DNA of 51,066 nucleotides from a virus: positions 1 to 51,066 of the IMG/VR virus record IMGVR_UViG_3300031578_005720. One strand, written 5' to 3'. This document shows positions 1 to 51,066 of the stretch, piece by piece. The translations under genes were made by a program, and so were the position numbers. The notes beneath the pieces were generated by a model. The model saw nothing but the letters and a program-made list of their open reading frames with translations. It had not been told where the DNA came from and did not search any database. How positions within the stretch are numbered: the first letter of the stretch is position 1; every line of letters starts with the position of its first letter.

Positions 1-1
1 G

Positions 2-37
2 CGGCTGCGAGACATCCTCTGTAAGCTGGATATCTAA
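2..37 (+). CDS. 3' end of a truncated upstream gene
   Basis: An open frame enters from the left edge and ends at a TAA at 35-37, just before the ribosome binding site of the next gene. Only 11 residues are visible (ending CKLDI), so no function can be given. It is called because its stop fits the tight gene spacing seen throughout; the other two frames end at 24 or run on into the next gene. Confidence 0.35.
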   Translation, partial: RLRDILCKLDI

Positions 38-51
38 AGGAGGGGGTACAG

Positions 52-516
52 ATGAAGACCGTTAGGAAGTTGCTGGAGCTACAACGCGCGTATCACAGAC
101 GGCAGGCGCATACGTGTACCGAGACCTTGAGCACTCTAGAGAAGCGCTTTCCCGCGCTTCTAGATTTCGAGGCCTCCGTTATGTACTTGCTCAGCAGTAG
201 CCCGGGAGTGTGTATCTCCCCGTCTGCATGGGACAAGACGGAGCAGAAGGGCTTCTTCGGTAGGGCCATGGAGGTCCTCGAGAAGCGCCTCGGAACGTCT
301 ACGGCCGACCTCGAGGTGGACAGTTGGGGTAAGTCGCTCGAAGTCGAGATTCCCTCAGCGAGTGGCAGAGGAAAGAGCTTCTCAGTGCACTTCTCCAGGA
401 GCGTCGATAAGAAGTGCCGGAAGGCTCGTGTCACGCACGTGATCGAAGTCTGCGGAGAGGTAGACGAGACCCAGTACGACAGCGTCGAGTACATAACGGA
501 GGCGGAGACCAGGTGA
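52..516 (+). CDS. Hypothetical protein, 154 aa
   Basis: The ATG lies a few bases after a strong AAGGAGGGGG ribosome binding site. The product is a soluble mixed alpha/beta protein with no signal peptide or membrane segment. The N-terminal 60 residues are basic and helical, and the second half looks like beta strands (VDSWGKSLEVEIPS, then VTHVIEVCGE). I recognise no family. Its TGA overlaps the GTG start of the next gene in a GTGA junction, so the two are probably translationally coupled. Confidence 0.8.
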   Translation: MKTVRKLLELQRAYHRRQAHTCTETLSTLEKRFPALLDFEASVMYLLSSSPGVCISPSAWDKTEQKGFFGRAMEVLEKRLGTSTADLEVDSWGKSLEVEIPSASGRGKSFSVHFSRSVDKKCRKARVTHVIEVCGEVDETQYDSVEYITEAETR

Positions 517-1127
517 AACGCTGCCTACAGTGTGGAGAAACTAAGCCAAAGGAAGCGTTCTACAAGCGCGCACGTTCGTGGGACGGCCTGCAAGTCTGGT
601 GTAAGGCGTGTAAGCGCGCATACCAGCGGGAGTACTGTCAGTCTGAAGCTGGTGTGACAGCCATATGGCGTGCCAATCATTCAGAAGCTGCCAAGACGGC
701 GCATGCACGCTACAACCGATCCCCTTTAGGTAGAGCAGCACAAAAACGTTGTCGACAGTCTGAGGCTGGCAAGGCCGCCCAACGGCGTTACGACACATCT
801 AGGAAAGGCAGGGCATTGCGGAAGCGTTTCGATGCTTCCGCAAAGGGGCGTGCAGGGCAGAGGCGCGCCCAAGCCATACGGCGTGCGGTGCTGGAGAGCG
901 ATGAGAGCACGCTAACCGCCATAGAGTGGCAGGACCACTGCACAGAGCACACACATTGCCCGTATTGCGGAGTGCTGTTTATAGATGCACCTACTATGGA
1001 CCACGTTATCCCGCTATCGAGAGGAGGAGTGCATACGAAAGACAACGTTCTACCTGTTTGCGAGACATGCAACAAGAGTAAGGGCAACAAGCCGCTAGAG
1101 GAGTGGCTATCAGAACAAACCCCCTAA
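513..1127 (+). CDS. HNH endonuclease with N-terminal zinc finger and 13-residue repeats
   Basis: This is a free-standing HNH nuclease of about 204 aa that should cut DNA in a metal-dependent way. Residues 4-33 form a CxxC...CxxC zinc finger (CLQCGETKPKEAF, WCKACK). Residues 41-118 are six tandem basic 13-residue units of the form YxxSxKGRAxxKR. The C-terminus has the HNH core: CPYCG, MDHVIPLSRGG, DNVLPVCETCNKSKG. The GTG start at 513 is preferred because it forms a GTGA overlap with the preceding stop and begins directly at the zinc finger; an earlier in-frame start at 414 would add an unrelated basic stretch. A paralogue with the same layout lies at 19,630-20,205. It is probably a selfish or homing-type nuclease. 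Confidence 0.88.
   Translation: MKRCLQCGETKPKEAFYKRARSWDGLQVWCKACKRAYQREYCQSEAGVTAIWRANHSEAAKTAHARYNRSPLGRAAQKRCRQSEAGKAAQRRYDTSRKGRALRKRFDASAKGRAGQRRAQAIRRAVLESDESTLTAIEWQDHCTEHTHCPYCGVLFIDAPTMDHVIPLSRGGVHTKDNVLPVCETCNKSKGNKPLEEWLSEQTP
633..866 (+). repeat. Six tandem 39-base units coding 13-residue repeats
   Basis: Six back-to-back 13-residue units fill the space between the zinc finger and the HNH domain of the first HNH nuclease. Examples are YNRSPLGRAAQKR, YDTSRKGRALRKR and FDASAKGRAGQRR. They are similar in protein sequence but not identical at the DNA level, which points to old duplications kept under selection. The units are basic and likely helical; DNA contact is an inference. Confidence 0.75.
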
Positions 1128-1142
1128 GGAGGGACGATCACA

Positions 1143-1331
1143 ATGAACGCGTACGAGAACATCAAGACAGAGATCAAGGACGGCGTGCTGACGATCGAGA
1201 TCGTCGTCGACGAGACGAAGGTCACGACGCATGCGAGCAAGAGCGGAAAGTCCGTGGTCATCGCAACGACCGGCGGGGCCACGAAGGTCGGGTTCTCGAA
1301 GTTGAACCTCACCCTATACAGGGCGCCGTGA
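1143..1331 (+). CDS. Small hypothetical protein, 62 aa
   Basis: The ATG follows an AAGGAGGG ribosome binding site. The product is a small charged protein predicted to form alternating beta strands (GVLTIEIVVDETKVTTH, then KSVVIATTGG). It has no cysteine cluster, membrane segment or recognisable family. Its stop is one base from the start of the next gene, which places it in the same transcription unit. Confidence 0.7.
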   Translation: MNAYENIKTEIKDGVLTIEIVVDETKVTTHASKSGKSVVIATTGGATKVGFSKLNLTLYRAP

Positions 1332-1332
1332 C

Positions 1333-1653
1333 ATGGCGCTATCACCGATTCTGCTACTCGTACACGATAGCACCGAAGAACGTGATGCTGCTGTCGAAGC
1401 TCTCCAGCCTGGTGACACAATGGCCATCATCGGCTATATGGGTCTCCGTACGCTGGACGACGTGTCTGACGCATTCGCCGACGCACATCAGGACGTAGAG
1501 ATTGAGTATGCATTCTCCCACCCCTACGAGGGTAGCGAGTACTGTCTGATCGTTCGGAAGCTCACCTACGCAGAGCGCGCACAGCTACGGGTCGATGCTG
1601 CCGAGGAGCCAGGCTGGCGCCTTCAGCACCTTGCGCCAGAGGCAGCGAGATGA
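1333..1653 (+). CDS. Hypothetical protein, 106 aa
   Basis: The gene starts one base after the previous stop. The product is soluble and of mixed character: a hydrophobic first strand (SPILLLVHDS), then helices rich in Asp and Ala. I do not recognise the family. The next gene begins inside its stop codon (ATGA overlap). Confidence 0.65.
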   Translation: MALSPILLLVHDSTEERDAAVEALQPGDTMAIIGYMGLRTLDDVSDAFADAHQDVEIEYAFSHPYEGSEYCLIVRKLTYAERAQLRVDAAEEPGWRLQHLAPEAAR

Positions 1654-1976
1654 TCGAGATCCTGGTGTACCAGGCAACTATCGCGACGTCGAAGGAGTCC
1701 TTCAGGCTGACGAAGCGAACTGCGCAACAGTTTCCGATCGACGCTGAGTATGGTTTCGACAGGGCACGCGACGAGAATCGCCCCTCAGGCCTCGTGAAGG
1801 TGACAGGCAAGACGCTGGGCGTTCCGGCGGCTCCGTGGCTCATCCTGGTAGAGGATCCTCTCGCAGGACTGCGGTGGATCCTGCCCGTCTGGGGTACGCA
1901 GTCCTGGATGCGTACCATCGAAGCACAGGGTGGCACGTGTGATCCTCTCGAAGAGATCCCGATGGTCATACTATGA
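1650..1976 (+). CDS. Hypothetical protein, 108 aa
   Basis: The start lies in an ATGA overlap with the preceding stop, and the gene's own stop overlaps the next start in the same way. The product looks like a beta-rich soluble domain with tryptophans in the second half (APWLILVEDPLAGLRWILPVWG). No family is recognised. Its place in a coupled string of small genes suggests an early accessory role. Confidence 0.65.
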   Translation: MIEILVYQATIATSKESFRLTKRTAQQFPIDAEYGFDRARDENRPSGLVKVTGKTLGVPAAPWLILVEDPLAGLRWILPVWGTQSWMRTIEAQGGTCDPLEEIPMVIL

Positions 1977-2221
1977 CCCTACGGCTTACGGAGAAGGAGT
2001 TCGCAGCGCGCTTCCCAGACCAGGCGCAACTACTTGACGCTCAGGCGGAATCCTTAGACAGAGCTGCTCTCATCGAGACCATGATACGTGAGGGAGAGCA
2101 GCTCCCTGAGGCCCCAACGAGCTCCAGGAAGAAGACATTCGTGCTCTATGTCCTCATGTTCCTTCTGGGGTACATGGCCGCTGAGTTACGCTACGCCGTG
2201 AGCATGTTTTTCATATTCTAG
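1973..2221 (+). CDS. Small tail-anchored membrane protein, 82 aa
   Basis: It starts in an ATGA overlap. The N-terminal 50 residues are hydrophilic and charged. A single hydrophobic segment near the C-terminus (about residues 55-80, FVLYVLMFLLGYMAAE onward) is preceded by SSRKKT, so the bulk probably stays in the cytoplasm. No family is recognised. Confidence 0.65.
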   Translation: MTLRLTEKEFAARFPDQAQLLDAQAESLDRAALIETMIREGEQLPEAPTSSRKKTFVLYVLMFLLGYMAAELRYAVSMFFIF

Positions 2222-2239
2222 AAAGGAGTCGAATACAAG

Positions 2240-2449
2240 ATGGAGCCTGAACTGCTACGCGCACTGAAGAAACGCTGGCCAAAGCTGCAGCCCACGATCC
2301 TGGCTGCGGTGCGGGGCGATCCAGACGCGCAGGCGTACCTGAACGAGTACATTGTGTACCTGGACAAGCCACGCGAGAGCGAGGGTGGTGAGGACGCGTA
2401 CCTCGTGGACGCTGCAGAAGCACGTGCCCTCAGCACGGTGGAGTTCTGA
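2240..2449 (+). CDS. Small hypothetical protein, 69 aa
   Basis: The ATG follows an AAAGGAGT ribosome binding site. The product is a short helical protein whose basic start (LLRALKKRWPKLQ) is followed by an acidic C-terminal half. No family is recognised. Its stop lies two bases before the next start. Confidence 0.65.
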   Translation: MEPELLRALKKRWPKLQPTILAAVRGDPDAQAYLNEYIVYLDKPRESEGGEDAYLVDAAEARALSTVEF

Positions 2450-2451
2450 CG

Positions 2452-2736
2452 ATGGGCTATGCGTTCTCGATCACAGCGTTCTCGGAACCCACATACCCGC
2501 AAGTGGTCAACGTACGTATCGAGTATGAAAGGCGTAAGCGCCCTGGAACGATCCGGTCACGGACCACCCACCTCGACCTAAGCTACCACAAGCATCGGAT
2601 GCGCTACCGTAACCTATGTATGCGTGTGCTACCGATGTTTCGCAGCAACGCATACGCAGGGTCGCCGTTCCTGGGTGGCATCGTAGGTTGGGCGCTTTAC
2701 AAGAGAGCACTACCAAGGGAGTATGGAGATGCCTGA
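2452..2736 (+). CDS. Hypothetical basic protein, 94 aa
   Basis: The start is two bases after the preceding stop. The product is basic and beta-rich in its first half (YPQVVNVRIEYERRKRPG), with a weakly hydrophobic stretch near the C-terminus (SPFLGGIVGWALY) that may be a short amphipathic or membrane segment. No family is recognised. Confidence 0.6.
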   Translation: MGYAFSITAFSEPTYPQVVNVRIEYERRKRPGTIRSRTTHLDLSYHKHRMRYRNLCMRVLPMFRSNAYAGSPFLGGIVGWALYKRALPREYGDA

Positions 2737-3073
2737 CGTAGTTACAGAGAGGGACATCAAAGCCTGGATGCGTTCCTATCTCACGGAACCAAAAGACGCG
2801 GTCACATTGCAGATCGCAACGATCGCTAGCGATGTGTTCCCCTACACCGACCACATGAGCCTTGTGCGCTTGGCTGCAGAGGTTCTCAGGGAGCTCAGGG
2901 GTGAAGCCCCGCTTCCTACGCTAACGTTCAGCACACACACTCGTGCTGTGAACCCTGTTCACACGCGGGTCGCAGTATACAACCGTGGTGGACTTGCGGG
3001 GGAACTCTGTGTCAACACCCAAGACGCGAGAGAGTTCCAACGTCGAATCAACCGTCGTGTAGGAGATGACTGA
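2729..3073 (+). CDS. Hypothetical protein, about 114 aa
   Basis: Two in-frame ATGs lie six bases apart at 2723 and 2729. The second is chosen because the AAGGGA motif at 2715-2720 sits eight bases before it and only two before the first. The product is a soluble alpha/beta protein starting MPDVVTERDIKAWMRSY. No family is recognised. It overlaps both neighbours by 8 bases. Confidence 0.6.
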   Translation: MPDVVTERDIKAWMRSYLTEPKDAVTLQIATIASDVFPYTDHMSLVRLAAEVLRELRGEAPLPTLTFSTHTRAVNPVHTRVAVYNRGGLAGELCVNTQDAREFQRRINRRVGDD

Positions 3074-3338
3074 CCTAGGCTCGTTGATGGGAGCAATTTC
3101 GAATCTGCTCTACTTCAACGAGTTTGAACACGCACACGCGAGTGTACAGAATCTACACTACCTACATGAGTCCATCGACGCCCGTACGCACGCGTTGATC
3201 CTAGATGCACTCTTAGCACACGGCTTTGGGACAGCGGCACTATGTCAGCTGCGGATGAATGAGATCCTAAGACCGTGTGCGACGGAGGTCGAAGTGATCG
3301 AGATGCTACATAATCAAGGTGTAAGTCTGGAGGTGTAA
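3066..3338 (+). CDS. Hypothetical helical protein, 90 aa
   Basis: The start overlaps the preceding gene by 8 bases. The product looks all-helical with several histidines in the first half (FEHAHASVQNLHYLHES). No motif or family is recognised. Its TAA overlaps the ATG of the next gene (TAATG). Confidence 0.6.
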   Translation: MTDLGSLMGAISNLLYFNEFEHAHASVQNLHYLHESIDARTHALILDALLAHGFGTAALCQLRMNEILRPCATEVEVIEMLHNQGVSLEV

Positions 3339-3496
3339 TGGAACAGAAGAAGACCGAGCTCCAAAAGTGGTTCGAGAAGAACAGACCGAAGCGCTACCGC
3401 AACGTTTCGAAGAAGCGCAAACGCGTCCTGGTAAGTCGTCGGAAACGTAAGGCAGTACGTGCACACAAGCAGCGACTGCAAAGGCGGGCAAAGTGA
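3338..3496 (+). CDS. Very basic small protein, 52 aa
   Basis: This short gene starts in a TAATG overlap directly after a GGAGG ribosome binding site and ends in a GTGA overlap with the next gene. About 24 of its 52 residues are Lys or Arg (for example SKKRKRVLVSRRKRKAVR). The composition suggests binding to nucleic acid or another polyanion. No family is recognised. Both junctions match the coupling pattern of its neighbours, which supports a real gene despite its length. Confidence 0.6.
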   Translation: MEQKKTELQKWFEKNRPKRYRNVSKKRKRVLVSRRKRKAVRAHKQRLQRRAK

Positions 3497-3753
3497 ACAA
3501 AGTGCGCGTATGGCTGCAAGATACTGTGGGAGCACCCACACACAGGGCCACAACCGAATTCTGGCCTTGTGGCTGCTCCGTTACGTGCTCGGTAAGTCTG
3601 GAGTACGGGAACGCTGCAGGGTATGAGTCCGTCAGCCTGTGCCCCACGCATCGGGAGGAGTATGAGATGGAGGTACAGGCCGTTCGTGAGGGTCTGGAAG
3701 AATACAGCGCTGGTGAGATGACGCCACTGGACGAGTGGGAGAGTGGGAAATGA
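3493..3753 (+). CDS. Small cysteine-containing protein, 86 aa
   Basis: A GTG start overlaps the previous stop (GTGA). Residues 26-52 hold a possible metal site: CGCSVTC followed about 20 residues later by CPTH. The C-terminal third is an acidic helix. The arrangement is like a small zinc ribbon, but no named family is recognised. Its stop overlaps the next ATG. Confidence 0.6.
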   Translation: MNKVRVWLQDTVGAPTHRATTEFWPCGCSVTCSVSLEYGNAAGYESVSLCPTHREEYEMEVQAVREGLEEYSAGEMTPLDEWESGK

Positions 3754-3935
3754 CTCACTACATACTTTGCGTAATCGCACTGCTCGCCGGAGGGTTCATG
3801 AGCTGGTACGGGCAACGAGAAGAAGACAACATGACCATACGCTTCGGGATAATACTCATCTTCCTAGGAGTCGTTGGCTTCTTGTTGCCTTTTGTGGACA
3901 TGCTCATCGACGCGCTGCTGGACCTGGTGCTCTAA
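3750..3935 (+). CDS. Small membrane protein with two transmembrane segments, 61 aa
   Basis: The ATG at 3750 is in an ATGA overlap; an upstream in-frame GTG at 3735 is less likely. Two hydrophobic helices are clear: YILCVIALLAGGFMSWYG and, after the charged loop QREEDN, FGIILIFLGVVGFLLPFV. Topology and size fit a holin-like or other small inner-membrane protein. No lysin is adjacent, so a holin role would be speculative. Confidence 0.62.
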   Translation: MTHYILCVIALLAGGFMSWYGQREEDNMTIRFGIILIFLGVVGFLLPFVDMLIDALLDLVL

Positions 3936-4117
3936 TGAAGCGTTGTGCCTGGTGCAAGAGTACTGAGTCCAGTGTACGCACAGCAGATTGCGGCCTGTCG
4001 CTGTGCTGCATCTGCGAGGACGAGCACAACCGGGACTGTAAGGAGTGTCACGAGATCAAGGCGTTCAATGAACGGGCGGACTACGACTACGACCGTCACA
4101 GAGAGGAGGAGGAGTGA
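3935..4117 (+). CDS. Small zinc-finger-like protein, 60 aa
   Basis: It starts in a TAATG overlap. Cysteines come as CAWC at residues 4-7, CGLSLCCIC in the middle and CKEC later, followed by an acidic tail rich in Asp, Tyr and Glu. This is a probable double zinc-knuckle fold that could bind nucleic acid or protein. No family can be named. The next gene begins with GTG inside its stop. Confidence 0.6.
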   Translation: MKRCAWCKSTESSVRTADCGLSLCCICEDEHNRDCKECHEIKAFNERADYDYDRHREEEE

Positions 4118-4476
4118 ACGACGCAGATGTCATCAGAGAGATCCTGTGGTACATACAGGGGCACATCGACACAGCATGGAGGCCTTGTGTGGTGTCTACG
4201 TTCGGTCCGCGGCACGTTACAGTGCTTGATGGGATCCTACGGGACTTGCAGGTGAGGGAGAAGGAGCTCTCTCAAGCACCATGCACCTGTGCTCGTACGT
4301 GGTCCGAAGTGCCTGGAGCGCACCATCTAGAGTCCTGTCCACGCTATGTACCAGATGCGTGTGAACCGGGGAATGCCCCGAAGCTATGTACCTGCTACCC
4401 GCAGCTGCCATGCTACATACGCCCGGGACCCAACCACAAACTAGAATGCGAATGCTATGAGGAGGAACCGAGATGA
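4114..4476 (+). CDS. Cys/His-rich hypothetical protein, 120 aa (paralogue of 4,631-4,900)
   Basis: A GTG start overlaps the previous stop. The N-terminal 50 residues are a helical domain (DVIREILWYIQGHID...LRDLQVREKE). The rest has repeated Cys/His motifs: CTCARTW, HHLESCPRY, CTCYPQLPCY, ECECYEE. The product at 4,631-4,900 has the same helical start and one copy of the CxCAR...HHLxxCPRY motif, so the two genes arose by duplication. The function is unknown; the cysteine motifs suggest metal binding. Confidence 0.65.
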   Translation: MNDADVIREILWYIQGHIDTAWRPCVVSTFGPRHVTVLDGILRDLQVREKELSQAPCTCARTWSEVPGAHHLESCPRYVPDACEPGNAPKLCTCYPQLPCYIRPGPNHKLECECYEEEPR

Positions 4477-4634
4477 GTAAGTGGGAGGCTAGATGGCTAG
4501 AGGCAACAGAGGCGGGCAGCGACTACCTTCAACGTATCGTGTCGCACTTTGAACCGCAGGAAGAACCCGCGCAGTACAACGAGCAAGCAGATCACGAATA
4601 CGACCTACGTAGAGAGAGGGAGGAGAGGGAATGA
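4473..4634 (+). CDS. Small acidic protein, 53 aa
   Basis: This short gene lies between the two paralogous Cys/His genes, with ATGA overlaps at both ends. It codes for a highly charged helical peptide (starts MSKWEARWLEATEAG, ends RREREERE). No family is recognised. Both overlap junctions support translation. Confidence 0.55.
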   Translation: MSKWEARWLEATEAGSDYLQRIVSHFEPQEEPAQYNEQADHEYDLRREREERE

Positions 4635-4900
4635 AACCGAAACACTCGGAACGTGTCGCCGACGTGCTCTGGTACTTGAAGGGCTATGTCGATGCGTCGG
4701 AGCATGCAGCGTCGTCATGCATATTCGACAAAGGACACATTGAAAGTCTCAATGTGTCCCTCCATACACTGAGGGACAGGGAAGAGGAGGAAGACCGTCT
4801 GCAGGCGCGGATTCAGAACGAATGCATCTGCGCACGCGGCACGCCCGCAATGCCGGGCGAACACCACCTGTGCAACTGTCCCCGGTACACTGTGTTTTAG
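4631..4900 (+). CDS. Cys/His-containing hypothetical protein, 89 aa (paralogue of 4,114-4,476)
   Basis: It starts in an ATGA overlap. The helical N-terminus (RVADVLWYLKGYVD...LRDREEEEDR) aligns with that of the gene two positions upstream, and the C-terminus keeps one copy of the CICARG...EHHLCNCPRY motif. It is the shorter of the pair. No function is known; the conserved CxC and HHLxxC suggest metal binding. Confidence 0.62.
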   Translation: MKPKHSERVADVLWYLKGYVDASEHAASSCIFDKGHIESLNVSLHTLRDREEEEDRLQARIQNECICARGTPAMPGEHHLCNCPRYTVF

Positions 4901-4909
4901 GGAGGAATG

Positions 4910-6424
4910 ATGACCAACTGGAGCAACCTACTTGACCCGTTCGGTAGGGCATTACTCAAGAGGCTGGGCACTGACCCAGACAACCTACCAACGAACCGCA
5001 ACCCCATCACCCAGGCCCTAAGGAATCCTGGGTTCGTTACGGCTATCGAGAACATGGATGGTTTCAACCGTCGAGCACTGGCACGTGTGGCCACTGTGTG
5101 CCAGATGAGTGTGTTCGATGCCGCGGGTGGCCCTGAAGGGGACAACCAACCGAAGGCACTTCGTCGGCACTGGTATGCTTGGTGGAAGCCTTACTTCGCA
5201 CAGCCGTTTGCGTTACAGTTAGGCGACTTCGAGACGAATGCACAGGGTGTACAAGAGATCAAGGACCAGAACTGGGTACAGATGCTCTCCCAGATATATG
5301 GGGAGTTCGTAGACACCTGCATGGTTACGTACCAAGACTTGTGGGTGGAGGACGCTTCCCGAATGATGCAGGACTTCCACACGGTGCTCTTCAAGGGGTG
5401 TCACATCATCATCGCAGTCGAGAAGGACAGCCTCTTCAGCGACTTCCTTGCGCCTGCACAGGCCTTGGGAGCGAAAGCAGTTTACTCAGGTAAGGGAAAG
5501 TCCTCCAAAGCGGGTATCGAGAGGCTGCTGCGCGATCACTTCGGTTGGACAGAGCACAATCAGCCCTTCACACCAGCGCGTCCGCTTATCGTCCTGCACA
5601 TCTCGGACTACGACTATGACGGAGAGACTGTGATCGGTCCGACATTCGGGACGCAGGCGAGACGCTATGCGGACGACGTCAGGGAAGCACGTGTCGGCAT
5701 TCAGCCAATGCATGTCACAGACGAGGGCCTGTCACTTCCAGACAAGTGGTACCGTGTCAAGGTTGGGAACCGTGCTTACATGGAGTGGGCCACCTTCAAG
5801 GCATTACACCTCGCAGAGTGCTTTGAGGAGAGCTGTGGAGCGCGATGGCCGGTTGTCGGGAACGCTGCAGGCTACTGCCCGACGTGTTCCTCGGCAAACT
5901 GTGGTGTGTACCTTGGAAAGGGGATACCACATCACGGACTGGAAGTAGAAGCCCTACGCACGAGAGTGTACTACGGTCTACTCGTAGATGCTCTGCTACA
6001 AGTCCTGCCGTTCGACTTCATCGTAGGGAGGTTACGTGATGAGTGCATCGCGGACTACATATCAGCAGCAATACGTGTCCAGGGTGACGTACTTGCAGGC
6101 AACGATTCGTACAAGAAGCTGCTGGAAGAGTTCATCCGCCTGAACGTCATCAAGAAGGAGTTCGAGGAGCGGGTGCAATCCACGTTGGAGGAGACCGGAA
6201 AGCCACACGTGTCGGACTGGCGTGACCTTGAGGACGACCCAACGCCAGGCGTGTACCGCGAATACGTGTCCAAAGCTCAGAAGGGCACTAGCGTGTGGCG
6301 TCCCTTCAAGCGTGGCAAGCGTACCGCACAGCTTGTGCAGTGGCTACGAGAGAACGCGAAGGATACCCTAGACGCACTCAAGAAGGAGGCAATCGAGTGG
6401 AAGACAAACACAGACGATTCCTGA
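4910..6424 (+). CDS. Topoisomerase VI A / Spo11-like TOPRIM protein
   Basis: The product is about 504 aa. Numbering from the first of two adjacent ATGs (4907), a winged-helix part near residues 80-150 has LRRHWYAWW, in which Y90 aligns with the RDxxY catalytic tyrosine of Spo11/Topo VIA, and later TYQDLWVEDASR. The TOPRIM part has an acidic site at E172 (VEKDSLFSDF), GKGKSS near 195, and SDYDYDGE at 233-240, equivalent to the DxD metal site. Five cysteines at 305-332 (C, C, CPTC, C) form a likely zinc ribbon inserted in or after TOPRIM. Such enzymes break DNA by a transient tyrosine link. No GHKL B subunit is visible here, as in stand-alone mini-A homologues. The start at 4910 gives better spacing from GGAGG. 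Confidence 0.7.
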   Translation: MTNWSNLLDPFGRALLKRLGTDPDNLPTNRNPITQALRNPGFVTAIENMDGFNRRALARVATVCQMSVFDAAGGPEGDNQPKALRRHWYAWWKPYFAQPFALQLGDFETNAQGVQEIKDQNWVQMLSQIYGEFVDTCMVTYQDLWVEDASRMMQDFHTVLFKGCHIIIAVEKDSLFSDFLAPAQALGAKAVYSGKGKSSKAGIERLLRDHFGWTEHNQPFTPARPLIVLHISDYDYDGETVIGPTFGTQARRYADDVREARVGIQPMHVTDEGLSLPDKWYRVKVGNRAYMEWATFKALHLAECFEESCGARWPVVGNAAGYCPTCSSANCGVYLGKGIPHHGLEVEALRTRVYYGLLVDALLQVLPFDFIVGRLRDECIADYISAAIRVQGDVLAGNDSYKKLLEEFIRLNVIKKEFEERVQSTLEETGKPHVSDWRDLEDDPTPGVYREYVSKAQKGTSVWRPFKRGKRTAQLVQWLRENAKDTLDALKKEAIEWKTNTDDS

Positions 6425-6588
6425 ACGCCCTGAGAGAATCCTGCGCGACGAACATGTTCGGCGCTGTCCCACACCTCATGGCCGCGTTCGAGATTGAGAA
6501 GCGTGAGGCGAAGGCCATCCTGATCGAGTGGATGACCTTCTTCCGGAACGACGAGCCCGACGAGCCCGACGAGGAGGTGGGCGAATGA
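6397..6588 (+). CDS. Small hypothetical protein, 63 aa
   Basis: A GTG start at 6397 lies seven bases after a perfect AAGGAGG (6383-6389) inside the end of the TOPRIM gene, so translation is probably coupled. The product is helical with an acidic tail (DEPDEPDEEVGE). No family is recognised. The stop overlaps the next ATG. Confidence 0.65.
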   Translation: MEDKHRRFLNALRESCATNMFGAVPHLMAAFEIEKREAKAILIEWMTFFRNDEPDEPDEEVGE

Positions 6589-6845
6589 AGGGAAATGACA
6601 TTCTCAAGCTTTACCGAAGCTGCAACAAGCTCTTCGCAGATTTTCAAGCGCTAACTGAACTTCTCGAGATGCTCAGCCTAGGGGATCGCATCTGTGGACA
6701 TCGACACATTCCCGAGGTTCGGGAGCAGAACCTTCACACGCACGTCAACACAGCCCGTGGATACATCAGCGCTGTGCGTGGATACCTCTTCTACGACATG
6801 GACCTAATCGTTGGTGTGTTCGGGAAGGTGGTGGAGGACGAATGA
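6585..6845 (+). CDS. Hypothetical helical protein, 86 aa
   Basis: It starts in an ATGA overlap. The product appears all-helical (ILKLYRSCNKLFADFQALTE), with no cysteine cluster or membrane segment. No family is recognised. The stop overlaps the next start. Confidence 0.6.
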   Translation: MKGNDILKLYRSCNKLFADFQALTELLEMLSLGDRICGHRHIPEVREQNLHTHVNTARGYISAVRGYLFYDMDLIVGVFGKVVEDE

Positions 6846-7111
6846 CTAGAATGGGAACTGTCGGCAGCCTGTACATGTACGAAGCAGGTGAGCAGGTACT
6901 CATCCGAGGGCGCTACTTCAACTCGAACGGTCACGCTACAGCCATTGTCGCTGTTGTGACCGTCGGAGTTGACTGGGCCGCCTACATCGGAGAAGCGGAT
7001 CCCCAGCGAGAGTGGGAGGCATACCCGCATGTGGCAGAGACAGGCAGCAAGCTACTCGAGAAGGATGCACGACACTTCTTCCCGAACATCGACCTAAGGT
7101 ACCGATCATGA
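6842..7111 (+). CDS. Hypothetical protein, 89 aa
   Basis: It starts in an ATGA overlap. The product is predicted beta-rich in its first half (GEQVLIRGRYFNSNGHATAI), somewhat like a small barrel, with a basic C-terminus. No family is recognised. Confidence 0.6.
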   Translation: MTRMGTVGSLYMYEAGEQVLIRGRYFNSNGHATAIVAVVTVGVDWAAYIGEADPQREWEAYPHVAETGSKLLEKDARHFFPNIDLRYRS

Positions 7112-7335
7112 GCGGGAGTGGAGAAAGACCCATTCCAGCGTTCAAGGACCTGCTGACCGTCCGACGGATCGTGGGCATGATTATCGATGACTTCGAGTAC
7201 TGCTCGGCGTCGGACCTCGAAGACTGTGTGCGGTTCTTAAAGGCCGAGGCAGACAAGTTGTTCGAGCTACGCGAGGTCGTAGAGAGGGCTTATACGAGGA
7301 GTCTCCTTGCGGAGCAGCTTCGTGGATGCCCATAA
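7108..7335 (+). CDS. Small hypothetical protein, 75 aa
   Basis: It starts in an ATGA overlap. The product is a helical, charged protein (DLEDCVRFLKAEADKLFELR) without recognised motifs. It ends 16 bases before the next start. Confidence 0.6.
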   Translation: MSGSGERPIPAFKDLLTVRRIVGMIIDDFEYCSASDLEDCVRFLKAEADKLFELREVVERAYTRSLLAEQLRGCP

Positions 7336-7351
7336 CAAAGGAGGATACTTA

Positions 7352-7714
7352 ATGGCAGGAAAGTTGTGGCGTAAGATCGGCCCGTTACATCGAGACGTTG
7401 TGCTTCTGGTATCCGAGACCAAAGCCTTTCCCGTGACACAAGAGTTTCCGGACCACTTTGTCTCGTACGAGGAGCACCTGGCAGGCGACATATTACTGTT
7501 TCACCTCACGGGGCACAGGGAGATCGTCGCGGAGATTGCTCTGGTGAAGATCGCGGACACCGTGTGGGGTCTCACGTATTCACCGGCAGCAATCAGAGGG
7601 ACTGAGACGTTCGAGGCCGAGCTAGTCAGTACGGGTGCAGAACAACGAATTGCGGAGAGCATCCTCAAGGCAGTCGGCTTTACGATTGTCCAGGAGGAAC
7701 CAAATGGCCACTAG
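7352..7714 (+). CDS. Hypothetical protein, 120 aa
   Basis: The ATG follows AAAGGAGGATACTTA, a strong ribosome binding site. An upstream in-frame start at 7307 would add an unlikely stretch overlapping the previous gene. The product is a soluble alpha/beta protein (DVVLLVSETKAFPV, IVAEIALVKIADTVWG). No family is recognised. It overlaps the PadR gene by 11 bases. Confidence 0.65.
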   Translation: MAGKLWRKIGPLHRDVVLLVSETKAFPVTQEFPDHFVSYEEHLAGDILLFHLTGHREIVAEIALVKIADTVWGLTYSPAAIRGTETFEAELVSTGAEQRIAESILKAVGFTIVQEEPNGH

Positions 7715-8123
7715 TCAGATCAGGAAGGGGAGTACTACGCCCCTACTGCTTGCCATGCTTGTGGAAGGTACTATGTATGGCCACGAGATCCTGAAGAGGC
7801 TCAGGGAGCGTAGTGACGGGGCATTCGACATGTCTGGTGGTCTTGCTTACCCGTCACTGAAGAACATGGCAACCGAAGGTCTGGTCGAGAGCGTTGTGGC
7901 AAAAGGACCTGCAGGGCATATGTGCCGTCGCTACACGATCACGGACCAAGGGCTCGAGAGACTTAACGTACTCTGTAAGGAGTGGGTGGACTTCACAGTT
8001 CAACTACACACTACGCTGGGCACAGGAGAAGCCGTAGGAGCCCTGCTCGCCGCCGAATACACTAAACGCGAGATGGAGCGCGTTTACGAAGAGGGCCCCT
8101 TACATCATGTGGAGCCGGCGTGA
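7704..8123 (+). CDS. PadR-family winged-helix transcriptional regulator
   Basis: The 139-aa product begins with the PadR winged helix: RKGSTTPLLLAMLVEG, then MYGHEILKRLRE, then LAYPSLKNMATEGLVES and the wing RRYTITDQGLERL. PadR proteins are dimeric repressors that use a C-terminal helix to dimerise, and here residues 95-139 are helical. The ATG at 7704 is chosen over an earlier frame extension because the domain starts right after it. It sits just upstream of the metallophosphoesterase and queC and may control them, but no operator can be pointed out. Confidence 0.8.
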   Translation: MATSQIRKGSTTPLLLAMLVEGTMYGHEILKRLRERSDGAFDMSGGLAYPSLKNMATEGLVESVVAKGPAGHMCRRYTITDQGLERLNVLCKEWVDFTVQLHTTLGTGEAVGALLAAEYTKREMERVYEEGPLHHVEPA

Positions 8124-8740
8124 TGCAGAAAGTCTTCTTCACTGCAGACGACCACTTCGGCCACACGAACATCATCAGACACTGTAAGAGGCCGTTCAGG
8201 GACGCCTACGCGATGGACCAGGCCCTGGAAGATGCATGGAACGCCCCAGTAGGTCCTGACGACGTAGTGTACCACCTGAGCGACTTTACCTTACAGGGGT
8301 GGCTCGAGGCAAGCAACTACTTCGCACGCCTGAACGGACGTATCAAAGTTCTGAGAAACATAAGTCACCACGACAAGAGGTGGCTAGAGATGCTCAGGAA
8401 CGCCGACTCGTTAAACTGTGCTGCCGGCTGGCCTGTTAGCGCCAGCGGGCACCCGATCGAACTGATGGAGCCCCAGATAACACTGGAGATCGATGGGAAG
8501 GTCATAGTACTTAATCACTTCCCTATGGCTAGTTGGGACAGGAAGCACCGGGGAGCTTGGCACCTCTACGCACACACACATGGCAGGTTCGAGGATGTGG
8601 GACTGATGATGGATGTTGGCGTCGACGCCGTAAGCAAGTACGGCTTGCCCCCATACGCACCAGTACCACTTAACGCTGTAAGGAAGATCATGCAAAGGAG
8701 GATCGAGAAGAATGGCTCCTGGGATCGTTTGTCTTACTAG
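8120..8740 (+). CDS. Calcineurin-like metallophosphoesterase
   Basis: The product is 206 aa, or 205 if it starts at the ATG at 8123. It shows the metallophosphoesterase metal motifs in order: DDHFGH near the N-terminus, YHLSDF, HHD after LRNIS, LNHFP and AHTHG. The usual GNHD motif is changed to NISHHD, which keeps the Asn and the HD pair. Phage relatives are predicted phosphatases or phosphodiesterases on nucleotides or nucleic acid ends. The gene overlaps padR by a GTGATG junction and queC by 29 bases, so the three are probably co-expressed. Confidence 0.85.
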   Translation: MMQKVFFTADDHFGHTNIIRHCKRPFRDAYAMDQALEDAWNAPVGPDDVVYHLSDFTLQGWLEASNYFARLNGRIKVLRNISHHDKRWLEMLRNADSLNCAAGWPVSASGHPIELMEPQITLEIDGKVIVLNHFPMASWDRKHRGAWHLYAHTHGRFEDVGLMMDVGVDAVSKYGLPPYAPVPLNAVRKIMQRRIEKNGSWDRLSY

Positions 8741-9443
8741 TGGGGGTATCGACTCCACTACAATGCTCTACTGGCTACGCAAGTGGCGCCCGCAGTACTT
8801 GCCGCTTGTCGCGCTGTCCGTCACGTACGGTCAGAAGCACAACAAGGAGGTGATTGCCGCTGAGAAGATCGCGAACGCTGCCGGCGCACAGTTCAGGTCA
8901 GTTGACATCAGTGGTGTGGGTGCACTTCTCAAAAGTGCTTTGACAAGAGACTACATCGAGGTGCCAAAGGATGAGTACACTAGCGCCACCCTGGCACAGA
9001 CGGTAGTGCCTTCCCGCAACTTGTTGTTCCTGGCCCTTGCAGCGGGGCTAGCCACCTCACTCGACATGCACCGTGTTGCAATAGCGGTGCACGCAGGGGA
9101 CCACCCCGTCTACCCGGACTGCAGGCCGGCGTTCCTGCATGATGCTGAAGGGGCACTCCAGCACTACGACCGCCTGATGACAATCTTCGCCCCGTTCAAG
9201 CACGTTCCCAAGGAGGGGATCGTTCTCGTTGGTCTTGAGCTCGGTGTACCCTTCGAGTTAACGTGGAGCTGCTACGAGGGGAATGAACGTCCGTGCCTTA
9301 GGTGCTCCACATGCGTAGAGCGTACAAAGGCCTTCATGAGTTGCCACACGACGGACCCAGCGCTTAGCCGGGCGGAGTGGTCTGTAGCTGTAAGCGTCGT
9401 GCGCACCAAGCAGCCCGGGGAGCAACTTCGTTTCGAACTCTAG
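8712..9443 (+). CDS. queC: 7-cyano-7-deazaguanine (preQ0) synthase QueC
   Basis: QueC converts 7-carboxy-7-deazaguanine to preQ0 using ATP and ammonia. The 243-aa length is normal. The PP-loop SGGIDST is at residues 10-16, VPSRNLLFL at 99-107, and the zinc site is C187, C195, C198 and C201 (CxxxxxxxCxxCxxC). The start is an ATG after AGGAGG inside the end of the phosphoesterase gene. It is separated by 16 kb from the queD-queE-folE group, yet together they form the complete route from GTP to preQ0. There is no N-terminal amidotransferase fusion, so this is a plain QueC. Confidence 0.95.
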   Translation: MAPGIVCLTSGGIDSTTMLYWLRKWRPQYLPLVALSVTYGQKHNKEVIAAEKIANAAGAQFRSVDISGVGALLKSALTRDYIEVPKDEYTSATLAQTVVPSRNLLFLALAAGLATSLDMHRVAIAVHAGDHPVYPDCRPAFLHDAEGALQHYDRLMTIFAPFKHVPKEGIVLVGLELGVPFELTWSCYEGNERPCLRCSTCVERTKAFMSCHTTDPALSRAEWSVAVSVVRTKQPGEQLRFEL

Positions 9444-9451
9444 TTGCTCAC

Positions 9452-9480
9452 TTGTATTCTGCTTCAAAGTAGTTCATAAT
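9452..9480 (+). promoter_or_regulatory. Probable sigma70-type promoter
   Basis: TTGTAT at 9452-9457 and CATAAT at 9475-9480 are separated by 17 bases, in the 137-base gap after queC. It would give a leader of roughly 95 bases ahead of the HTH gene at 9581. Each box differs from consensus in one or two positions. Confidence 0.55.
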
Positions 9481-9580
9481 TTAAGCAGGATGAAAACATG
9501 CTCCCAGATGTAAGAGGAGCAAGAGCACCGAGCCACTCAATGGGTGGCTACAATGTAGGAACCCTTAAGGAGGGTGAACA

Positions 9581-10162
9581 ATGGACGAGAACGAAGTTTT
9601 GGAAGTGGAAGTGGAAGTGGAAGTGGAGGGCGCGGAAGAGTCTGACGCGCCCAAGTATGAGGAACTCGCCGCGCAGGGCTTGCTTCCTCTCCGAGCAGCG
9701 GCCGCGTTGATGGGCATCAGCGCTGCATGGTGTCGCCGGATGTGTCGTGAGGAACGGATCGATCACGTTCGCACGGACAAAGATCGCATCTTCTTCACGA
9801 TGGAGACGATCGAGCAGTTCAAGGTCACTCAGGTCGGCAAGGTCACAGGCTTGCGGAAGAAGGGTCAAGGATACGTCCCCGCCAAGATCACAGGCGCGAA
9901 GGCCCTGTACGCAGCCGTCATGGCCGCCTCCTTCATCCCCGGAGCTGAGAAGCCCATCGTCCTGAAGTGGGTCGATCACTTCGCCTCGACCTGGGTCACG
10001 GAGCGTGTAACGGCTATCGAAGCCAAGGCGAACGAAGAGCCGGGCGACGAACCGTGCGACGAACCGTGCGACGAACCTGCTGCCGGCACCGAGCCGAAGG
10101 CCGCACCTGTTGCCACGCCTGAGCCTGTTGCCGATCTCGGCAGCTTCGCACCGCCCGAGTAG
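9581..10162 (+). CDS. HTH (MerR/excisionase-type) DNA-binding protein with acidic tails
   Basis: The 193-aa product begins with a low-complexity acidic run of Glu-Val repeats. A helix-turn-helix region follows at about residues 30-80 (LLPLRAAAALMGISAAWCRRMCREERIDHVR), the pattern of MerR/HTH_17 domains that read a DNA site or a replication origin. A basic middle region follows, then a Pro/Glu/Asp-rich tail with DEPC repeats. The ribosome binding site is AAGGAGGG. The gene stands alone between a probable promoter and a strong hairpin, so it is likely its own transcription unit. It could be a repressor, an excisionase-like factor or a replication initiator; the sequence does not decide. Confidence 0.65.
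   Translation: MDENEVLEVEVEVEVEGAEESDAPKYEELAAQGLLPLRAAAALMGISAAWCRRMCREERIDHVRTDKDRIFFTMETIEQFKVTQVGKVTGLRKKGQGYVPAKITGAKALYAAVMAASFIPGAEKPIVLKWVDHFASTWVTERVTAIEAKANEEPGDEPCDEPCDEPAAGTEPKAAPVATPEPVADLGSFAPPE
9601..9624 (+). repeat. GGAAGT x4 simple repeat
   Basis: Four exact copies of GGAAGT encode the Glu-Val run at the N-terminus of the HTH protein. Such hexamer repeats can change copy number without breaking the frame. Confidence 0.8.
10044..10078 (+). repeat. 12-base tandem repeat, nearly three copies
   Basis: GCGACGAACCGT occurs twice exactly and a third time with a changed end (GCGACGAACCT). It encodes the DEPC units in the tail of the HTH protein. Confidence 0.8.
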
Positions 10163-10186
10163 CCAGCGGCTACACCCACAGCAAGC

Positions 10187-10213
10187 GAGAGGGAGGCCAC
10201 AAGCCTCCCTCTC
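10187..10213 (+). terminator. Strong perfect hairpin, probable transcription terminator
   Basis: GAGAGGGAGGC at 10187-10197 pairs perfectly with GCCTCCCTCTC at 10203-10213 around a five-base loop (CACAA). The 11-bp GC-rich stem lies 25 bases after the stop of the HTH gene and 45 bases before a consensus promoter. No U-tract follows, so it may need a factor or may act as an RNA-stabilising end. Confidence 0.6.
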
Positions 10214-10257
10214 ATGCTGTCCAGAGGGCAAACAGCCTTCGAATGCCGTTTGCCATC

Positions 10258-10286
10258 TTGACATTTCCCTCAGAACACATTATAAT
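10258..10286 (+). promoter_or_regulatory. Perfect-consensus sigma70 promoter
   Basis: TTGACA at 10258-10263 and TATAAT at 10281-10286 are separated by exactly 17 bases. This is the E. coli consensus and should be read by the host housekeeping sigma factor. It drives the ArsR-like gene and the replication/recombination operon. Transcription would start near 10,293, giving a leader of about 26 bases. Confidence 0.9.
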
Positions 10287-10318
10287 TAGGGGGAGGATAG
10301 TCAAACACAGGGGCTCGC

Positions 10319-10618
10319 ATGAAACTACTCCAGTTGAATGACCTACAGAGAATAGGTAATCTACTCGCCTCTCCACACCGTATGCGGATTGTCGAGCTGC
10401 TTGCTATGGAGGCACAGGGCCCCGGAGCGTTGTCTCGGACGCTGGAGAAGAGCACGACTGCAACAACACGGCAGATCAAGATGTTGGAAGACGCAGGACT
10501 TGTTACACGTACTGACATCCCCAACAGTGTCGGACGCGCCACAATAGCGACACTGAACCTCGAAGAAATCCACAGACTTGTACAAGAGGCCCAAGCCTGG
10601 GTGGAAGGACTGTCCTGA
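10319..10618 (+). CDS. ArsR-like winged-helix transcriptional regulator
   Basis: The 99-aa product has the ArsR/HTH_20 pattern: RIGNLLASPHRMRIVELLAME, then GALSRTLEKSTTATTRQIKMLEDAGLVTRT, then a short wing and a C-terminal dimer helix. No metal-binding CxC is present, so it is not an obvious metal sensor. It is the first gene after the perfect consensus promoter and could repress that promoter, acting as an early switch. That role is inferred from position only. The next gene begins four bases after its stop. Confidence 0.75.
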   Translation: MKLLQLNDLQRIGNLLASPHRMRIVELLAMEAQGPGALSRTLEKSTTATTRQIKMLEDAGLVTRTDIPNSVGRATIATLNLEEIHRLVQEAQAWVEGLS

Positions 10619-10621
10619 ATA

Positions 10622-11635
10622 ATGACATACTACGTACACATATCCGACATACGTGCGTTCCAGAACTGTCGCGTACGTTGGCACTTTTCGAGTCCCCACA
10701 GGATGAACTTCGAGCCACGTGTTCCCTTCACGCCGTTCTTCCTCGGTCGTGGGGTGCATAAGGCCCTCGAAGACCACTATAGCGAGGGCATACCTGCTGC
10801 TACCGCGTTCATTAGGTGGACCGCGACAGCAGTGCTCGAGCTTGAAGATGTCGAGATGTCCGACGACAAGCGCGCGGAGCTCATGGAGAGCGTTGTGCTT
10901 GGTGCTGGCATGTTAGCCCACTACGATATGTGGAGTGCAGCACGAGATGCGGAGTTCAAGATGCTCCGGCCTGAGTATACGATCCACGTGCCTTTGGGCT
11001 TTAGTGTGGATGGTAGGGAGGTCTTCTTCGCGGGCCGAGCCGACGGTGTTGTTGAGGACACCAAAGGAGACCTCTGGCTGAAGGAGTTCAAGACAACCGC
11101 TCAGATGGGTAGCTTCAATCTCGAGTACGATAGTCAAGCATACGCCTACCTCCAGGCTGCCAGAATCTCCCCGGACTTTCCGATTCCAGATCGCAAGCCT
11201 GTAGGTACCATCTTCACGTTCCTACGCAAGAAGGTTCCCAACCGCCCGGACGTGATCACTCGTGGGCTGTCGAAGAACAAGCGACAGGGCACCTCTTACC
11301 ACTACTACATGAAGGAGATCGTGGACAGGGGCCTGAACCCTGGAGACTACACGGAGATCCTCGCGCACCTTAAGGAGAATGTACCGTATTTTGTCCGCGA
11401 GAGGCTCCGTCCATCGGGTCACGCGCTACAGATTCAGTGGGAGAACCTACACAAGGTTGCACGCGAGATGCTGGATCCGCATGTTCCAATCTATCCCAAC
11501 ACCTTTGGGTGGCAGTGTAAGAGCTGTATCTTCAGGGAACCTTGTCAAGCCGTATGGCGCGGTCTGGACCCCTGGCCACTGCTACAGACCGACTACCGCG
11601 TAAGACCCTCAAGTGCTGAGGAGGTAGAGGAATGA
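10622..11635 (+). CDS. PD-(D/E)XK nuclease, Cas4/RecB-like, with Fe-S cysteines
   Basis: The 337-aa product has the RecB-type nuclease motifs: GRGVH near 42-46, GRADGV with D141, EFKTT with E155 and K157, and the QxxxY motif at Q172 (SQAYAYLQA). Four cysteines, C16 near the N-terminus and C300, C303 and C309 in QCKSCIFREPC, are placed as in Cas4 and AddB, where they hold a 4Fe-4S cluster. The family degrades or trims DNA ends, often 5' to 3'. It is followed by Sak4-like and SSB-like genes, so a role in end resection for recombination is likely. The Sak4 gene overlaps its stop (ATGA). Confidence 0.87.
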   Translation: MTYYVHISDIRAFQNCRVRWHFSSPHRMNFEPRVPFTPFFLGRGVHKALEDHYSEGIPAATAFIRWTATAVLELEDVEMSDDKRAELMESVVLGAGMLAHYDMWSAARDAEFKMLRPEYTIHVPLGFSVDGREVFFAGRADGVVEDTKGDLWLKEFKTTAQMGSFNLEYDSQAYAYLQAARISPDFPIPDRKPVGTIFTFLRKKVPNRPDVITRGLSKNKRQGTSYHYYMKEIVDRGLNPGDYTEILAHLKENVPYFVRERLRPSGHALQIQWENLHKVAREMLDPHVPIYPNTFGWQCKSCIFREPCQAVWRGLDPWPLLQTDYRVRPSSAEEVEE

Positions 11636-12447
11636 CAGACGTAGAAGTTCTGGCTCTCGAAGACATAGATGTTGAGGAGTCTGAACCAGAACCAGAACCA
11701 GAGCCGGCGCAGGAGAAGATGTCTCAGAACATTCTCTCGACGCATCCCCCACATGTGGACGCGCGCTTCCTGAGTGTTCTGATCACGGGGCAGCCTGGGG
11801 TAGGCAAGACAGTGCTCGCATGCTCAATCTGCGACCTCCCGGAAGCACTCCCTGTGCTTGTGCTTGACTGCGATGGGGGCCTAATGAGTGTCAGGGACAA
11901 ACCCCTACAGGTCCATACGATGACGCAGACCTCGGCACTCGACAAGGTCATCTGGGCCTATAAACAGGGAAAGGCCCCATGGGGAACGGTTGTCCTAGAC
12001 TCCCTGACCGCATACTACCTTATGCTTCTCGAGGAGATAGGCAGAAAGAGAGGTGGACAGAGAGACGAACCAAACCAACTACAGGACTACCAGAAGGCAC
12101 TGATCATGGCGCGGAGACAGATCCGGCAACTTATCGCTTGTCCCTGTCACGTCATGGTCCCCGCGCTGGAGTACACCCAGCAGGACGATCTCACATCTAC
12201 AGTCAGAACGGCCCCGGCCGTACCTGGTAAGTTCGCGTACGAAGTAGCCAAGTACTTCGACATTCACGGGAACCTGATTGTAGCCATGAAGGGGAAAGAC
12301 CGCTCACGTGTGCTGACAGTTCAACCGTCAAGGCGGTTCCAAGCCAAGGACCGGACTGGGCTCTTCGAGGACGAAATCGTCTCCCCGAATATGAGCCAGA
12401 TAGTAGCCGAGTATATCGGCAAACTCAATCCCCAAAAGGAGAAATAG
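11632..12447 (+). CDS. Sak4-like RecA-fold ATPase (AAA_24)
   Basis: The 271-aa product has Walker A GQPGVGKT at residues 53-60 and Walker B TVVLDS at 119-124. Its layout, a short RecA core without the RecA N-terminal domain, matches phage Sak4/AAA_24 proteins, which anneal or pair single-stranded DNA with help from an SSB. An acidic Glu-Pro repeat precedes the core at residues 17-26. It overlaps the nuclease gene and is followed after 2 bases by a DUF669-like SSB gene, the usual partner of Sak4. Confidence 0.85.
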   Translation: MTDVEVLALEDIDVEESEPEPEPEPAQEKMSQNILSTHPPHVDARFLSVLITGQPGVGKTVLACSICDLPEALPVLVLDCDGGLMSVRDKPLQVHTMTQTSALDKVIWAYKQGKAPWGTVVLDSLTAYYLMLLEEIGRKRGGQRDEPNQLQDYQKALIMARRQIRQLIACPCHVMVPALEYTQQDDLTSTVRTAPAVPGKFAYEVAKYFDIHGNLIVAMKGKDRSRVLTVQPSRRFQAKDRTGLFEDEIVSPNMSQIVAEYIGKLNPQKEK

Positions 12448-12449
12448 CA

Positions 12450-12869
12450 ATGCCACAGATTCATGTCAACCTGGCCGGTGTAGCACAGGAAGCAATGCCG
12501 GAAGGTTACTACCCCGCGATCGTTTCAGAAGCGAAGATAGGTACCTCGCGTGCCGGGAAGCCGAAGCTCGAGGTCCACTTCGACATCATGCAGGTGGGTT
12601 TCGAGGGTCGCAAGGCCTTCGCGAACTACAGCTTGCAACCGCAGGCGCTATGGAACCTGCGCCGCTTCCTGAAGGCACTTGAGCTCGACTTCGATCTCGA
12701 TGGAGAGCTGGAACTCGACACCGATGACCTTCTCGGCGCGGAAGTCACTTTGCTCATGGAGCAACAGGAGTGGGAAGGTGAGATGCGTAACAGCGTCCAG
12801 CGTGTCTTGCCCGCAGGTATGGAATCAGGCCCTGAAGCCGCCGGCGAAGAGGGAATAGCAGACTGGTAG
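12450..12869 (+). CDS. DUF669-like single-stranded DNA-binding protein
   Basis: The 139-aa product resembles phage DUF669 proteins: a beta-rich core (GYYPAIVSEAKIGTSRAGKPKLEVHFDI) followed by a helical segment (ALWNLRRFLKALELDF) and an acidic tail ending GIADW. An acidic C-terminal tip is common to SSBs and recruits partner proteins. The gene follows the Sak4-like ATPase, the standard place for its SSB. The assignment rests on the pattern and the neighbour, not on a catalytic motif. Confidence 0.75.
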   Translation: MPQIHVNLAGVAQEAMPEGYYPAIVSEAKIGTSRAGKPKLEVHFDIMQVGFEGRKAFANYSLQPQALWNLRRFLKALELDFDLDGELELDTDDLLGAEVTLLMEQQEWEGEMRNSVQRVLPAGMESGPEAAGEEGIADW

Positions 12870-12898
12870 GACCCTGATACTCAAGAGGAGTGCACCCG

Positions 12899-15439
12899 GT
12901 GGAACTGGCCTTTTTTACACTGCTATTCCGGGGCCTCCGTCCTGACGAGTATGTTGCCATCAAGGCCCTATCAGGGGGGAAGGCCACACACTACTACCCT
13001 AAAAGCCCCAGAGAGATCGTCGATCTCGTGGAGAGACTACATCTTCCAGGGGTTAACTTGTACTTCGGTGTCTGCCCGCGGAATGCGTGTGCGGCAACGA
13101 AGGAGGCCGTATCCCGCGCCTTGTGTGTGTGGCTTGACCTAGACGTCAAGGACCACCAGGAAGGGAAGAAGGAACTTCTAGAGTACGTACGCGCAACGTA
13201 CGTCTTACCTCCGACGGCTGTTGTTGATTCCGGTAACGGCCTCCATGTATATTGGAGTCTCCGAAGCTCAACGACGCGGAACACTGCGGAGGTACTAGCG
13301 AAGAGTATGGCAGGCCATCTCAAAGGAGATCGGGCTGCAACAGACTCATCTAGGTTCCTTCGTGTTCCGGGTACAACCAACTGGAAGGATCCGGAGAAGC
13401 CCCTCCCGGTGGTCCTTGTGACGTTACAAGAGGAAAGGCAATACACACCAGACGACCTGAAGGCAGGCTTCAACGTACCTGCATCGCTCATCGAGCGTAT
13501 ACACACGGGAAGCACAGAAGGATACGAATCTAGGTCAGAACGTGACTGGGCAGTAGTGCGTGCTCTCATCAGGGCAGGGATCAAGGAAGACGACGTACTT
13601 ACCCTGTTCTCCGAGAACCCGATTGGCGATAAGCTTCGGGACGCATCGCCGCAGGGCGGCGAGACATACTTCGCCCGCACCCTAGAACGTGCTACAACGA
13701 GTGCACAGGTACCAGCGACCTTTACGGAGGTACACGATTGCTACTACCTACCGGATCGTGAGAAGCAGCGACAGGTCTCGACGTTTGTATACAAGCCGAC
13801 CCGCCTACTTGAAGGCCCTGGGGGAGATATACTATCTGGTACGATGAAGGCCTCCGGGTACACGTGGCCAGATGTGGCACTAACCCGCGCGGCCTTCGCA
13901 GGCAGTTCCGCTTTGATCAGAGAGCTACCGTACGCAGCATGGCAGTGGCTTGGATCTGATCGCGAAGCGAAGATGCTGCTTCCACATCTCATGCAACAAT
14001 TACTGGACGTCGGGCTACCAAGAGCGGTAGCAACACACACGATCGGCAGACACGAAGACTACTTCGTGACTGCTGATCGCGTGCTCACGGCTGACAGTGT
14101 GCTTTCGCCTGAGGAGGCTCCGTACCAGTACGTACCAACAGGACGTGAAGCCCCAGAGATCACAATCACGTTCCCGTCCGCAGATAACTATCGTGCGTTA
14201 CTACGTGACATTGCAGAACTGCTGCCGAAGGTAAATGTGCCTCACGTAGTGTTCCCAGTGTTTTCGTGGTTCATGGCAGCACCTTACAAAACTGTACTTA
14301 AGGAGCGTTGTTCAACGCGCTTCCCGACACTCAACATATACGGTACACGTGGGGCTGGCAAGACGAGTTTGCTACTTGAGATAATGCAGCCTTTGTTAGG
14401 GTGCACACCACACTCGTACTCATGTGCCACAACACCCTTTGTGCTTCTCTCGTTGCTGGCGAGTACGAACTGCATCCCGATAGCGTTCTCGGAGTTCCGG
14501 AGTTCATCGCTATCCGAACAGACGTACTCGAAGCTCATGCGGTATATCCTACTTGCATACGACGTAGGTCGCGATGCGCGAGGAAGACCAGACCAAACGA
14601 CAACCATCTATCCTCTTGATGCACCCTTTTCAATAGATGGCGAAGACGCCTTAGGAGAACCTGCGGCCATCGAGCGTGCGATCATCGTAAACCTGGCGCC
14701 AGAGAACATCATGCAGGGTTCGGAAGCGTTCGACGCTTTTCAGAAGATCACGAAGCTTCCTCTGAAGGACTTCGCAGGGCACTATCTGCAGCACACGCTC
14801 AAGTTCGACGTTCATCTGGCCCTGGAGGAAGCACATGCGATTGTGCGCGGAGCTCTTTCCCGCACACTGCCTGACAGGGTGTACAATAACCTTGTTGTCT
14901 GTGTCGTAGGATACATAAGCGTACTGCAACACTTCGCTAACTGGGGCGTCGCGTTACCAGATATCGACGCTACATCCTTCGGGTGTTGGTTTGACGCGCC
15001 GACGCAAGATGCAGTTGCCATGGAGCGTGGACGCACGGCAATGCACGTCGACGAGTTCATTACGGATGTCATCAACGCCGTTGCCAGCTCAGGTACCACA
15101 GAAGTGTTCATGTTCAAGTACAAGAGGACACAGAACGAGCTCTGGTTCCACACGGCCACCGCGGTTAGGTGGTGGTTCGCGAAACGTAGACGCGAAGGGC
15201 TCCCAGCCATAGGCGAGCTCGCTGTGAAGCGCCAGCTAAGAGAGCGTGCCATAGGAGACATCCCAAGTCCAGGACAGTACTTAGTTGGGAGTACTACACA
15301 GAACATAGGGGGCAAGAGCATACACATGTGGGGCATTAGTGTGCAGGCCGCGTACGATTGCGGGTTGGACATCCCACAACAACTCGACATCCAGCATGTG
15401 ACACTTAGCTTTACGTCCCAGGGCAAGGAGGACGAATGA
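12899..15439 (+). CDS. Primase-helicase (AEP primase fused to a P-loop ATPase)
   Basis: The product is about 846 aa. The N-terminal third is an archaeo-eukaryotic-type primase: NLYFGVCPR near 53, catalytic WLDLD with D80 and D82, DSGNGLHVYW at 110-119, and RFLRVPGTTNWK near 152. A PriCT-like helical linker follows (SERDWAVVRALIRAGIKEDDV). The C-terminal half holds a P-loop ATPase with GTRGAGKTS at about 482-490, as in phage and plasmid replicative helicases. It would make primers and unwind the fork. GTG at 12899 is chosen because AAGAGGAG lies 8 bases before it; a GTG at 12890 overlaps that site. The transporter gene follows closely. Confidence 0.82.
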   Translation: MELAFFTLLFRGLRPDEYVAIKALSGGKATHYYPKSPREIVDLVERLHLPGVNLYFGVCPRNACAATKEAVSRALCVWLDLDVKDHQEGKKELLEYVRATYVLPPTAVVDSGNGLHVYWSLRSSTTRNTAEVLAKSMAGHLKGDRAATDSSRFLRVPGTTNWKDPEKPLPVVLVTLQEERQYTPDDLKAGFNVPASLIERIHTGSTEGYESRSERDWAVVRALIRAGIKEDDVLTLFSENPIGDKLRDASPQGGETYFARTLERATTSAQVPATFTEVHDCYYLPDREKQRQVSTFVYKPTRLLEGPGGDILSGTMKASGYTWPDVALTRAAFAGSSALIRELPYAAWQWLGSDREAKMLLPHLMQQLLDVGLPRAVATHTIGRHEDYFVTADRVLTADSVLSPEEAPYQYVPTGREAPEITITFPSADNYRALLRDIAELLPKVNVPHVVFPVFSWFMAAPYKTVLKERCSTRFPTLNIYGTRGAGKTSLLLEIMQPLLGCTPHSYSCATTPFVLLSLLASTNCIPIAFSEFRSSSLSEQTYSKLMRYILLAYDVGRDARGRPDQTTTIYPLDAPFSIDGEDALGEPAAIERAIIVNLAPENIMQGSEAFDAFQKITKLPLKDFAGHYLQHTLKFDVHLALEEAHAIVRGALSRTLPDRVYNNLVVCVVGYISVLQHFANWGVALPDIDATSFGCWFDAPTQDAVAMERGRTAMHVDEFITDVINAVASSGTTEVFMFKYKRTQNELWFHTATAVRWWFAKRRREGLPAIGELAVKRQLRERAIGDIPSPGQYLVGSTTQNIGGKSIHMWGISVQAAYDCGLDIPQQLDIQHVTLSFTSQGKEDE

Positions 15440-15492
15440 ACAGTTCTTTGAGGGTCACCATACCAAAAAGGATGTGCACTGGAGGGCACACA

Positions 15493-16179
15493 ATGTTCGG
15501 AAATCACAGCAGCAAGCAAAGTAACAGGCTGATCTGGACGGTCGTTGCGCTGGTAGCTGCGTACATCTCACTGCAAGTGTTCGCAGATATCATGGCGACG
15601 AAGATGGTAACGGTCTGGAAGTACGTCGTTCCAGGCGGCACGTTGGTATACGCCTTCACGTTCACAGTACGTGACCTCGTACACAAGAAGCTGGGCAAGC
15701 GATGGGCCCAAGCGTGCATCGTGGTCGCCGGCGCAGTGAACGTCTGCATGGCGCTTTTCTTCCTGTGGCTTGTGAAGATGCCCTTCCCGCCCTTCTGGGC
15801 GAACCAGGAAGCCCTCACGGCCATACTGCAGCAAGTTCCGCGGATCGTGTTGGCTAGTATCGCCGCCGAGATGGTGAGTGAGTTCGTCGACACAGAAGTT
15901 TACCAACTGGTCTGGAAGAAGCTGGGCAGGCGTTACCAGTGGGCACGCGTAGCGGCTAGCAACGGCGTCAGTGCGCCCTTAGACAGTATTGTCTTCGCCC
16001 TGCTTGCGTTCGGCGGCGTATTTCCGACCGCTGCGCTCGTGGAGATGATCATAGGCCAAGTACTGCTGAAGTGGCTGATTGGTCTGATCTCACTACCAAC
16101 GATCTACCTCGTCAAAGAGGGGAAGGGAGTGGAGGTAATCAATGTTGAATGTCGAAAAGCAGCTTGCTGCACAGATTGA
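15493..16179 (+). CDS. yhhQ: Queuosine-precursor transporter, YhhQ/VUT family
   Basis: The product of about 228 aa is a polytopic membrane protein with roughly six hydrophobic segments. It has the family's features: a first helix followed by SLQVFADIMATKMV, a conserved TFTVRDLVHKKLGK loop, IAAEMVSEFVDTEVY and SNGVSAPLDSIVFALLAF. Members import preQ0, preQ1 or related bases. The ATG at 15493 is chosen because GGAGGG lies seven bases upstream; an earlier ATG at 15436 overlaps the primase stop and would add a polar tail. Phage copies occur with 7-deazaguanine genes, which fits the que and dpdA genes nearby. Confidence 0.88.
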   Translation: MFGNHSSKQSNRLIWTVVALVAAYISLQVFADIMATKMVTVWKYVVPGGTLVYAFTFTVRDLVHKKLGKRWAQACIVVAGAVNVCMALFFLWLVKMPFPPFWANQEALTAILQQVPRIVLASIAAEMVSEFVDTEVYQLVWKKLGRRYQWARVAASNGVSAPLDSIVFALLAFGGVFPTAALVEMIIGQVLLKWLIGLISLPTIYLVKEGKGVEVINVECRKAACCTD

Positions 16180-16501
16180 GGCAGCGTTCGAGGAGTCAAG
16201 ACAAGCCCTCATGGTTTCCGCAGACGTACTGTGGAAGGGTAAGGGTGAGGCATACGACACCGAGGTGAGCATCGTGCAGCGCCTCCCGCTCGGGGAGATG
16301 AGCCTCGTGCATGAGCTCGTTAAGAAGACGCGGCGCCTACAGGGTGAGTTCGCCACTGGCGTACTCGAGTCCCTGATGTCGGAGACGGTTGAGGAGCAAC
16401 TCCTGGACGTCGCCAACTACGCAATCGCACTCGCCGCGTACATGAGAGTCACAAAGAGGCTGTCCGAAGTGACTCTCCAGCTTAAGAAGACTACTACGTA
16501 G
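16142..16501 (+). CDS. DUF1599 / nucleotide-modification-associated domain protein
   Basis: The 119-aa helical protein resembles DUF1599 (Nmad1): a helix with VLWKGKGEAYD, then HELVKKTRRLQG, then VEEQLLDVANYAIALAAY. The Glu and Asp of EEQLLDVANY match the MazG-like metal site. The domain is found beside DNA-base-modification genes in phages. It lies between the precursor transporter and the DpdA-like gene, which fits that link. It overlaps the transporter gene by 38 bases and has GGAGG before its ATG. Its exact reaction is unknown. Confidence 0.68.
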   Translation: MLNVEKQLAAQIEAAFEESRQALMVSADVLWKGKGEAYDTEVSIVQRLPLGEMSLVHELVKKTRRLQGEFATGVLESLMSETVEEQLLDVANYAIALAAYMRVTKRLSEVTLQLKKTTT

Positions 16502-16510
16502 CCACACTGT

Positions 16511-16544
16511 GTGTAGGCTGTACTCACCGGGGTACAGCCTACAC
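16511..16544 (+). promoter_or_regulatory. 13-bp perfect hairpin before the dpdA ribosome binding site
   Basis: GTGTAGGCTGTAC at 16511-16523 pairs perfectly with GTACAGCCTACAC at 16532-16544, with an eight-base loop. The stem ends three bases before the AGGAG of the DpdA-like gene. There is no U-tract. It could be an attenuator, an RNA processing or stability element, or a translation control. Confidence 0.55.
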
Positions 16545-16560
16545 TCCAGGAGACAAACAC

Positions 16561-17334
16561 ATGAAGGCCGCAATTATTGCGCCTACCGCAATGCTCGAGA
16601 GGTACTCGACGCTTACGGACACCCACCTCGCTCTCGCACACCTTGTGCTTAGCAATAAGACGTACAGGGAGTTCTACAAGGGACGCGCTGCAAAGGGGGA
16701 CTTCGTCACTGTTGATAACTCCCTAATTGAGCTGGGGGAGCCACTGCCCTTGGAAGACGTAATTAGGGCTGCTAAGATGATAGATGCCCAGGAGATCGTC
16801 CTGCCGGATGTCTTCGCGAACTGCGTGGAGACCCTCAAGGTTACCATGGCCGCATATAGAGAGATTGTGGCGTCACCTGACCTCACGCGCTTCAAGTGGA
16901 TGGCTGTGCCACAGGGAAGAAACGCCCTGGGCTGGTTCTACAGCTATTGGGTGTTCAGCAAGCTTCCCGAGATCACCACGATCGGCATCGCGAAGCACAC
17001 GGAAAGGTTTAGCAAGGGAGGCCGGCCAGCACTACTGGGTGCGCTCGCAACAACCGAGTCCTTGGCGGTTGAGAAAGCTCACCACCTCTTGGGTTGCTGG
17101 AGCAACCCGACTGAGGTCCTCAAGTGCTCCAAGCGCTTCAGGTGGCTGCGGAGCGTAGACTCGAGCATCGCAGTGCTTGCCGGTCTCGAAGGTAAGCCTT
17201 TCCCCGACCCCATTCGTGGTATCGAGTTCGAACGGCCGGAGAAACCGATGGACTTTGACGCAGTAGACGACCCACACCCAAACATCACAATGAGGAACGT
17301 AAAGCTCTTCATCAGGTGGAGCAGAGGAGTATAA
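16561..17334 (+). CDS. dpdA: DpdA-like 7-deazaguanine DNA transglycosylase (TGT superfamily)
   Basis: The 257-aa product looks like the TGT-like barrel of phage DpdA. Such enzymes swap guanine in DNA for preQ0 or preQ1, as TGT does in tRNA. Candidate active-site residues are D52 in VDNSLIELGE, D83 in IVLPDVF and D200 in RSVDSSIAV; AVPQG at 115-119 and HLLGCW at 175-180 match conserved strand ends of the barrel. It lacks the C-terminal zinc domain of bacterial TGT, as expected for DpdA. With queC, queD, queE, folE and a precursor transporter in the same genome, DNA modification is the most economical role. AGGAG lies eight bases upstream of the ATG. Confidence 0.8.
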   Translation: MKAAIIAPTAMLERYSTLTDTHLALAHLVLSNKTYREFYKGRAAKGDFVTVDNSLIELGEPLPLEDVIRAAKMIDAQEIVLPDVFANCVETLKVTMAAYREIVASPDLTRFKWMAVPQGRNALGWFYSYWVFSKLPEITTIGIAKHTERFSKGGRPALLGALATTESLAVEKAHHLLGCWSNPTEVLKCSKRFRWLRSVDSSIAVLAGLEGKPFPDPIRGIEFERPEKPMDFDAVDDPHPNITMRNVKLFIRWSRGV

Positions 17335-17338
17335 TAAG

Positions 17339-19642
17339 ATGGTCAAGTTACCGCACGCGCGTTGTGGTAGTTGTCCTCTAAAAGACACGCCTCTAGTACC
17401 CGGCGAAGGTCCTGTGAAAGCAGAGTTCGTTCTGGTAGGAGAGGCCCCAGGTCGCGAAGAGGCAAGCGCCCGTAGACCTTTTGTAGGACAGGCAGGCAAG
17501 CTGCTGGATAAGATTCTTGTTGGTCTGGGAATTGATCGCGAGGAGCTGTACATAACAAATGCCATCGCATGTGGCGGTACGACGACGACATACAAGGAAG
17601 CCGCACCCTACTGTCGTGACCGATTGTTAGCGGAGATTGACGGTCGCAAGCCACGTGTCGTAGTAACCTTAGGAAACTTACCCACCAGCGTACTTCTAGG
17701 CCCGAGCTATGCGACAGGCGTTACGAACTACCGGGGCAAGTTTGTAATGCACGATGCCCTCAACTGCTGGGTGTTGCCAACGCTTCACCCAGCCGCTGTG
17801 CTACGCAGGCCGAGTACGTTCGACGACTTGTGTGCAGACTTACAGAAGGCGTTTACTACAACGGAATACGAACCGAAGCCGTTTAAGTGGTACGTCTGTC
17901 AGACGGGGCAAAACGCCCTCGTTGTACTTGACCACATCTACGACAAGGAGACGGAGGTCGTCTTCGATCTCGAGACATCAGGCTTCAACAGGCAGGAAGA
18001 TGACATCCTATGTTTGGTCCTCTGTTGGCGTTCGGACCTAAGCTACGTCATTCCACAGGGGGTACTGGAGCAACCTGCTGTGCAAGCGCGCTTGTGCACC
18101 CTTATGGTGGAGCGCCCCGACATCAAGTGGATCGGGCACAGCGCAAAGTTCGACGCAGAGTTCCTGAAGAGCCGTTACGGCTTCCGTCCTGTGATCTACT
18201 TCGACACACTTTTGGCACACTACTGCACAGAGGAGCGGAGCGGTACGCACGACCTCAAGAGCATTGCGGCGAACCTCTTCAACGCACCCGACTGGGAAGG
18301 AGACCTAAAGCAGCACCTCAAGAAGCCGCGTACAGACTCATATAGTATGCTCCCGAAGGGTGTGCTGTATAAGTATGCCGCACACGACGGAATCTACACG
18401 TACCTTCTGTATCGCCATTTCCAGGGGGTTCTGGCTAAGGAGCCTAAGCTCAAGAAACTACATGACGATCTCCTCGTACCAGCGGCCAATGCGCTCGTGG
18501 ACATCGAGCTCTATGGAGTGCGTGTCGATCCTGCACACCTCAAGCAGTTGGAGAAGGACTACGCTAGAGATATCGAGGACTTGGGAGCACAGCTGGAGGT
18601 CGCTGTCGGTAGGCCAATCAATGCGAACTCCCCGAAGCAGGTCGCTGAGTACCTGTACGACGAGTTACAGCTGCCCCAACCCTTCGGGCGTACAACAAAA
18701 AAGGAAGCAATGGAGATTCTCGCTCCAATGCACCCTGTGCCGCAGATGATCGTCGATATTCGGCATGCAAAGAAGATGCTCAAGACATACGTTATTGGTC
18801 TGCAGGAGCTTGCAGACAAGCACGACCGTGTACACACGTCGTTCCTCCTTCATGGCACGACGACAGGAAGGCTGTCCTCCCGTGGCCCGAACCTCCAGAA
18901 CATTCCGCGTGGGCAGAAGTTACGTGACTGTTTCATTGCCTCAGAAGGACACACCCTAATCGATTGCGACTATGGTCAGCTTGAGTATCGCATTCTGGCT
19001 GTGCTTGGTAACGACGAGTACATGCTCAAGTGTTTCCGTGAAGGTCGAGACTTCCACACGGAAACTGCACTCCTCTTCTTCGGGGAAAACCACACAAGTG
19101 AAGACCGAATGATCGCTAAGATGGTGAACTTCGGTATTGCCTATGGACGCGGCGCAGCAAGTATGGCTGCTGACCGTAACCTGAACATGACATTCCGTGA
19201 GGCACAGGCGTTTCTACGTAGTCTATTCGACCAACGTCCTGGCGTAGCGCGATATACGCGGGAGACACCCAAGAAAGCATTCACCACTGGAGTACTCGAG
19301 AGCTTCTTCGGGCGCAAGCGTCGCTTCGGTCTTGTCTCTGGGGTCAACATGAAGGAAGTCAAGACCCAGGCGCTCAACTTCCCAATACAGAGCCTGGCGT
19401 CGGACATCACACTCATGTCGCTGCTCTACCTACATGATACTCTGGAGCACGCACGTATCCTGTTGACCGTTCACGACAGTATCCTGCTCGAAGCTCCCGA
19501 TGAACACGTGTATACCGAGGCATCACGTATCAAGAAGGTAATGGAACTGATTCCACGGAAGCGCTTCAGCGATGTCGTCGATTTCCCGGTCGATATAAAA
19601 GTCGGTAAATCATGGGGGAACATGTCAGAATGGGCTCCCTAA
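17339..19642 (+). CDS. polA: Uracil-DNA glycosylase / family A DNA polymerase fusion
   Basis: The 767-aa protein has three parts. Residues 1-175 are a family 4 uracil-DNA glycosylase: C9, C12, C78 and C92 for an Fe-S cluster, GEAPG at 34-38, RPFVGQAGKLL, and HP at 150-151. Residues 200-360 are a 3'-5' exonuclease: FDLETSG with D210 and E212, GHSAKFD with D272, and YAAHD with Y346 and D350. Residues 370-767 are the polymerase: TGRLSS, motif A DYGQLEYRI with D544, motif B KMVNFGIAYG with K594 and F598, and motif C TVHDSI with D713. All catalytic residues seem intact, so it is the likely replicative polymerase with built-in uracil detection. Confidence 0.95.
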   Translation: MVKLPHARCGSCPLKDTPLVPGEGPVKAEFVLVGEAPGREEASARRPFVGQAGKLLDKILVGLGIDREELYITNAIACGGTTTTYKEAAPYCRDRLLAEIDGRKPRVVVTLGNLPTSVLLGPSYATGVTNYRGKFVMHDALNCWVLPTLHPAAVLRRPSTFDDLCADLQKAFTTTEYEPKPFKWYVCQTGQNALVVLDHIYDKETEVVFDLETSGFNRQEDDILCLVLCWRSDLSYVIPQGVLEQPAVQARLCTLMVERPDIKWIGHSAKFDAEFLKSRYGFRPVIYFDTLLAHYCTEERSGTHDLKSIAANLFNAPDWEGDLKQHLKKPRTDSYSMLPKGVLYKYAAHDGIYTYLLYRHFQGVLAKEPKLKKLHDDLLVPAANALVDIELYGVRVDPAHLKQLEKDYARDIEDLGAQLEVAVGRPINANSPKQVAEYLYDELQLPQPFGRTTKKEAMEILAPMHPVPQMIVDIRHAKKMLKTYVIGLQELADKHDRVHTSFLLHGTTTGRLSSRGPNLQNIPRGQKLRDCFIASEGHTLIDCDYGQLEYRILAVLGNDEYMLKCFREGRDFHTETALLFFGENHTSEDRMIAKMVNFGIAYGRGAASMAADRNLNMTFREAQAFLRSLFDQRPGVARYTRETPKKAFTTGVLESFFGRKRRFGLVSGVNMKEVKTQALNFPIQSLASDITLMSLLYLHDTLEHARILLTVHDSILLEAPDEHVYTEASRIKKVMELIPRKRFSDVVDFPVDIKVGKSWGNMSEWAP

Positions 19643-20205
19643 AACGTTGTAGTAAGTGTAAGGAAACGAAGCCGCATACGGACTTCCACAAGAACCGCTG
19701 CACCTTGGACGGGCTGCAGGACTGGTGTAAGACATGCTTCCGCAAGGGTCAGCAGACGAAAAAAGGACGCGAACGTCAGTGGCGTGCAAACCACTCAGAG
19801 AAGGGGCGCGCTACACATGAGCGCTACCTAGGTTCCGAGAAGGACAAAGTAGTCCGTAGGCGCTATGAGGCATCCGAGAAGGGACGTGCTGCACGTAAGC
19901 GTTTCAATGCGACTAAGAAAGGTCGCGCGATGTATCAACGTAGCTGCGCCAAGAGACGTGCGGTGCTTGAGGGTTCTGAAGCGACCTTGACTGCAGAAGA
20001 GTGGTCCGAGATCAGAGCAGAATACAAGTGTTGTCCGTACTGTGGAGAGCTGTTTACGGGGGAGCCCGAGATGGACCATATTGTGCCAATATCAAGAGGG
20101 GGTACACACACGGCAGACAACGTTGTGCCTGCGTGTATGTCCTGTAACAGGAGCAAAAGCGACAAAACCGTAGAGGAATGGCAAGATGGCCAAGAAGCGC
20201 TGTAG
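19630..20205 (+). CDS. HNH endonuclease with zinc finger and 13-residue repeats (second copy)
   Basis: The product of about 191 aa has the same layout as the first HNH protein: an N-terminal finger (KRCSKCKETKPHTDF, WCKTC), five basic 13-residue repeats at residues 40-104 (such as YEASEKGRAARKR), then CPYCG, MDHIVPISRGG and DNVVPACMSCNRSK. The ATG at 19630 is favoured, with GGGGGAA upstream; it overlaps the end of the polymerase gene. HNH genes next to phage DNA polymerase genes are common for homing endonucleases. Confidence 0.88.
   Translation: MGSLKRCSKCKETKPHTDFHKNRCTLDGLQDWCKTCFRKGQQTKKGRERQWRANHSEKGRATHERYLGSEKDKVVRRRYEASEKGRAARKRFNATKKGRAMYQRSCAKRRAVLEGSEATLTAEEWSEIRAEYKCCPYCGELFTGEPEMDHIVPISRGGTHTADNVVPACMSCNRSKSDKTVEEWQDGQEAL
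19747..19941 (+). repeat. Five tandem 39-base units coding 13-residue repeats
   Basis: Units such as ANHSEKGRATHER, YEASEKGRAARKR and FNATKKGRAMYQR follow each other without gaps between the zinc finger and HNH domain. They match the repeats at 633-866 but number five instead of six. Confidence 0.75.
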
Positions 20206-20596
20206 TACCTGTAGGCAAGCAAAACCTCTAAGTGAGTTCCCGCTGGACAGACAGAAACCTGACGGGTATGGGTACATATGTCACGTGTGCAAGAAGGAGA
20301 AGAACGCGTCAGCTGCTGGACGCACCTCAGACAAGTTTCATAAAGCCAAAGCGCGCGCACGTCGTGGGGGTGCACGTAAAATGCGCCTAAACGATCGACA
20401 GTGGAAGAAGATCTGCACAGAAACTACACACTGTCCTCACTGTGGTGGGGAGTTTAGTGACGAGCTCCCACCAACGATCGATCACATTGTACCACTCAAC
20501 CGCGGAGGGCAACACGTGCGAGACAACGTGCAAGCCCTATGTATGTCGTGTAACTCGCGTAAGAAGGACAGCCTTGAGGAGGAGCTATTGAGGTGA
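20186..20596 (+). CDS. HNH endonuclease (third, short form)
   Basis: The 136-aa product has an N-terminal CxxC...CxxC finger (CSTCRQAKPLSEF, CHVCKK), a basic linker without the 13-residue repeats, and an HNH core (HCPHCGGEF, IDHIVPLNRGG, DNVQALCMSCNSRK). It overlaps the previous HNH gene by 20 bases. It is probably another mobile or accessory nuclease. Confidence 0.88.
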   Translation: MAKKRCSTCRQAKPLSEFPLDRQKPDGYGYICHVCKKEKNASAAGRTSDKFHKAKARARRGGARKMRLNDRQWKKICTETTHCPHCGGEFSDELPPTIDHIVPLNRGGQHVRDNVQALCMSCNSRKKDSLEEELLR

Positions 20597-21003
20597 GTGC
20601 GTCACGTTTTGAGGCATACAAACGCTGTTCAGACGCGGGAATGACGCTGAAGGAGGCAGCCAAAGCGCTAGGCATAACGCTATTCACCATGAGGCAGGCA
20701 GCGAAGAAGTACGAGCTCCTCTTCAAGGGATACAATCCGCAACCGCCGCTGGACTTGATAGCGTTAAATAACTCCTACAGAGCTGCTGTGGCTGAAGGCC
20801 TAACGGCCGAGGAAGCTGCGCAGAGGTTTGGAGTGCTCCCGGCCACTGCGCGAAGACGCGCGCATCAGCTAGGAATAAGGTTCGTTGGTCAGCGACAACC
20901 GCTGCTACGGGACTGCGACCGTAGCTGTCCAAACTACGCGGCATGCAAAGAGAACCTCCGACAGTGGGACGGAGTGCTATGTGAGAAAGGAGACCCGCAA
21001 TGA
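20593..21003 (+). CDS. Two-HTH DNA-binding protein with C-terminal cysteines
   Basis: The 136-aa product starts at a GTG in a GTGA overlap. It has two helix-turn-helix-like segments: MTLKEAAKALGITLFTMRQ at about 17-35 and LTAEEAAQRFGVLPATARRR at about 69-88. A possible metal site lies near the C-terminus (CDRSCPNYAAC and a later C). It could be a transcription regulator or a DNA-binding accessory of the neighbouring nucleases. No named family. Confidence 0.65.
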   Translation: MSASRFEAYKRCSDAGMTLKEAAKALGITLFTMRQAAKKYELLFKGYNPQPPLDLIALNNSYRAAVAEGLTAEEAAQRFGVLPATARRRAHQLGIRFVGQRQPLLRDCDRSCPNYAACKENLRQWDGVLCEKGDPQ

Positions 21004-21025
21004 GAGTCGAGCAGGAGGAGAGTAA

Positions 21026-21487
21026 ATGAATACCAAAGCATTCTACATCATCGCTATTGACCCAGGAATTACGACAGGTATTGCCGCTATGGGGTTTGCT
21101 CTTGGGGAGATCTCATGCGCTCGACTTCTCCAGGCAAAAGAGAGTCTTGTAGACCTCGTGGACGCTGTTGCGGCGATCTCGACAGGGATGCCAGTGCGTC
21201 CAAAGGCTTTGGTGATTGAGGACTTCACCCTCCCACATAGAGTCCATGGGCCACAAGAGGCGAAGACCACCCTACTCTACATCGGAGCTCTCACGTACTG
21301 GGCGCTACATGAAGGCCTAGATATCGTCTACATAACGCCAGCTGAGACGAAGGCATTCGGAATGCAGCGCGTTTGTGAGGCCACGGGAATGACTCCGGCA
21401 GAAATGCGTCGTGTGCCACACGCGGCTGATGCCGTCCGTGTAGGCTTAGCGTACTGGTGTAAGTGCTACCGGAAGGGTCATGTCTAG
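21026..21487 (+). CDS. RuvC-like Holliday junction resolvase
   Basis: The 153-aa protein has an RNase H-like RuvC fold: IIAIDPGITTG with D12, ALVIEDF with the second acid, and a C-terminal VPHAADAVRVGL that supplies the HxxD pair. RuvC-type enzymes cut four-way junctions and branched DNA, here probably before packaging. The ATG follows GGAGGAG. Its end overlaps the start of the helicase gene by 8 bases. Confidence 0.82.
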   Translation: MNTKAFYIIAIDPGITTGIAAMGFALGEISCARLLQAKESLVDLVDAVAAISTGMPVRPKALVIEDFTLPHRVHGPQEAKTTLLYIGALTYWALHEGLDIVYITPAETKAFGMQRVCEATGMTPAEMRRVPHAADAVRVGLAYWCKCYRKGHV

Positions 21488-23123
21488 AGCAACCCTAGTA
21501 CCCCTACCAAGTAAATACGACATACGGTACATCGGGGTGCATAATGCACCCCTGATGGCACCGTATGCCGGTTACGACTACAAGGACAGGATGCGTCTAC
21601 CCCCCACACCCATGTCTATAAAGCTATTTCTACAGCACTACCCAGACGGCATTGTGCCTACTGAGTTAGTAGTCTGGGGGGCACAGGAGAAAGTACTACG
21701 TCAGACGCTCCTGGCACTCAGTCAGGATACACGCGGAGATCCTAGGTTTCCTCAGGGTCTCTGGCCCTGGCAGCGCAGCGGTGTACGTGTGATACTGAGG
21801 CAGAAGCATCTACTGCTTGCGGACCAGATGGGTACAGGCAAGACGGTCACTGCGTTGGCAGCTGTTAGGGCATCAGGAGCCCTCCTCCGGCTACCACGAT
21901 CCAAGATACTGATCTTGTGTCCACGGCACAAGGTTCTGGACTGGTGTGAGGCAGCCCGAAAGTGGCTACACGCTGGCGTCCCTATTACGGCTCCCATGAC
22001 ACCTGCGCAACGCAAGGTTGATGTTGTAGGGTTCAAGGAGGGCCTCTTCATCACGAACTGGGAAGCCTTGTGGGCTACGCCAGAGCTACTGAAGCACAAG
22101 TGGACCTGGTTCATTGGTGATGAGGCACACAGGGTAAAGAACCGCAAGGCCAAACGGACAAAGGCTCTGCAGTACCTTAGGCCAGAGTACATGTTGCTTC
22201 TCACTGGTACGCCGGTCGAGCGCGCTGCACATGACCTGTGGGCGCAACTGAAGATTTTGGACCCCGACAGATTTCCTAGCTACTGGGCATGGGCATATCA
22301 GTTCTGCGTGTTCGGCGGGCACCCGCAGTATCCTAAGCCCCTACGCAGTCGTAATCTACCAATGTTATGGGACATACTCCAGCCCCACTACCTGCGTCGC
22401 ACTCGCGAGGAGTGTCTCGGCCTTGACGACCCGCCCATAGAGATCGCTACGGTACAGCTCAGCGCAGCACACCTTGCTGCGTACAATAGGGTAAAGACAA
22501 GTGCGGTTGAAATCCTTGGGCTCGGAAAGGGTATTGGTGCCCGCAAGGCACAAGCACTTTCTCAAGTGGCAGTGCATCCTGATCTGCTCAACCTTGAAGG
22601 GGGCCTCTCCATAGGAGTCGTGGACTATGACACAGGAAAGCTTGCATATTGCGCTGATCTCTGCACTTCAGCAGTTGAAGAAGGAGAACGTCCCGTTGTA
22701 TACTGCGTATACCGACGCAGTGTGGAACTCCTTACCATGCTTCTTGCCAAGAGGGGGCTTAGGGTCGCTTGGTTCTACGGAGGCCACACGACGGAGGATA
22801 TGCATAAGAACGTCGGAGCATTCCGATCGGGCGACGCTGACGTTCTTGTGTCGACCGTAGCTTCAGGGGGTGAGGGCACTGACCTCCCTGAAGCTACGCT
22901 CATGGTCTTCATGACTGTCCCGTGGAGCAGTACGCAGTTCACGCAGGCTGTCTCGCGAATGATGCGCCCCCGTGAAGACCTTCCTGCCGTTGTGCTTCTA
23001 GTAGCACAAGGTACCGTGGATCGTACAATAATCCGTAAGGTTACGGAGAAGGGGGCAAACGTTGACGCAACTATAGTAGCTACAGCCATCATGCAAGAAC
23101 TCTTACAGGAGGGACGAACATGA
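21480..23123 (+). CDS. SNF2-type superfamily 2 helicase/ATPase
   Basis: The 547-aa product has the SF2 motifs in order: WPWQRSGV (Q-like region), DQMGTGKT (Walker A), GDEAHRVKN (DEAH box), LLTGTPVER (motif III), YCVYRRSVELL (start of the second RecA lobe), STVASGGEGTDL (motif V) and QAVSRMMRP (motif VI). The spacing matches phage SNF2-like proteins that move on duplex DNA. It lies next to the resolvase, so branch migration or recombination-dependent replication is plausible. Confidence 0.9.
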   Translation: MSRATLVPLPSKYDIRYIGVHNAPLMAPYAGYDYKDRMRLPPTPMSIKLFLQHYPDGIVPTELVVWGAQEKVLRQTLLALSQDTRGDPRFPQGLWPWQRSGVRVILRQKHLLLADQMGTGKTVTALAAVRASGALLRLPRSKILILCPRHKVLDWCEAARKWLHAGVPITAPMTPAQRKVDVVGFKEGLFITNWEALWATPELLKHKWTWFIGDEAHRVKNRKAKRTKALQYLRPEYMLLLTGTPVERAAHDLWAQLKILDPDRFPSYWAWAYQFCVFGGHPQYPKPLRSRNLPMLWDILQPHYLRRTREECLGLDDPPIEIATVQLSAAHLAAYNRVKTSAVEILGLGKGIGARKAQALSQVAVHPDLLNLEGGLSIGVVDYDTGKLAYCADLCTSAVEEGERPVVYCVYRRSVELLTMLLAKRGLRVAWFYGGHTTEDMHKNVGAFRSGDADVLVSTVASGGEGTDLPEATLMVFMTVPWSSTQFTQAVSRMMRPREDLPAVVLLVAQGTVDRTIIRKVTEKGANVDATIVATAIMQELLQEGRT

Positions 23124-23248
23124 TAGAGATGCGTATTGGGGTGTTCGTTCTATGTATGTTAGGAGCGGTCTTCATCGGCATAACGCTGATGACACTGGCG
23201 ACAGCCATTGGTCGAGGAAATGCGGGGGAGGAGGAGCGGAATGCTTGA
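23120..23248 (+). CDS. Small single-pass membrane protein, 42 aa
   Basis: This short gene starts in an ATGA overlap with the helicase stop. It codes a peptide with one hydrophobic helix (IGVFVLCMLGAVFIGITLM) and an acidic tail. The next gene begins inside it. No family is recognised. Confidence 0.5.
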   Translation: MIEMRIGVFVLCMLGAVFIGITLMTLATAIGRGNAGEEERNA

Positions 23249-23630
23249 TCTAATCGTCGCGGTACTGTGTGCGTACCGCCTTACGCAGCTGGTCGTGTGG
23301 GACGACATCCTAGGTCGTCCGATAGATTGGCTCGCGGAACGTAGTGTGTGGTTCACCGGCCTCGTTAACTGTGCTCACTGCACTGGCGTCTGGTGCAGCA
23401 CACTTACTGTAGGACTACTGTACCTGATGCACATCGGGTGGTGGCCTATCAGGTACGTTCTGTATGTGTTAGGGATCGCTGGTGCTGTTAGCATCATCGA
23501 GCACTTCACGGGGTGGCTCACGCCCCCGTTGCCAGAGATAGAGGATGTAACAGCCCTGAGACACACGCAAAGCTTCCCAGGGGTGTACCAGAGCTCACAT
23601 ATCGAAACCGAGCACATGAAAGGAGACTGA
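23241..23630 (+). CDS. DUF1360-like membrane protein
   Basis: The 129-aa product starts at an ATG after GGAGGAG. It matches the DUF1360 pattern: AYRLTQLVVWDDILGRPIDWL near the N-terminus, then NCAHCTGVWCS (CxxCxxxWC) leading into hydrophobic helices (LTVGLLYLMHIGWW, YVLYVLGIAGAVSII). Family members are small integral membrane proteins of unknown function, found in firmicutes and phages. An earlier start at 23208 would add a charged extension and is not favoured. Confidence 0.7.
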   Translation: MLDLIVAVLCAYRLTQLVVWDDILGRPIDWLAERSVWFTGLVNCAHCTGVWCSTLTVGLLYLMHIGWWPIRYVLYVLGIAGAVSIIEHFTGWLTPPLPEIEDVTALRHTQSFPGVYQSSHIETEHMKGD

Positions 23631-23631
23631 C

Positions 23632-24495
23632 ATGCTCTTCGACGAACGTTTGAACACAATGAGAGTAACTGTATCACTGGGGACGATTGGCGTTCCCTAC
23701 TACCGCGCTGAGGCTATCTGGCTAACCGTCAACGGTAACTGCGACGACGTACCAGCCTGGGCAAAGACGTACTGGGAGAAGTACCCGACCACTACCAGAG
23801 GGGGCGCACAACACGCCTTCGCGCTTGTGTTGGACGAAGGCGCGCTACCTATGGGTGGTGTCGAGATGCGCCTGTGGTGGCCGGATGGACAAGACGACCG
23901 CGAGACTTCACGAGCACAGGGAGAGCGCGGCTGGGCAAACATTCCTGTCTGGGCAAACTACGATCCCAAGATAACACCAGGCCCCTACAAGTGGTTCCCT
24001 ACAGGCTTCGGAGACGTCGTGAACGGCCTAGGGCTGCCGTACAATCACCATGTGTCCGTCTTCGTAGTGCTCAGGAGGAGCGACACGCCACTGCCCCCAC
24101 CACCACCACCACCCTCGGCAGAAGCGCTAAGGGTATTCATCGCCGGGCCACTTACCGTAGGCGATCACGACGCGAACGTGCAAGCGTTCATTGAGGCAGC
24201 TGATCGTGTAGTGAATACGGGGCATATACCCTACGTACCGGCGCTGACGCACCTGTGGAACCTGATCTCCTGGCACCCAAGGGAGTTCTGGTTGGACTAC
24301 GGCATCGAGTGGTTGGCTACATGTACTGCCCTTCTGCGTCTCCCAGGAGAGTCCGAGGGGGCAGACCGGGAGGAAGTATACGCGAGGTCCATGGGAATTC
24401 CTATCTACCACAACGTCTCGGAGCTTCCTGTTATAGAGCCTCCTGACGTGGAGTCGCTCTTCATATCCAGTATAGGGTCGAGTACTTTCGACTAA
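23632..24495 (+). CDS. Two-domain protein with C-terminal DUF4406 / nucleoside deoxyribosyltransferase-like domain
   Basis: The 287-aa product has an N-terminal beta-rich domain (residues 10-150; VEMRLWWPDGQDDRE, NGLGLPYNHHVSVFVV), a polyproline linker at about 154-162, and a C-terminal domain starting LRVFIAGPLTVG. The latter has DYGIEWLATCTALLRLPGESEGADREE, as in DUF4406 and nucleoside 2-deoxyribosyltransferases. The catalytic-type Glu (SEGADREE) is present. It may hydrolyse or exchange nucleoside bases. The N-terminal domain resembles carbohydrate-type modules in secreted proteins, but no signal peptide is present; its role is unclear. Confidence 0.68.
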   Translation: MLFDERLNTMRVTVSLGTIGVPYYRAEAIWLTVNGNCDDVPAWAKTYWEKYPTTTRGGAQHAFALVLDEGALPMGGVEMRLWWPDGQDDRETSRAQGERGWANIPVWANYDPKITPGPYKWFPTGFGDVVNGLGLPYNHHVSVFVVLRRSDTPLPPPPPPPSAEALRVFIAGPLTVGDHDANVQAFIEAADRVVNTGHIPYVPALTHLWNLISWHPREFWLDYGIEWLATCTALLRLPGESEGADREEVYARSMGIPIYHNVSELPVIEPPDVESLFISSIGSSTFD

Positions 24496-24508
24496 AGGAG
24501 ACTGAAAC

Positions 24509-25261
24509 ATGTCCGCGCCCTTTGTTGCATTCGACCTGGAAATCGCAACCATCTTCCTAGAAGATAACCCTACGCTGGACCCTGAGGTGGGGCTCGGCAT
24601 TTCGTGTGCCGCGACGCTAACAAGTGAGGGAGAGCTACTAACCTGGCACAACGCAGAGATGGGTGCCCGGATGACGCCGGAGGAGGTCTGTGCACTTGTA
24701 TACCACCTCAAGGATTGCCGCGCCAAGGGCCTACAGATCGTAACGTGGAACGGCCTGAAGTTCGACTTCCATGTTTTGGCTGTAGAGTCGGGGTTGCGTG
24801 AGATCTGCGCTCGGATGGCGTGGACGCATGTAGACCTAATGTTTGCAGTCCACTGTATCAAGGGATACCCGCTCAGTCTTGATGCAGCCTCTAAGGCATG
24901 CGGATCTCAGAAAGGTGTTGAGGGTCTCACGCATGGACGCTACGCGCCGTACTACTGGGAGCGGGGGCAGTACCAACTCGCACTAGACTACGTGTCCCAA
25001 GATACCCGCGCAACCGCAGCGGTCGCAGATACCGTGCAGAATCGTTGGGGCTTCATCTGGCTAAGTCAGCGAGGCAACCCAACACGCTTCTTCGTCCCTG
25101 AGGAGTTGCGCCCCGAGAAGGGGTTCGTGGGGCTCACGCCAGAACACTGCATCGAGTGGGTGCTTCCCGACCAGCATTGGATGGACGCCCCACTCTCACG
25201 GGATCATTTCTACAAGTGGCTGAAGGAGTTCGAATGGTTCCCGCTATCACCACAACTCTAG
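24509..25261 (+). CDS. DnaQ-like (DEDD) 3'-5' exonuclease
   Basis: The 250-aa product has the RNase H-fold exonuclease acids: FDLEIA near residue 8 (DxE), WNGLKFDFHVL with the second Asp, and DYVSQDTRATAAVAD with the last. It is separate from the exonuclease domain inside the polymerase, so it probably trims other DNA ends or RNA. The ATG follows AAAGGAG. Its end overlaps the next gene by 28 bases. Confidence 0.78.
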   Translation: MSAPFVAFDLEIATIFLEDNPTLDPEVGLGISCAATLTSEGELLTWHNAEMGARMTPEEVCALVYHLKDCRAKGLQIVTWNGLKFDFHVLAVESGLREICARMAWTHVDLMFAVHCIKGYPLSLDAASKACGSQKGVEGLTHGRYAPYYWERGQYQLALDYVSQDTRATAAVADTVQNRWGFIWLSQRGNPTRFFVPEELRPEKGFVGLTPEHCIEWVLPDQHWMDAPLSRDHFYKWLKEFEWFPLSPQL

Positions 25262-25827
25262 CCATCACAGCTGCGATTGTAAACGTAAGTGTCTATCACG
25301 CGATCATAGGTGAGACAGATGCAAACCCTATGCAGCCTGCAGATGCTACGGTTACATACGTTGATGCTAATCTCGCAACGGAGCACCACTGTGCAGTAAG
25401 CCAGGACCTACTCTGGTTCCGTGGTGGCCCTGTGCACTACGGGGATCTCGTTGTGTTAGATCTTCCTGGCATGGCAACCTACTGGCGTGTTTCGGATACC
25501 ATGCACATCAGCGTCACACAACATGTGGACCTACTCGTGCCCGACGACGTGATGGGGTATTGGACGGGCGTTCCTATTACAATCAGCACAGGAGGCGAAA
25601 TTGATTTATATCGAGAGGTTCGGCAATGTGTGGAAGCTAGGGAAGGACGACGCGAAGAAACGTGTAAAGCCCTACCTAGCGATTGCGTTTCCGCGGGGCC
25701 CTGCCCTGTGGAAAGACGTACTTATCGTCGTTCTAGACCAAGAAGACCTCACGATCGCACCAGATGTTCGCCTCGTGCGGATCGACGGGTTCAAGAGCTA
25801 CGACAAGCGTACGTTTCAGCTCGCTGA
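25234..25827 (+). CDS. 3D-domain-like protein with an odd C-terminal overlap
   Basis: The ATG at 25234 lies five bases after AAGGAG. Residues 1-122 look like a 3D/RlpA-like double-psi barrel: VSVYHAIIGETDANP, CAVSQDLL, GDLVVLDLPG, YWRVSDTMHI and HVDLLVPDD, where the Asp residues match the conserved DxxN/D pattern of cell-wall-acting domains. After about residue 122 the frame runs for 75 more residues, rich in Arg and Cys, over the next gene. That tail does not look like folded protein, so the real end may be near 25,604 if a frameshift or sequencing error is present. Confidence 0.6.
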   Translation: MVPAITTTLAITAAIVNVSVYHAIIGETDANPMQPADATVTYVDANLATEHHCAVSQDLLWFRGGPVHYGDLVVLDLPGMATYWRVSDTMHISVTQHVDLLVPDDVMGYWTGVPITISTGGEIDLYREVRQCVEAREGRREETCKALPSDCVSAGPCPVERRTYRRSRPRRPHDRTRCSPRADRRVQELRQAYVSAR

Positions 25828-25885
25828 AACACCGGAGTCCCTTCAACAGCGCACAGGAGGCACAATATGTACTACGCTGCAATGA
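25601..25885 (+). CDS. Hypothetical protein, 94 aa, TTG start
   Basis: TTG at 25601 lies about six bases after GGAGG. The product looks well formed (KPYLAIAFPRGPALWKDVLIVVLDQEDL) with beta strands and a basic tail. A TTGA overlap here would match the coupling style if the upstream gene were in the other frame. No family is recognised. It overlaps queD by 19 bases. Confidence 0.6.
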   Translation: MIYIERFGNVWKLGKDDAKKRVKPYLAIAFPRGPALWKDVLIVVLDQEDLTIAPDVRLVRIDGFKSYDKRTFQLAETPESLQQRTGGTICTTLQ

Positions 25886-26265
25886 CGTTCGAACTGTCGG
25901 TCGCACATAGGTTGGGGGACATGCCTGTGGAGCACAAGTGTCGTAGGCTGCACGGACACAACCTTGAGGTCACAGTAGAGATTGGCGCTGAGGAGCTTGA
26001 TGGGCTAGGATTCGTAATCGAGTTCGCAAAGCTCCGAGAGGTATTCGATAGCAGTGTGTCACAGCGCTTGGATCACGGATGCATCAACGAGACCCTACTA
26101 GACTCACCCATGATGGTTGCGCAGCCCACAGCGGAGCGTCTTGCCGAGTGGATCACGCACACGCTATCGGCGTACCTACCCCAACCCGGCAGGTTTAGAG
26201 GAGTCCATGTATCTCGTGTGGACGTTCGGGAGACTCGACACGCCACAGCCTCCTACGTACCATAG
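25867..26265 (+). CDS. queD: 6-carboxytetrahydropterin synthase QueD
   Basis: QueD makes 6-carboxy-5,6,7,8-tetrahydropterin from dihydroneopterin triphosphate. The 132-aa length is normal. The zinc ligands H14 (SVAHRL), H29 and H31 (LHGHN) and the catalytic C25 are present, with D69-H70 in QRLDHG and E122 in the C-terminal RETRHATA. AGGAGG precedes the ATG. It is followed by an SH3-like gene and then queE, and belongs to the preQ0 pathway with folE and queC. Confidence 0.93.
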   Translation: MYYAAMTFELSVAHRLGDMPVEHKCRRLHGHNLEVTVEIGAEELDGLGFVIEFAKLREVFDSSVSQRLDHGCINETLLDSPMMVAQPTAERLAEWITHTLSAYLPQPGRFRGVHVSRVDVRETRHATASYVP

Positions 26266-26267
26266 TG

Positions 26268-26525
26268 ATGAACGACGACGAGATTCTCGAAGCGCAAGTA
26301 CCACCCCTTTATTCACTGACGGTGACGACAGATGTCCTGAACGTGCGTGAGGCACCTACTCTAGATAGTAGGGTGCGTGGTAAGTTACATGCCGGAGATC
26401 ACATCAGAGAGTGGGCCCAGCACCGTTACGGAGTGTGGCGCTACGTGGATAGCGGTACTCTCACCGGCTGGGTACATGGAGCGTATCTGAAGAACTTGTT
26501 TGAACCTGTGGGGGGTGTGACATAA
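26268..26525 (+). CDS. Stand-alone bacterial SH3 domain protein
   Basis: The product of about 85 aa is a single SH3_3-type domain: VLNVREAPTLDSRVRGKLHAGD, then WRYVDSG and GWVHGAYLKN. Such domains bind cell-wall peptides or other ligands, usually as part of a larger lysin. Here there is no signal peptide or enzyme domain. It could also start at GTG 26265. It lies between queD and queE with overlapping ends, so it is co-translated with the preQ0 genes, which is unusual. Confidence 0.72.
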   Translation: MNDDEILEAQVPPLYSLTVTTDVLNVREAPTLDSRVRGKLHAGDHIREWAQHRYGVWRYVDSGTLTGWVHGAYLKNLFEPVGGVT

Positions 26526-27139
26526 TGAACATCGATACTATCTATCCGACGTTTCAGGGGGAGGGGACTTGGACAGGTCTTCCCGTTGTGCTTGTTCGAA
26601 CGTATGGCTGTAATGGGGTATGCCCATTCTGTGACACGCCTGGGGGCCCAAGCGCGATGGAGATGAGCGTGGTGCAGGTTGTGAAGGAGTGCAACCGACT
26701 TCGCGAAGATTATCCGTACCTACAGCATATCCTCTTGACCGGCGGCGAGCCAGGGCTTGTTGGCGTGGTGGAGCTGGAGGAGTTCTACCTTGAAGCCAAC
26801 GAGGCTGGTTGGGGGGTGCATGTTGAGTCGAATGGGACGCTCTCGCTAGGGTACGACATTAGACCCTTCTGGGTGTGCGTTAGTCCGAAGCCCGCATATA
26901 CACCACCCCTCGACGCTATCGAGATGTACCTTGCGGATGAGATCAAGCTTGTCTATGAGGGTGTGGGCTCTGAGGTGATGCTGGCAGCGTTTCTCAGGGA
27001 CTTCAGAATCACACGTGAAAAGGTCTGTATCCAGCCCTTGTGGGACGACGGGGAGCTTCAGGCGGAGGCCGTTGCCTTCGCTATGAGGCAAGGTTTCAGA
27101 CTGAGCTTTCAAGTACATAAGTACTTGGGATGGAAATAG
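26525..27139 (+). CDS. queE: 7-carboxy-7-deazaguanine synthase QueE (radical SAM)
   Basis: QueE is a radical SAM enzyme that converts 6-carboxytetrahydropterin to 7-carboxy-7-deazaguanine. The 204-aa product has the 4Fe-4S motif C29xxxC33xxC36 (CNGVCPFCDT), the upstream PTFQGEGTWTG, and the SAM site LTGGEP at 71-76. The C-terminus has SFQVHKYLGW, a family signature. The start overlaps the stop of the SH3 gene by one base. The length is typical of compact QueE forms. Confidence 0.94.
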   Translation: MNIDTIYPTFQGEGTWTGLPVVLVRTYGCNGVCPFCDTPGGPSAMEMSVVQVVKECNRLREDYPYLQHILLTGGEPGLVGVVELEEFYLEANEAGWGVHVESNGTLSLGYDIRPFWVCVSPKPAYTPPLDAIEMYLADEIKLVYEGVGSEVMLAAFLRDFRITREKVCIQPLWDDGELQAEAVAFAMRQGFRLSFQVHKYLGWK

Positions 27140-27150
27140 GAGAGTATACG

Positions 27151-27756
27151 ATGACTGAGACTTATGTACAGCAGTACAACTTAAACGCCAGCGTCGTACA
27201 GCACCTGACTGAGGCTTTTAGTATCCTGGACATACACGACCCCAAGGATCCTCACACAGGGCGTACTCCGCAGAGGTTCGCAAGGTATCTACAGTACCTA
27301 AAGGAAGGCGAGCTTGAGGAGTACCGCCTGACAACCTTCCCGAACGCGAATCCCAGGATCGATCATATGGTGGTTGTGCCAAACATCACATTCTGGAGCG
27401 CATGTGCCCACCACACTCTACCATTCATGGGAACAATCAGCGTGGGGTACATCCCGGACGAGCAGGTTATTGGACTTAGTAAAATTCCGCTCCATGCACG
27501 TGCGGTTGCACGGGGATTCTGGCTGCAGGAGCATCTCACGCACTGTATTGCGAATGACCTCATGAGTGCACTTGATCCTCTAGGCGTCGCCATACAGATT
27601 CGGGCACAACACACGTGTCAGCTTCTGGACGTCAAGCAGCCACCAATTCCCGAGATGATCACGACCGTCCTAATGGGAGTGTTCCATCCAGACAGCGGCT
27701 TAACAGGTCCACGTGACGAGTTCTTCGCAGCAGTGCGCCCGGGGGGTAGGGTATGA
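27151..27756 (+). CDS. folE: GTP cyclohydrolase I (FolE)
   Basis: FolE opens GTP to 7,8-dihydroneopterin triphosphate, the first step toward preQ0. Numbering from 27151, the zinc ligands are C85 and H88 (SACAHHTLPF) and C156 (QHTC), with GLSKIPLHARAVARGFWLQEHLT and GRTPQRFARYL as further signatures. The start is taken at 27151 because AGGAGA lies eight bases before it; a GTG or ATG at 27130 lies inside queE. It completes folE-queD-queE-queC in this genome. Confidence 0.94.
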   Translation: MTETYVQQYNLNASVVQHLTEAFSILDIHDPKDPHTGRTPQRFARYLQYLKEGELEEYRLTTFPNANPRIDHMVVVPNITFWSACAHHTLPFMGTISVGYIPDEQVIGLSKIPLHARAVARGFWLQEHLTHCIANDLMSALDPLGVAIQIRAQHTCQLLDVKQPPIPEMITTVLMGVFHPDSGLTGPRDEFFAAVRPGGRV

Positions 27757-27884
27757 ATATGAGGCACGAGTATGCCCTAGTTTGGTTGTTCGTATCACTA
27801 GTACTTGTCTTTCTAGGGCTACTAGTAGTAGCAGCCGCAGTCGCAGTCGCAATCTTGTCGTTCTTTGGAAGTCCAGCAATCTAG
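27753..27884 (+). CDS. Small single-pass membrane protein, 43 aa
   Basis: It starts in an ATGA overlap with folE and is the last plus-strand gene. The peptide is almost all one hydrophobic helix (ALVWLFVSLVLVFLGLLVV) after a short polar start. Its TAG lies in the CTAG that also forms the stop of the convergent minus-strand gene. No family is recognised. Confidence 0.52.
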   Translation: MNMRHEYALVWLFVSLVLVFLGLLVVAAAVAVAILSFFGSPAI

Positions 27885-29188
27885 TCTGTGTAGTACACTG
27901 TTATGTAGGGTCTGTAAGTTGGGTCTACCCACTCTCTGCTGGCAATACTAAACTTACCTGTGAGGCCCTCGTTATACAGAATAAGCCCCGGGTTGGCTCC
28001 CATCGTTTGAGACCACTCCTCGATGAGGTATATTGGTATGTCCACCTCTACCCACCCAGAAGCTGCTGTAAACTCTGCAACCTTGCCGGGAAAGCGGTCC
28101 TCGGGGATTGCCGTGGCTCCAGGCAGCACCCAGTCGGAGCTTATTAACTTTCGGCACCAGTCGGTTGTCATTTCCCCCCAAAGCGGTACCAGAGGCGACA
28201 CGTAGATGACGGAACCCACTTGCTCAAGAGCTACCCCATACAGATGTAGCGTGGCGCGCACCACCTCGGCGTCGTTTGGTACATAGTTGGGTACTAGATT
28301 GAGCCGTATTACGGCAGCGCAGTTATCATCGACGTTGAGAACTGCGGCGTGCCCGTACTGATTGCAGTCGGAGACCTCAGGTGTTGGAGTGACTATTGGC
28401 TCGTCACAGCCATAGATCCCAACACTATCAATGTACACTCCTACCTCGTCGCCCCACATGTAGTGCCATCCAACGACGCCAGCGATAACGGCATCGAGGT
28501 CAAGACCTGCGGTTGTCGCGAGGCCGGCTTCATCTACCCACAGTACGTCATCCATCCACGCCTTGATCGTACCAACAGCAGTCCCACTTGGTAGATACCA
28601 CTCTACATAGAAGTGATGCCAGGTATCCTTAAGTATCGTCCCCAGAGGCCAGTTTGCACCAGGACTGCACGTCTGGCATGTAAGGGTCGCTCGCTTCTCA
28701 TAGGTATCCCACTCCAGTGTCCACCCTTCTTGGTTCCCCCAGGGGGATTCCTGCAACTCGCCCGCTGAAAAAATGTGGTAGCTATCTGACCCAGCATGTC
28801 CAACCTCTTCATCGAAGAGCGCCCAGGCGTCGAGGACGCCTGTAACTATCGGAACAGTGCAAGTGATGTAGGTCGCTGATACACATTCTCCGGCAGTGCA
28901 GTCAGAGTAGTGTAGATAGCTGTAGGTTCCCCCTTGAGCGTAGGTTGCGTTCCTAGTGATTGCCCCCGACCCTACAGAATAGATGTACTCTGCATCCCAA
29001 TCCCCCGGCGGCACATCCTCGTTATCAGTGTACCAATCCTCCTGTGTTGCAGTTGCCGCGTACTCCCCAACAGGCACAGGCGCACGTGGCTGGCAAGCAA
29101 GTTGCACGAGTACAAAGACCCCCGCACATAGCAAGAATGCAGCCAGTAGTAGAGTATCACGATGTTTGGTCATCTTTACATACCTCAT
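27881..29188 (-). CDS. Exported lectin-like protein with CBM96/DNRLRE-like domain
   Basis: The product is about 435 aa; the ATG at 29188 is in an ATGA overlap with the preceding gene. A signal peptide at residues 1-32 ([18 protein letters not shown], then LAC) may be a lipoprotein type, though the lipobox is weak. Residues 55-280 look like a LamG/concanavalin-type domain ([17 protein letters not shown]). After TPTPEVSDC, the C-terminus is DNRLRE/CBM96-like: [46 protein letters not shown]. It should bind polysaccharide. Related lectin domains occur in the next gene. Confidence 0.7.
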
Positions 29189-32100
29189 GGCGGTGGCGCT
29201 GGAGTAGCGTTGCCGACGATTTTGCAGCCGCAATCTTGGAAGTCGTCCGTGTAGATAGGGACGTTATCGCCAAACGTGTAGTGCCAGTTCCGAATCCCCT
29301 GGTAAATCCGTCGGGTTCCGTTCCAGGTCGCTGCGGTTTCTGTCTGTACCGTAGTATCATCAAAGCCAAGTACGCCATCCCACCAACAAGCTACCCGGCC
29401 ATTAGGCTCATCTGGCGGTAGATCCCAGAACACGGTGTAGGTATACCACTGTCCTGCGGACACCCCTATAGGATCGCACGTCCAGGTCTCAGCCACATCG
29501 CATCCTGCACCGGTAGCGCAGTACATCTTTACCTTGTCACCGTCTGCACTGTCTGTAGAGAGCGTCAGGATAGGAGCGCTACCGGCGTCGTCCCAAGGGG
29601 ACATGCGATCTTCAGCAGACCAGAGAGGGTAGGTTACAGCACCTATACCCGGCACAATGTCGTAGTAGATATGTCCCGTGAACCAGCCGGAACTCCTGAC
29701 TTCGGGGCATTCTATCCATGTGTTAGCAGAGCATGCGCTATCCAGACAATCCGCAATCTGGTAGTAGCTGTAGTCGCCCTCAAAAACTTGCGTAGCCGAC
29801 GCCTCAATGTAGCTGTAGTTAGGAGGTCCCCAGTTGTTACCGAATATGCCTTGTCCATCCCAGTCTCCGAAGTTGTTAACATTCGTGTTCCACACCTCGT
29901 TGTCTGTTTCCCAACAGGCATACCAGTCTCCTGTTGGCGTAGCAGTAGCTACCGAAGTGGGTGTGGGTGTCGACGTAGCATCAAAACAAGCGCATTCGCA
30001 CAAGAAGCTATCGCTTCCAACGCTTATTGCCACTATCGTGCCGTGCGGGGTAGGCGTACGGGTTGGTGTCGGCGTAGGGCCACCAGGTGTGGGCGTAGGC
30101 GTATATGTGGCTTCACCTGCCCCAAGAGTGGACGTGGGCGTAGGAGTATACGTGGCTGCTCCTGGTACTAGTGTAGGCGTGCGTGTTGGGGTGATCGTTG
30201 GCGTAGGCGTATACGTAGCTGCTCCTGGCACCAGCGTCGGTGACGCTGTCGGTGTACGTGTCGGCGTGCTGGTTGGCACGGTTGTTGGGGTAACTAGATC
30301 ATCAGTATCACAGTCGTACGCTTCGTCACTGTAGATTATTGCGCTTCCGGTCTCTGACGGGTCCCAGGAAAGCGCTCCCACCTGGACGGCCTCTGCTTGA
30401 TAGAATGAACCACCAGCGGCCATCGATATGCCGCTTTCGTTCACAACCAATGAACCGCCCTTGTACACCTGGATCGTGCCAGTTCCGGGAGAGATAGGTA
30501 GGTCCCACACAACCCTGAATGTTGTCCAGTCACTGGTTGTCACGTTGCCCAAATTCCAAGTGCGGACGGGATCACATACGTCGCAGCTGAGCTGCCACTT
30601 TGGAGCGGGATAGTGGTCTTTCAGGAGGCGCCAGACATTGTTCAGATCACCCGCAGCACAGGGGTCAGCGCCATCCACATCGACAGCCCTCATTACTGAG
30701 TTCCATGCCCCGTTGAAGTAAGACGTACCAAGGAAATGCACCTCAAAGTCTCCATCGTTATCTTGGGTTACGTCGTGACTTACGTAGGCTACAGCAGATG
30801 TTGGGGCTGTCTCATTAGTGTTGTGCTCGTAGCTATACGTCGTATCATAGGCATACAGTGCAGAGAGGTTGACGTTGGAGTTGGCTGATACACATTTGTC
30901 ATCCCACAAGCCCGGGGGTGCTACTTCGTTCGGAGAGTACCAACAGACTGGTGCAGGAGTAGGCGTAAGCGTTGGCGTGGCCGTCGGTGTGGGCGTGAGG
31001 GTGACTGTCGGCGTGATTGTGGCAGTAGGTGTCAAGGTTGGCGTGGGAGTGGCACCCGCAGTTGGCGTAGCTGTTGCCTCGCCACTACGGTAAATCAGTA
31101 TCTCTGCATCTTGCGAGTTCACCGATTCAGATGATGACACAAATGCCCCGGTGTTGATCGACGCTGCCTGTGCGCCGTAGAAGTGCCTCCAGGATGTTCC
31201 AAGCCCTGTAAAGCTGCACGTTCCACTTGTCTTCGGATTCACAAGCACAAGGCAGTTCTCAAACTGCCTATACCAGCAGGTGGTGCCCAGCGCATCTCCA
31301 TCAGACAACTTCTTGCGAAGCGTCTCCCCATCGCCTAGTGAGTAGGCCGGAGTGAGTGGGTTTCCGCAGTAGCCCTGGTTGTTGATGATTGGCTGTGCGT
31401 TTCCTGTGCTAGTATTGACCCAGAACTCGTCAAACACGGGCGCAGAGTTGTAGTTGGTGCAGTACTCGCTTCCGCTGTAATAGCCATCATCGAGCATCGT
31501 GGAACCAAGACCGAGGCGCATAGCTTTGTACGTACCCATCAGATTGTGGTCGCACCCCAGCGAGATCCACACGGCATCGCTACCCACCTCGTCAAGCCAA
31601 CTGAGATACTGCGTCATCTGACACTCCCAATCGCAGGCGCGTGTAAACGACGAGGAGCCAGGCCGATAGCTATCAGCATACATGGTTTGGAAGGGGAACC
31701 ACTCGGACATCGCGATTGTGGACTCGCCACTCATACTGAACGGGTTGTATGAATAGCTCATGTCGGTGGCCTGCCACATCGAGTTGCCACCTATACGCCC
31801 GCTAGGTTGTTGGTCAAGGAAGTCGGCAACAAACGAGTTCACGCCGTCTGCGTATGTCTGGTTTATCCATGTTATACCTGCTGGAACGCCTCCATGATCT
31901 AGCTGGTCTGCACCGCAGTCCGGGTCGCTAGGTGTATAGCATCTGTTACGGTCTTGGTCTACGTTGTAATCATAACCAACTGGCCTTTTGTGGTAGCCTG
32001 CCACATCAAGACGTATGCCGTCCCAATCACAGATGGCGTTGTCGTAGACCCTACTGGAGGCTAGAAAGTCTCCGTACCACGCGTTGTAGGTTTCCCCGCA

Positions 32101-32694
32101 GTAGCCTGTGTTAGCGTAGTCCGAGACGTTGACCATCCAGTCCTTGTACCATACGGTTTGGTGAGAGCGCGCAGCATCGGCCTTGTATAGCCACCAATCG
32201 CAGTTGTTAACTATTTGCCAGTGGTAGCCCCTAACCTGAAAGGCCCCAGTGCTTCCAGAGTATTTGCCCCAGTCAGCTGTTTCCCATCCAGCAGGCATGT
32301 AGACAAACAGTTTTAGGTTTGGGTTCTGCTGCTTGAGATACGTGCAAATCCCAGGAGATGCGGTGTCCGTAAATGCCCCGGATTGCAGTTCCACGATATG
32401 ATACATGGTTGCAATAGAGCGTTGGGGTGTCCAATCTCCCCAGCGAAGCCATGTTAGATAGAGCCTGGGAAACTTGTGTGCTGGCCAAGGCCCACCGCCA
32501 GGCGTGCCCGCCCCGGTTAGCATGGCAGCGTCTTCAGGTCGCATCCAGTGCACAACGCCTTCAGAGTAACCCTCTTCCGTTGGCGCCAGGATGGGCGTGG
32601 GAGTATGCGGAGGCGTGCAAGAAAACAACGCACTGCCGACCACTACAGCGGCTACAACAAACAACAGTATGAGCGCGAGCAGTTGTTTACGCAT
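29185..32694 (-). CDS. Exported GHL15-like glycoside hydrolase with two lectin-like domains
   Basis: The 1169-aa product starts with a lipoprotein-type signal ([22 protein letters not shown]26). Residues about 45-540 resemble the GHL15 putative glycosidase barrel: [14 protein letters not shown], then [13 protein letters not shown] with a likely catalytic Asp near 225, and [14 protein letters not shown]. Thr-Pro linkers at about 540-581 and 798-918 flank two LamG/lectin-like domains (about 590-795 and 920-1155) related to each other and to the lectin domain in the next gene. AGGAG precedes the ATG. It probably binds and cuts cell-surface polysaccharide. Such linkers are typical of secreted Chloroflexota proteins. 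Confidence 0.75.
30091..30240 (-). repeat. Thr-Pro linker repeats (ATYTPTPT units)
   Basis: Three AATYTPTPT or EATYTPTPT units with [11 protein letters not shown] spacers form a repetitive linker in the GHL15-like protein. On the plus strand the repeat reads as GGCGTAGGCGTAT-like blocks that create false open frames. Confidence 0.75.
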
Positions 32695-32703
32695 GGTGAA
32701 CTC

Positions 32704-33768
32704 CTAAGGCGTTGGCGTAACCGTCACACAGACGCAATCACAGTAGACATGAGCAGGCTCAGGTGTTGCGGTAGGTACAACAGTTGGTGTGGTCGTAGGC
32801 ACAGGGGCCGGTGTAGCCGTTGGAGTCGGAGTAGGTGCAGGCGATCCGAAAGCCATGTCTTGAAATGCTTGCCCAACCACAGATAGCGTTGACGAATTGC
32901 GCTCCACAAGGAGGTTGCCGGCCAGCTCGTCAACATAGGTTGCATACCAGAAGTGTTGCTCGATATAGGGTTGTCTACCAAGCCAACCCCACGTAGCACG
33001 CAAAAACTCCGCAACACGAGCAGCCTCTGTAGGCGAGTCCCCATAGTCCGAGAGCACGCCCCATTCCGAGATTATCCAAGGCAGCTGTGACATGGTGGGT
33101 GCCCAATTATTCATCCAGGTTTCGTTCAGGTGTTTTGTCCGCAAGACAGCATCCTGAAACTGCGCGACATTGAACCTGTTGACAAAGTCATTGTAGAAGT
33201 GGTAATGCAGCCCATCCATAGGTGGAAGGCTACCATACTTGTCGCTGTACACCTCCAGGAACGCTCCCATCCATTTCCAGTGCGCTTGATAGTTTGACGT
33301 GCCACAACAGTACACCTTACTTGTGGGATCAGTAGTCTTTAGGATATTGTAGATGTCATTGTAGGTGTCAGCCGCAATACTAGGAAGACAGTCAGCCTGA
33401 TCCTGCCGGTCTGGTTCGTTGAAGATCAACCACTTCAGCCCAGGGTACTTTGCAGCAAACCGCTCTATCGATGACAGGCTCACGGTATCCCAGGAGCTGC
33501 CTGAAGTACCACAACCCCACTGATACGCTACGTACTCAATCCCCTCAGGTAGTGCGTCGATCGCCCTGTCCAGGTAGTTCCAGTTATGCACAGAGACAGA
33601 GCCCATTGCATCTATTCCCGGGAGTTGTGCTACAGGAGCGCTAGGCCAGCCCACACCTCCCTTGTGTGCCAAAGGGGCACGTGCGAGCTCAACCTGCGCA
33701 GTTGGGGGCGCACAGTTGCCAGCGAGAGCTATTACTGCTAGGAGGGCAAGTGCTCCAAAGCGCCTCAT
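32704..33768 (-). CDS. Exported clan-A-type glycoside hydrolase (Asl1-like)
   Basis: The 354-aa product has an N-terminal signal (ALALLAVIALAGNC; the site is not a clean lipobox). The barrel has the two acid signatures of GH clan A: IFNEPD (acid/base Glu) and IISEWG (nucleophile Glu), with LHYHFYND between. This fits the Asl1-like glycosyl hydrolase family. The C-terminus has a Thr-Pro linker and a short Cys tail (CDCVC). It probably cleaves a host surface glycan. Its ATG overlaps the stop of the gene before it (ATGA). Confidence 0.75.
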   Translation of the reverse strand: MRRFGALALLAVIALAGNCAPPTAQVELARAPLAHKGGVGWPSAPVAQLPGIDAMGSVSVHNWNYLDRAIDALPEGIEYVAYQWGCGTSGSSWDTVSLSSIERFAAKYPGLKWLIFNEPDRQDQADCLPSIAADTYNDIYNILKTTDPTSKVYCCGTSNYQAHWKWMGAFLEVYSDKYGSLPPMDGLHYHFYNDFVNRFNVAQFQDAVLRTKHLNETWMNNWAPTMSQLPWIISEWGVLSDYGDSPTEAARVAEFLRATWGWLGRQPYIEQHFWYATYVDELAGNLLVERNSSTLSVVGQAFQDMAFGSPAPTPTPTATPAPVPTTTPTVVPTATPEPAHVYCDCVCVTVTPTP

Positions 33769-33995
33769 GATGTCGCACGCTGCAGCCAGATCTCACGGCC
33801 GCCACTGTTATCAAGGTGTATCACGCTCACGATCTGCCAGCCCTGCTGTAGGAACTGTGTAACTAGCGTCATCAAACTGCCTCCTTCGCTGCTCTTGCGG
33901 GGCCAGTCGTGCACCCCGTCAGGCTCGACAGTGTATGGTCGTTCCTGTGCCGGCCCAGGCCAGTGTATCCAGGCTGCCTCATAAGTAGCGTCCAT
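33765..33995 (-). CDS. Small hypothetical protein, 76 aa
   Basis: The product is soluble, with several tryptophans (AAWIHWPGPAQ) and a C-terminal domain (LVTQFLQQGWQIVSVIHLD). No family is recognised. It lies between the beta-helix tail protein and the exported glycosidases; AGGAGGAACAAG precedes the ATG. Confidence 0.6.
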   Translation of the reverse strand: MDATYEAAWIHWPGPAQERPYTVEPDGVHDWPRKSSEGGSLMTLVTQFLQQGWQIVSVIHLDNSGGREIWLQRATS

Positions 33996-34008
33996 TCTTG
34001 TTCCTCCT

Positions 34009-35223
34009 CTACGCAGCCTCTAGGAACCCGTCATCGGAGAGGGGCTCCCAGTAACAATGCCAATCGATCGCTCCACTAGCCAGGGCGGCACTCAACACTA
34101 GTCGTACGTAGGTATCGGCGGCGTTGTCTTCCACGATATCGATGGCCGTTTTGGGCTCTCTCCAACTCACATTCTCAGCTACCGCTGGCGTTGTGTTGGG
34201 GTCTGCTAGGCCTAGTGGGTCGGTTGAGGGGCCGTTCCTAACCAACAAACCCCCCGCGACCACGCTATCGATATCTACTCCCGGGGCGTCGGTGATATCT
34301 ACGGACGCATTGGTTGAATAGAGTTCGAGGTGGATTGTGCTCACAGTATTAGGAATAGGCGTCCCAACCATGCCGAAGATGTCACTGATTCTTACGGAGC
34401 CTGTCACCTTAAAGATGTTGTAAGCCGTAGGCGCCCCAGCAAACGTGACAGTCTTGTGGACTTCGTCATCGTAGGTGAAGGCACTCCACACAAACGCATG
34501 GTTTGCATCTACCCACCTGCCGTCGCCTCCACCACTCGCACATTCACGGATTTCCCCATTTGTGCAGCCCGCGTCAACCTGAAACCCCGCAGTCGCGTGG
34601 CCTTGGCTCCCAGAGTTTTTGATTCGGCACTTGTCGCAGCTGTTGGTAACCCAGAACCCTATGGAAACGTCTGCGGCCTCGCCCCCGGTACGACAGTCCT
34701 CTATCCTGACCGCGTCACCCTGAATCTTGAAAGCAGCCACCAGTGGGTTAGAAGAGCGGCAATTGGTGAGCACGCAGCCGTCGCCAGTGATATCGTAGCC
34801 CAGGTCCGCGACGGAGTCGCACTTGACCCTCACATCGCTTATGTAGCAGTAGTTCCCCGAGATCAGCAGGCCAGTGGTGTTCGCGCCGTCAGGGTCGACC
34901 AGGAGCGCGCCACCAGGACACCATATTTTGCAGTAGGAGCCTGACACCGTTAGGGCTGTTCCGGTAGCGGGCTTGATAATAGCTCCTACCTCGGGCCACA
35001 TCTCGCAGCCGTTGGTGTCTAGGTCCAATCCGGTTTCGGTGTAGGTTCCGGCCATAATGTTGATAGCGTCGCCAACACTCAGGACGTCGATGCCAGCCCC
35101 GATCGTTTCGAACGCAGTGCCGGGCGTCTTTCCATCGTCGGCATCCGATCCGTTGTTCTTATCAACGTACCAGATGTTTCCCCCGAACTTTACTATGTGT
35201 GCGGTGTGATCTATGTAGCTCAT
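34009..35223 (-). CDS. Beta-helix tail spike-like protein
   Basis: The 404-aa product begins IWYVDKNNGSDADDGKT, the start seen in right-handed parallel beta-helix (pectate-lyase-like) proteins. It continues with short repeating turns (GCVLTNCRSSN, DAVRIEDCRTGG, SCDKCRIKNSGS, GCTNGEIRECAS), each a likely helix rung. The C-terminal 130 residues form a separate beta-rich domain. Such proteins bind or degrade host polysaccharide at the tail tip. It has no signal peptide and is encoded after the fibre gene, so it is probably a virion tail spike or receptor-binding protein. Confidence 0.72.
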   Translation of the reverse strand: MSYIDHTAHIVKFGGNIWYVDKNNGSDADDGKTPGTAFETIGAGIDVLSVGDAINIMAGTYTETGLDLDTNGCEMWPEVGAIIKPATGTALTVSGSYCKIWCPGGALLVDPDGANTTGLLISGNYCYISDVRVKCDSVADLGYDITGDGCVLTNCRSSNPLVAAFKIQGDAVRIEDCRTGGEAADVSIGFWVTNSCDKCRIKNSGSQGHATAGFQVDAGCTNGEIRECASGGGDGRWVDANHAFVWSAFTYDDEVHKTVTFAGAPTAYNIFKVTGSVRISDIFGMVGTPIPNTVSTIHLELYSTNASVDITDAPGVDIDSVVAGGLLVRNGPSTDPLGLADPNTTPAVAENVSWREPKTAIDIVEDNAADTYVRLVLSAALASGAIDWHCYWEPLSDDGFLEAA

Positions 35224-35229
35224 ATCATC

Positions 35230-36153
35230 CTACTTGAGGTTCCATTGGGTGCCGTTGTAGATCATCTGAACAGCATCACCTGCTGTGCTGAAGACAATAC
35301 TTGCGCTGCCGTTGATGTTCTTCCCGTTTCCCGCGATAGTCAATGGGTTGCCAGCCGTCTCCAGTATGACCGTGTAAACCCTGCCATCCTCTGGTGCTGC
35401 TGGTAGGGTAACTATGAAAGCTCCCCCAGATGTATCACACAGCACGTTTTCGTCCGTCGCCAACACCGCGTAGTTGGCTATTTTGGCTGTGGTGTTGATG
35501 TTCTCGATTCTTCCGCTGTCTGAGCTTATCTGACCTGCAGCTGTCACATGGGCAAGGATCGCGGTTGTGCTGTCCTGCCACTCTTGTAGGTTAGCCGACT
35601 GTGCCACGATTCCCCGCACAATCGCCTTCACTACAGCGGCACCTGCGGCATTGAAAATGTGTAGACCAGTCCAGGTAGGCACGATAGCCTGGTCGAGTTG
35701 GTGGGCGTGGTCGGAATGTGCAAAGCTATCCGCCGTGCCTATAGCGCTAGCGGCCAGGTCAACACTAGGGGACGCCGGTGCGGCCCAAGCTGGTGTAATG
35801 GTCAAGGTGTTACCGGGACCACCATCTACGAGCGTCAACGCGGCTACAGCAGCCAGGTAGCGCTCGAAGTTCATAGTGGGCTGGGCCGTAAGCATTAGGA
35901 ATGGAAGGTTCGCAACGTCCACAGCGCCCGCCGTAGCGCTAACGACAAGCGTTCCGGCTCCGGGCGTAAGCGCAATACCAGCACCTGCGGTGAGTACGCT
36001 TTCGGCAGTTAGAAGAGTAGATGGGCTAACTACGACGTATGGCTCGTTACGCAGGTCGGCGACGCTCCCACCACCTCCGCCACCGTCGTCCTCGCCCCAG
36101 CCTAGCGTTATCCAGGCGGTGTTTTCTTTGTTCCGTACCTTGAGGAGTGCCAT
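35230..36153 (-). CDS. Tail fibre-like protein
   Basis: The 307-aa product has a short N-terminal part, a Gly-rich linker (DDGGGGGGS), Ala/Thr/Val-rich segments and an SDHAHQ motif, common in phage tail fibres. The C-terminal part has beta-strand repeats (GGAFIVTLPAAPEDG, GNPLTIAGNGKNINGS). It overlaps the hub gene by one base and is followed by the beta-helix gene. It probably forms a trimeric fibre. Confidence 0.65.
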   Translation of the reverse strand: MALLKVRNKENTAWITLGWGEDDGGGGGGSVADLRNEPYVVVSPSTLLTAESVLTAGAGIALTPGAGTLVVSATAGAVDVANLPFLMLTAQPTMNFERYLAAVAALTLVDGGPGNTLTITPAWAAPASPSVDLAASAIGTADSFAHSDHAHQLDQAIVPTWTGLHIFNAAGAAVVKAIVRGIVAQSANLQEWQDSTTAILAHVTAAGQISSDSGRIENINTTAKIANYAVLATDENVLCDTSGGAFIVTLPAAPEDGRVYTVILETAGNPLTIAGNGKNINGSASIVFSTAGDAVQMIYNGTQWNLK

Positions 36154-37712
36154 TACTCGTCAGCTCCAGAAGTGTCCACCCACATCATGCCGCCGTACGT
36201 TATGCTGGGTGCGTCGCCACTCACAACGGCAAACGTACGTTTGCGTGCGTACCTACGCTGTTTCATAAGTTCATGGAGCTCTCGGACGCCTACGTCGGTG
36301 GGCAGTAGGCGCATTGTGTCGGTAAGGTCCAACTGGTAAATTACATCCGTGGCGGTCACTTCAGCGGTTACGTTGACAACAACGAAGTTCCTGTTGAGGT
36401 CATCGAAGGTATACTGCCTCCGCCACATGGTCAGAGCGTCTTCGAACTCAACGTGCCCAACACACTCAAGACGTACTAAGTCGCCCGGGTGGAGTACTAC
36501 GTCTAGACCCCGAGCAGTAACCGATACCTGGAGAGCCGCTTGGTCATTTGCTAGAAGCCTACCCACGGCAGCATCCACAAGTGCCTGACGTGCCTCGTTC
36601 ACCTTCTCTTGGTCATACGGGAAGCTCTTGCTTATCTTGAACTCCGTACCTAGCGCGAACGCCCCCCAACCCCCGTAAACAGTGTTCCCCATATGTCCCT
36701 GGACGGGATACGAGATTCCACCGATCTCGAGCACGCCCTCAGTCCAGAAGCCGTTGTTAGGTCTGTTCAGCACCTCGCTCGTAATAGAGTTTCCCGCCGT
36801 TGCTGCATCGAGCGTACCGTTCGCGGTAACCTCTGTATTGGAAAGCGGTTCAATCGTATCGAACGACGCCTGCCTCAGAAGGCCCCCTGTGCAGAGCGTA
36901 ACGCCCGCGGACACCACAGTGGATGCATTGAGCACCACTGCAAGGCCTCCCGCGAAATGTTGGAAGCTAAACCCTTCGGGTAGTTCCTCATTGCCTACAG
37001 GACGCAAAGGTTCAGAGACACTATCCTCCCTAACGTGCTCCCCGCCCTCGGGATAGACACCACACAGGACCTCAGACGCGTTTATAACGATCTGGGGGGC
37101 CTCTACGTATCCGTAGGTTGTGGGTAACACCTCAAGGTCGCCCTCAGCACATACGAGGGTGGCCACGACGCCCCCAACTGGCTCCGTTAGGATATCGAGA
37201 ACACGAGAGTGCCCATTGTGCCTGAAGTAGTTACCTGACATGCTGCACAGCTCTACCAGAGCACCGAGGAACGTCTGCCCCTCCAGGTTTGCTGTAATAA
37301 AGCTATTCACTGCTGTACTGGTGTCACCCAGAACCCACTCCGTACCACTTGCTAGCAAGATCTGCGCAAGTACGTCTAGCACAGGGCGGAAGGACGCGTA
37401 GTATCCTGGCGGAAGGCAACCCTGTCGAAGCTCTTCAAGCACCCCGTTTCCTCCAGCAACCATGTTGCCAGGGATTATCTGATCGTGGGTGCACGTGAGC
37501 CATCTACCGTAGGGCAGGAGTTCGCCGAATGGCCCCATAATCTCCATGAGGAACATTCGGAAGTCCTCAGGTATAAGGTCCTTCCACGCAGCGTATGGGG
37601 CAGACACAGAGGACGACCCAGCCTCACTTAACCCCTGAGTTGTGGTTGCACTCGGTGGAGCAACTATGCCACCCGCGAAGCCGTCATCACGGTCGTAGAA
37701 CTGGAAGATCAC
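36153..37712 (-). CDS. Tail-tip/hub-like minor tail protein
   Basis: The product is about 519 aa. GTG at 37712 is favoured, with GGGGG before it; an earlier in-frame start at 37784 would overlap the upstream gene by 61 bases. The middle part has hub-like features (LDVLAQILLASGTEWVLGD, GALVELCSMSGNYFRHNG, DVVLHPGDLVRL), as in tail-hub proteins of siphophages. The C-terminus is helical and basic (HELMKQRRYARKR). No lysozyme motif is seen. Its position after the tail-distal genes fits the hub at the tail tip. Confidence 0.62.
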   Translation of the reverse strand: MIFQFYDRDDGFAGGIVAPPSATTTQGLSEAGSSSVSAPYAAWKDLIPEDFRMFLMEIMGPFGELLPYGRWLTCTHDQIIPGNMVAGGNGVLEELRQGCLPPGYYASFRPVLDVLAQILLASGTEWVLGDTSTAVNSFITANLEGQTFLGALVELCSMSGNYFRHNGHSRVLDILTEPVGGVVATLVCAEGDLEVLPTTYGYVEAPQIVINASEVLCGVYPEGGEHVREDSVSEPLRPVGNEELPEGFSFQHFAGGLAVVLNASTVVSAGVTLCTGGLLRQASFDTIEPLSNTEVTANGTLDAATAGNSITSEVLNRPNNGFWTEGVLEIGGISYPVQGHMGNTVYGGWGAFALGTEFKISKSFPYDQEKVNEARQALVDAAVGRLLANDQAALQVSVTARGLDVVLHPGDLVRLECVGHVEFEDALTMWRRQYTFDDLNRNFVVVNVTAEVTATDVIYQLDLTDTMRLLPTDVGVRELHELMKQRRYARKRTFAVVSGDAPSITYGGMMWVDTSGADE

Positions 37713-37723
37713 GTAAGGACCCC

Positions 37724-38866
37724 CTACACGTACTGCGGTACTATGTCGTAACTCACGTGGAACTGATGCCCTGGAAGCCTCCATCCCGTGAAGCTAATGT
37801 GGTTGGCTCCTGGCCACAACTTGCCCACGTGAGAAGTAGTTCGCTCCGCGATCGCAAGTGGTGTGCCAATGGAGGCTATATCTGCGAACTCTGCCGTAGG
37901 TAGCGTATCATAGCAGTGATCATCATGTAGAGGACAGTACCGAACCTCAGCACCAAACCGCGGATCGATAAGAGCATACTGTGGCTCGGCTACCTTCTGA
38001 CGGATCGTAAAGCTACTGGTCCAGCCTGCTGGTGTACAGATCGTGACCTGTAGCCATGTAAAGTTCGTGAACGCCCAGCGATTAAGGGGTGGGGTGTCCC
38101 CCTCCACCATGAGGGTCATGTCTCCAGTCTCATCCTTGTGTGCGGAGCCTATGTGTGCACGCTTCCACCCTTCGGCGCTCCAGTACCCGACGCAGTACGC
38201 CTCTATCCAGCTGGCTGGTAGGTTCCGGTACCATCTGAACGGTGGCTCCGGGAGGCACAGGGGGAGGTTACAGGGCCAGGCGGCTCGGGTAACTCCTAAG
38301 GGAACGCAGGGGTCGCTGGGGTTGACAACAAACGACTCCGGGATGCCAAAAGCCCAGGTGCTGGGTGTCATGCGCATCCAGTGTGTATCCGGCTCGAACG
38401 TCAGAGATACCTCTCCGGGTGTATTCCCCACACGTGCGCCAGCACCCGTTTCGCTCGTCCACTGTATCCCCTGATACCTTGCACGTTTCGCGAACCATGC
38501 TACAGATGTGTCCGTACCGCAGGAGTTGCAGTGACGAATTGGGCGAGAGCATCGACCGCATTGACAGGACACTCCCCGGTAGCCAACAAGCCAGTCCTTG
38601 TATCCTACAAACTTCTTGAGCTCCCTGCCCCACTCCTCCTGTGTACGCTTACCATGACACAAAGCCTTCCCGCGTACTGTCACGGGCGATGAAGACATTG
38701 GTGCACGTGCGCTAGCACGGAGATCTAGACCAAAGTCCTGATACCCGTTGGTAAGCATATCTACTTGAGCCTGCGCTGACTGGTCAGACTGCAAGTCTCC
38801 AAGAGCCCCTAACCAGACAGGCCTGAAGTCCACAGCAGTTTTTGAGCCGAACTGTGCAATGTGCAT
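37724..38866 (-). CDS. Distal tail protein-like with Cys-rich insert
   Basis: The 380-aa product lies two genes after the tape measure gene, the usual place for a distal tail (Dit) or tail-tip protein. A Cys-rich insert near residues 99-118 (CQCGRCSRPIRHCNSCG) looks like a zinc finger. The rest is beta-rich with many tryptophans (WLQVTICTPAGW, ISFTGWRLPGHQFHVS). The Dit assignment rests on position and general pattern only. Confidence 0.5.
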   Translation of the reverse strand: MHIAQFGSKTAVDFRPVWLGALGDLQSDQSAQAQVDMLTNGYQDFGLDLRASARAPMSSSPVTVRGKALCHGKRTQEEWGRELKKFVGYKDWLVGYRGVSCQCGRCSRPIRHCNSCGTDTSVAWFAKRARYQGIQWTSETGAGARVGNTPGEVSLTFEPDTHWMRMTPSTWAFGIPESFVVNPSDPCVPLGVTRAAWPCNLPLCLPEPPFRWYRNLPASWIEAYCVGYWSAEGWKRAHIGSAHKDETGDMTLMVEGDTPPLNRWAFTNFTWLQVTICTPAGWTSSFTIRQKVAEPQYALIDPRFGAEVRYCPLHDDHCYDTLPTAEFADIASIGTPLAIAERTTSHVGKLWPGANHISFTGWRLPGHQFHVSYDIVPQYV

Positions 38867-38875
38867 CAGTACACC

Positions 38876-39442
38876 CTAGTAGCCCGAAGCGAGATAACGG
38901 AAGTATACGTAGTCGCTAGCACCGAACTCGTCGCTCTTGAACCAGACCGTGAAGCCGTTCGCCGTGATCGAGTCGTCCTGTACGATGGGCTCGTAGAACA
39001 TACCCACCTGAATCCCCGTGTGCCCTACATCTCCGACTGAGGTGATCTGCACATGCGCTGTGTAGCAACCTGTGGGGAAGGGTGTGGCAAAGACGACCGC
39101 CACGCTCTGCCAGCCATAACTCTCACCCATAGGCTGTGCAGTTATACCAACACCGTTCCGGAAGACCACGCCCTCCGAGGGGTAGGGTAGCTGACAAATA
39201 GCGCCCTCGGCCCCATATGTAATCCCCACGAAGTTGATCATGTTACAGTCGAGGGGATCAGCGACTAGGTCATCCTTCATTACCGTGATGTCACACTCGG
39301 GTAACTCGTATGACTCGATACAGGCCTTCAGCTGATCGAGCGCGCTATTTATCTCGGTGCACAGGGCTGTCCAAGCCGCCTGGAGATCGGCAGCACAAGT
39401 AATCTCCGGACAGTTAACTATAATAGTCCCGCAGTCCGTCAT
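38876..39442 (-). CDS. Tail protein with gp53-like C-terminal fold
   Basis: The 188-aa product has a helical N-terminus (ADLQAAWTALCTEINSALDQL), then a beta-rich C-terminal half with GWQSVAVVFATPFPTG and the end ANGFTVWF...YVYFRYLASGY. This ending matches the gp53-like/H-lectin-like fold of tail fibre ends. GGAGGTAG precedes the ATG. It could be a small tail-tip or adhesion protein. Confidence 0.6.
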   Translation of the reverse strand: MTDCGTIIVNCPEITCAADLQAAWTALCTEINSALDQLKACIESYELPECDITVMKDDLVADPLDCNMINFVGITYGAEGAICQLPYPSEGVVFRNGVGITAQPMGESYGWQSVAVVFATPFPTGCYTAHVQITSVGDVGHTGIQVGMFYEPIVQDDSITANGFTVWFKSDEFGASDYVYFRYLASGY

Positions 39443-39453
39443 CTTTCTACCTC

Positions 39454-42400
39454 CTAAGAAAGCCCAGCGCGCTGAGCAGCACGTACAATCTGTGTGCCGA
39501 GTCTACTACCTATTCCGGCCACCGAAGCCCCAATCTCTCTAGCCATACGCGCGCTCACTGGGGCATTTACATGAACTGGTATGCTCAACATCTGTATCAC
39601 GACACCACCCCCACCAGAACCTCCCCCGGGCATCGATACCTGTCCGCGCCCAAGAGCCTGGTTAAGGAGCTCATTTGTACGTGCTCTATCCGATAGGGGT
39701 AGTATAAGTTCGTTGGGGTGTAGCTGTGCGAGGCCAGACCGCGCCCCGGTATAGATGCCTTGCGCGAAGCCCGGCACGTTTTGCCAATCCGTACTGGGCC
39801 CCTGTACCCAGCGGTCCTCGCCAGATTCCGCCCTGTACCAAGTTATACCTTCAGTATCCGTGTGTACGTTTCCGCTCCACCCCGGGTAGTTACGTACTTT
39901 TCCTGGTGGTGTTTCCTCCTCCCCGCCTGGTGGCTTGTTGAGACGCTTCGCAGCGTCCTCGAATGCCTTAATGAGATTGCCCGTCGCCTCATCCAACGTG
40001 ATGAACTTGTCTGCGGAGCTCTCGAGTGGCGGAATGAGTTTCTTTCGCGCCAGGTACTCGTTGTGCCAGATGTCTGCGAGGGTCTGCGTTTCCTCTCCGA
40101 CGCCCTGCTCTGCGAGGCGTGCTCTGGCTGTTTCAGCCTCGGGTCCTGTAGGAGCCATGATTGGAGCACCAGGAGCGTGAAACTGCTCTAGTGGGTACCA
40201 CTCCTTGAACCAGCGAGCCTTCCACCAATCTTCCGAGGGAGCCTCGCCCCCATGCTCCTTTGCGTATTGTTCACCTGCCAGCTTGTCCATCATCCATGCG
40301 GTGAGGGGCTCCTCGTGACGTGCGTAGGCAGACAGCGGGCTAGTACCGTGTTCTATCTCGTATGCCAATGCTGCATTACCAGCGGCCGAGGATAGTAACA
40401 TTGCCTCTGCGGCCTTCTTCAGGTCGCTAGTGCCCTCCCCCATACGTGTGGCGGCCTTTTCCAGGTCCTTGGCAATCTTCTCCCAGCGTGTATCTATCTC
40501 CTCACGTCGTGCCATTGCGGTGAGTGATTCTGGGTCTTTTCCGAACTCGAACTGCCACTGACGGAGCTCTGCCATGTATCCTTCATAAAAGGCCTCAACG
40601 TTCCCCATACCTGTGTAGGGTGCAATTCGGACCGCTGTACCTTTGGCCTCCCCCTGCAGGGCCTTCTCGACATCCATAGCGGCGCCTATCATCTTGCCCA
40701 TGAGGCTGTCAACGCCCCTACCCATACGGTAGAGCATATCGTCGAAGGCGTCCTCAATAACACTCATTGAGTGCCTGGCAGTTTCTGTGGTCAGGTCCCC
40801 GAGCTCGTCTATCTGGTCACGCATCTCAAGCCCCAGTTGCAGGGCCCGGATATAGGGGAGGCCCATGTCCATGGCTTCAACGATGAAATCGCTTACTGTG
40901 TCGTTGATATCTTCCTGGCGATCTCTAACCTGCTCCAGGAGATCTATCTCGACATCGAGGCCCATGTTAAACTGCTCAAGACGGATCATACCCTCGGGCT
41001 CAAAGATCTTGGCACCTAACTCATCATAGATGGCCCTAAGCTCATCGCCCTTAGTCTTGAGCATCTCCATTATGGTCTCTGTGCTTACACCCTGCTGCAC
41101 AAGGCCGACGATGCGTTCCTCAAGCGCTTCATCAGCATCCGTGTATGCCTCTTTGACCTCGTCGGAAAGTCTCTTCTCGTTGTCACGTGTGATCTTGAGC
41201 TGCTTCTGGTACTCCTGCAGGGCAACAGCGGCATCCGGAGACATTCCGAAGTACTCACTCTGAGGCTCCTCGCCATATACAACACTCCTAAGGTGTTTCG
41301 TTGCCGCTAGTAGCTCCTCCTCCGAAAGCGCCCCTGCACTAACTCTCCTGCGTGGGGTTACACTGCGCATACGCTCCTGTGCGCTCCTAAGTGTAGCCTC
41401 GTCTATTTCCCCTTCCTTGTACATCCTCTTGATTTCGTCCCACAAGTTCTTCTGTTCCAACATCTCTTGTAGGGCCCAACGATTTCGGGCAAGTATTTCC
41501 GGGTCTGGAGCAACGACTGACAAGGAGGGCATGAAAAAGTACGCCATAGCATCGGATATCCACTTTCCCACACCTGTCCACGCGCTCTTCGTATCCTCCG
41601 CGAGAGTACCTTGTGACCTCGCAAGGTCAAGCGTTCGCTGCTCCATTTGGGGAAGGAGCTCATTGAGGATAACAACGATCTTCTCTTCTTCAGAAAGCTG
41701 TTCGACCGTACGGTACGTTTCCTCAGCAAGTTGCTCCACAGCGTCCGTAAGACCCGTAAAGCCTTGTTCTGCTTCCAGGGACTCCGTGTCCGCATCCCTA
41801 ATAGATGCGACCCACGACTTCAGTACAGCCGCTGTGGTTTCACCCACAGCACGTGCATGGTAGTATGCGGTCTCTGACAGCTGCGGAATTGCCTCCGCAA
41901 GCTCCTCGTACCCTGAAAGGACCTGCCTATTCGCAAGAGTAATAGCATCATACTCTACCCCAGCGAAGTGTGTTGCCTCCTGAACACCCTGCATGAACCT
42001 TCTTGTAGCAACCGAGGACGCATCGCCCCACGCTTGGTACGCACTTGTGGCTGCACGTAACTTCTCTGTATCCGCAGCCTGATCCATAGCGCGCTTCAGG
42101 GCCTTTGCGACGGTCTCCGCGACACGTTGGACAACCAACATGCCCATTGCAACTTGCCACCATGCGCCCCCAGACTCTCTAGCCCAACGGAAGAGCAGGC
42201 CGCCGCGCATACCCCCGTAACGACTAATTGCCTGCTGCCATGCAGGCCAAAAGTCAAGCTGTTTCTGCTGCTGCTTGGTAACGACCTGTACCTGCCACCC
42301 GTACTGGCGCATCGCCTTAGCAACAAGCTCATACTGTGCGACCCCAGCAAAAGTCTCCGAGTTCCTAGCCTTCGTCGACTGGACCAGGCGTACCTGGTCC

Positions 42401-42666
42401 TTGTTTAGCTGCTGAATCTCCCAGCCCTCGTCCTTAAGTGCCATTCTGGACTTGAGAAGGAGGTCGTACTTCAGCTTGAAGTCGGGATGCGCTGCGCGAG
42501 CCTTCCGTGCTCGATCCCACTCGGCTCTAGTAAGCTTCTCTGTACCCGTGGCAGCCGCAACTGTAGCCTGGTCGAATGCCTGGAGGGAACGTTTAGACTG
42601 TTCCCAGCCCTCTACTATGAACTGGTATACGAATCGCCAGATTTGGGCGTCTTTAACGTCTGCCAT
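39454..42666 (-). CDS. Tail tape measure protein
   Basis: The 1070-aa product is mostly alpha-helical with long coiled-coil stretches (EEKIVVILNELLPQMEQRTLDLARS) and a hydrophobic part (WWQVAMGMLVVQRVAETVAKAL). The C-terminus has SGLAQLHPNELILPLSDRA and a Gly-rich hinge, a signature of tape measure proteins. It sets tail length and is ejected into the host. By the usual 1.5 Å per residue rule the tail would be about 160 nm. It starts inside the end of the chaperone frame (14 bases overlap). Confidence 0.9.
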   Translation of the reverse strand: MADVKDAQIWRFVYQFIVEGWEQSKRSLQAFDQATVAAATGTEKLTRAEWDRARKARAAHPDFKLKYDLLLKSRMALKDEGWEIQQLNKDQVRLVQSTKARNSETFAGVAQYELVAKAMRQYGWQVQVVTKQQQKQLDFWPAWQQAISRYGGMRGGLLFRWARESGGAWWQVAMGMLVVQRVAETVAKALKRAMDQAADTEKLRAATSAYQAWGDASSVATRRFMQGVQEATHFAGVEYDAITLANRQVLSGYEELAEAIPQLSETAYYHARAVGETTAAVLKSWVASIRDADTESLEAEQGFTGLTDAVEQLAEETYRTVEQLSEEEKIVVILNELLPQMEQRTLDLARSQGTLAEDTKSAWTGVGKWISDAMAYFFMPSLSVVAPDPEILARNRWALQEMLEQKNLWDEIKRMYKEGEIDEATLRSAQERMRSVTPRRRVSAGALSEEELLAATKHLRSVVYGEEPQSEYFGMSPDAAVALQEYQKQLKITRDNEKRLSDEVKEAYTDADEALEERIVGLVQQGVSTETIMEMLKTKGDELRAIYDELGAKIFEPEGMIRLEQFNMGLDVEIDLLEQVRDRQEDINDTVSDFIVEAMDMGLPYIRALQLGLEMRDQIDELGDLTTETARHSMSVIEDAFDDMLYRMGRGVDSLMGKMIGAAMDVEKALQGEAKGTAVRIAPYTGMGNVEAFYEGYMAELRQWQFEFGKDPESLTAMARREEIDTRWEKIAKDLEKAATRMGEGTSDLKKAAEAMLLSSAAGNAALAYEIEHGTSPLSAYARHEEPLTAWMMDKLAGEQYAKEHGGEAPSEDWWKARWFKEWYPLEQFHAPGAPIMAPTGPEAETARARLAEQGVGEETQTLADIWHNEYLARKKLIPPLESSADKFITLDEATGNLIKAFEDAAKRLNKPPGGEEETPPGKVRNYPGWSGNVHTDTEGITWYRAESGEDRWVQGPSTDWQNVPGFAQGIYTGARSGLAQLHPNELILPLSDRARTNELLNQALGRGQVSMPGGGSGGGGVVIQMLSIPVHVNAPVSARMAREIGASVAGIGSRLGTQIVRAAQRAGLS

Positions 42667-42961
42667 CGTCCTCTTCCTCGATACGTACGAAGCTTAAAGC
42701 GCTCCCGAGATTGTCCTTCTCTTTATCAGTCATGTAGCTAATTGCCTCCATGTCCGCCCGGTCGCGTGCAGCAGCAAGATAAAAGCAACGCTCAGCTAAT
42801 GGCATCTCCCACCTGAACGTTCCTGGTATTTGAAATCTCGCTAGCGCTTGGAGTTCCTCCATCTCGATGTTCGACGTGAACTCCCCCTCCGGAAGCCTTA
42901 GACTCGTTAGCGCCGTCCTGCGCCAGCGCGTCGCGAAATTTGCGTCTGACAGCCTCCACAA
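42653..42961 (-). CDS. Tail assembly chaperone, downstream frame (T part)
   Basis: This frame overlaps the 3' end of the chaperone gene and continues 139 bases beyond its stop. Only the part after about 42,883 looks like real protein (GEFTSNIEMEELQALARFQIPG, then a helical tail with EDD). It has no good ribosome binding site of its own. It is best read as the T part of a frameshift product: 201 residues from the upstream frame plus 76 from this one, 277 in all. Overlap just before the tape measure gene is the classical position of G/GT in siphophages. Confidence 0.65.
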   Translation of the reverse strand: MWRLSDANFATRWRRTALTSLRLPEGEFTSNIEMEELQALARFQIPGTFRWEMPLAERCFYLAAARDRADMEAISYMTDKEKDNLGSALSFVRIEEEDDGRR

Positions 42962-43487
42962 CTTCGTCTGTGGGCATGGATAGTTGGCGCACGGCCTCTG
43001 TAAACGCTACCTGGTCCGCGGGTTCGGAGAGACCTAGAAGTGTTGGGTATACTTCTTCAGCATACATCTCCGAGCGTTCCGGACCCTCGGCAGGTACAGG
43101 GAAATCGCCCCTTGTGTATTTTACCGCCCAATCGTCGTCCTCAGGCACAATCAAAGCATCCCAAATACACCGGAATAACAAGGCATTCATGAACTGCATC
43201 TGCCACGTGTTGTGTGCCTCCTGGTACACCTTACTTTCAGGCTCGTCGAACGTTTGGGCTATTTTGTGTCCCGGTACAGCAACAGTTACCTTCGGAATCT
43301 GTGGCTCCTGCGCCGAGAAGTGTTGTATGAGCCTCGACATAATACGTGGGTTTACAGAACGGATTGCTGGTGTAGCTCCTGAGGGTAACAGTGCCTGAAA
43401 CACACCCTCTGTCGGATCGTACTGAAAGAGAATCCGCTCAGCACCCTCCACGTTAGGAATATCTTGGCGGGATACTTTTTTCTCCAC
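42792..43487 (-). CDS. Tail assembly chaperone, upstream frame (G part)
   Basis: The 231-aa product lies between the tail tube and tape measure genes, where siphophages encode the chaperone that coats the tape measure protein. It is helical and acidic (ALLFRCIWDALIVPEDDDW, AFTEAVRQLSMPTDEVVEAVRRKF). A GTG start follows AAGGGAG. The last 30 residues after the G-rich shift site are low-complexity, as in the short form of other G proteins. Confidence 0.7.
   Translation of the reverse strand: MEKKVSRQDIPNVEGAERILFQYDPTEGVFQALLPSGATPAIRSVNPRIMSRLIQHFSAQEPQIPKVTVAVPGHKIAQTFDEPESKVYQEAHNTWQMQFMNALLFRCIWDALIVPEDDDWAVKYTRGDFPVPAEGPERSEMYAEEVYPTLLGLSEPADQVAFTEAVRQLSMPTDEVVEAVRRKFRDALAQDGANESKASGGGVHVEHRDGGTPSASEISNTRNVQVGDAIS
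42880..42891 (-). other. Candidate +1 or -2 ribosomal frameshift site
   Basis: In mRNA sense the site reads TCCGGAGGGGGAG with zero-frame codons GGA GGG GGA. The Gly tRNA on GGG could slip forward one base to the overlapping GGG, giving the +1 frame (GAG TTC ACG), or back two bases from GGA to GGG, with the same result. Five Gs in a row lie at 42883-42887. The downstream frame then stays open for 76 residues. Confidence 0.55.
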
Positions 43488-43530
43488 TTAGGCTCCCTTC
43501 GGGAACGCGTGTCCCTTACAAATGTCTTGT

Positions 43531-44952
43531 CTACGCGATCATTCTTTCGAACAGGACTAGCTGCGCGACGAAGCCCTCTTCGCCAGCTACCAGCAAGCGA
43601 TCGTAGCACGCCACGATCTGCGTCAGCTCCTCTGCTACGATGCCTGCTACGGCGAGTGCCCACCAGGTGTGTCCTCCGTCCAGCGTGAGCTCCATGTCGT
43701 TCGTCTCACCTGAGGCAGCCAGCCGATAGCCGATGTAGCAGTTCAGGAAGAGGAAGTTGGTCCAGTTATCGGTATCGACAACCACCCAGGTTGTTCCTTC
43801 GTCATTCGTGTACGATGCACCATCGCTACCCATCACCCAGATGCGACAGTCCACACGCTGCACTGCGCTTTGCCCAGCTAGGCCGCTTGCTGTGATCGTG
43901 GACCACGCTAGGCCTCCGACCTGGCTGATGTACGTCGCTGTGGCCGTGACAGCTACACCCACACCGTCGTTGGACATGTGGATGTCCACGAACGCTCCAG
44001 TCTCGATCTGCGTCCAGGTTACACCGTTATCCGTCGAGTACCAGATACCATTGCCGACAGCAAAGATAGTTCCCAGGTACTCAGCGAACGCCACAGTCAT
44101 GTATGGACAGGCCACTAGGGTTGTCCAGGTCGTACCGCCATCATGACTGTAGTGCATGCAGCCGTCCTCAGTTGCGACGATGACGACATCACGATCACAG
44201 TAGAGCGCCGTGACATCCAGGAGGGTGTAGGTTATATCAGACAGGTCCAACTGTCCAGCGCCTACGCCCTGCTTGTTCGTCCAGGTTACTCCACCGTCAA
44301 CCGACAGGTACAGGAAGCCGTTCTCGCCACCTAGCCAGATCGTCTCGCAACCGGCATCGTATGGCTGTACACAGGTAGTTGCGCAAGCCCCGCACAGGGG
44401 ACCACCGCAGTAAGCAGCCGCCAGGATGTCGTCCGTACCACCGGCCCAGGACTCACTCTCCCCGATCTGCACGACGTCGTGTCTCTCCCAGAGGATCCAG
44501 TCGTCCACATGTAGAGAAGCGCGCTGCCCTGTGATAGCAGAGTCGTCATCCAGGCCCATCGTGACGTTCTCGGTAAACTCGTCCGTCTCGATGGACGCAT
44601 CGGGCAGGTACATCAGTCGATCGAACTGTGCGTCCCACTTCGTTACTTCAGCCTGCGAAGCACACTTCTTCCATCCTACGACCATGGTGAAGGGACAAAC
44701 ACGATGCAACCACGACCATAGGATCTCTGAAGGAGCTTCCACTGTTGGCTTGATCGGCTCGGGTGCAGCCCGAGTTCGGCCAACAACCTCTCGGATGTCC
44801 TCCCCCGTGCGACAGTAGTGCGAGGTGATCGCGCCACGCCCACGTGTGAGGCCGCTAACACGTAAGCATCCCTGCCACTGTGCGCGACTCCCACACGTAT
44901 CCATGAGAAAAACGGAGGCCATCCCCGACTTGACGAAATTCTTGTTACTCAT
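43531..44952 (-). CDS. Major tail tube protein with C-terminal BNR beta-propeller
   Basis: The 473-aa product lies just before the chaperone genes, the usual place of the tail tube gene. Residues 1-180 are the likely tube domain. Residues 200-473 have at least five Asp-box repeats of the SxDxGxTW type: SVDGGVTW near 217, SHDGGTTW near 269, STDNGVTW near 306, TNDEGTTW near 382 and TLDGGHTW near 423. This is a BNR/sortilin-like beta-propeller. A Cys cluster lies at the junction (CGGPLCGACATTC). The propeller would decorate the outer face of the tail. TTGGAGGT precedes the ATG. Confidence 0.68.
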   Translation of the reverse strand: MSNKNFVKSGMASVFLMDTCGSRAQWQGCLRVSGLTRGRGAITSHYCRTGEDIREVVGRTRAAPEPIKPTVEAPSEILWSWLHRVCPFTMVVGWKKCASQAEVTKWDAQFDRLMYLPDASIETDEFTENVTMGLDDDSAITGQRASLHVDDWILWERHDVVQIGESESWAGGTDDILAAAYCGGPLCGACATTCVQPYDAGCETIWLGGENGFLYLSVDGGVTWTNKQGVGAGQLDLSDITYTLLDVTALYCDRDVVIVATEDGCMHYSHDGGTTWTTLVACPYMTVAFAEYLGTIFAVGNGIWYSTDNGVTWTQIETGAFVDIHMSNDGVGVAVTATATYISQVGGLAWSTITASGLAGQSAVQRVDCRIWVMGSDGASYTNDEGTTWVVVDTDNWTNFLFLNCYIGYRLAASGETNDMELTLDGGHTWWALAVAGIVAEELTQIVACYDRLLVAGEEGFVAQLVLFERMIA

Positions 44953-45015
44953 TGTATGTTACCTCCAAGGTAAACCTACGCGGAGGAAGTCACCCCCGTC
45001 TCTCTCCAATTCGTA

Positions 45016-45624
45016 CTACCCGTAACGTGAGGGGTAGTACGATCTCAAACGCGACTTCTTCTTCTGCATCATGAAGACCGCGCCTAACCCCTTGGTAATC
45101 TGCTCGCGCGGGCTTCCTGGGCCGCCTCGATTAAACTTCATTGCAATCGTCCCCGTGAAGTCGCGTGCCTCAATACCTTTGTGTATGAACGACTTAACGA
45201 AGAAGGGATCTTCGATCTCGCCGCCGCCCTTACCTCCACTTACAAGGCTTCCGGGACTTGTTCGTGTTACTGCGTCACCCCCCGTTCCCTTCCCAGGACG
45301 GATCGGCATTGAGGGCGGCCCGAATCCACGCCTACCCTTCACCCAGACTTTGCCCGCGCTCTTCGTTCCCTGATCCACCCATTGGAAGATCTGCCAGTTC
45401 TCATCGTTCTTTGCAGGACCCACAGTCGTAGTCAGGTGCATACCGCGGCGCGCGGGACCCCAAACGACAATCGCTGGCTTGTGGTCCCAGTTGCGGACTA
45501 CCTTCTCAAGGTCCTTCTTCGCTTGCTCCGCGAGAGCACGCGAAACAGCACGCATTTGCTTGTCCAATGCGTTGATGTCTATGTGTGCACCAAGAATAGA
45601 GACTCGCACTATGCCAGGGCTCAC
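45016..45624 (-). CDS. HK97 gp10-like connector / tail completion protein
   Basis: The 202-aa product is basic with a helical N-terminus (DKQMRAVSRALAEQAKKDLEK), a Gly-rich middle and IHKGIEARDFTGTIAM, which resembles the ARDF ending of HK97 gp10-like proteins that join head and tail. It starts at GTG in a GTGA overlap. It lies between the adaptor-like gene and the tail tube gene, as expected. Confidence 0.6.
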   Translation of the reverse strand: MSPGIVRVSILGAHIDINALDKQMRAVSRALAEQAKKDLEKVVRNWDHKPAIVVWGPARRGMHLTTTVGPAKNDENWQIFQWVDQGTKSAGKVWVKGRRGFGPPSMPIRPGKGTGGDAVTRTSPGSLVSGGKGGGEIEDPFFVKSFIHKGIEARDFTGTIAMKFNRGGPGSPREQITKGLGAVFMMQKKKSRLRSYYPSRYG

Positions 45625-46877
45625 CGTCCTGCTGCCTCCCCCATGTATCGTCCGACACGCTTCCAGACGTACTCCTCACCCACGCGCGTTCCTAGGGGAT
45701 TCATCAGGGTCAAGGATGTCGAGTGGTACGCACGCGTCTTGGAACTCATTGACTTGTCATCGCGCCACTTGTCTACCAAAGTCCGAACATTCTCGCATGA
45801 GCACATAGGACTCTCAATGCGGGAAGCCGCAAGTATCGCAATCATTCTAGCCCAGAAGTCGCTAAGGGGTTCACACCCTACAAGGCCACGCGGGGGCACA
45901 AAGCCCGCCTTGTAGTACGCCCAGAAGGCCATTGGCTCCATTGACTGTACCCAACTTGCTGGGGCATACGTCTCCTCGATCGCAACCCAAGTAGCCGGAA
46001 TAAGAGTAACGGTAGCTGCTGCGGAGTTCTTCACGCGTATACACCCAGCCTGACTAGCCCAGGCACAAGCCTGGTCAAGACAGACCGCGTCATCACCCCA
46101 CAGGAACGTAACCTGGTGACTCCGGTCGGCATACTCGCGATAGAACACAATCTCATCCACATAGTTTTCCGCCACGTCGGCATCGATGACACCAGCATCG
46201 TGCCCCTCCTGTAGCTGAGGTTGAAGGAGGTTCCACTTATGTACACGCACAGTGAGGGTTGTGCCGCTGACAGACGCATAGATGTCACGTACTTCCCACG
46301 TAGGATCCGCCCCTGTACTCGACGGGTCTGTACGACAGTTCACAGCGTCGACAGCTTCGAACTCCTTGAAGAACGCATGTACCTCACAAGCCTCAAGGCC
46401 AGCCTCGACAGTTACAGTGAACACTGCCCATTCAGCAAAACCGTCCCCGTCTGCGTCTTGCGCAACGAAGCCCTCAGTACCTAGAAGCTCTGTTGCGCGA
46501 ATCCCTCCATATTGGACGTGTCCATGCTCGAGCACAACGGACTTCCAGCGGCCACGTATGCTTATTCCCGTACCCGTAAGCTCCGGACGGTAAGGGCGTG
46601 GGTACGGCTGCGCCTCTCCTGTGATCCACACCGGAGCTGGCCAGAACCCCAGCTCGCGCGCAAGGTCTTCTTCAGCCTCCGCGATAAGCTCCGCGATCTG
46701 CTCTCTGCTTACCTTCCCCTGTGCGTCCTGCCACTGATACTGGTACCAGATGTCACTACACTCAGACGTTGCCCTTAGCAGTGTACTCTGAGCAGAGCAG
46801 AAGTGAAGTGGGTTGAGCCCTAATATCTTCGCGAACCTCTCAAGGCTTAGCAACGTTTCAGGAATTGCACGCGCCAT
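45621..46877 (-). CDS. Head-tail adaptor-like structural protein
   Basis: The 418-aa product starts with a helical part (KVSREQIAELIAEAEEDLARELGFW) as in head-tail adaptor proteins, then a beta-rich domain in the middle (TGISIRGRWKSVVLEHG, TLTVRVHKWNLL), and a helical C-terminus with SDFWARMIAILAASRI, CSCENV and DKWRDDKS. The assignment rests on the N-terminal pattern and position before the gp10-like gene. The middle domain is larger than in classical adaptors. Confidence 0.55.
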   Translation of the reverse strand: MARAIPETLLSLERFAKILGLNPLHFCSAQSTLLRATSECSDIWYQYQWQDAQGKVSREQIAELIAEAEEDLARELGFWPAPVWITGEAQPYPRPYRPELTGTGISIRGRWKSVVLEHGHVQYGGIRATELLGTEGFVAQDADGDGFAEWAVFTVTVEAGLEACEVHAFFKEFEAVDAVNCRTDPSSTGADPTWEVRDIYASVSGTTLTVRVHKWNLLQPQLQEGHDAGVIDADVAENYVDEIVFYREYADRSHQVTFLWGDDAVCLDQACAWASQAGCIRVKNSAAATVTLIPATWVAIEETYAPASWVQSMEPMAFWAYYKAGFVPPRGLVGCEPLSDFWARMIAILAASRIESPMCSCENVRTLVDKWRDDKSMSSKTRAYHSTSLTLMNPLGTRVGEEYVWKRVGRYMGEAAGR

Positions 46878-46879
46878 CG

Positions 46880-49567
46880 CTATCCTCCAGGGCCAGAGAC
46901 GACGTGAAGGAACACTTTCCTACTGAAGCGCGACACATCATCCGGATGAACCCGCTTCCTCTTGTGGTGGGGATTGTCCCCGAAGAGATACCGGCGACCC
47001 CCAGCTCTACCACGAAACACCTGGTCCACCTTCACAGGGCCAGTGTACTCCATCCAGACCCAGCTATCATCCGCGACGTGCTCGTCCACGACAGGCTCTG
47101 GCGTCCGCGCAGCTCCTGCGGTCCTCGCAATAGCACGCGCGGGGCGTCTCTTACTACAGCCCCCACAACCCCCCATAACATCCTCCTCACGGTGGCGCGC
47201 CCTGATGTCTAGAGCGCCTACCTTATCTTTTGTGCCCTCAATGCGGCGCAGGCCCATGTATGTGCGATACGTGAACAAAGCTTCGGCCAGATGTGTCCCA
47301 CAGAAGCCTGCCTTTGCAAGCCTGATATGGAGATCCCAGTCCTCATGTGGCACTTGGACCGTTTCATCAAAGCCGCCTACAGTATTAAGTATCTTCCTCG
47401 GATACAATGCAGTAACAGCTGAGACGCCCTTTCGCCACAAGCGTTTGGCATCCCACTGATGCATTGTACGTATCTCACGTGTTCCGTCCGCGAGTCCTTC
47501 GTAGAGATCAGTGTAGACCCAGTAGTCCGGAGCCTCCCTCCAAACTGTAAGGGTTCTCTCTATGAACCTGGGCTCAAGATAGTCGTCCGCATCAAGGAAA
47601 ACGACGGTCGGGGCACTTGTGGCCCGTAAGCCAAGATTCCTTGCGGTTGCTGGCCCGACTGCGCCCTCAGTAGTGACCAGCCGTACGTAGGGCCAGGCTG
47701 TAAGATCAAGTTCCACTCCTGAATCGTTCACGACGCATAGTTCCCAGTTGCGAAAGGTCTGCGCCTCGACTGAGTCCAGAGCATCAATCATGGGCTTAAT
47801 GTGTTCGGGACCGACAGGTATGATAACGCATACCTCGGGCGTGTCGTAGTTCCTTACATCCCAAGAGCCCCCCGGGGGCACCCCAAGCTGTGAGGCGAGG
47901 GGGTGCTTTCCATCGGCAACATGTGGGTGTCCGCTAAAGTACGTGTCCCTGTTCCAGTCATCCCTATGCACACGCGTTACCTGCTCCTCGTGAAAGCGGT
48001 AGTGGAACAGTCCCTTCTTCGAGACCATCTTGGCCCCACCACCACTTGACAGAATACGCACCCAGAAATCTGCGTCCTCCTGGCCTGCTCCGCGTGGAGC
48101 GTATCTCTGCCGGTAGCCTCCAACACGTTCCCACCAGATACGCCTGTACAGACAGCTCGTAGGTATCTGATTCCCTACAGTGCCCTTATTTGGGTCGTAC
48201 GGGAGTGGCCACGTATGCTCCTCACTGCGGAGCTTGCCCCTCGCATCCATGACCTTCAGGCCTGTATAGACAATAGCTAACCTCTGGTCTCCCTGAAGGC
48301 CTTCTACCATTGTCTTAAGGTACGACGGGTCACAAGCGTCATCCGCGTCTATACACCAGATGTACTCACCCGTACCCGCCCGAATACCAGTGTTCCGCGC
48401 ATGCGCCACGCCGCGATTCTCCGCGTGTCGTATGAACCGCGCACGGGTCTCTCCCTGAATGGCCTCGGTAATCACATCCGGACTGTTATCTGTGGAGGCG
48501 TCATCGACCACAACGAGCTCCCAGTCCTCGAAGGTCTGTTCTTGAATGCTCTTTATAGTCTCGGCTACATACTTCGCCTTGTTGTGGCAGGGTACAACAA
48601 CGGTGACTCTCGGGCTCTTCGGTGTGAGCCCGAAAAGTACGTCCTTGTAGATGTTAGCAATCTGAAGCACAACCTTCGACCAGGTGAAGTGTCCCTGTAC
48701 ACGTGCTAGTCCTAAGGCGCCGAGTTCCTCCTTCCGTGCGAGTGCCTCCTTCAGCACGCGAGCGAGGCCGTCGTAGTCCCCCGGGAGCACAAAGAGTCCG
48801 CAATCGCCAACAACTTGGGGCGTCGCTCCGTGTCTAAAGCCTACAACCGGTGCCCTGGACGCCATTGCCTCAAGAGCACCAACGCCAAAGGTCTCCTTCG
48901 TAGTACCGAGGTAGATATCCGCAGCCTTTTGCAGACCCCACGCGTCCCAACGCGATAGCAACCCAGTCACCTTGATATTCGAAGGCGCACTACGCGTATC
49001 CATTCCTCGAGGTAGGAACGTCGTCACGAAGTCTAGGTCTGGGAGACGCCTCGCTAGCTCTACAACAACTGTCGGGTCACACACGCCCCAGTTACGTGTC
49101 TTGTTCCACAGAACCTTCGGACGTGTATCGTTGAAAGTTACGGGTGGAACCTCCTGCCACACCTCCCAGTCAAATCCATGCCCGACAACCTCAGGGGACA
49201 TATGCATGTCTCTTCGCAGCATGTCGGCCACCCAATCAGAGACGCATACGACCCTTCCTGCCCGTCGAATGTTGTCAATAATTATAGCGTTCGTTGCGTA
49301 GTCCTGCGACGAGCTACCTGGTTCGGCTGTGGGCATAAGCCCATGCAGGTGAAAAACATCCAGGCGCTTCGTCTCCGTGCCCAGATGTCCAACGACCAGA
49401 TCAGCATCCTCCTCCTTATTAACCTCTAGCCACCCAAAGACAGGAAGGAATCTGGAGTACTGACGCAATACCTCTACGATGCCACCAAACGGACGGGAGA
49501 ACTCCCCCCTGGCAGGATTCGGCCAGCGATAGAATGTGTGCATGCCACCAAGCTTCTCAAGGGACAT
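46880..49567 (-). CDS. Three-domain glycosyltransferase (GT4 plus two GT2)
   Basis: The 895-aa product has three sugar-transfer domains. Residues 1-310 are GT-B type GT4, with KETFGVGALE (E225 and E233, the Ex7E motif). Residues 320-545 are GT2: TVVVPCHN, VVVDDASTDNS, DADD with D407 and D409, and E497-D498. Residues 578-790 are a second GT2: VCVIIPVG, LDADDYL near 658, and E742-D743. Residues 800-895 form a small basic domain with CGGCSKR, then VWMEYTGP and RRYLFGDNP, as in some phage structural-region proteins. It probably adds a short glycan to a virion or host-surface target. Two sugar-nucleotide genes lie upstream. Confidence 0.85.
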   Translation of the reverse strand: MSLEKLGGMHTFYRWPNPARGEFSRPFGGIVEVLRQYSRFLPVFGWLEVNKEEDADLVVGHLGTETKRLDVFHLHGLMPTAEPGSSSQDYATNAIIIDNIRRAGRVVCVSDWVADMLRRDMHMSPEVVGHGFDWEVWQEVPPVTFNDTRPKVLWNKTRNWGVCDPTVVVELARRLPDLDFVTTFLPRGMDTRSAPSNIKVTGLLSRWDAWGLQKAADIYLGTTKETFGVGALEAMASRAPVVGFRHGATPQVVGDCGLFVLPGDYDGLARVLKEALARKEELGALGLARVQGHFTWSKVVLQIANIYKDVLFGLTPKSPRVTVVVPCHNKAKYVAETIKSIQEQTFEDWELVVVDDASTDNSPDVITEAIQGETRARFIRHAENRGVAHARNTGIRAGTGEYIWCIDADDACDPSYLKTMVEGLQGDQRLAIVYTGLKVMDARGKLRSEEHTWPLPYDPNKGTVGNQIPTSCLYRRIWWERVGGYRQRYAPRGAGQEDADFWVRILSSGGGAKMVSKKGLFHYRFHEEQVTRVHRDDWNRDTYFSGHPHVADGKHPLASQLGVPPGGSWDVRNYDTPEVCVIIPVGPEHIKPMIDALDSVEAQTFRNWELCVVNDSGVELDLTAWPYVRLVTTEGAVGPATARNLGLRATSAPTVVFLDADDYLEPRFIERTLTVWREAPDYWVYTDLYEGLADGTREIRTMHQWDAKRLWRKGVSAVTALYPRKILNTVGGFDETVQVPHEDWDLHIRLAKAGFCGTHLAEALFTYRTYMGLRRIEGTKDKVGALDIRARHREEDVMGGCGGCSKRRPARAIARTAGAARTPEPVVDEHVADDSWVWMEYTGPVKVDQVFRGRAGGRRYLFGDNPHHKRKRVHPDDVSRFSRKVFLHVVSGPGG

Positions 49568-49569
49568 GT

Positions 49570-50352
49570 CTAGTCCTCACCGCGATAGGCCTGACTCTCG
49601 GCCTGCATGTACTCGAAGAACTCGCTGTGCGAATACGTCGCAAAGGCCTCCAGATCTTTAGGTAGGCACTTGCCGTCGACACCACGTTTTCCCTTCCAGG
49701 GTACAGTTAGATGGTTGCGCCCAACCCACTTCCTTGCGTACATGGCATCACGTACCACACCGTAGTCGACACCAACGCTTTCAGCGACGTCGTATAGCGC
49801 ATTCGCGAAGAGCACCTTCGTCGCGTAGAACGTGTTGATCGCGTACTTGATAAACTCCGCTGTGCGGTTATCAGTGAAGATAACGCGCTTAGCATCTATA
49901 TCGCGATAGAAGCGACACCACACGTCCTGGAGCACCCAGTCCATAGGCGCACCCAGAACTACTAGATCTGGGTGTAGGGCGTCCTGGTCAGCGGTTGATT
50001 CCGTAAGGAACTCGGGGTTGGACACGATAAGAGTCCCCAAGAACTCCTCCATTAGGTCCTCCGCGGTTCCTGGAGGTACCGTCGATCGAATAACGTATAC
50101 ATGGCCGGGACCGAAGTCCTTAATGTATTGCCGGAGCGCGCTTGTGTCGCACTTGCCCCTAACCGTCGGCGTGGGCAGGCACAGGAAGATGTAACGTGCC
50201 AAGGCGATGGCCGCTCCAGTAGCTCCACCCACACTAGCGTTGCCAAGATCCTCGAGGCCCTTATAATCGTAGATGGCCCCGATGCCTAACGCTCTACACG
50301 TAGCCTTACCAACGACACCTAACCCGCCAATGACGATAGCATCCTCATGCAT
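49570..50352 (-). CDS. Short UDP-glucose/GDP-mannose dehydrogenase-like protein
   Basis: The 260-aa product has a Rossmann start (IVIGGLGVVGKAT), YIFLCLPTPT, RSTVPPGT and SNPEFLTES, a lysine-bearing segment (EFIKYAINTFYATKV) and the catalytic Cys in GVDGKCLPKD. These are the signatures of UDP-sugar 6-dehydrogenases, which oxidise sugar C6 to uronic acids. The C-terminal sugar-binding domain is missing, giving a length much below the usual 400 or more. ATG at 50352 is favoured: it forms a TAATG overlap with AGGAAGG upstream; a TTG at 50361 is less likely. Confidence 0.82.
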   Translation of the reverse strand: MHEDAIVIGGLGVVGKATCRALGIGAIYDYKGLEDLGNASVGGATGAAIALARYIFLCLPTPTVRGKCDTSALRQYIKDFGPGHVYVIRSTVPPGTAEDLMEEFLGTLIVSNPEFLTESTADQDALHPDLVVLGAPMDWVLQDVWCRFYRDIDAKRVIFTDNRTAEFIKYAINTFYATKVLFANALYDVAESVGVDYGVVRDAMYARKWVGRNHLTVPWKGKRGVDGKCLPKDLEAFATYSHSEFFEYMQAESQAYRGED

Positions 50353-51066
50353 TACAGCCAACCTTCCTGGGCAAGTAGCCCTTGCAGTTCTTCCTGTGAC
50401 ATCAACGCGTCGTTCGAGGAGTACGGACCAGCAATACCCTCGAACGTACCGTAGAACCCCTGTATAGCCCTGAGGGGTATCTGCGGTAGGATAACATATC
50501 CATCCATTACCTCGTTAGTCCGATACGCCTCGTTCCCTGACACAAGCTGCTCGTGGACCTTCTCTCCTGGCCGCGTGCCTATAACCTTAAGCTCGATGTC
50601 CTTGTCCCCTATCATAACCGTGGCTAGGTCATGCATGGTAGACGAGGGAATCTCGCTAACAAATACTTCGCCTCCCACTCCAAGGATCGCAGCGTTGAGG
50701 GCCAGGGCTACGGCGCGATCCAGAGTGAACCAGAACCGCGTCATGTTAGGGTCGGTAATCGTCACCGGACCGCCCTTCCTAATCTGATTAGCGAAGAAGG
50801 GTATTACCGAGCCGCTGGAGCCAACTACGTTTCCGTAGCGTACTGAAAGGCATCTCGTCGGAAAGCCTCCAAGGTCCTGATTCGCGTTGATAAGCAAACG
50901 CTCCATCAAGGCCTTCGTCATGCCGTAGACGTTAACAGGTAGCACGGCTTTGTCCGTACTCAGACCTACCAGAACACTCACGCAGGCCTCCTTTGCAGCC
51001 CGTACGAGGTTTGCAGTACCAATAACATTCGTGAGCACAGCCTCAAGAACGTTGTACTCACATCGC
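50352..51066 (-). CDS. PseB/CapD-like nucleotide-sugar dehydratase, 5' partial
   Basis: The open frame runs off the right edge; an internal GTG at 51038 is not the true start, since upstream codons give EYNVLEAVLTNVIGTAN, a PseB/CapD-family motif. Further signs are STDKAVLPVNVYGMTKALMERL (active-site YxxxK), RYGNVVGSSGSVIPFF and TRFWFTLDRAVAL. The family makes UDP-4-keto sugars or epimers for glycans. It supplies the glycosyltransferase downstream. The N-terminal NAD site lies outside the window. Confidence 0.88.
   Translation of the reverse strand, partial: RCEYNVLEAVLTNVIGTANLVRAAKEACVSVLVGLSTDKAVLPVNVYGMTKALMERLLINANQDLGGFPTRCLSVRYGNVVGSSGSVIPFFANQIRKGGPVTITDPNMTRFWFTLDRAVALALNAAILGVGGEVFVSEIPSSTMHDLATVMIGDKDIELKVIGTRPGEKVHEQLVSGNEAYRTNEVMDGYVILPQIPLRAIQGFYGTFEGIAGPYSSNDALMSQEELQGLLAQEGWL

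Follow-up and report, generated by a model that had tools for sequence, protein, structure and literature searches.

Does a phage that encodes a relative of the topoisomerase VI (Topo VI) A subunit and of Spo11, the initiator of meiotic recombination, with a cysteine cluster in its sequence and no ATPase partner in view, possess a DNA-cleaving enzyme that works alone, and what would such an enzyme do? The question is raised by one gene of a 51,066-base phage contig, IMG/VR virus record IMGVR_UViG_3300031578_005720, which was analyzed over its whole length and is called the window here. Assignment of the product to the class of stand-alone Topo VI A/Spo11-type cleavers is very probably correct. 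The fuller reading, in which it is an ATPase-free, tyrosine-dependent double-strand DNA cleaver of the Spo11/Mini-A type that probably serves phage replication or recombination, is the one we favor, with moderate confidence; the role in replication or recombination, taken by itself, is an evenly balanced call.

The gene and its viral relatives

The ORF opens with two consecutive ATGs, at 4907 and 4910. Because a GGAGG ribosome-binding sequence upstream (4901-4905) favors the second ATG, 4910 is the likelier start, in agreement with the first-pass annotation of this DNA. Residue numbers, there and here, count from 4907 (Y90, C305-332), which gives 505 aa; on this count the annotated motif positions (LRRHWY at 85-90, VEKD at 171-174 and SDYDYDGE at 233-240) proved right. 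The features of the gene are as follows.

4907..6424 (+): whole gene, stand-alone Topo VI A/Spo11-type protein with a zinc ribbon, 505 aa
4907..5059 (+): N-terminal helical region, residues 1-51; helices in the predicted model
5060..5356 (+): presumed winged-helix (5Y-CAP) region, residues 52-150; Mini-A alignment and Foldseek match to 1d3y (275 columns)
5162..5176 (+): R86-RHW-Y90, conserved arginine and presumed nucleophilic tyrosine; invariant in 47/47 proteins
5351..5362 (+): D149-A-S-R152, counterpart of the Mini-A D-x-x-R motif; invariant in 47/47
5360..5956 (+): TOPRIM domain, residues 152-350, split by the zinc ribbon; Z 8.3 to 1d3y over model residues 152-366
5420..5428 (+): E172-K-D174, TOPRIM glutamate; 47-protein alignment
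5606..5614 (+): D234-Y-D236, TOPRIM DxD, predicted metal site; 47-protein alignment
5810..5929 (+): predicted zinc ribbon, residues 302-341; Cys305, 310, 324 and 327 conserved, Cys332 not
5942..5956 (+): E346-V-E-A-L350, last TOPRIM motif, counterpart of Mini-A ELDAL; alignments
6005..6421 (+): helical C-terminal extension, residues 367-505; helices in the model, far longer than that of Mini-A

Just upstream of the gene, a near-identical contig, L001 (4607-4691), has 99 extra bases relative to about 4568-4583 of the window, flanked by a short repeat, GCGCAG; the window's strain probably lost them through a deletion mediated by this repeat.

Searched alone, the window protein gave no credible match in Pfam, PHROGs, PDB sequences, named phages or plasmids, and PF21180 (Topo VI TOPRIM) found no match in the window record. 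Matches to Sinorhizobium plasmids lay on the opposite strand of an aldo-keto-reductase-like ORF, and a match to Serratia phage Parlo fell in a small ORF at E 9; both were dismissed as chance. Single-sequence patterns run against IMG/VR returned one 100% copy of the protein and nothing else credible, and a tighter DNA pattern returned the same copy. Two scans of the genomes of 84,980 bacterial and archaeal species, the second made with alignment A1, yielded no relative, within the limits that short patterns set on such scans.

A DNA pattern combining EKD and D-x-D at the right spacing retrieved at least 119 viral stretches, and one of them (L049) encodes a relative 55% identical to the window protein. 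Alignment-based iterated scans brought the relatives to seven, 36-59% identical, in seven other viral contigs including L049; one is truncated by the contig end, leaving seven full-length clade members with the window protein counted. The final iterated scan found no further clade relative, one relative (P0002) had no match in named phages, and the profile of alignment A3 had no credible match in PDB sequences. The clade forms a small branch, apparently undescribed so far, of a phage enzyme group that is known but unstudied. Since relatives occur in seven other viral contigs and the motifs stand in register in 39 Mini-A proteins (below), the features seen in the gene are more than chance.

Kinship with Mini-A and Topo VI A

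Most of the other stretches retrieved by the pattern encode proteins of about 300 aa. All five of those scanned matched phrog_6247, 'DNA topoisomerase' (E 6.3e-60 to 9.2e-110), and one was 45% identical to the 'DNA topoisomerase' of Pseudomonas phage NP1 (E 2e-61), a protein named Mini-A in the figure legend of a review (PMC7614492). On these three grounds we identified the set as Mini-A. Passages of the same review describe Mini-A as truncated Top6A homologues of archaeal viruses and bacteriophages, passages of another source as an ancient viral homologue of Topo VI A/Spo11 (PMC11302465), and passages of a third call its function unknown (PMC8084294). Motif filters applied to the stretches passed 110 ORFs, 89 of which also passed a stricter filter; these 89 were thinned to 40, and 39 entered alignment A4 (L107 was left out). 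The 47-protein alignment comprises the eight clade members and 39 Mini-A proteins. A Mini-A gene in another contig (L118:5183-7243, +) appears to carry an intein-like insert of about 320 aa just before the EKD motif.

Profile-profile comparison of the clade with the phrog_6247 group by hhalign gave a probability of 89.6, an E-value of 1.9e-6 and a score of 55.7, against a best probability of 1.0, a lowest E-value of 0.052 and a highest score of 23.4 in 30 column-shuffled controls. The confident part of the match spans residues 165-299. Unguided L-INS-i alignment placed five motifs of the clade and Mini-A in order and in register: LRRHWY/LRQLYY, VEDASR/IEDRSR, VEKD/IEKD, SDYDYDG/GDHDPSG and EVEAL/ELDAL. 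At the level of single sequences the distance is large. The window protein is 13-18% identical to Mini-A in the 47-protein alignment and had no match to phrog_6247 at E<=10, and that profile was matched weakly by two of the eight clade members (best E 0.07).

Ten residues (R86, Y90, D149, R152, E172, K173, D174, G197, D234 and D236) are invariant in 47/47 proteins, and E346 is present in every one of the 46 rows that extend to its position. E172-D174 and D234-D236 were partly selected for by the search pattern; R86, Y90, D149, R152, G197 and E346 were not. The clade and Mini-A therefore share the catalytic tyrosine, the TOPRIM acids and the order of the motifs, and both are stand-alone and phage-encoded. 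They differ in build: Mini-A proteins have about 300 aa (the phrog_6247 profile has 303 positions), whereas full-length clade members have 496-546 aa, and the zinc ribbon and long helical C-terminus belong to the clade. Its N-terminal region, with the tyrosine at residue 90 in the window protein, is probably also longer than in Mini-A, where N-terminal lengths are uncertain since a script chose as start codon a Met close to the tyrosine motif. We conclude that the clade is a sister subfamily of the phage Mini-A proteins; the window protein is not classed as Mini-A itself, as its size and its failure to match the family profile set it apart from that family.

The spacing of R86 and Y90, with the arginine four residues before the tyrosine, equals that of R102 and Y106 in Methanosarcina mazei Top6A. 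Parts of a structural study of that enzyme describe a metal site made of E202/D254/D256 with E342, and a clasp of R102 and E342 that keeps the winged helix off DNA (PMC13040014). Going by motif order, E346 is probably the counterpart of E342. Such a motif set favors covalent, topoisomerase-type cleavage, and the tyrosine motif and TOPRIM acid site read from this DNA in the first-pass annotation (Y90, E172, D234 and D236) are borne out by their invariance across both groups.

A structural model built from the 47-sequence alignment had a mean pLDDT of 89.9 and a pTM of 0.84; as its input held 39 Mini-A sequences, it is not independent of the proposed kinship. A single-sequence model (pLDDT 36) was useless. 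In a Foldseek search with the former model, the top three PDB rows were Topo VI A chains, two from 1d3y and one from M. mazei Topo VI (9o8p), with probabilities of 0.95-0.97 and a best E-value of 3.2e-3 (1d3y); these E-values are modest, none being below 0.001. Matches in BFVD were weak, with type II topoisomerases among them. VIA-align scored 1d3y at Z 8.3 (150 residues aligned) and TOPRIM chains of gyrase and Topo IV at up to 8.6; two further structures, 9o0g of M. mazei in the cleavage state and the Corynebacterium glutamicum nuclease MksG (8b7f, 137 residues), each scored 7.9. Its matches lay mostly inside model residues 151-368, and residues 152-367 were the only ones covered in a fifth or more of the rows.

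A TOPRIM fold with the conserved glutamate and DxD is thus well supported in the model. The winged helix is presumed from the sequence alignment and from the length of the Foldseek match to 1d3y, which has 275 columns against 289 target residues; it falls outside the stretch that VIA-align covers, about 152-366. Structure comparison has in this way upheld one of the two domains expected from the first reading of the sequence and left the other presumed, while the kinship with Topo VI A/Spo11 stands on the best solved match, the TOPRIM fold and the hhalign result. The window protein resembles Topo VI A (1d3y, M. mazei Top6A) and Spo11 in its best PDB match, its arginine-tyrosine spacing and its E / DxD / E site; it differs from them in having no B subunit on the virus, a ribbon between DxD and the last glutamate, and no PF21180 match at the sequence level in its record.

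The TOPRIM similarity to MksG is about equal to that to Topo VI A. It bears on a different reading, anticipated in the first-pass annotation as a JetD-like attack or anti-plasmid role, according to which the protein is a metal-dependent nuclease of the JetD/MksG/GajA type that acts through no covalent intermediate on host DNA, plasmids or rival phages. The TOPRIM domain is common to the window protein and these Wadjet and MksBEFG nucleases, and E346-V-E348 resembles two glutamates discussed for JetD/MksG in parts of one study (PMC10123090). The same parts, however, describe MksG as having no candidate tyrosine in its 5Y-CAP-equivalent domain, whereas the tyrosine of this region is kept in 8/8 clade members and 39/39 Mini-A proteins, together with R86. 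Moreover, in PADLOC the window protein matched no model and none of the eight clade members matched JetD, and the eight loci share no conserved partner gene. A nuclease of this type is accordingly unlikely, and the attack or anti-plasmid role is not supported. JetD entries were absent by name among the 50 VIA-align rows listed, which excludes nothing. PADLOC matches to Cas12f and PycC, in one clade member each (best E 0.001), were set down to chance, probably through zinc-ribbon-like stretches.

A zinc ribbon before the last TOPRIM motif

The window protein has cysteines at 305, 310, 324, 327 and 332. The first four are conserved in 7/7 full-length clade members and C332 is not; the first pair has the spacing CxxC in every such member except the window protein, where it is CxxxxC. 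Two cysteine pairs between DxD and the last glutamate were present in 7/7 full-length clade members and in 0/89 Mini-A proteins, and Pfam Zn_ribbon_8 matched three of the eight clade members (best E 0.00099). From DxD to this glutamate the clade has 105-132 residues, where the Mini-A median is 65 (61-126); past the glutamate another 151-172 aa follow in the clade, where the Mini-A median is 60. Of the five cysteines, four thus form a predicted zinc ribbon that defines the clade and is inserted before the last TOPRIM motif. The cluster at 305-332 singled out in the first-pass annotation is indeed a conserved insert that Mini-A lacks, and the new DNA-binding mode proposed there for it is possible. 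None of the papers matched in a literature search, judged by their titles and abstracts, describes a zinc-ribbon form of a Top6A/Spo11-type phage protein.

The ribbon protrudes immediately ahead of the E346-bearing strand. Because it adjoins this residue, the probable counterpart of the winged-helix clasp residue of Top6A, its position would suit it to binding DNA or a partner and to gating cleavage; we infer that it may have a gating or DNA-binding role.

Genome context and possible role

Models of three B-subunit or ATPase families (Topo-VIb_trans, HATPase_c_3 and HATPase_c) each matched in 0/9 virus records, the window and eight related ones; HATPase_c_3 and HATPase_c matched in 14/14 control genomes. 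The search for a GHKL/Topo VI B gene thus agrees with the earlier view of the protein as alone like Mini-A. These counts speak against an ordinary Topo VI-like enzyme in which the protein serves as A subunit and the host or another replicon supplies the ATPase B subunit, as does the description of Mini-A, in the passages cited above, as a viral Topo VI A/Spo11 homologue. On the other side stand the Topo VI A fold match and the scope of the search, which covered virus records; we regard a borrowed B subunit as quite improbable.

Topo VIII has a B-type ATPase part, whereas no B-type ATPase was found on the clade's nine virus records. The two are alike as divergent type IIB enzymes of mobile elements, the terms in which passages of one review place Topo VIII (PMC7614492).

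A conserved operon partner was also rejected, as no other gene was common to three or more of the eight clade loci. Two regions of the window provide context.

10622..12447 (+): Cas4-like exonuclease and Sak4-like annealing protein; kinds of recombination gene found near Mini-A in NP1
12890..19642 (+): primase-helicase and family A DNA polymerase (PolA) region

The window also encodes an SNF2-type helicase. The gene under study does not adjoin the Cas4/Sak4 genes, which follow about 4 kb downstream of it. In NP1, the Mini-A gene lies between the DNA ligase gene (with one small ORF intervening) and the Sak4 gene, with Cas4 exonuclease, helicase and primase genes nearby; in Roseobacter phage RDJL Phi 2, Mini-A follows the DNA polymerase, and in Haloarcula virus HCIV-1 its neighbors are unnamed. 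AAA_24 (Sak4-type) scored above cut-off in 7/9 clade records (two being one phage) versus 2/39 Mini-A records, the latter a subset of the 89 that omits, without a fixed rule, 11 of the 50 records used in the QueC test below. Of the seven matches in the clade, four score just 27-43 bits, and these proteins look like P-loop ATPases. As a link to recombination, the co-occurrence is suggestive.

As a stand-alone cleaver of the Spo11/Mini-A type, the protein would act as a homodimer, in which each active site pairs Y90 from one subunit, which attacks the DNA backbone, with the Mg2+ site of the other (E172, D234 and D236, with E346); the product would be a double-strand break with protein joined to the 5' ends. 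Since the virus encodes no ATPase subunit, cleavage would have to be controlled in some other way. The target would be the phage's own DNA, broken or passed through itself during replication and recombination, in partnership with the polymerase, Sak4 and Cas4 exonuclease that this genome also encodes. A more specific version, which we put forward as speculative, makes the protein a viral counterpart of Spo11: ATPase-free programmed breaks, gated by a ribbon that replaces control by Topo VI B, would start Sak4/Cas4-driven recombination-dependent replication.

The clade is divergent, keeps every catalytic residue and carries throughout a ribbon beside the presumed cleavage-control residue. The parts of the Spo11 module that it retains point to those required where there is no ATPase partner, and as a compact system of one protein it lends itself to tests of the control of type IIB cleavage.

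The window contains a 7-deazaguanine gene set (8712-9443, 15436-16179, 25867-26265, 26525-27139 and 27130-27756), whose products are QueC, a Vut_1-type transporter, QueD (PTPS), a QueE-like radical SAM protein and GTP cyclohydrolase I; the phage probably modifies its own DNA. This set would fit an enzyme that cuts unmodified host DNA while 7-deazaguanine shields that of the phage. NP1, the Mini-A example, belongs to the subfamily Queuovirinae, and a Xanthomonas phage is found in the QueC listing as well as in that of Mini-A. QueC was found, however, in 3/9 clade records, with one phage accounting for two of them, and in 0/50 Mini-A records (50 of the 89 with full motifs). A general link between Mini-A and 7-deazaguanine was rejected on the latter count, and we hold this shielding scheme to be highly improbable for the window protein.

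Further genes of the window were noted in passing. The family A DNA polymerase (17339-19642) is covered by phrog_17 over residues 30-765, and we take its N-terminal stretch, as we read the sequence, to resemble a family-4 uracil-DNA glycosylase. Three HNH-endonuclease-like ORFs (414-1127, 19612-20205 and 20186-20596), the first two with seemingly similar repeats, are probably homing genes. Surface- or tail-like proteins with long TPTPT linkers are encoded at 27881-33768; we assume this linker style to be like that of Chloroflexota, and perhaps a hint at the host. At the right end (46880-51065) lie ORFs whose predicted products are glycosyltransferase-like, UDP-glucose-dehydrogenase-like and sugar epimerase-like.

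Follow-up and report, generated by a model that had tools for sequence, protein, structure and literature searches.

Three consecutive genes at the end of the late arm of IMG/VR virus record IMGVR_UViG_3300031578_005720 appear to encode an exported carbohydrate-active module that would be made late in infection. Its most likely role, put forward here tentatively and with somewhat less than even confidence, is to aid the release of progeny and to block re-adsorption. The whole record, 51,066 bases, was analyzed and is called the window below. All three proteins are also present in a second phage, the 75 kb IMG/VR record IMGVR_UViG_3300033150_000473 (the relative, whose genes and proteins are marked 1', 2' and 3'), at 45-54% identity over the matching domains. 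Phage depolymerases are usually seen as parts of the virion, and glycosidases of viruses as additions to metabolism. An exported set that is conserved suggests that some phages remodel the exterior of the infected cell before lysis, which bears on phage release, on exclusion and on environmental carbon turnover. The trio also offers testable enzymes, of GH128 type and GHL15-like, together with a GH141-like one in the relative. A limited literature search turned up no earlier account of three linked, conserved phage proteins that are both exported and carbohydrate-active.

Gene arrangement

The plus arm of the window carries replication and small genes, including those for a family A DNA polymerase and a helicase. 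The minus arm starts at the right end with sugar genes, continues with the tail genes, among them one for a tape-measure-sized protein (39454-42666), and ends at 27881. No terminase, portal or capsid protein was recognized among the window proteins scanned, and the window is therefore probably an incomplete genome. The same virus is represented by another contig (L002), with 99.98% identity to the window across the overlap. Where the two arms meet, a hydrophobic reading frame of 43 residues lies on the plus strand (27753-27881), overlapping the end of gene 3; its matches to PHROG families are only marginal.

A sequence-only reading had placed three consecutive genes at the end of the late arm, and they are indeed found there, all on the minus strand. 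Gene 1 (32704-33768; 354 aa) encodes a signal followed by a GH128-type glycosidase, a Thr-Pro linker and a CxCxC tail. Gene 2 (29185-32694; 1169 aa) encodes a signal, a GHL15-like barrel and two lectin-like domains on Thr-Pro linkers, and gene 3 (27881-29173 with a corrected start, or from 29188; 430 aa) a signal, a lectin-like domain and a DNRLRE/CBM96-type domain. The genes are closely packed: genes 1 and 2 are 9 bp apart, genes 2 and 3 share an ATGA-type overlap, and there is a further overlap at 33765/33768. Such packing behind the tail genes implies that the trio would be expressed late. The TTG start at 29233 that the ORF tool gave for gene 3 is probably wrong. Of the alternatives, the ATG at 29188 overlaps the stop of gene 2 and that at 29173 has GAGGT just upstream, and either places the hydrophobic segment of gene 3 at the N-terminus.

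Repeated Thr-Pro linkers occur in genes 1 and 2 and in no other called gene of the window, while gene 3 has a single TPT; linkers of this kind recall Chloroflexota. Cysteine content does not distinguish the trio from the rest of the window. In codon usage, genes 1 and 3 deviate somewhat (r=0.50 versus the rest), but so do the neighboring fiber-like genes, and the deviation thus does not by itself indicate recent capture. Chimeric assembly is ruled out by the overlapping genes and by the relative, in which genes 2' and 3' come behind the tail genes in matching order.

Catalytic and binding domains

The sequence-only reading had assigned a GH barrel to gene 1, a GHL15-like barrel with two lectin-like domains to gene 2, and a lectin with a CBM96-like partner to gene 3. 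Profile and homology comparisons broadly agree with the three assignments, the GHL15 link being distant and the resemblances of the lectin-like domains to PF14099 and of the partner to CBM96 weak. In protein 1, residues 34-308 (32845-33669, minus strand) match Glyco_hydro_cc, the Pfam family of GH128 (PF11790), with E=6.7e-18 and 65.6 bits against a cut-off of 21; the protein of the relative scores 77.9 bits. A profile built from proteins 1 and 1' also matches the GH128 structures PDB 6uaw and 6uav at 2e-5. Both candidate catalytic residues, Glu118 in an NEP motif and Glu235 in SEW (TEF/SEW in the alignment), are invariant in comparison with four bacterial members and are present in the relative as well. 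Gene 1 is accordingly a predicted GH128-type glycosidase with both catalytic glutamates. It resembles GH128 (PF11790; PDB 6uav, 6uaw, 6uay, 6ub0) in standing well over the Pfam cut-off and in keeping the glutamate pair. It differs in being only about 22% identical to the aligned bacterial members, in being phage-borne and known from sequence alone, and in its Thr-Pro linker (32707-32844, minus strand), which ends in YCDCVC. Another phage-like contig, IMGVR_UViG_3300044822_000077 (L025:5875-6630), carries a GH128 protein whose signal peptide is clear (MRRAIAALVLWVSAALPAFGQ); export of a viral GH128 would thus not be unique to the window.

The barrel of gene 2, together with a C-terminal sandwich, spans residues 58-539 (31078-32523, minus strand) and is 54% identical in the relative. 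It has no direct Pfam match to GHL15 (PF14885), and the connection is made through a bridge. A tblastn search of 7.3 Gb with the barrel gave a plasmid-encoded protein of Rhodococcus (E=4e-3; E=4e-10 when the two are compared pairwise), and this protein is a clear GHL15 member (PF14885, E=4.7e-24). A profile of four GHL15 sequences gives gene 2 a score of 23.3 bits versus at most 6.2 for 200 shuffles and the other ORFs. Barrel and sandwich can be aligned along their length with GHL15 proteins, the difference being the lack of a direct Pfam score and the addition of two lectin-like domains. By these comparisons, the predicted barrel is a distant member of GHL15, which to our knowledge is a biochemically uncharacterized glycoside hydrolase-like family. 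Neither 52 genomes from the phylum to which a delta-proteobacterial MAG belongs nor up to 396 Actinomycetota genomes yielded a cellular relative of the barrel. An AlphaFold model of the barrel built without an alignment is poor (pLDDT 33.8).

The two lectin-like domains of gene 2, at residues 585-796 (30307-30942, minus strand) and 928-1157 (29224-29913, minus strand), are homologous to the lectin-like domain of gene 3 at residues 47-257 (28403-29035, minus strand), with E=6e-14 and E=2e-15, respectively, and about 29% identity. Their similarity to PF14099, a family of ConA-like/polysaccharide lyase fold, is weak (E 7e-4) and under the cut-off. The AlphaFold model of gene 3 is poor (mean pLDDT 33-34), and its top Foldseek matches, to pentraxin, CBM66 and LG-type ConA-like folds with E >0.01, are no more than suggestive. 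The second domain of gene 3 (27896-28336, minus strand) matches the DNRLRE family NF033679 (E=2.4e-8; 34.2 bits, curated cut-off 34), and CBM96 at E=0.046, which is not over the CBM96 cut-off. CxCxC motifs follow Thr-Pro linkers in two of the proteins: CDCVC in protein 1 (32728-32742) and CECAC at residues 899-903 of protein 2 (29986-30000, minus strand). The latter is conserved in the relative as CECEC in protein 2', and protein 1' ends in CVMDCKC.

Glycosidases at the end of a late arm, where lysis genes often lie, might also attack the host cell wall once exported, replacing or helping an endolysin. Cwp19, a GHL10 relative, is a peptidoglycan hydrolase (PMC5765458), and among the proteins scanned in either phage no endolysin was recognized. 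That count is to be read with the caveat that the window, probably a fragment lacking head genes, was scanned for only part of its ORFs. Moreover, an ORF with an SH3 domain and weak amidase-family similarity exists at 26265-26525, and beta-1,3-glucan is the substrate of GH128 members (PMC10956234). A role as lysis or egress enzymes thus seems rather improbable.

Export-type N-termini

Export signals were sought among mechanically called ORFs of at least 60 aa with a home-made test, not SignalP, for a positive n-region and a hydrophobic h-region. Of 243 ORFs only 4 pass, two of them short antisense frames and the others genes 1 and 2. Gene 3 joins them once its start is corrected. Besides the trio, whose members are consecutive, no other called gene of the window passes. 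All three N-termini have Arg/Lys first and then a hydrophobic core of 14-21 residues that ends at or near a Cys before Pro-rich sequence. The export-type segment of gene 1 is MRRFGALALLAVIALAGNC (33712-33768), that of gene 2 contains a lipobox-like ALFS-C at Cys26 (32617-32694), of which the Ser-Cys is conserved in the relative, and that of gene 3 comprises 27 residues (29093-29173), all on the minus strand. The signal peptide that had been proposed for each protein is therefore recovered by this screen.

In the relative the N-termini are different and again hydrophobic. Protein 2' begins with a hydrophobic segment ending in Cys (MDMHKQKQLLLITAGILVVAALLGLRSC) and protein 3' with a classical signal peptide (MKSKVVFCILVSAILALAVFAVVSA-DP), while protein 1' has a transmembrane-type hydrophobic segment from about residue 17, the orientation of which is ambiguous from the flanking charges. 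Little of their sequence can be aligned with the N-termini of the window proteins, the exceptions being a few positions of protein 2, Ser-Cys among them. That the hydrophobic character is maintained in spite of the changed sequence points to selection for membrane targeting. Together with the location of gene 1' outside the tail module, the preservation of all three proteins in this distant syntenic phage supports the earlier proposal that the infected host exports them, and export of the trio from the infected cell can be considered a well-supported prediction.

The sequence-only reading had further suggested anchoring as lipoproteins, and this part is borne out only to a degree. The lipobox pattern PS51257, which we take to be [LIVMFWSTAG](2)-[LIVMFYSTAGCQ]-[AGS]-C, is fitted by protein 2 (ALFS-C) and missed by proteins 1 (AGN-C, Asn at -1) and 3 (VQLA-C, Gln at -3). 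In the relative, protein 2' has Arg at -2, protein 3' a site of signal-peptidase I type (VSA-DP) and protein 1' possibly an uncleaved membrane segment. Lipidation is hence plausible for protein 2 only.

The lipobox-like site on protein 2 would suit superinfection exclusion, in which proteins anchored at the surface hide or destroy the receptor that other phages would use. Phage lipoproteins encoded within the structural cluster are known to exclude other phages in coliphages (PMC11893012), and the trio shares with them that it is phage-encoded, predicted to be exported and located within such a cluster. The coliphage proteins, however, are identified by a strict lipobox and reported to block the receptor or DNA entry, whereas the trio consists of large enzymes of several domains, lectin domains included. 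As a rule, exclusion proteins are expressed early or in a lysogen, and no integrase was seen among the scanned window proteins; protein 3', moreover, appears secreted rather than anchored. Exclusion as the primary function is a distinctly poor candidate.

The second phage

The relative was reached through an alignment of bacterial GH128 proteins and gene 1, which gave twelve viral contigs. Its protein 1' shares AHKGGVAW and HNWNYLERAI with gene 1, and a search of the 75 kb record with genes 2 and 3 revealed gene 2' (54% identity over 859 aa) and gene 3' (46% over 393 aa). A later scan with gene 2 gave the same record and no other. By direct search of viral contigs no close relatives were found for genes 1 and 2, the tail protein at 36153-37784 or the lectin alignment, and tblastn of genes 1-3 against phage genomes gave no match. 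The two phages have a common late-arm order from a glycosyltransferase fusion to the last tail protein, after which genes 2' and 3' follow in the relative. Gene 1' lies in the early arm, beside frames that look dCTP-deaminase-like and ThyX-like when their sequences are read by eye. Comparison of the window with the relative shows saturation at synonymous sites and, as a proportion, roughly half as much nonsynonymous as synonymous change; the proteins are therefore under constraint. In the late arm of the relative, L045:1548-2291 encodes a cysteine protease of the papain family (PF00112, E=7e-9).

Protein 3' carries an N-terminal domain that is absent from gene 3 of the window. This beta-helix matches the parallel beta-helix PDB 9rx2 (E=5.4e-46) and the GH141 enzyme BT_1002 (PDB 5mqp, E=1.6e-10), with a weak match to the GH141 insertion domain. 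The presence of a GH141-like domain in one phage and not the other indicates that the exported set changes its enzyme domains and keeps its binding domains.

The GH128 and GH141-like domains are of kinds typical of enzymes secreted to degrade polysaccharide, and the proteins could be products of auxiliary metabolic genes, digesting environmental beta-1,3-glucan or other polymers and thereby feeding host and phage. The early-arm position of gene 1' is in line with this, as is the precedent of soil viruses, which encode active glycosidases such as a GH5 endomannanase (PMC6786970) and a chitosanase (PMC9485262). Like the trio, these are virus-encoded enzymes from environmental metagenomes; the two papers (PMC6786970, PMC9485262) mention no signal peptides, while here three exported proteins with lectin domains form a conserved set. 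On the other hand, a packed late operon behind the tail genes contains the whole trio in the window and genes 2' and 3' in the relative, which is late for feeding, and no sugar-uptake gene was seen beside the trio. We regard feeding as an unlikely explanation, if the least unlikely of those that compete with a late role in release.

The relative also bears on whether the proteins might belong to the virion. At L044:16723-19644 a tail protein (phrog_5302, E=1e-92) adjoins a reverse transcriptase (phrog_1423, E=5e-125), and a pair of 80-base repeats at 18183 and 18347 agrees at 60 of 80 positions, compared with a shuffled maximum of 41, with all 20 mismatches falling at adenines of the template copy. 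The relative thus has a diversity-generating retroelement aimed at the tail protein, and its likely receptor-binding protein would lie elsewhere than in the trio. If the three were instead virion depolymerases, that is, tail or fiber proteins, their hydrophobic N-termini would be attachment or membrane-contact segments. Genes 2' and 3' do stand directly after the last tail gene of the relative, the usual place of tail fibers. A tail protein of the virion would be expected in the tail module and free of export signals; what is found is export-type N-termini in both phages and a gene 1' outside the module. Signal-type N-termini would, moreover, divert tail proteins from the cytoplasm. Besides the separate diversified tail protein of the relative, the window has two fiber-like late genes of its own that lack such signals (34009-36153, minus strand), one with a beta-helix (34009-35223) and one with a domain like the C-terminal part of depolymerases (35230-36153). 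A virion role of the trio is therefore unlikely, and we give it little credence.

Proposed role

Several observations favor the exported module: only the trio passes the export screen, gene 1 keeps the GH128 glutamate pair, the Rhodococcus bridge ties gene 2 to GHL15, the lectin-like domains are homologous, the proteins are conserved in a second phage with protein 1' encoded outside the tail module, and protein 3' has a GH141-like domain. In such a scheme, the host Sec pathway would move the proteins over the membrane before lysis. Some might stay tethered, by lipid or by an uncleaved signal, and others would perhaps be released. Through the lectin and CBM domains the enzymes would be kept on host-surface or matrix polysaccharide, which they would cut. 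Progeny would thereby come free of the dying cell's polysaccharide and be stopped from re-adsorbing to it, with receptor loss for competing phages as a side effect. Counted against a late role in release are gene 1', which from its place in the early arm need not be expressed late, the off-consensus lipoboxes of proteins 1 and 3, the Arg at -2 of protein 2' and the ambiguous orientation of the segment in protein 1'. The capsule clearance, block of re-adsorption and surface exclusion that had been suggested from the sequence are all compatible with the predicted anatomy of the trio.

Phage glycosidases directed at extracellular polysaccharide have a precedent in GH32 of the Bacillus phages SP10, phiNIT1 and SPG24, which is thought to act on extracellular host levan (PMC4595243). 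It resembles the trio in its presumed target outside the cell and differs in being a GH32 protein that has no signal peptide. A broader and more speculative idea, possible though doubtful at present, is that some tailed phages carry a receptor-destroying module of exported glycosidases and lectins, comparable to the neuraminidase of influenza, in which the membrane attachment is swapped and the cargo kept.

Other features of the window

7-Deazaguanine genes lie at 8712-9443, 15436-16179 and 25867-27756. They include QueC (PF06508, E=1e-56) and a Vut_1 family transporter, with QueD, QueE and FolE recognized by eye, and likely serve DNA base modification. The gene at 16561-17334 (phrog_20335) may belong to the same set. 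In a related virus of the same metagenome (L003; 80-86% DNA identity), most of the Vut_1 transporter region is absent in comparison with 15387-16131 of the window.

The glycosyltransferase fusion that adjoins the tail genes (46880-49567) joins a group 1 glycosyltransferase to two GT2 parts and is 48% identical in the relative. Its neighbors are epimerase-type and UDP-sugar dehydrogenase genes in the window and sulfotransferase genes in the 75 kb relative. Within the tail module, the protein at 43531-44952 has BNR/Asp-box repeats, is 51% identical in the relative and is perhaps a tail tube with an inserted propeller.

Follow-up and report, generated by a model that had tools for sequence, protein, structure and literature searches.

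A probable tail tube protein with a predicted seven-bladed Asp-box propeller in an uncultured siphovirus-like phage

Organization of the tail module

The window, an entire IMG/VR record of 51,066 bases, has its structural half on the minus strand, cut at the window end. Genes for the capsid and for packaging were not recognized in this half and, given the cut, probably lie past the window end. The gene of interest, a 473-codon ORF, has an ATG start codon with a Shine-Dalgarno-like sequence, TTGGAGGTAAC, upstream. The features of the module, in the direction of transcription, are:

45621..46877, minus strand: probable head-tail adaptor, 418 aa (profile match 5.9e-89; same place in ~27 loci; role assigned from position)
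45016..45624, minus strand: small protein, 202 aa, probably for tail completion or a terminator (profile match 8.6e-27; same place in ~40 loci; role assigned from position)
43531..44952, minus strand: 473-aa protein, predicted tail tube domain followed by a predicted Asp-box propeller of seven blades (Asp-boxes, structure models, position, relatives)
44476..44952, minus strand: predicted tail-tube domain of this protein, aa 1-159 (AF2 model, pLDDT 83; structural search)
43534..44490, minus strand: Cys-rich link and predicted beta-propeller of this protein, ~aa 155-473 (Asp-boxes at aa 217, 269, 306, 382 and 423; a degenerate box at ~aa 343)
42792..43487, minus strand: probable tail assembly chaperone, 231 aa, directly downstream of the tube gene (profile match 1.5e-41; ~43 loci; role assigned from position)
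42653..42961, minus strand: probable frameshift extension ORF, in the +1/-2 frame, overlapping the end of the chaperone gene
39454..42666, minus strand: tape measure protein, 1070 aa (in relatives a large homologous gene occupies this place)
36153..39442, minus strand: three tail-tip or fibre candidates, 188, 380 and 543 aa (position; the first two with homologues in relative L004)

The adaptor, completion-like and chaperone genes of the window were recognized by profiles built from relatives. The genes for adaptor, small completion-like protein, tube plus propeller, chaperone and tape measure are homologous across ~40 loci and collinear in them, with the tube gene directly before the chaperone and the tape measure, which bears out the tail tube position proposed in an earlier note made from the sequence of this DNA. 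A ~125-residue protein that often precedes the tube plus propeller gene in relatives is absent from the window. Families recognized in individual relatives include a capsid protein (L077), Dit (L105 and L006) and tape measures, those of L105 and L077 matching PHROG tape measures and that of L020 matching PhageMin_Tail. As in the window, the ORF overlapping the end of the chaperone gene lies in the +1/-2 frame in all 12 relatives that have one. Tail chaperones typically use a programmed frameshift, and this frame relation agrees with one, which is probable here.

Just upstream of the tail module, positions 46880-51038 encode a large glycosyltransferase of several domains (895 aa), together with a UDP-glucose dehydrogenase and a fragment resembling an epimerase. 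Several relatives also have glycosyltransferase homologues near the tail module, so that glycans of the virion or of the host surface may be modified by the phage. Elsewhere in the window, a family A DNA polymerase (17339-19642) has a uracil-DNA glycosylase domain fused N-terminally. Five genes, by sequence reading only, resemble QueC, QueD, QueE, GTP cyclohydrolase FolE and a QueT/YhhQ-like transporter (8712-9443, 25867-26265, 26525-27139, 27130-27756 and 15436-16179), a queuosine/preQ0-like set that may serve 7-deazaguanine modification of the phage DNA.

Predicted folds of the two domains

For the N-terminal domain, the first 184 residues were modelled separately by AF2 from a 47-sequence alignment. 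The best Foldseek match of the predicted domain is a contractile injection system tube (E 1.7e-06, probability 1.00), with distal tail and baseplate proteins also among the matches, and the best 50 rows of a VIA-align search are all tail or injection-system tubes, with Z-scores of 9.0 to 11.8, the highest over 130 residues. Model residues 4-159 align with residues 7-157 of the lambda gpV chain (7t4f; Z 10.0), and the Ig-like domain of gpV follows where this matched part stops. Further VIA-align matches are to the tubes of SPP1 (6yeg; Z 9.6), R4C (8gtb; 9.4) and YSD1 (6xgr; 9.1). In the model, residues 1-159 thus have a tail-tube fold, as the earlier note had supposed for the N-terminal region. 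Its division of the protein into residues 1-190 and 200-473 was nearly right, the tube ending at residue 159, a Cys-rich stretch coming next, and the propeller beginning at ~155-200. The 473-residue protein matches no known tube sequence family in Pfam, PHROGs or NCBIfam, and no PHROGs tube family was found for any of 47 relatives; tube proteins diverge past sequence recognition.

The tube model is slightly closer to contractile tubes than to lambda gpV (Z 11.8 versus 10.0), and a contractile tail was considered on the basis of these best fold matches. This was abandoned given the lack of a sheath gene and the relatives with a Dit-type protein; the tail sheath family PF04984 was absent from 22 records (the window and 21 relatives, all possibly incomplete) and was matched in control genomes.

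The remainder of the protein contains five exact copies of the Asp-box, [ST]xDxGx[ST]W, at the positions listed above. Shuffling the protein 20,000 times gave a mean of 0.003 boxes and a maximum of one, with no shuffled sequence having two. A sixth, degenerate box (SQVGGLAW, ~aa 343) aligns with regular boxes of relatives, and the expectation of at least five repeats is therefore upheld. Pfam BNR scores above its cutoff (3.7e-07; 29.6 bits versus 27). The full-length model is of moderate confidence (pLDDT 76, with the minimum in blade 1 and the link). Its residues ~155 to 470 form a propeller of seven blades that aligns with seven-bladed folds, one of them a designed protein, with Z ~25 over 265-294 residues. 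The boxes are repeated within this propeller fold, and the modelled domain can so be classed as an Asp-box (BNR) beta-propeller. By sequence, the nearest solved structures are Ycf48 propellers, all weak matches, and the PSII_BNR/Ycf48 family scores under its cutoff (aa 206-461; 21.2 versus 27 bits), as does, by far, NF010237 (21.4 versus 326 bits).

Residues strongly conserved in the propeller are mostly at box, Gly and Trp positions, and neither a ligand nor a conserved binding site was recognized. Mean pairwise identity is 0.36 for the propeller, or 0.31 without the box columns, versus 0.29 for the tube, and so by alignment the variability of the propeller does not exceed that of the tube. 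Domains for host recognition often diversify. Cysteines at aa 29, 47, 86, 97, 187 and 194 are near-invariant or common, present in 77-98% of 44 relatives. They are spread over the tube domain and the tube-propeller junction, and could possibly form disulfides or a metal site.

Relatives in uncultured phages

A protein-level scan of viral contigs with the 473-residue protein returned nothing, a tape-measure search likewise found nothing, and INPHARED phages searched with the window protein, two relatives and the N-terminal domain gave only unrelated proteins with weak E-values. Because the direct searches failed, relatives were first found in IMG/VR viral contigs by the Asp-box pattern and then confirmed against the full protein. 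A second round used a 13-sequence alignment, and two further scans were keyed to the N-terminal domain alone, with patterns blind to the propeller that consequently could not favour its presence. The scans identified 60 distinct tube-domain sequences, a set that distant tubes with other outer domains may have escaped, as every scan was seeded with a short motif (Asp-box, QPDGPNT or CGR). In 57 of these the tube is fused to a propeller, three being cut by contig ends; in two the propeller is a separate, adjacent gene with its own start, and the last (L128) stops at a contig end ahead of any propeller region. None of the 60, those from the tube-keyed scans included, showed a C-terminal domain of another type. 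Complete fused relatives have 469-527 residues and, by their names, the contigs come from >40 different metagenomes. The exceptional arrangements are:

L020, 5194-6741, and L087, 5054-6567: separate neighbouring genes for tube and propeller
L005, 4521-7449; L073, 5992-8931; and L100, 5938-9003: two adjacent fused tube plus propeller genes

Since L020 and L087 encode tube and propeller separately, the junction is a true domain boundary. The paired genes, found also in L086, a near-duplicate of L073, suggest tails of mixed composition or a specialized second tube protein. Among predicted structures, the full-length model of the 473-residue protein has an end-to-end match to a viral protein in BFVD (A0A1P8DJ39, 497 aa; TM 0.72/0.69, 16% identity), which to our knowledge has not been studied.

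Genome contigs scanned with the Asp-box pattern contained BNR proteins that matched mainly over the propeller, and for this reason no host was assigned from them. Three late genes of the window (27881-33768) have lipoprotein-like signal sequences, some with Thr-Pro repeats, and one has a glycosyl hydrolase catalytic core (PF11790). Thr-Pro repeats of this style are common in Chloroflexota, a hint of a host in that phylum.

Identity of the tube and role of the propeller

We estimate a probability of roughly four in five that the 473-residue protein serves a siphovirus-like phage as its major tail (tube) protein, with an outer coat of propellers that most likely aids adhesion. What the analysis shows directly is how the domains are arranged, that a tube fold is predicted, where the gene lies and that these features are conserved, whereas the hexamer, the copy number, the outward orientation and adhesion are inferred. 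In the proposed structure, residues 1-159 would stack in hexameric rings to form the DNA conduit, and the chain would exit the tube domain where that of lambda gpV enters its Ig-like domain and then fold as an external propeller. As the fusion is in frame and needs no frameshift, a propeller is expected on every subunit, and each ring of six would display six propellers facing outward. We consider it highly probable that the protein forms the tube and that each of its copies bears a propeller. Tape measures correspond to ~1.5 Å of tail per residue and, with rings every ~40 Å, the 1070-residue protein would specify ~40 rings and ~240 propellers per tail. Helical rises of tail tubes are 38-43 Å (PMC9022992).

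The tube fold occurs in minor tail proteins too, and the 473-residue protein could instead be a low-copy tail protein of the neck or tip, the true tube being a different gene. Distal tail and baseplate proteins have this fold and appear among the fold matches, and at the three distinct loci with two adjacent copies one could be specialized. We nevertheless consider this improbable. Directly after the gene come the chaperone and tape measure, which gives it the usual position of a major tail protein; between it and the glycosyltransferase gene of the window there are only the 418-aa and 202-aa genes, neither of which matches a tube family, and no other tube candidate was found in the structural module. 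For a low-copy role, each of the ~50 loci would need to have a tube gene that escaped notice.

Taking the protein as the major tube protein, the propellers would most likely make weak, multivalent contacts with the host surface or extracellular matrix that would help adsorption ahead of tail-tip engagement. Such an accessory adhesion role, argued by analogy, may well be correct and is favoured because the propeller occupies the site of the Ig-like domains of other tubes and of a host-binding module, TpeX. Adsorption may be helped by the C-terminal domains that tube proteins carry on the outside (PMC9022992), and the carbohydrate-binding extension of a 936-phage tube protein binds host cells (PMC6669499). 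The dense array of glycan-binding sites envisaged in the earlier note is a different matter. The tube fold, position and in-frame fusion argue for a propeller on every subunit, as that note proposed, and not for glycan sites on it: Asp-boxes are structural turns in propeller blades, with no glycan binding of their own, all sialidase-type families score under their cutoffs, and the propeller varies no more than the tube. An identity not below that of the tube also speaks against strong host-specific selection on the propeller. The coat might alternatively be mainly structural, packed neighbours stiffening or shielding the tube with no external ligand, as could be argued from a propeller that is almost invariant in presence and length among relatives and evolves about as slowly as the tube, and from the near-invariant cysteines, which suggest a braced protein. 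This we regard as possible though unlikely, since the propeller is encoded apart from the tube in L020 and L087 and studied tube proteins form tubes without their outer domains (PMC9022992). An enzymatic propeller, a glycosidase or sialidase clearing capsule or matrix, is more improbable than any of these. A weak match to NF045728, a BNR family named as a glycosylhydrolase (55 bits), would fit, but this score is far from the curated cutoff of 175, no sialidase-type or other enzyme family is above its own (BNR_2, 15.4 versus 31.4 bits), the shared signal is that of the Asp-box repeat, and the strongly conserved residues are mostly at the box, Gly and Trp positions noted above. A wider reading, to which we give somewhat less than even odds, is of a broad, so far uncultured siphovirus lineage in which every copy of the tube protein bears a propeller, making the tail a continuous multivalent adhesive surface, and in which some members have split or duplicated genes instead, with tails of mixed composition.

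The known outer domains of tube proteins are almost all Ig-like folds, and the fixation in one lineage of a large domain of unrelated fold at this very point suggests selection on the position itself. The natural split and duplicated versions are ready comparisons for the role of outer domains, and the family lets annotators spot tail tube genes in many uncultured phages in which sequence searches fail.

The protein resembles lambda gpV, T5 pb6, HK97 gp12 and YSD1/Chi in its N-terminal tube fold, in an extra domain that departs from the same point, and in a gene located just ahead of the chaperone and tape measure. It differs in that the propeller, at ~300 residues, is ~3x the size of their Ig-like domains and of unrelated fold. 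The earlier view that a propeller would be unusual on a tail tube agrees with a review in which the only outer tube domains named are the Ig-like families Big_1, Big_2, I-set and FN3 (PMC9022992); we found no earlier propeller on a tail tube, or BNR major tail protein, in the open-access literature, and one may have been reported elsewhere. TpeX of the 936-group lactococcal phages is likewise a large outer module on a tube protein, giving a total of 470-530 aa, but it is a BppA-like carbohydrate-binding module added by frameshifting to only part of the subunits (PMC6669499), whereas the propeller here is in frame. Ycf48/HCF136 share the Asp-box blades and are the best sequence relatives of the propeller, with scores under curated cutoffs, but are free photosystem assembly factors rather than parts of a virion. 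Propellers do occur within the tail structures of T7/SU10 (nozzle) and K1F (endosialidase), in those cases as nozzles or tail spikes and not as a repeating tube subunit (PMC10607447). Outer domains on tail tubes are as such already known; a propeller in this role appears, from the open-access literature, to be new.
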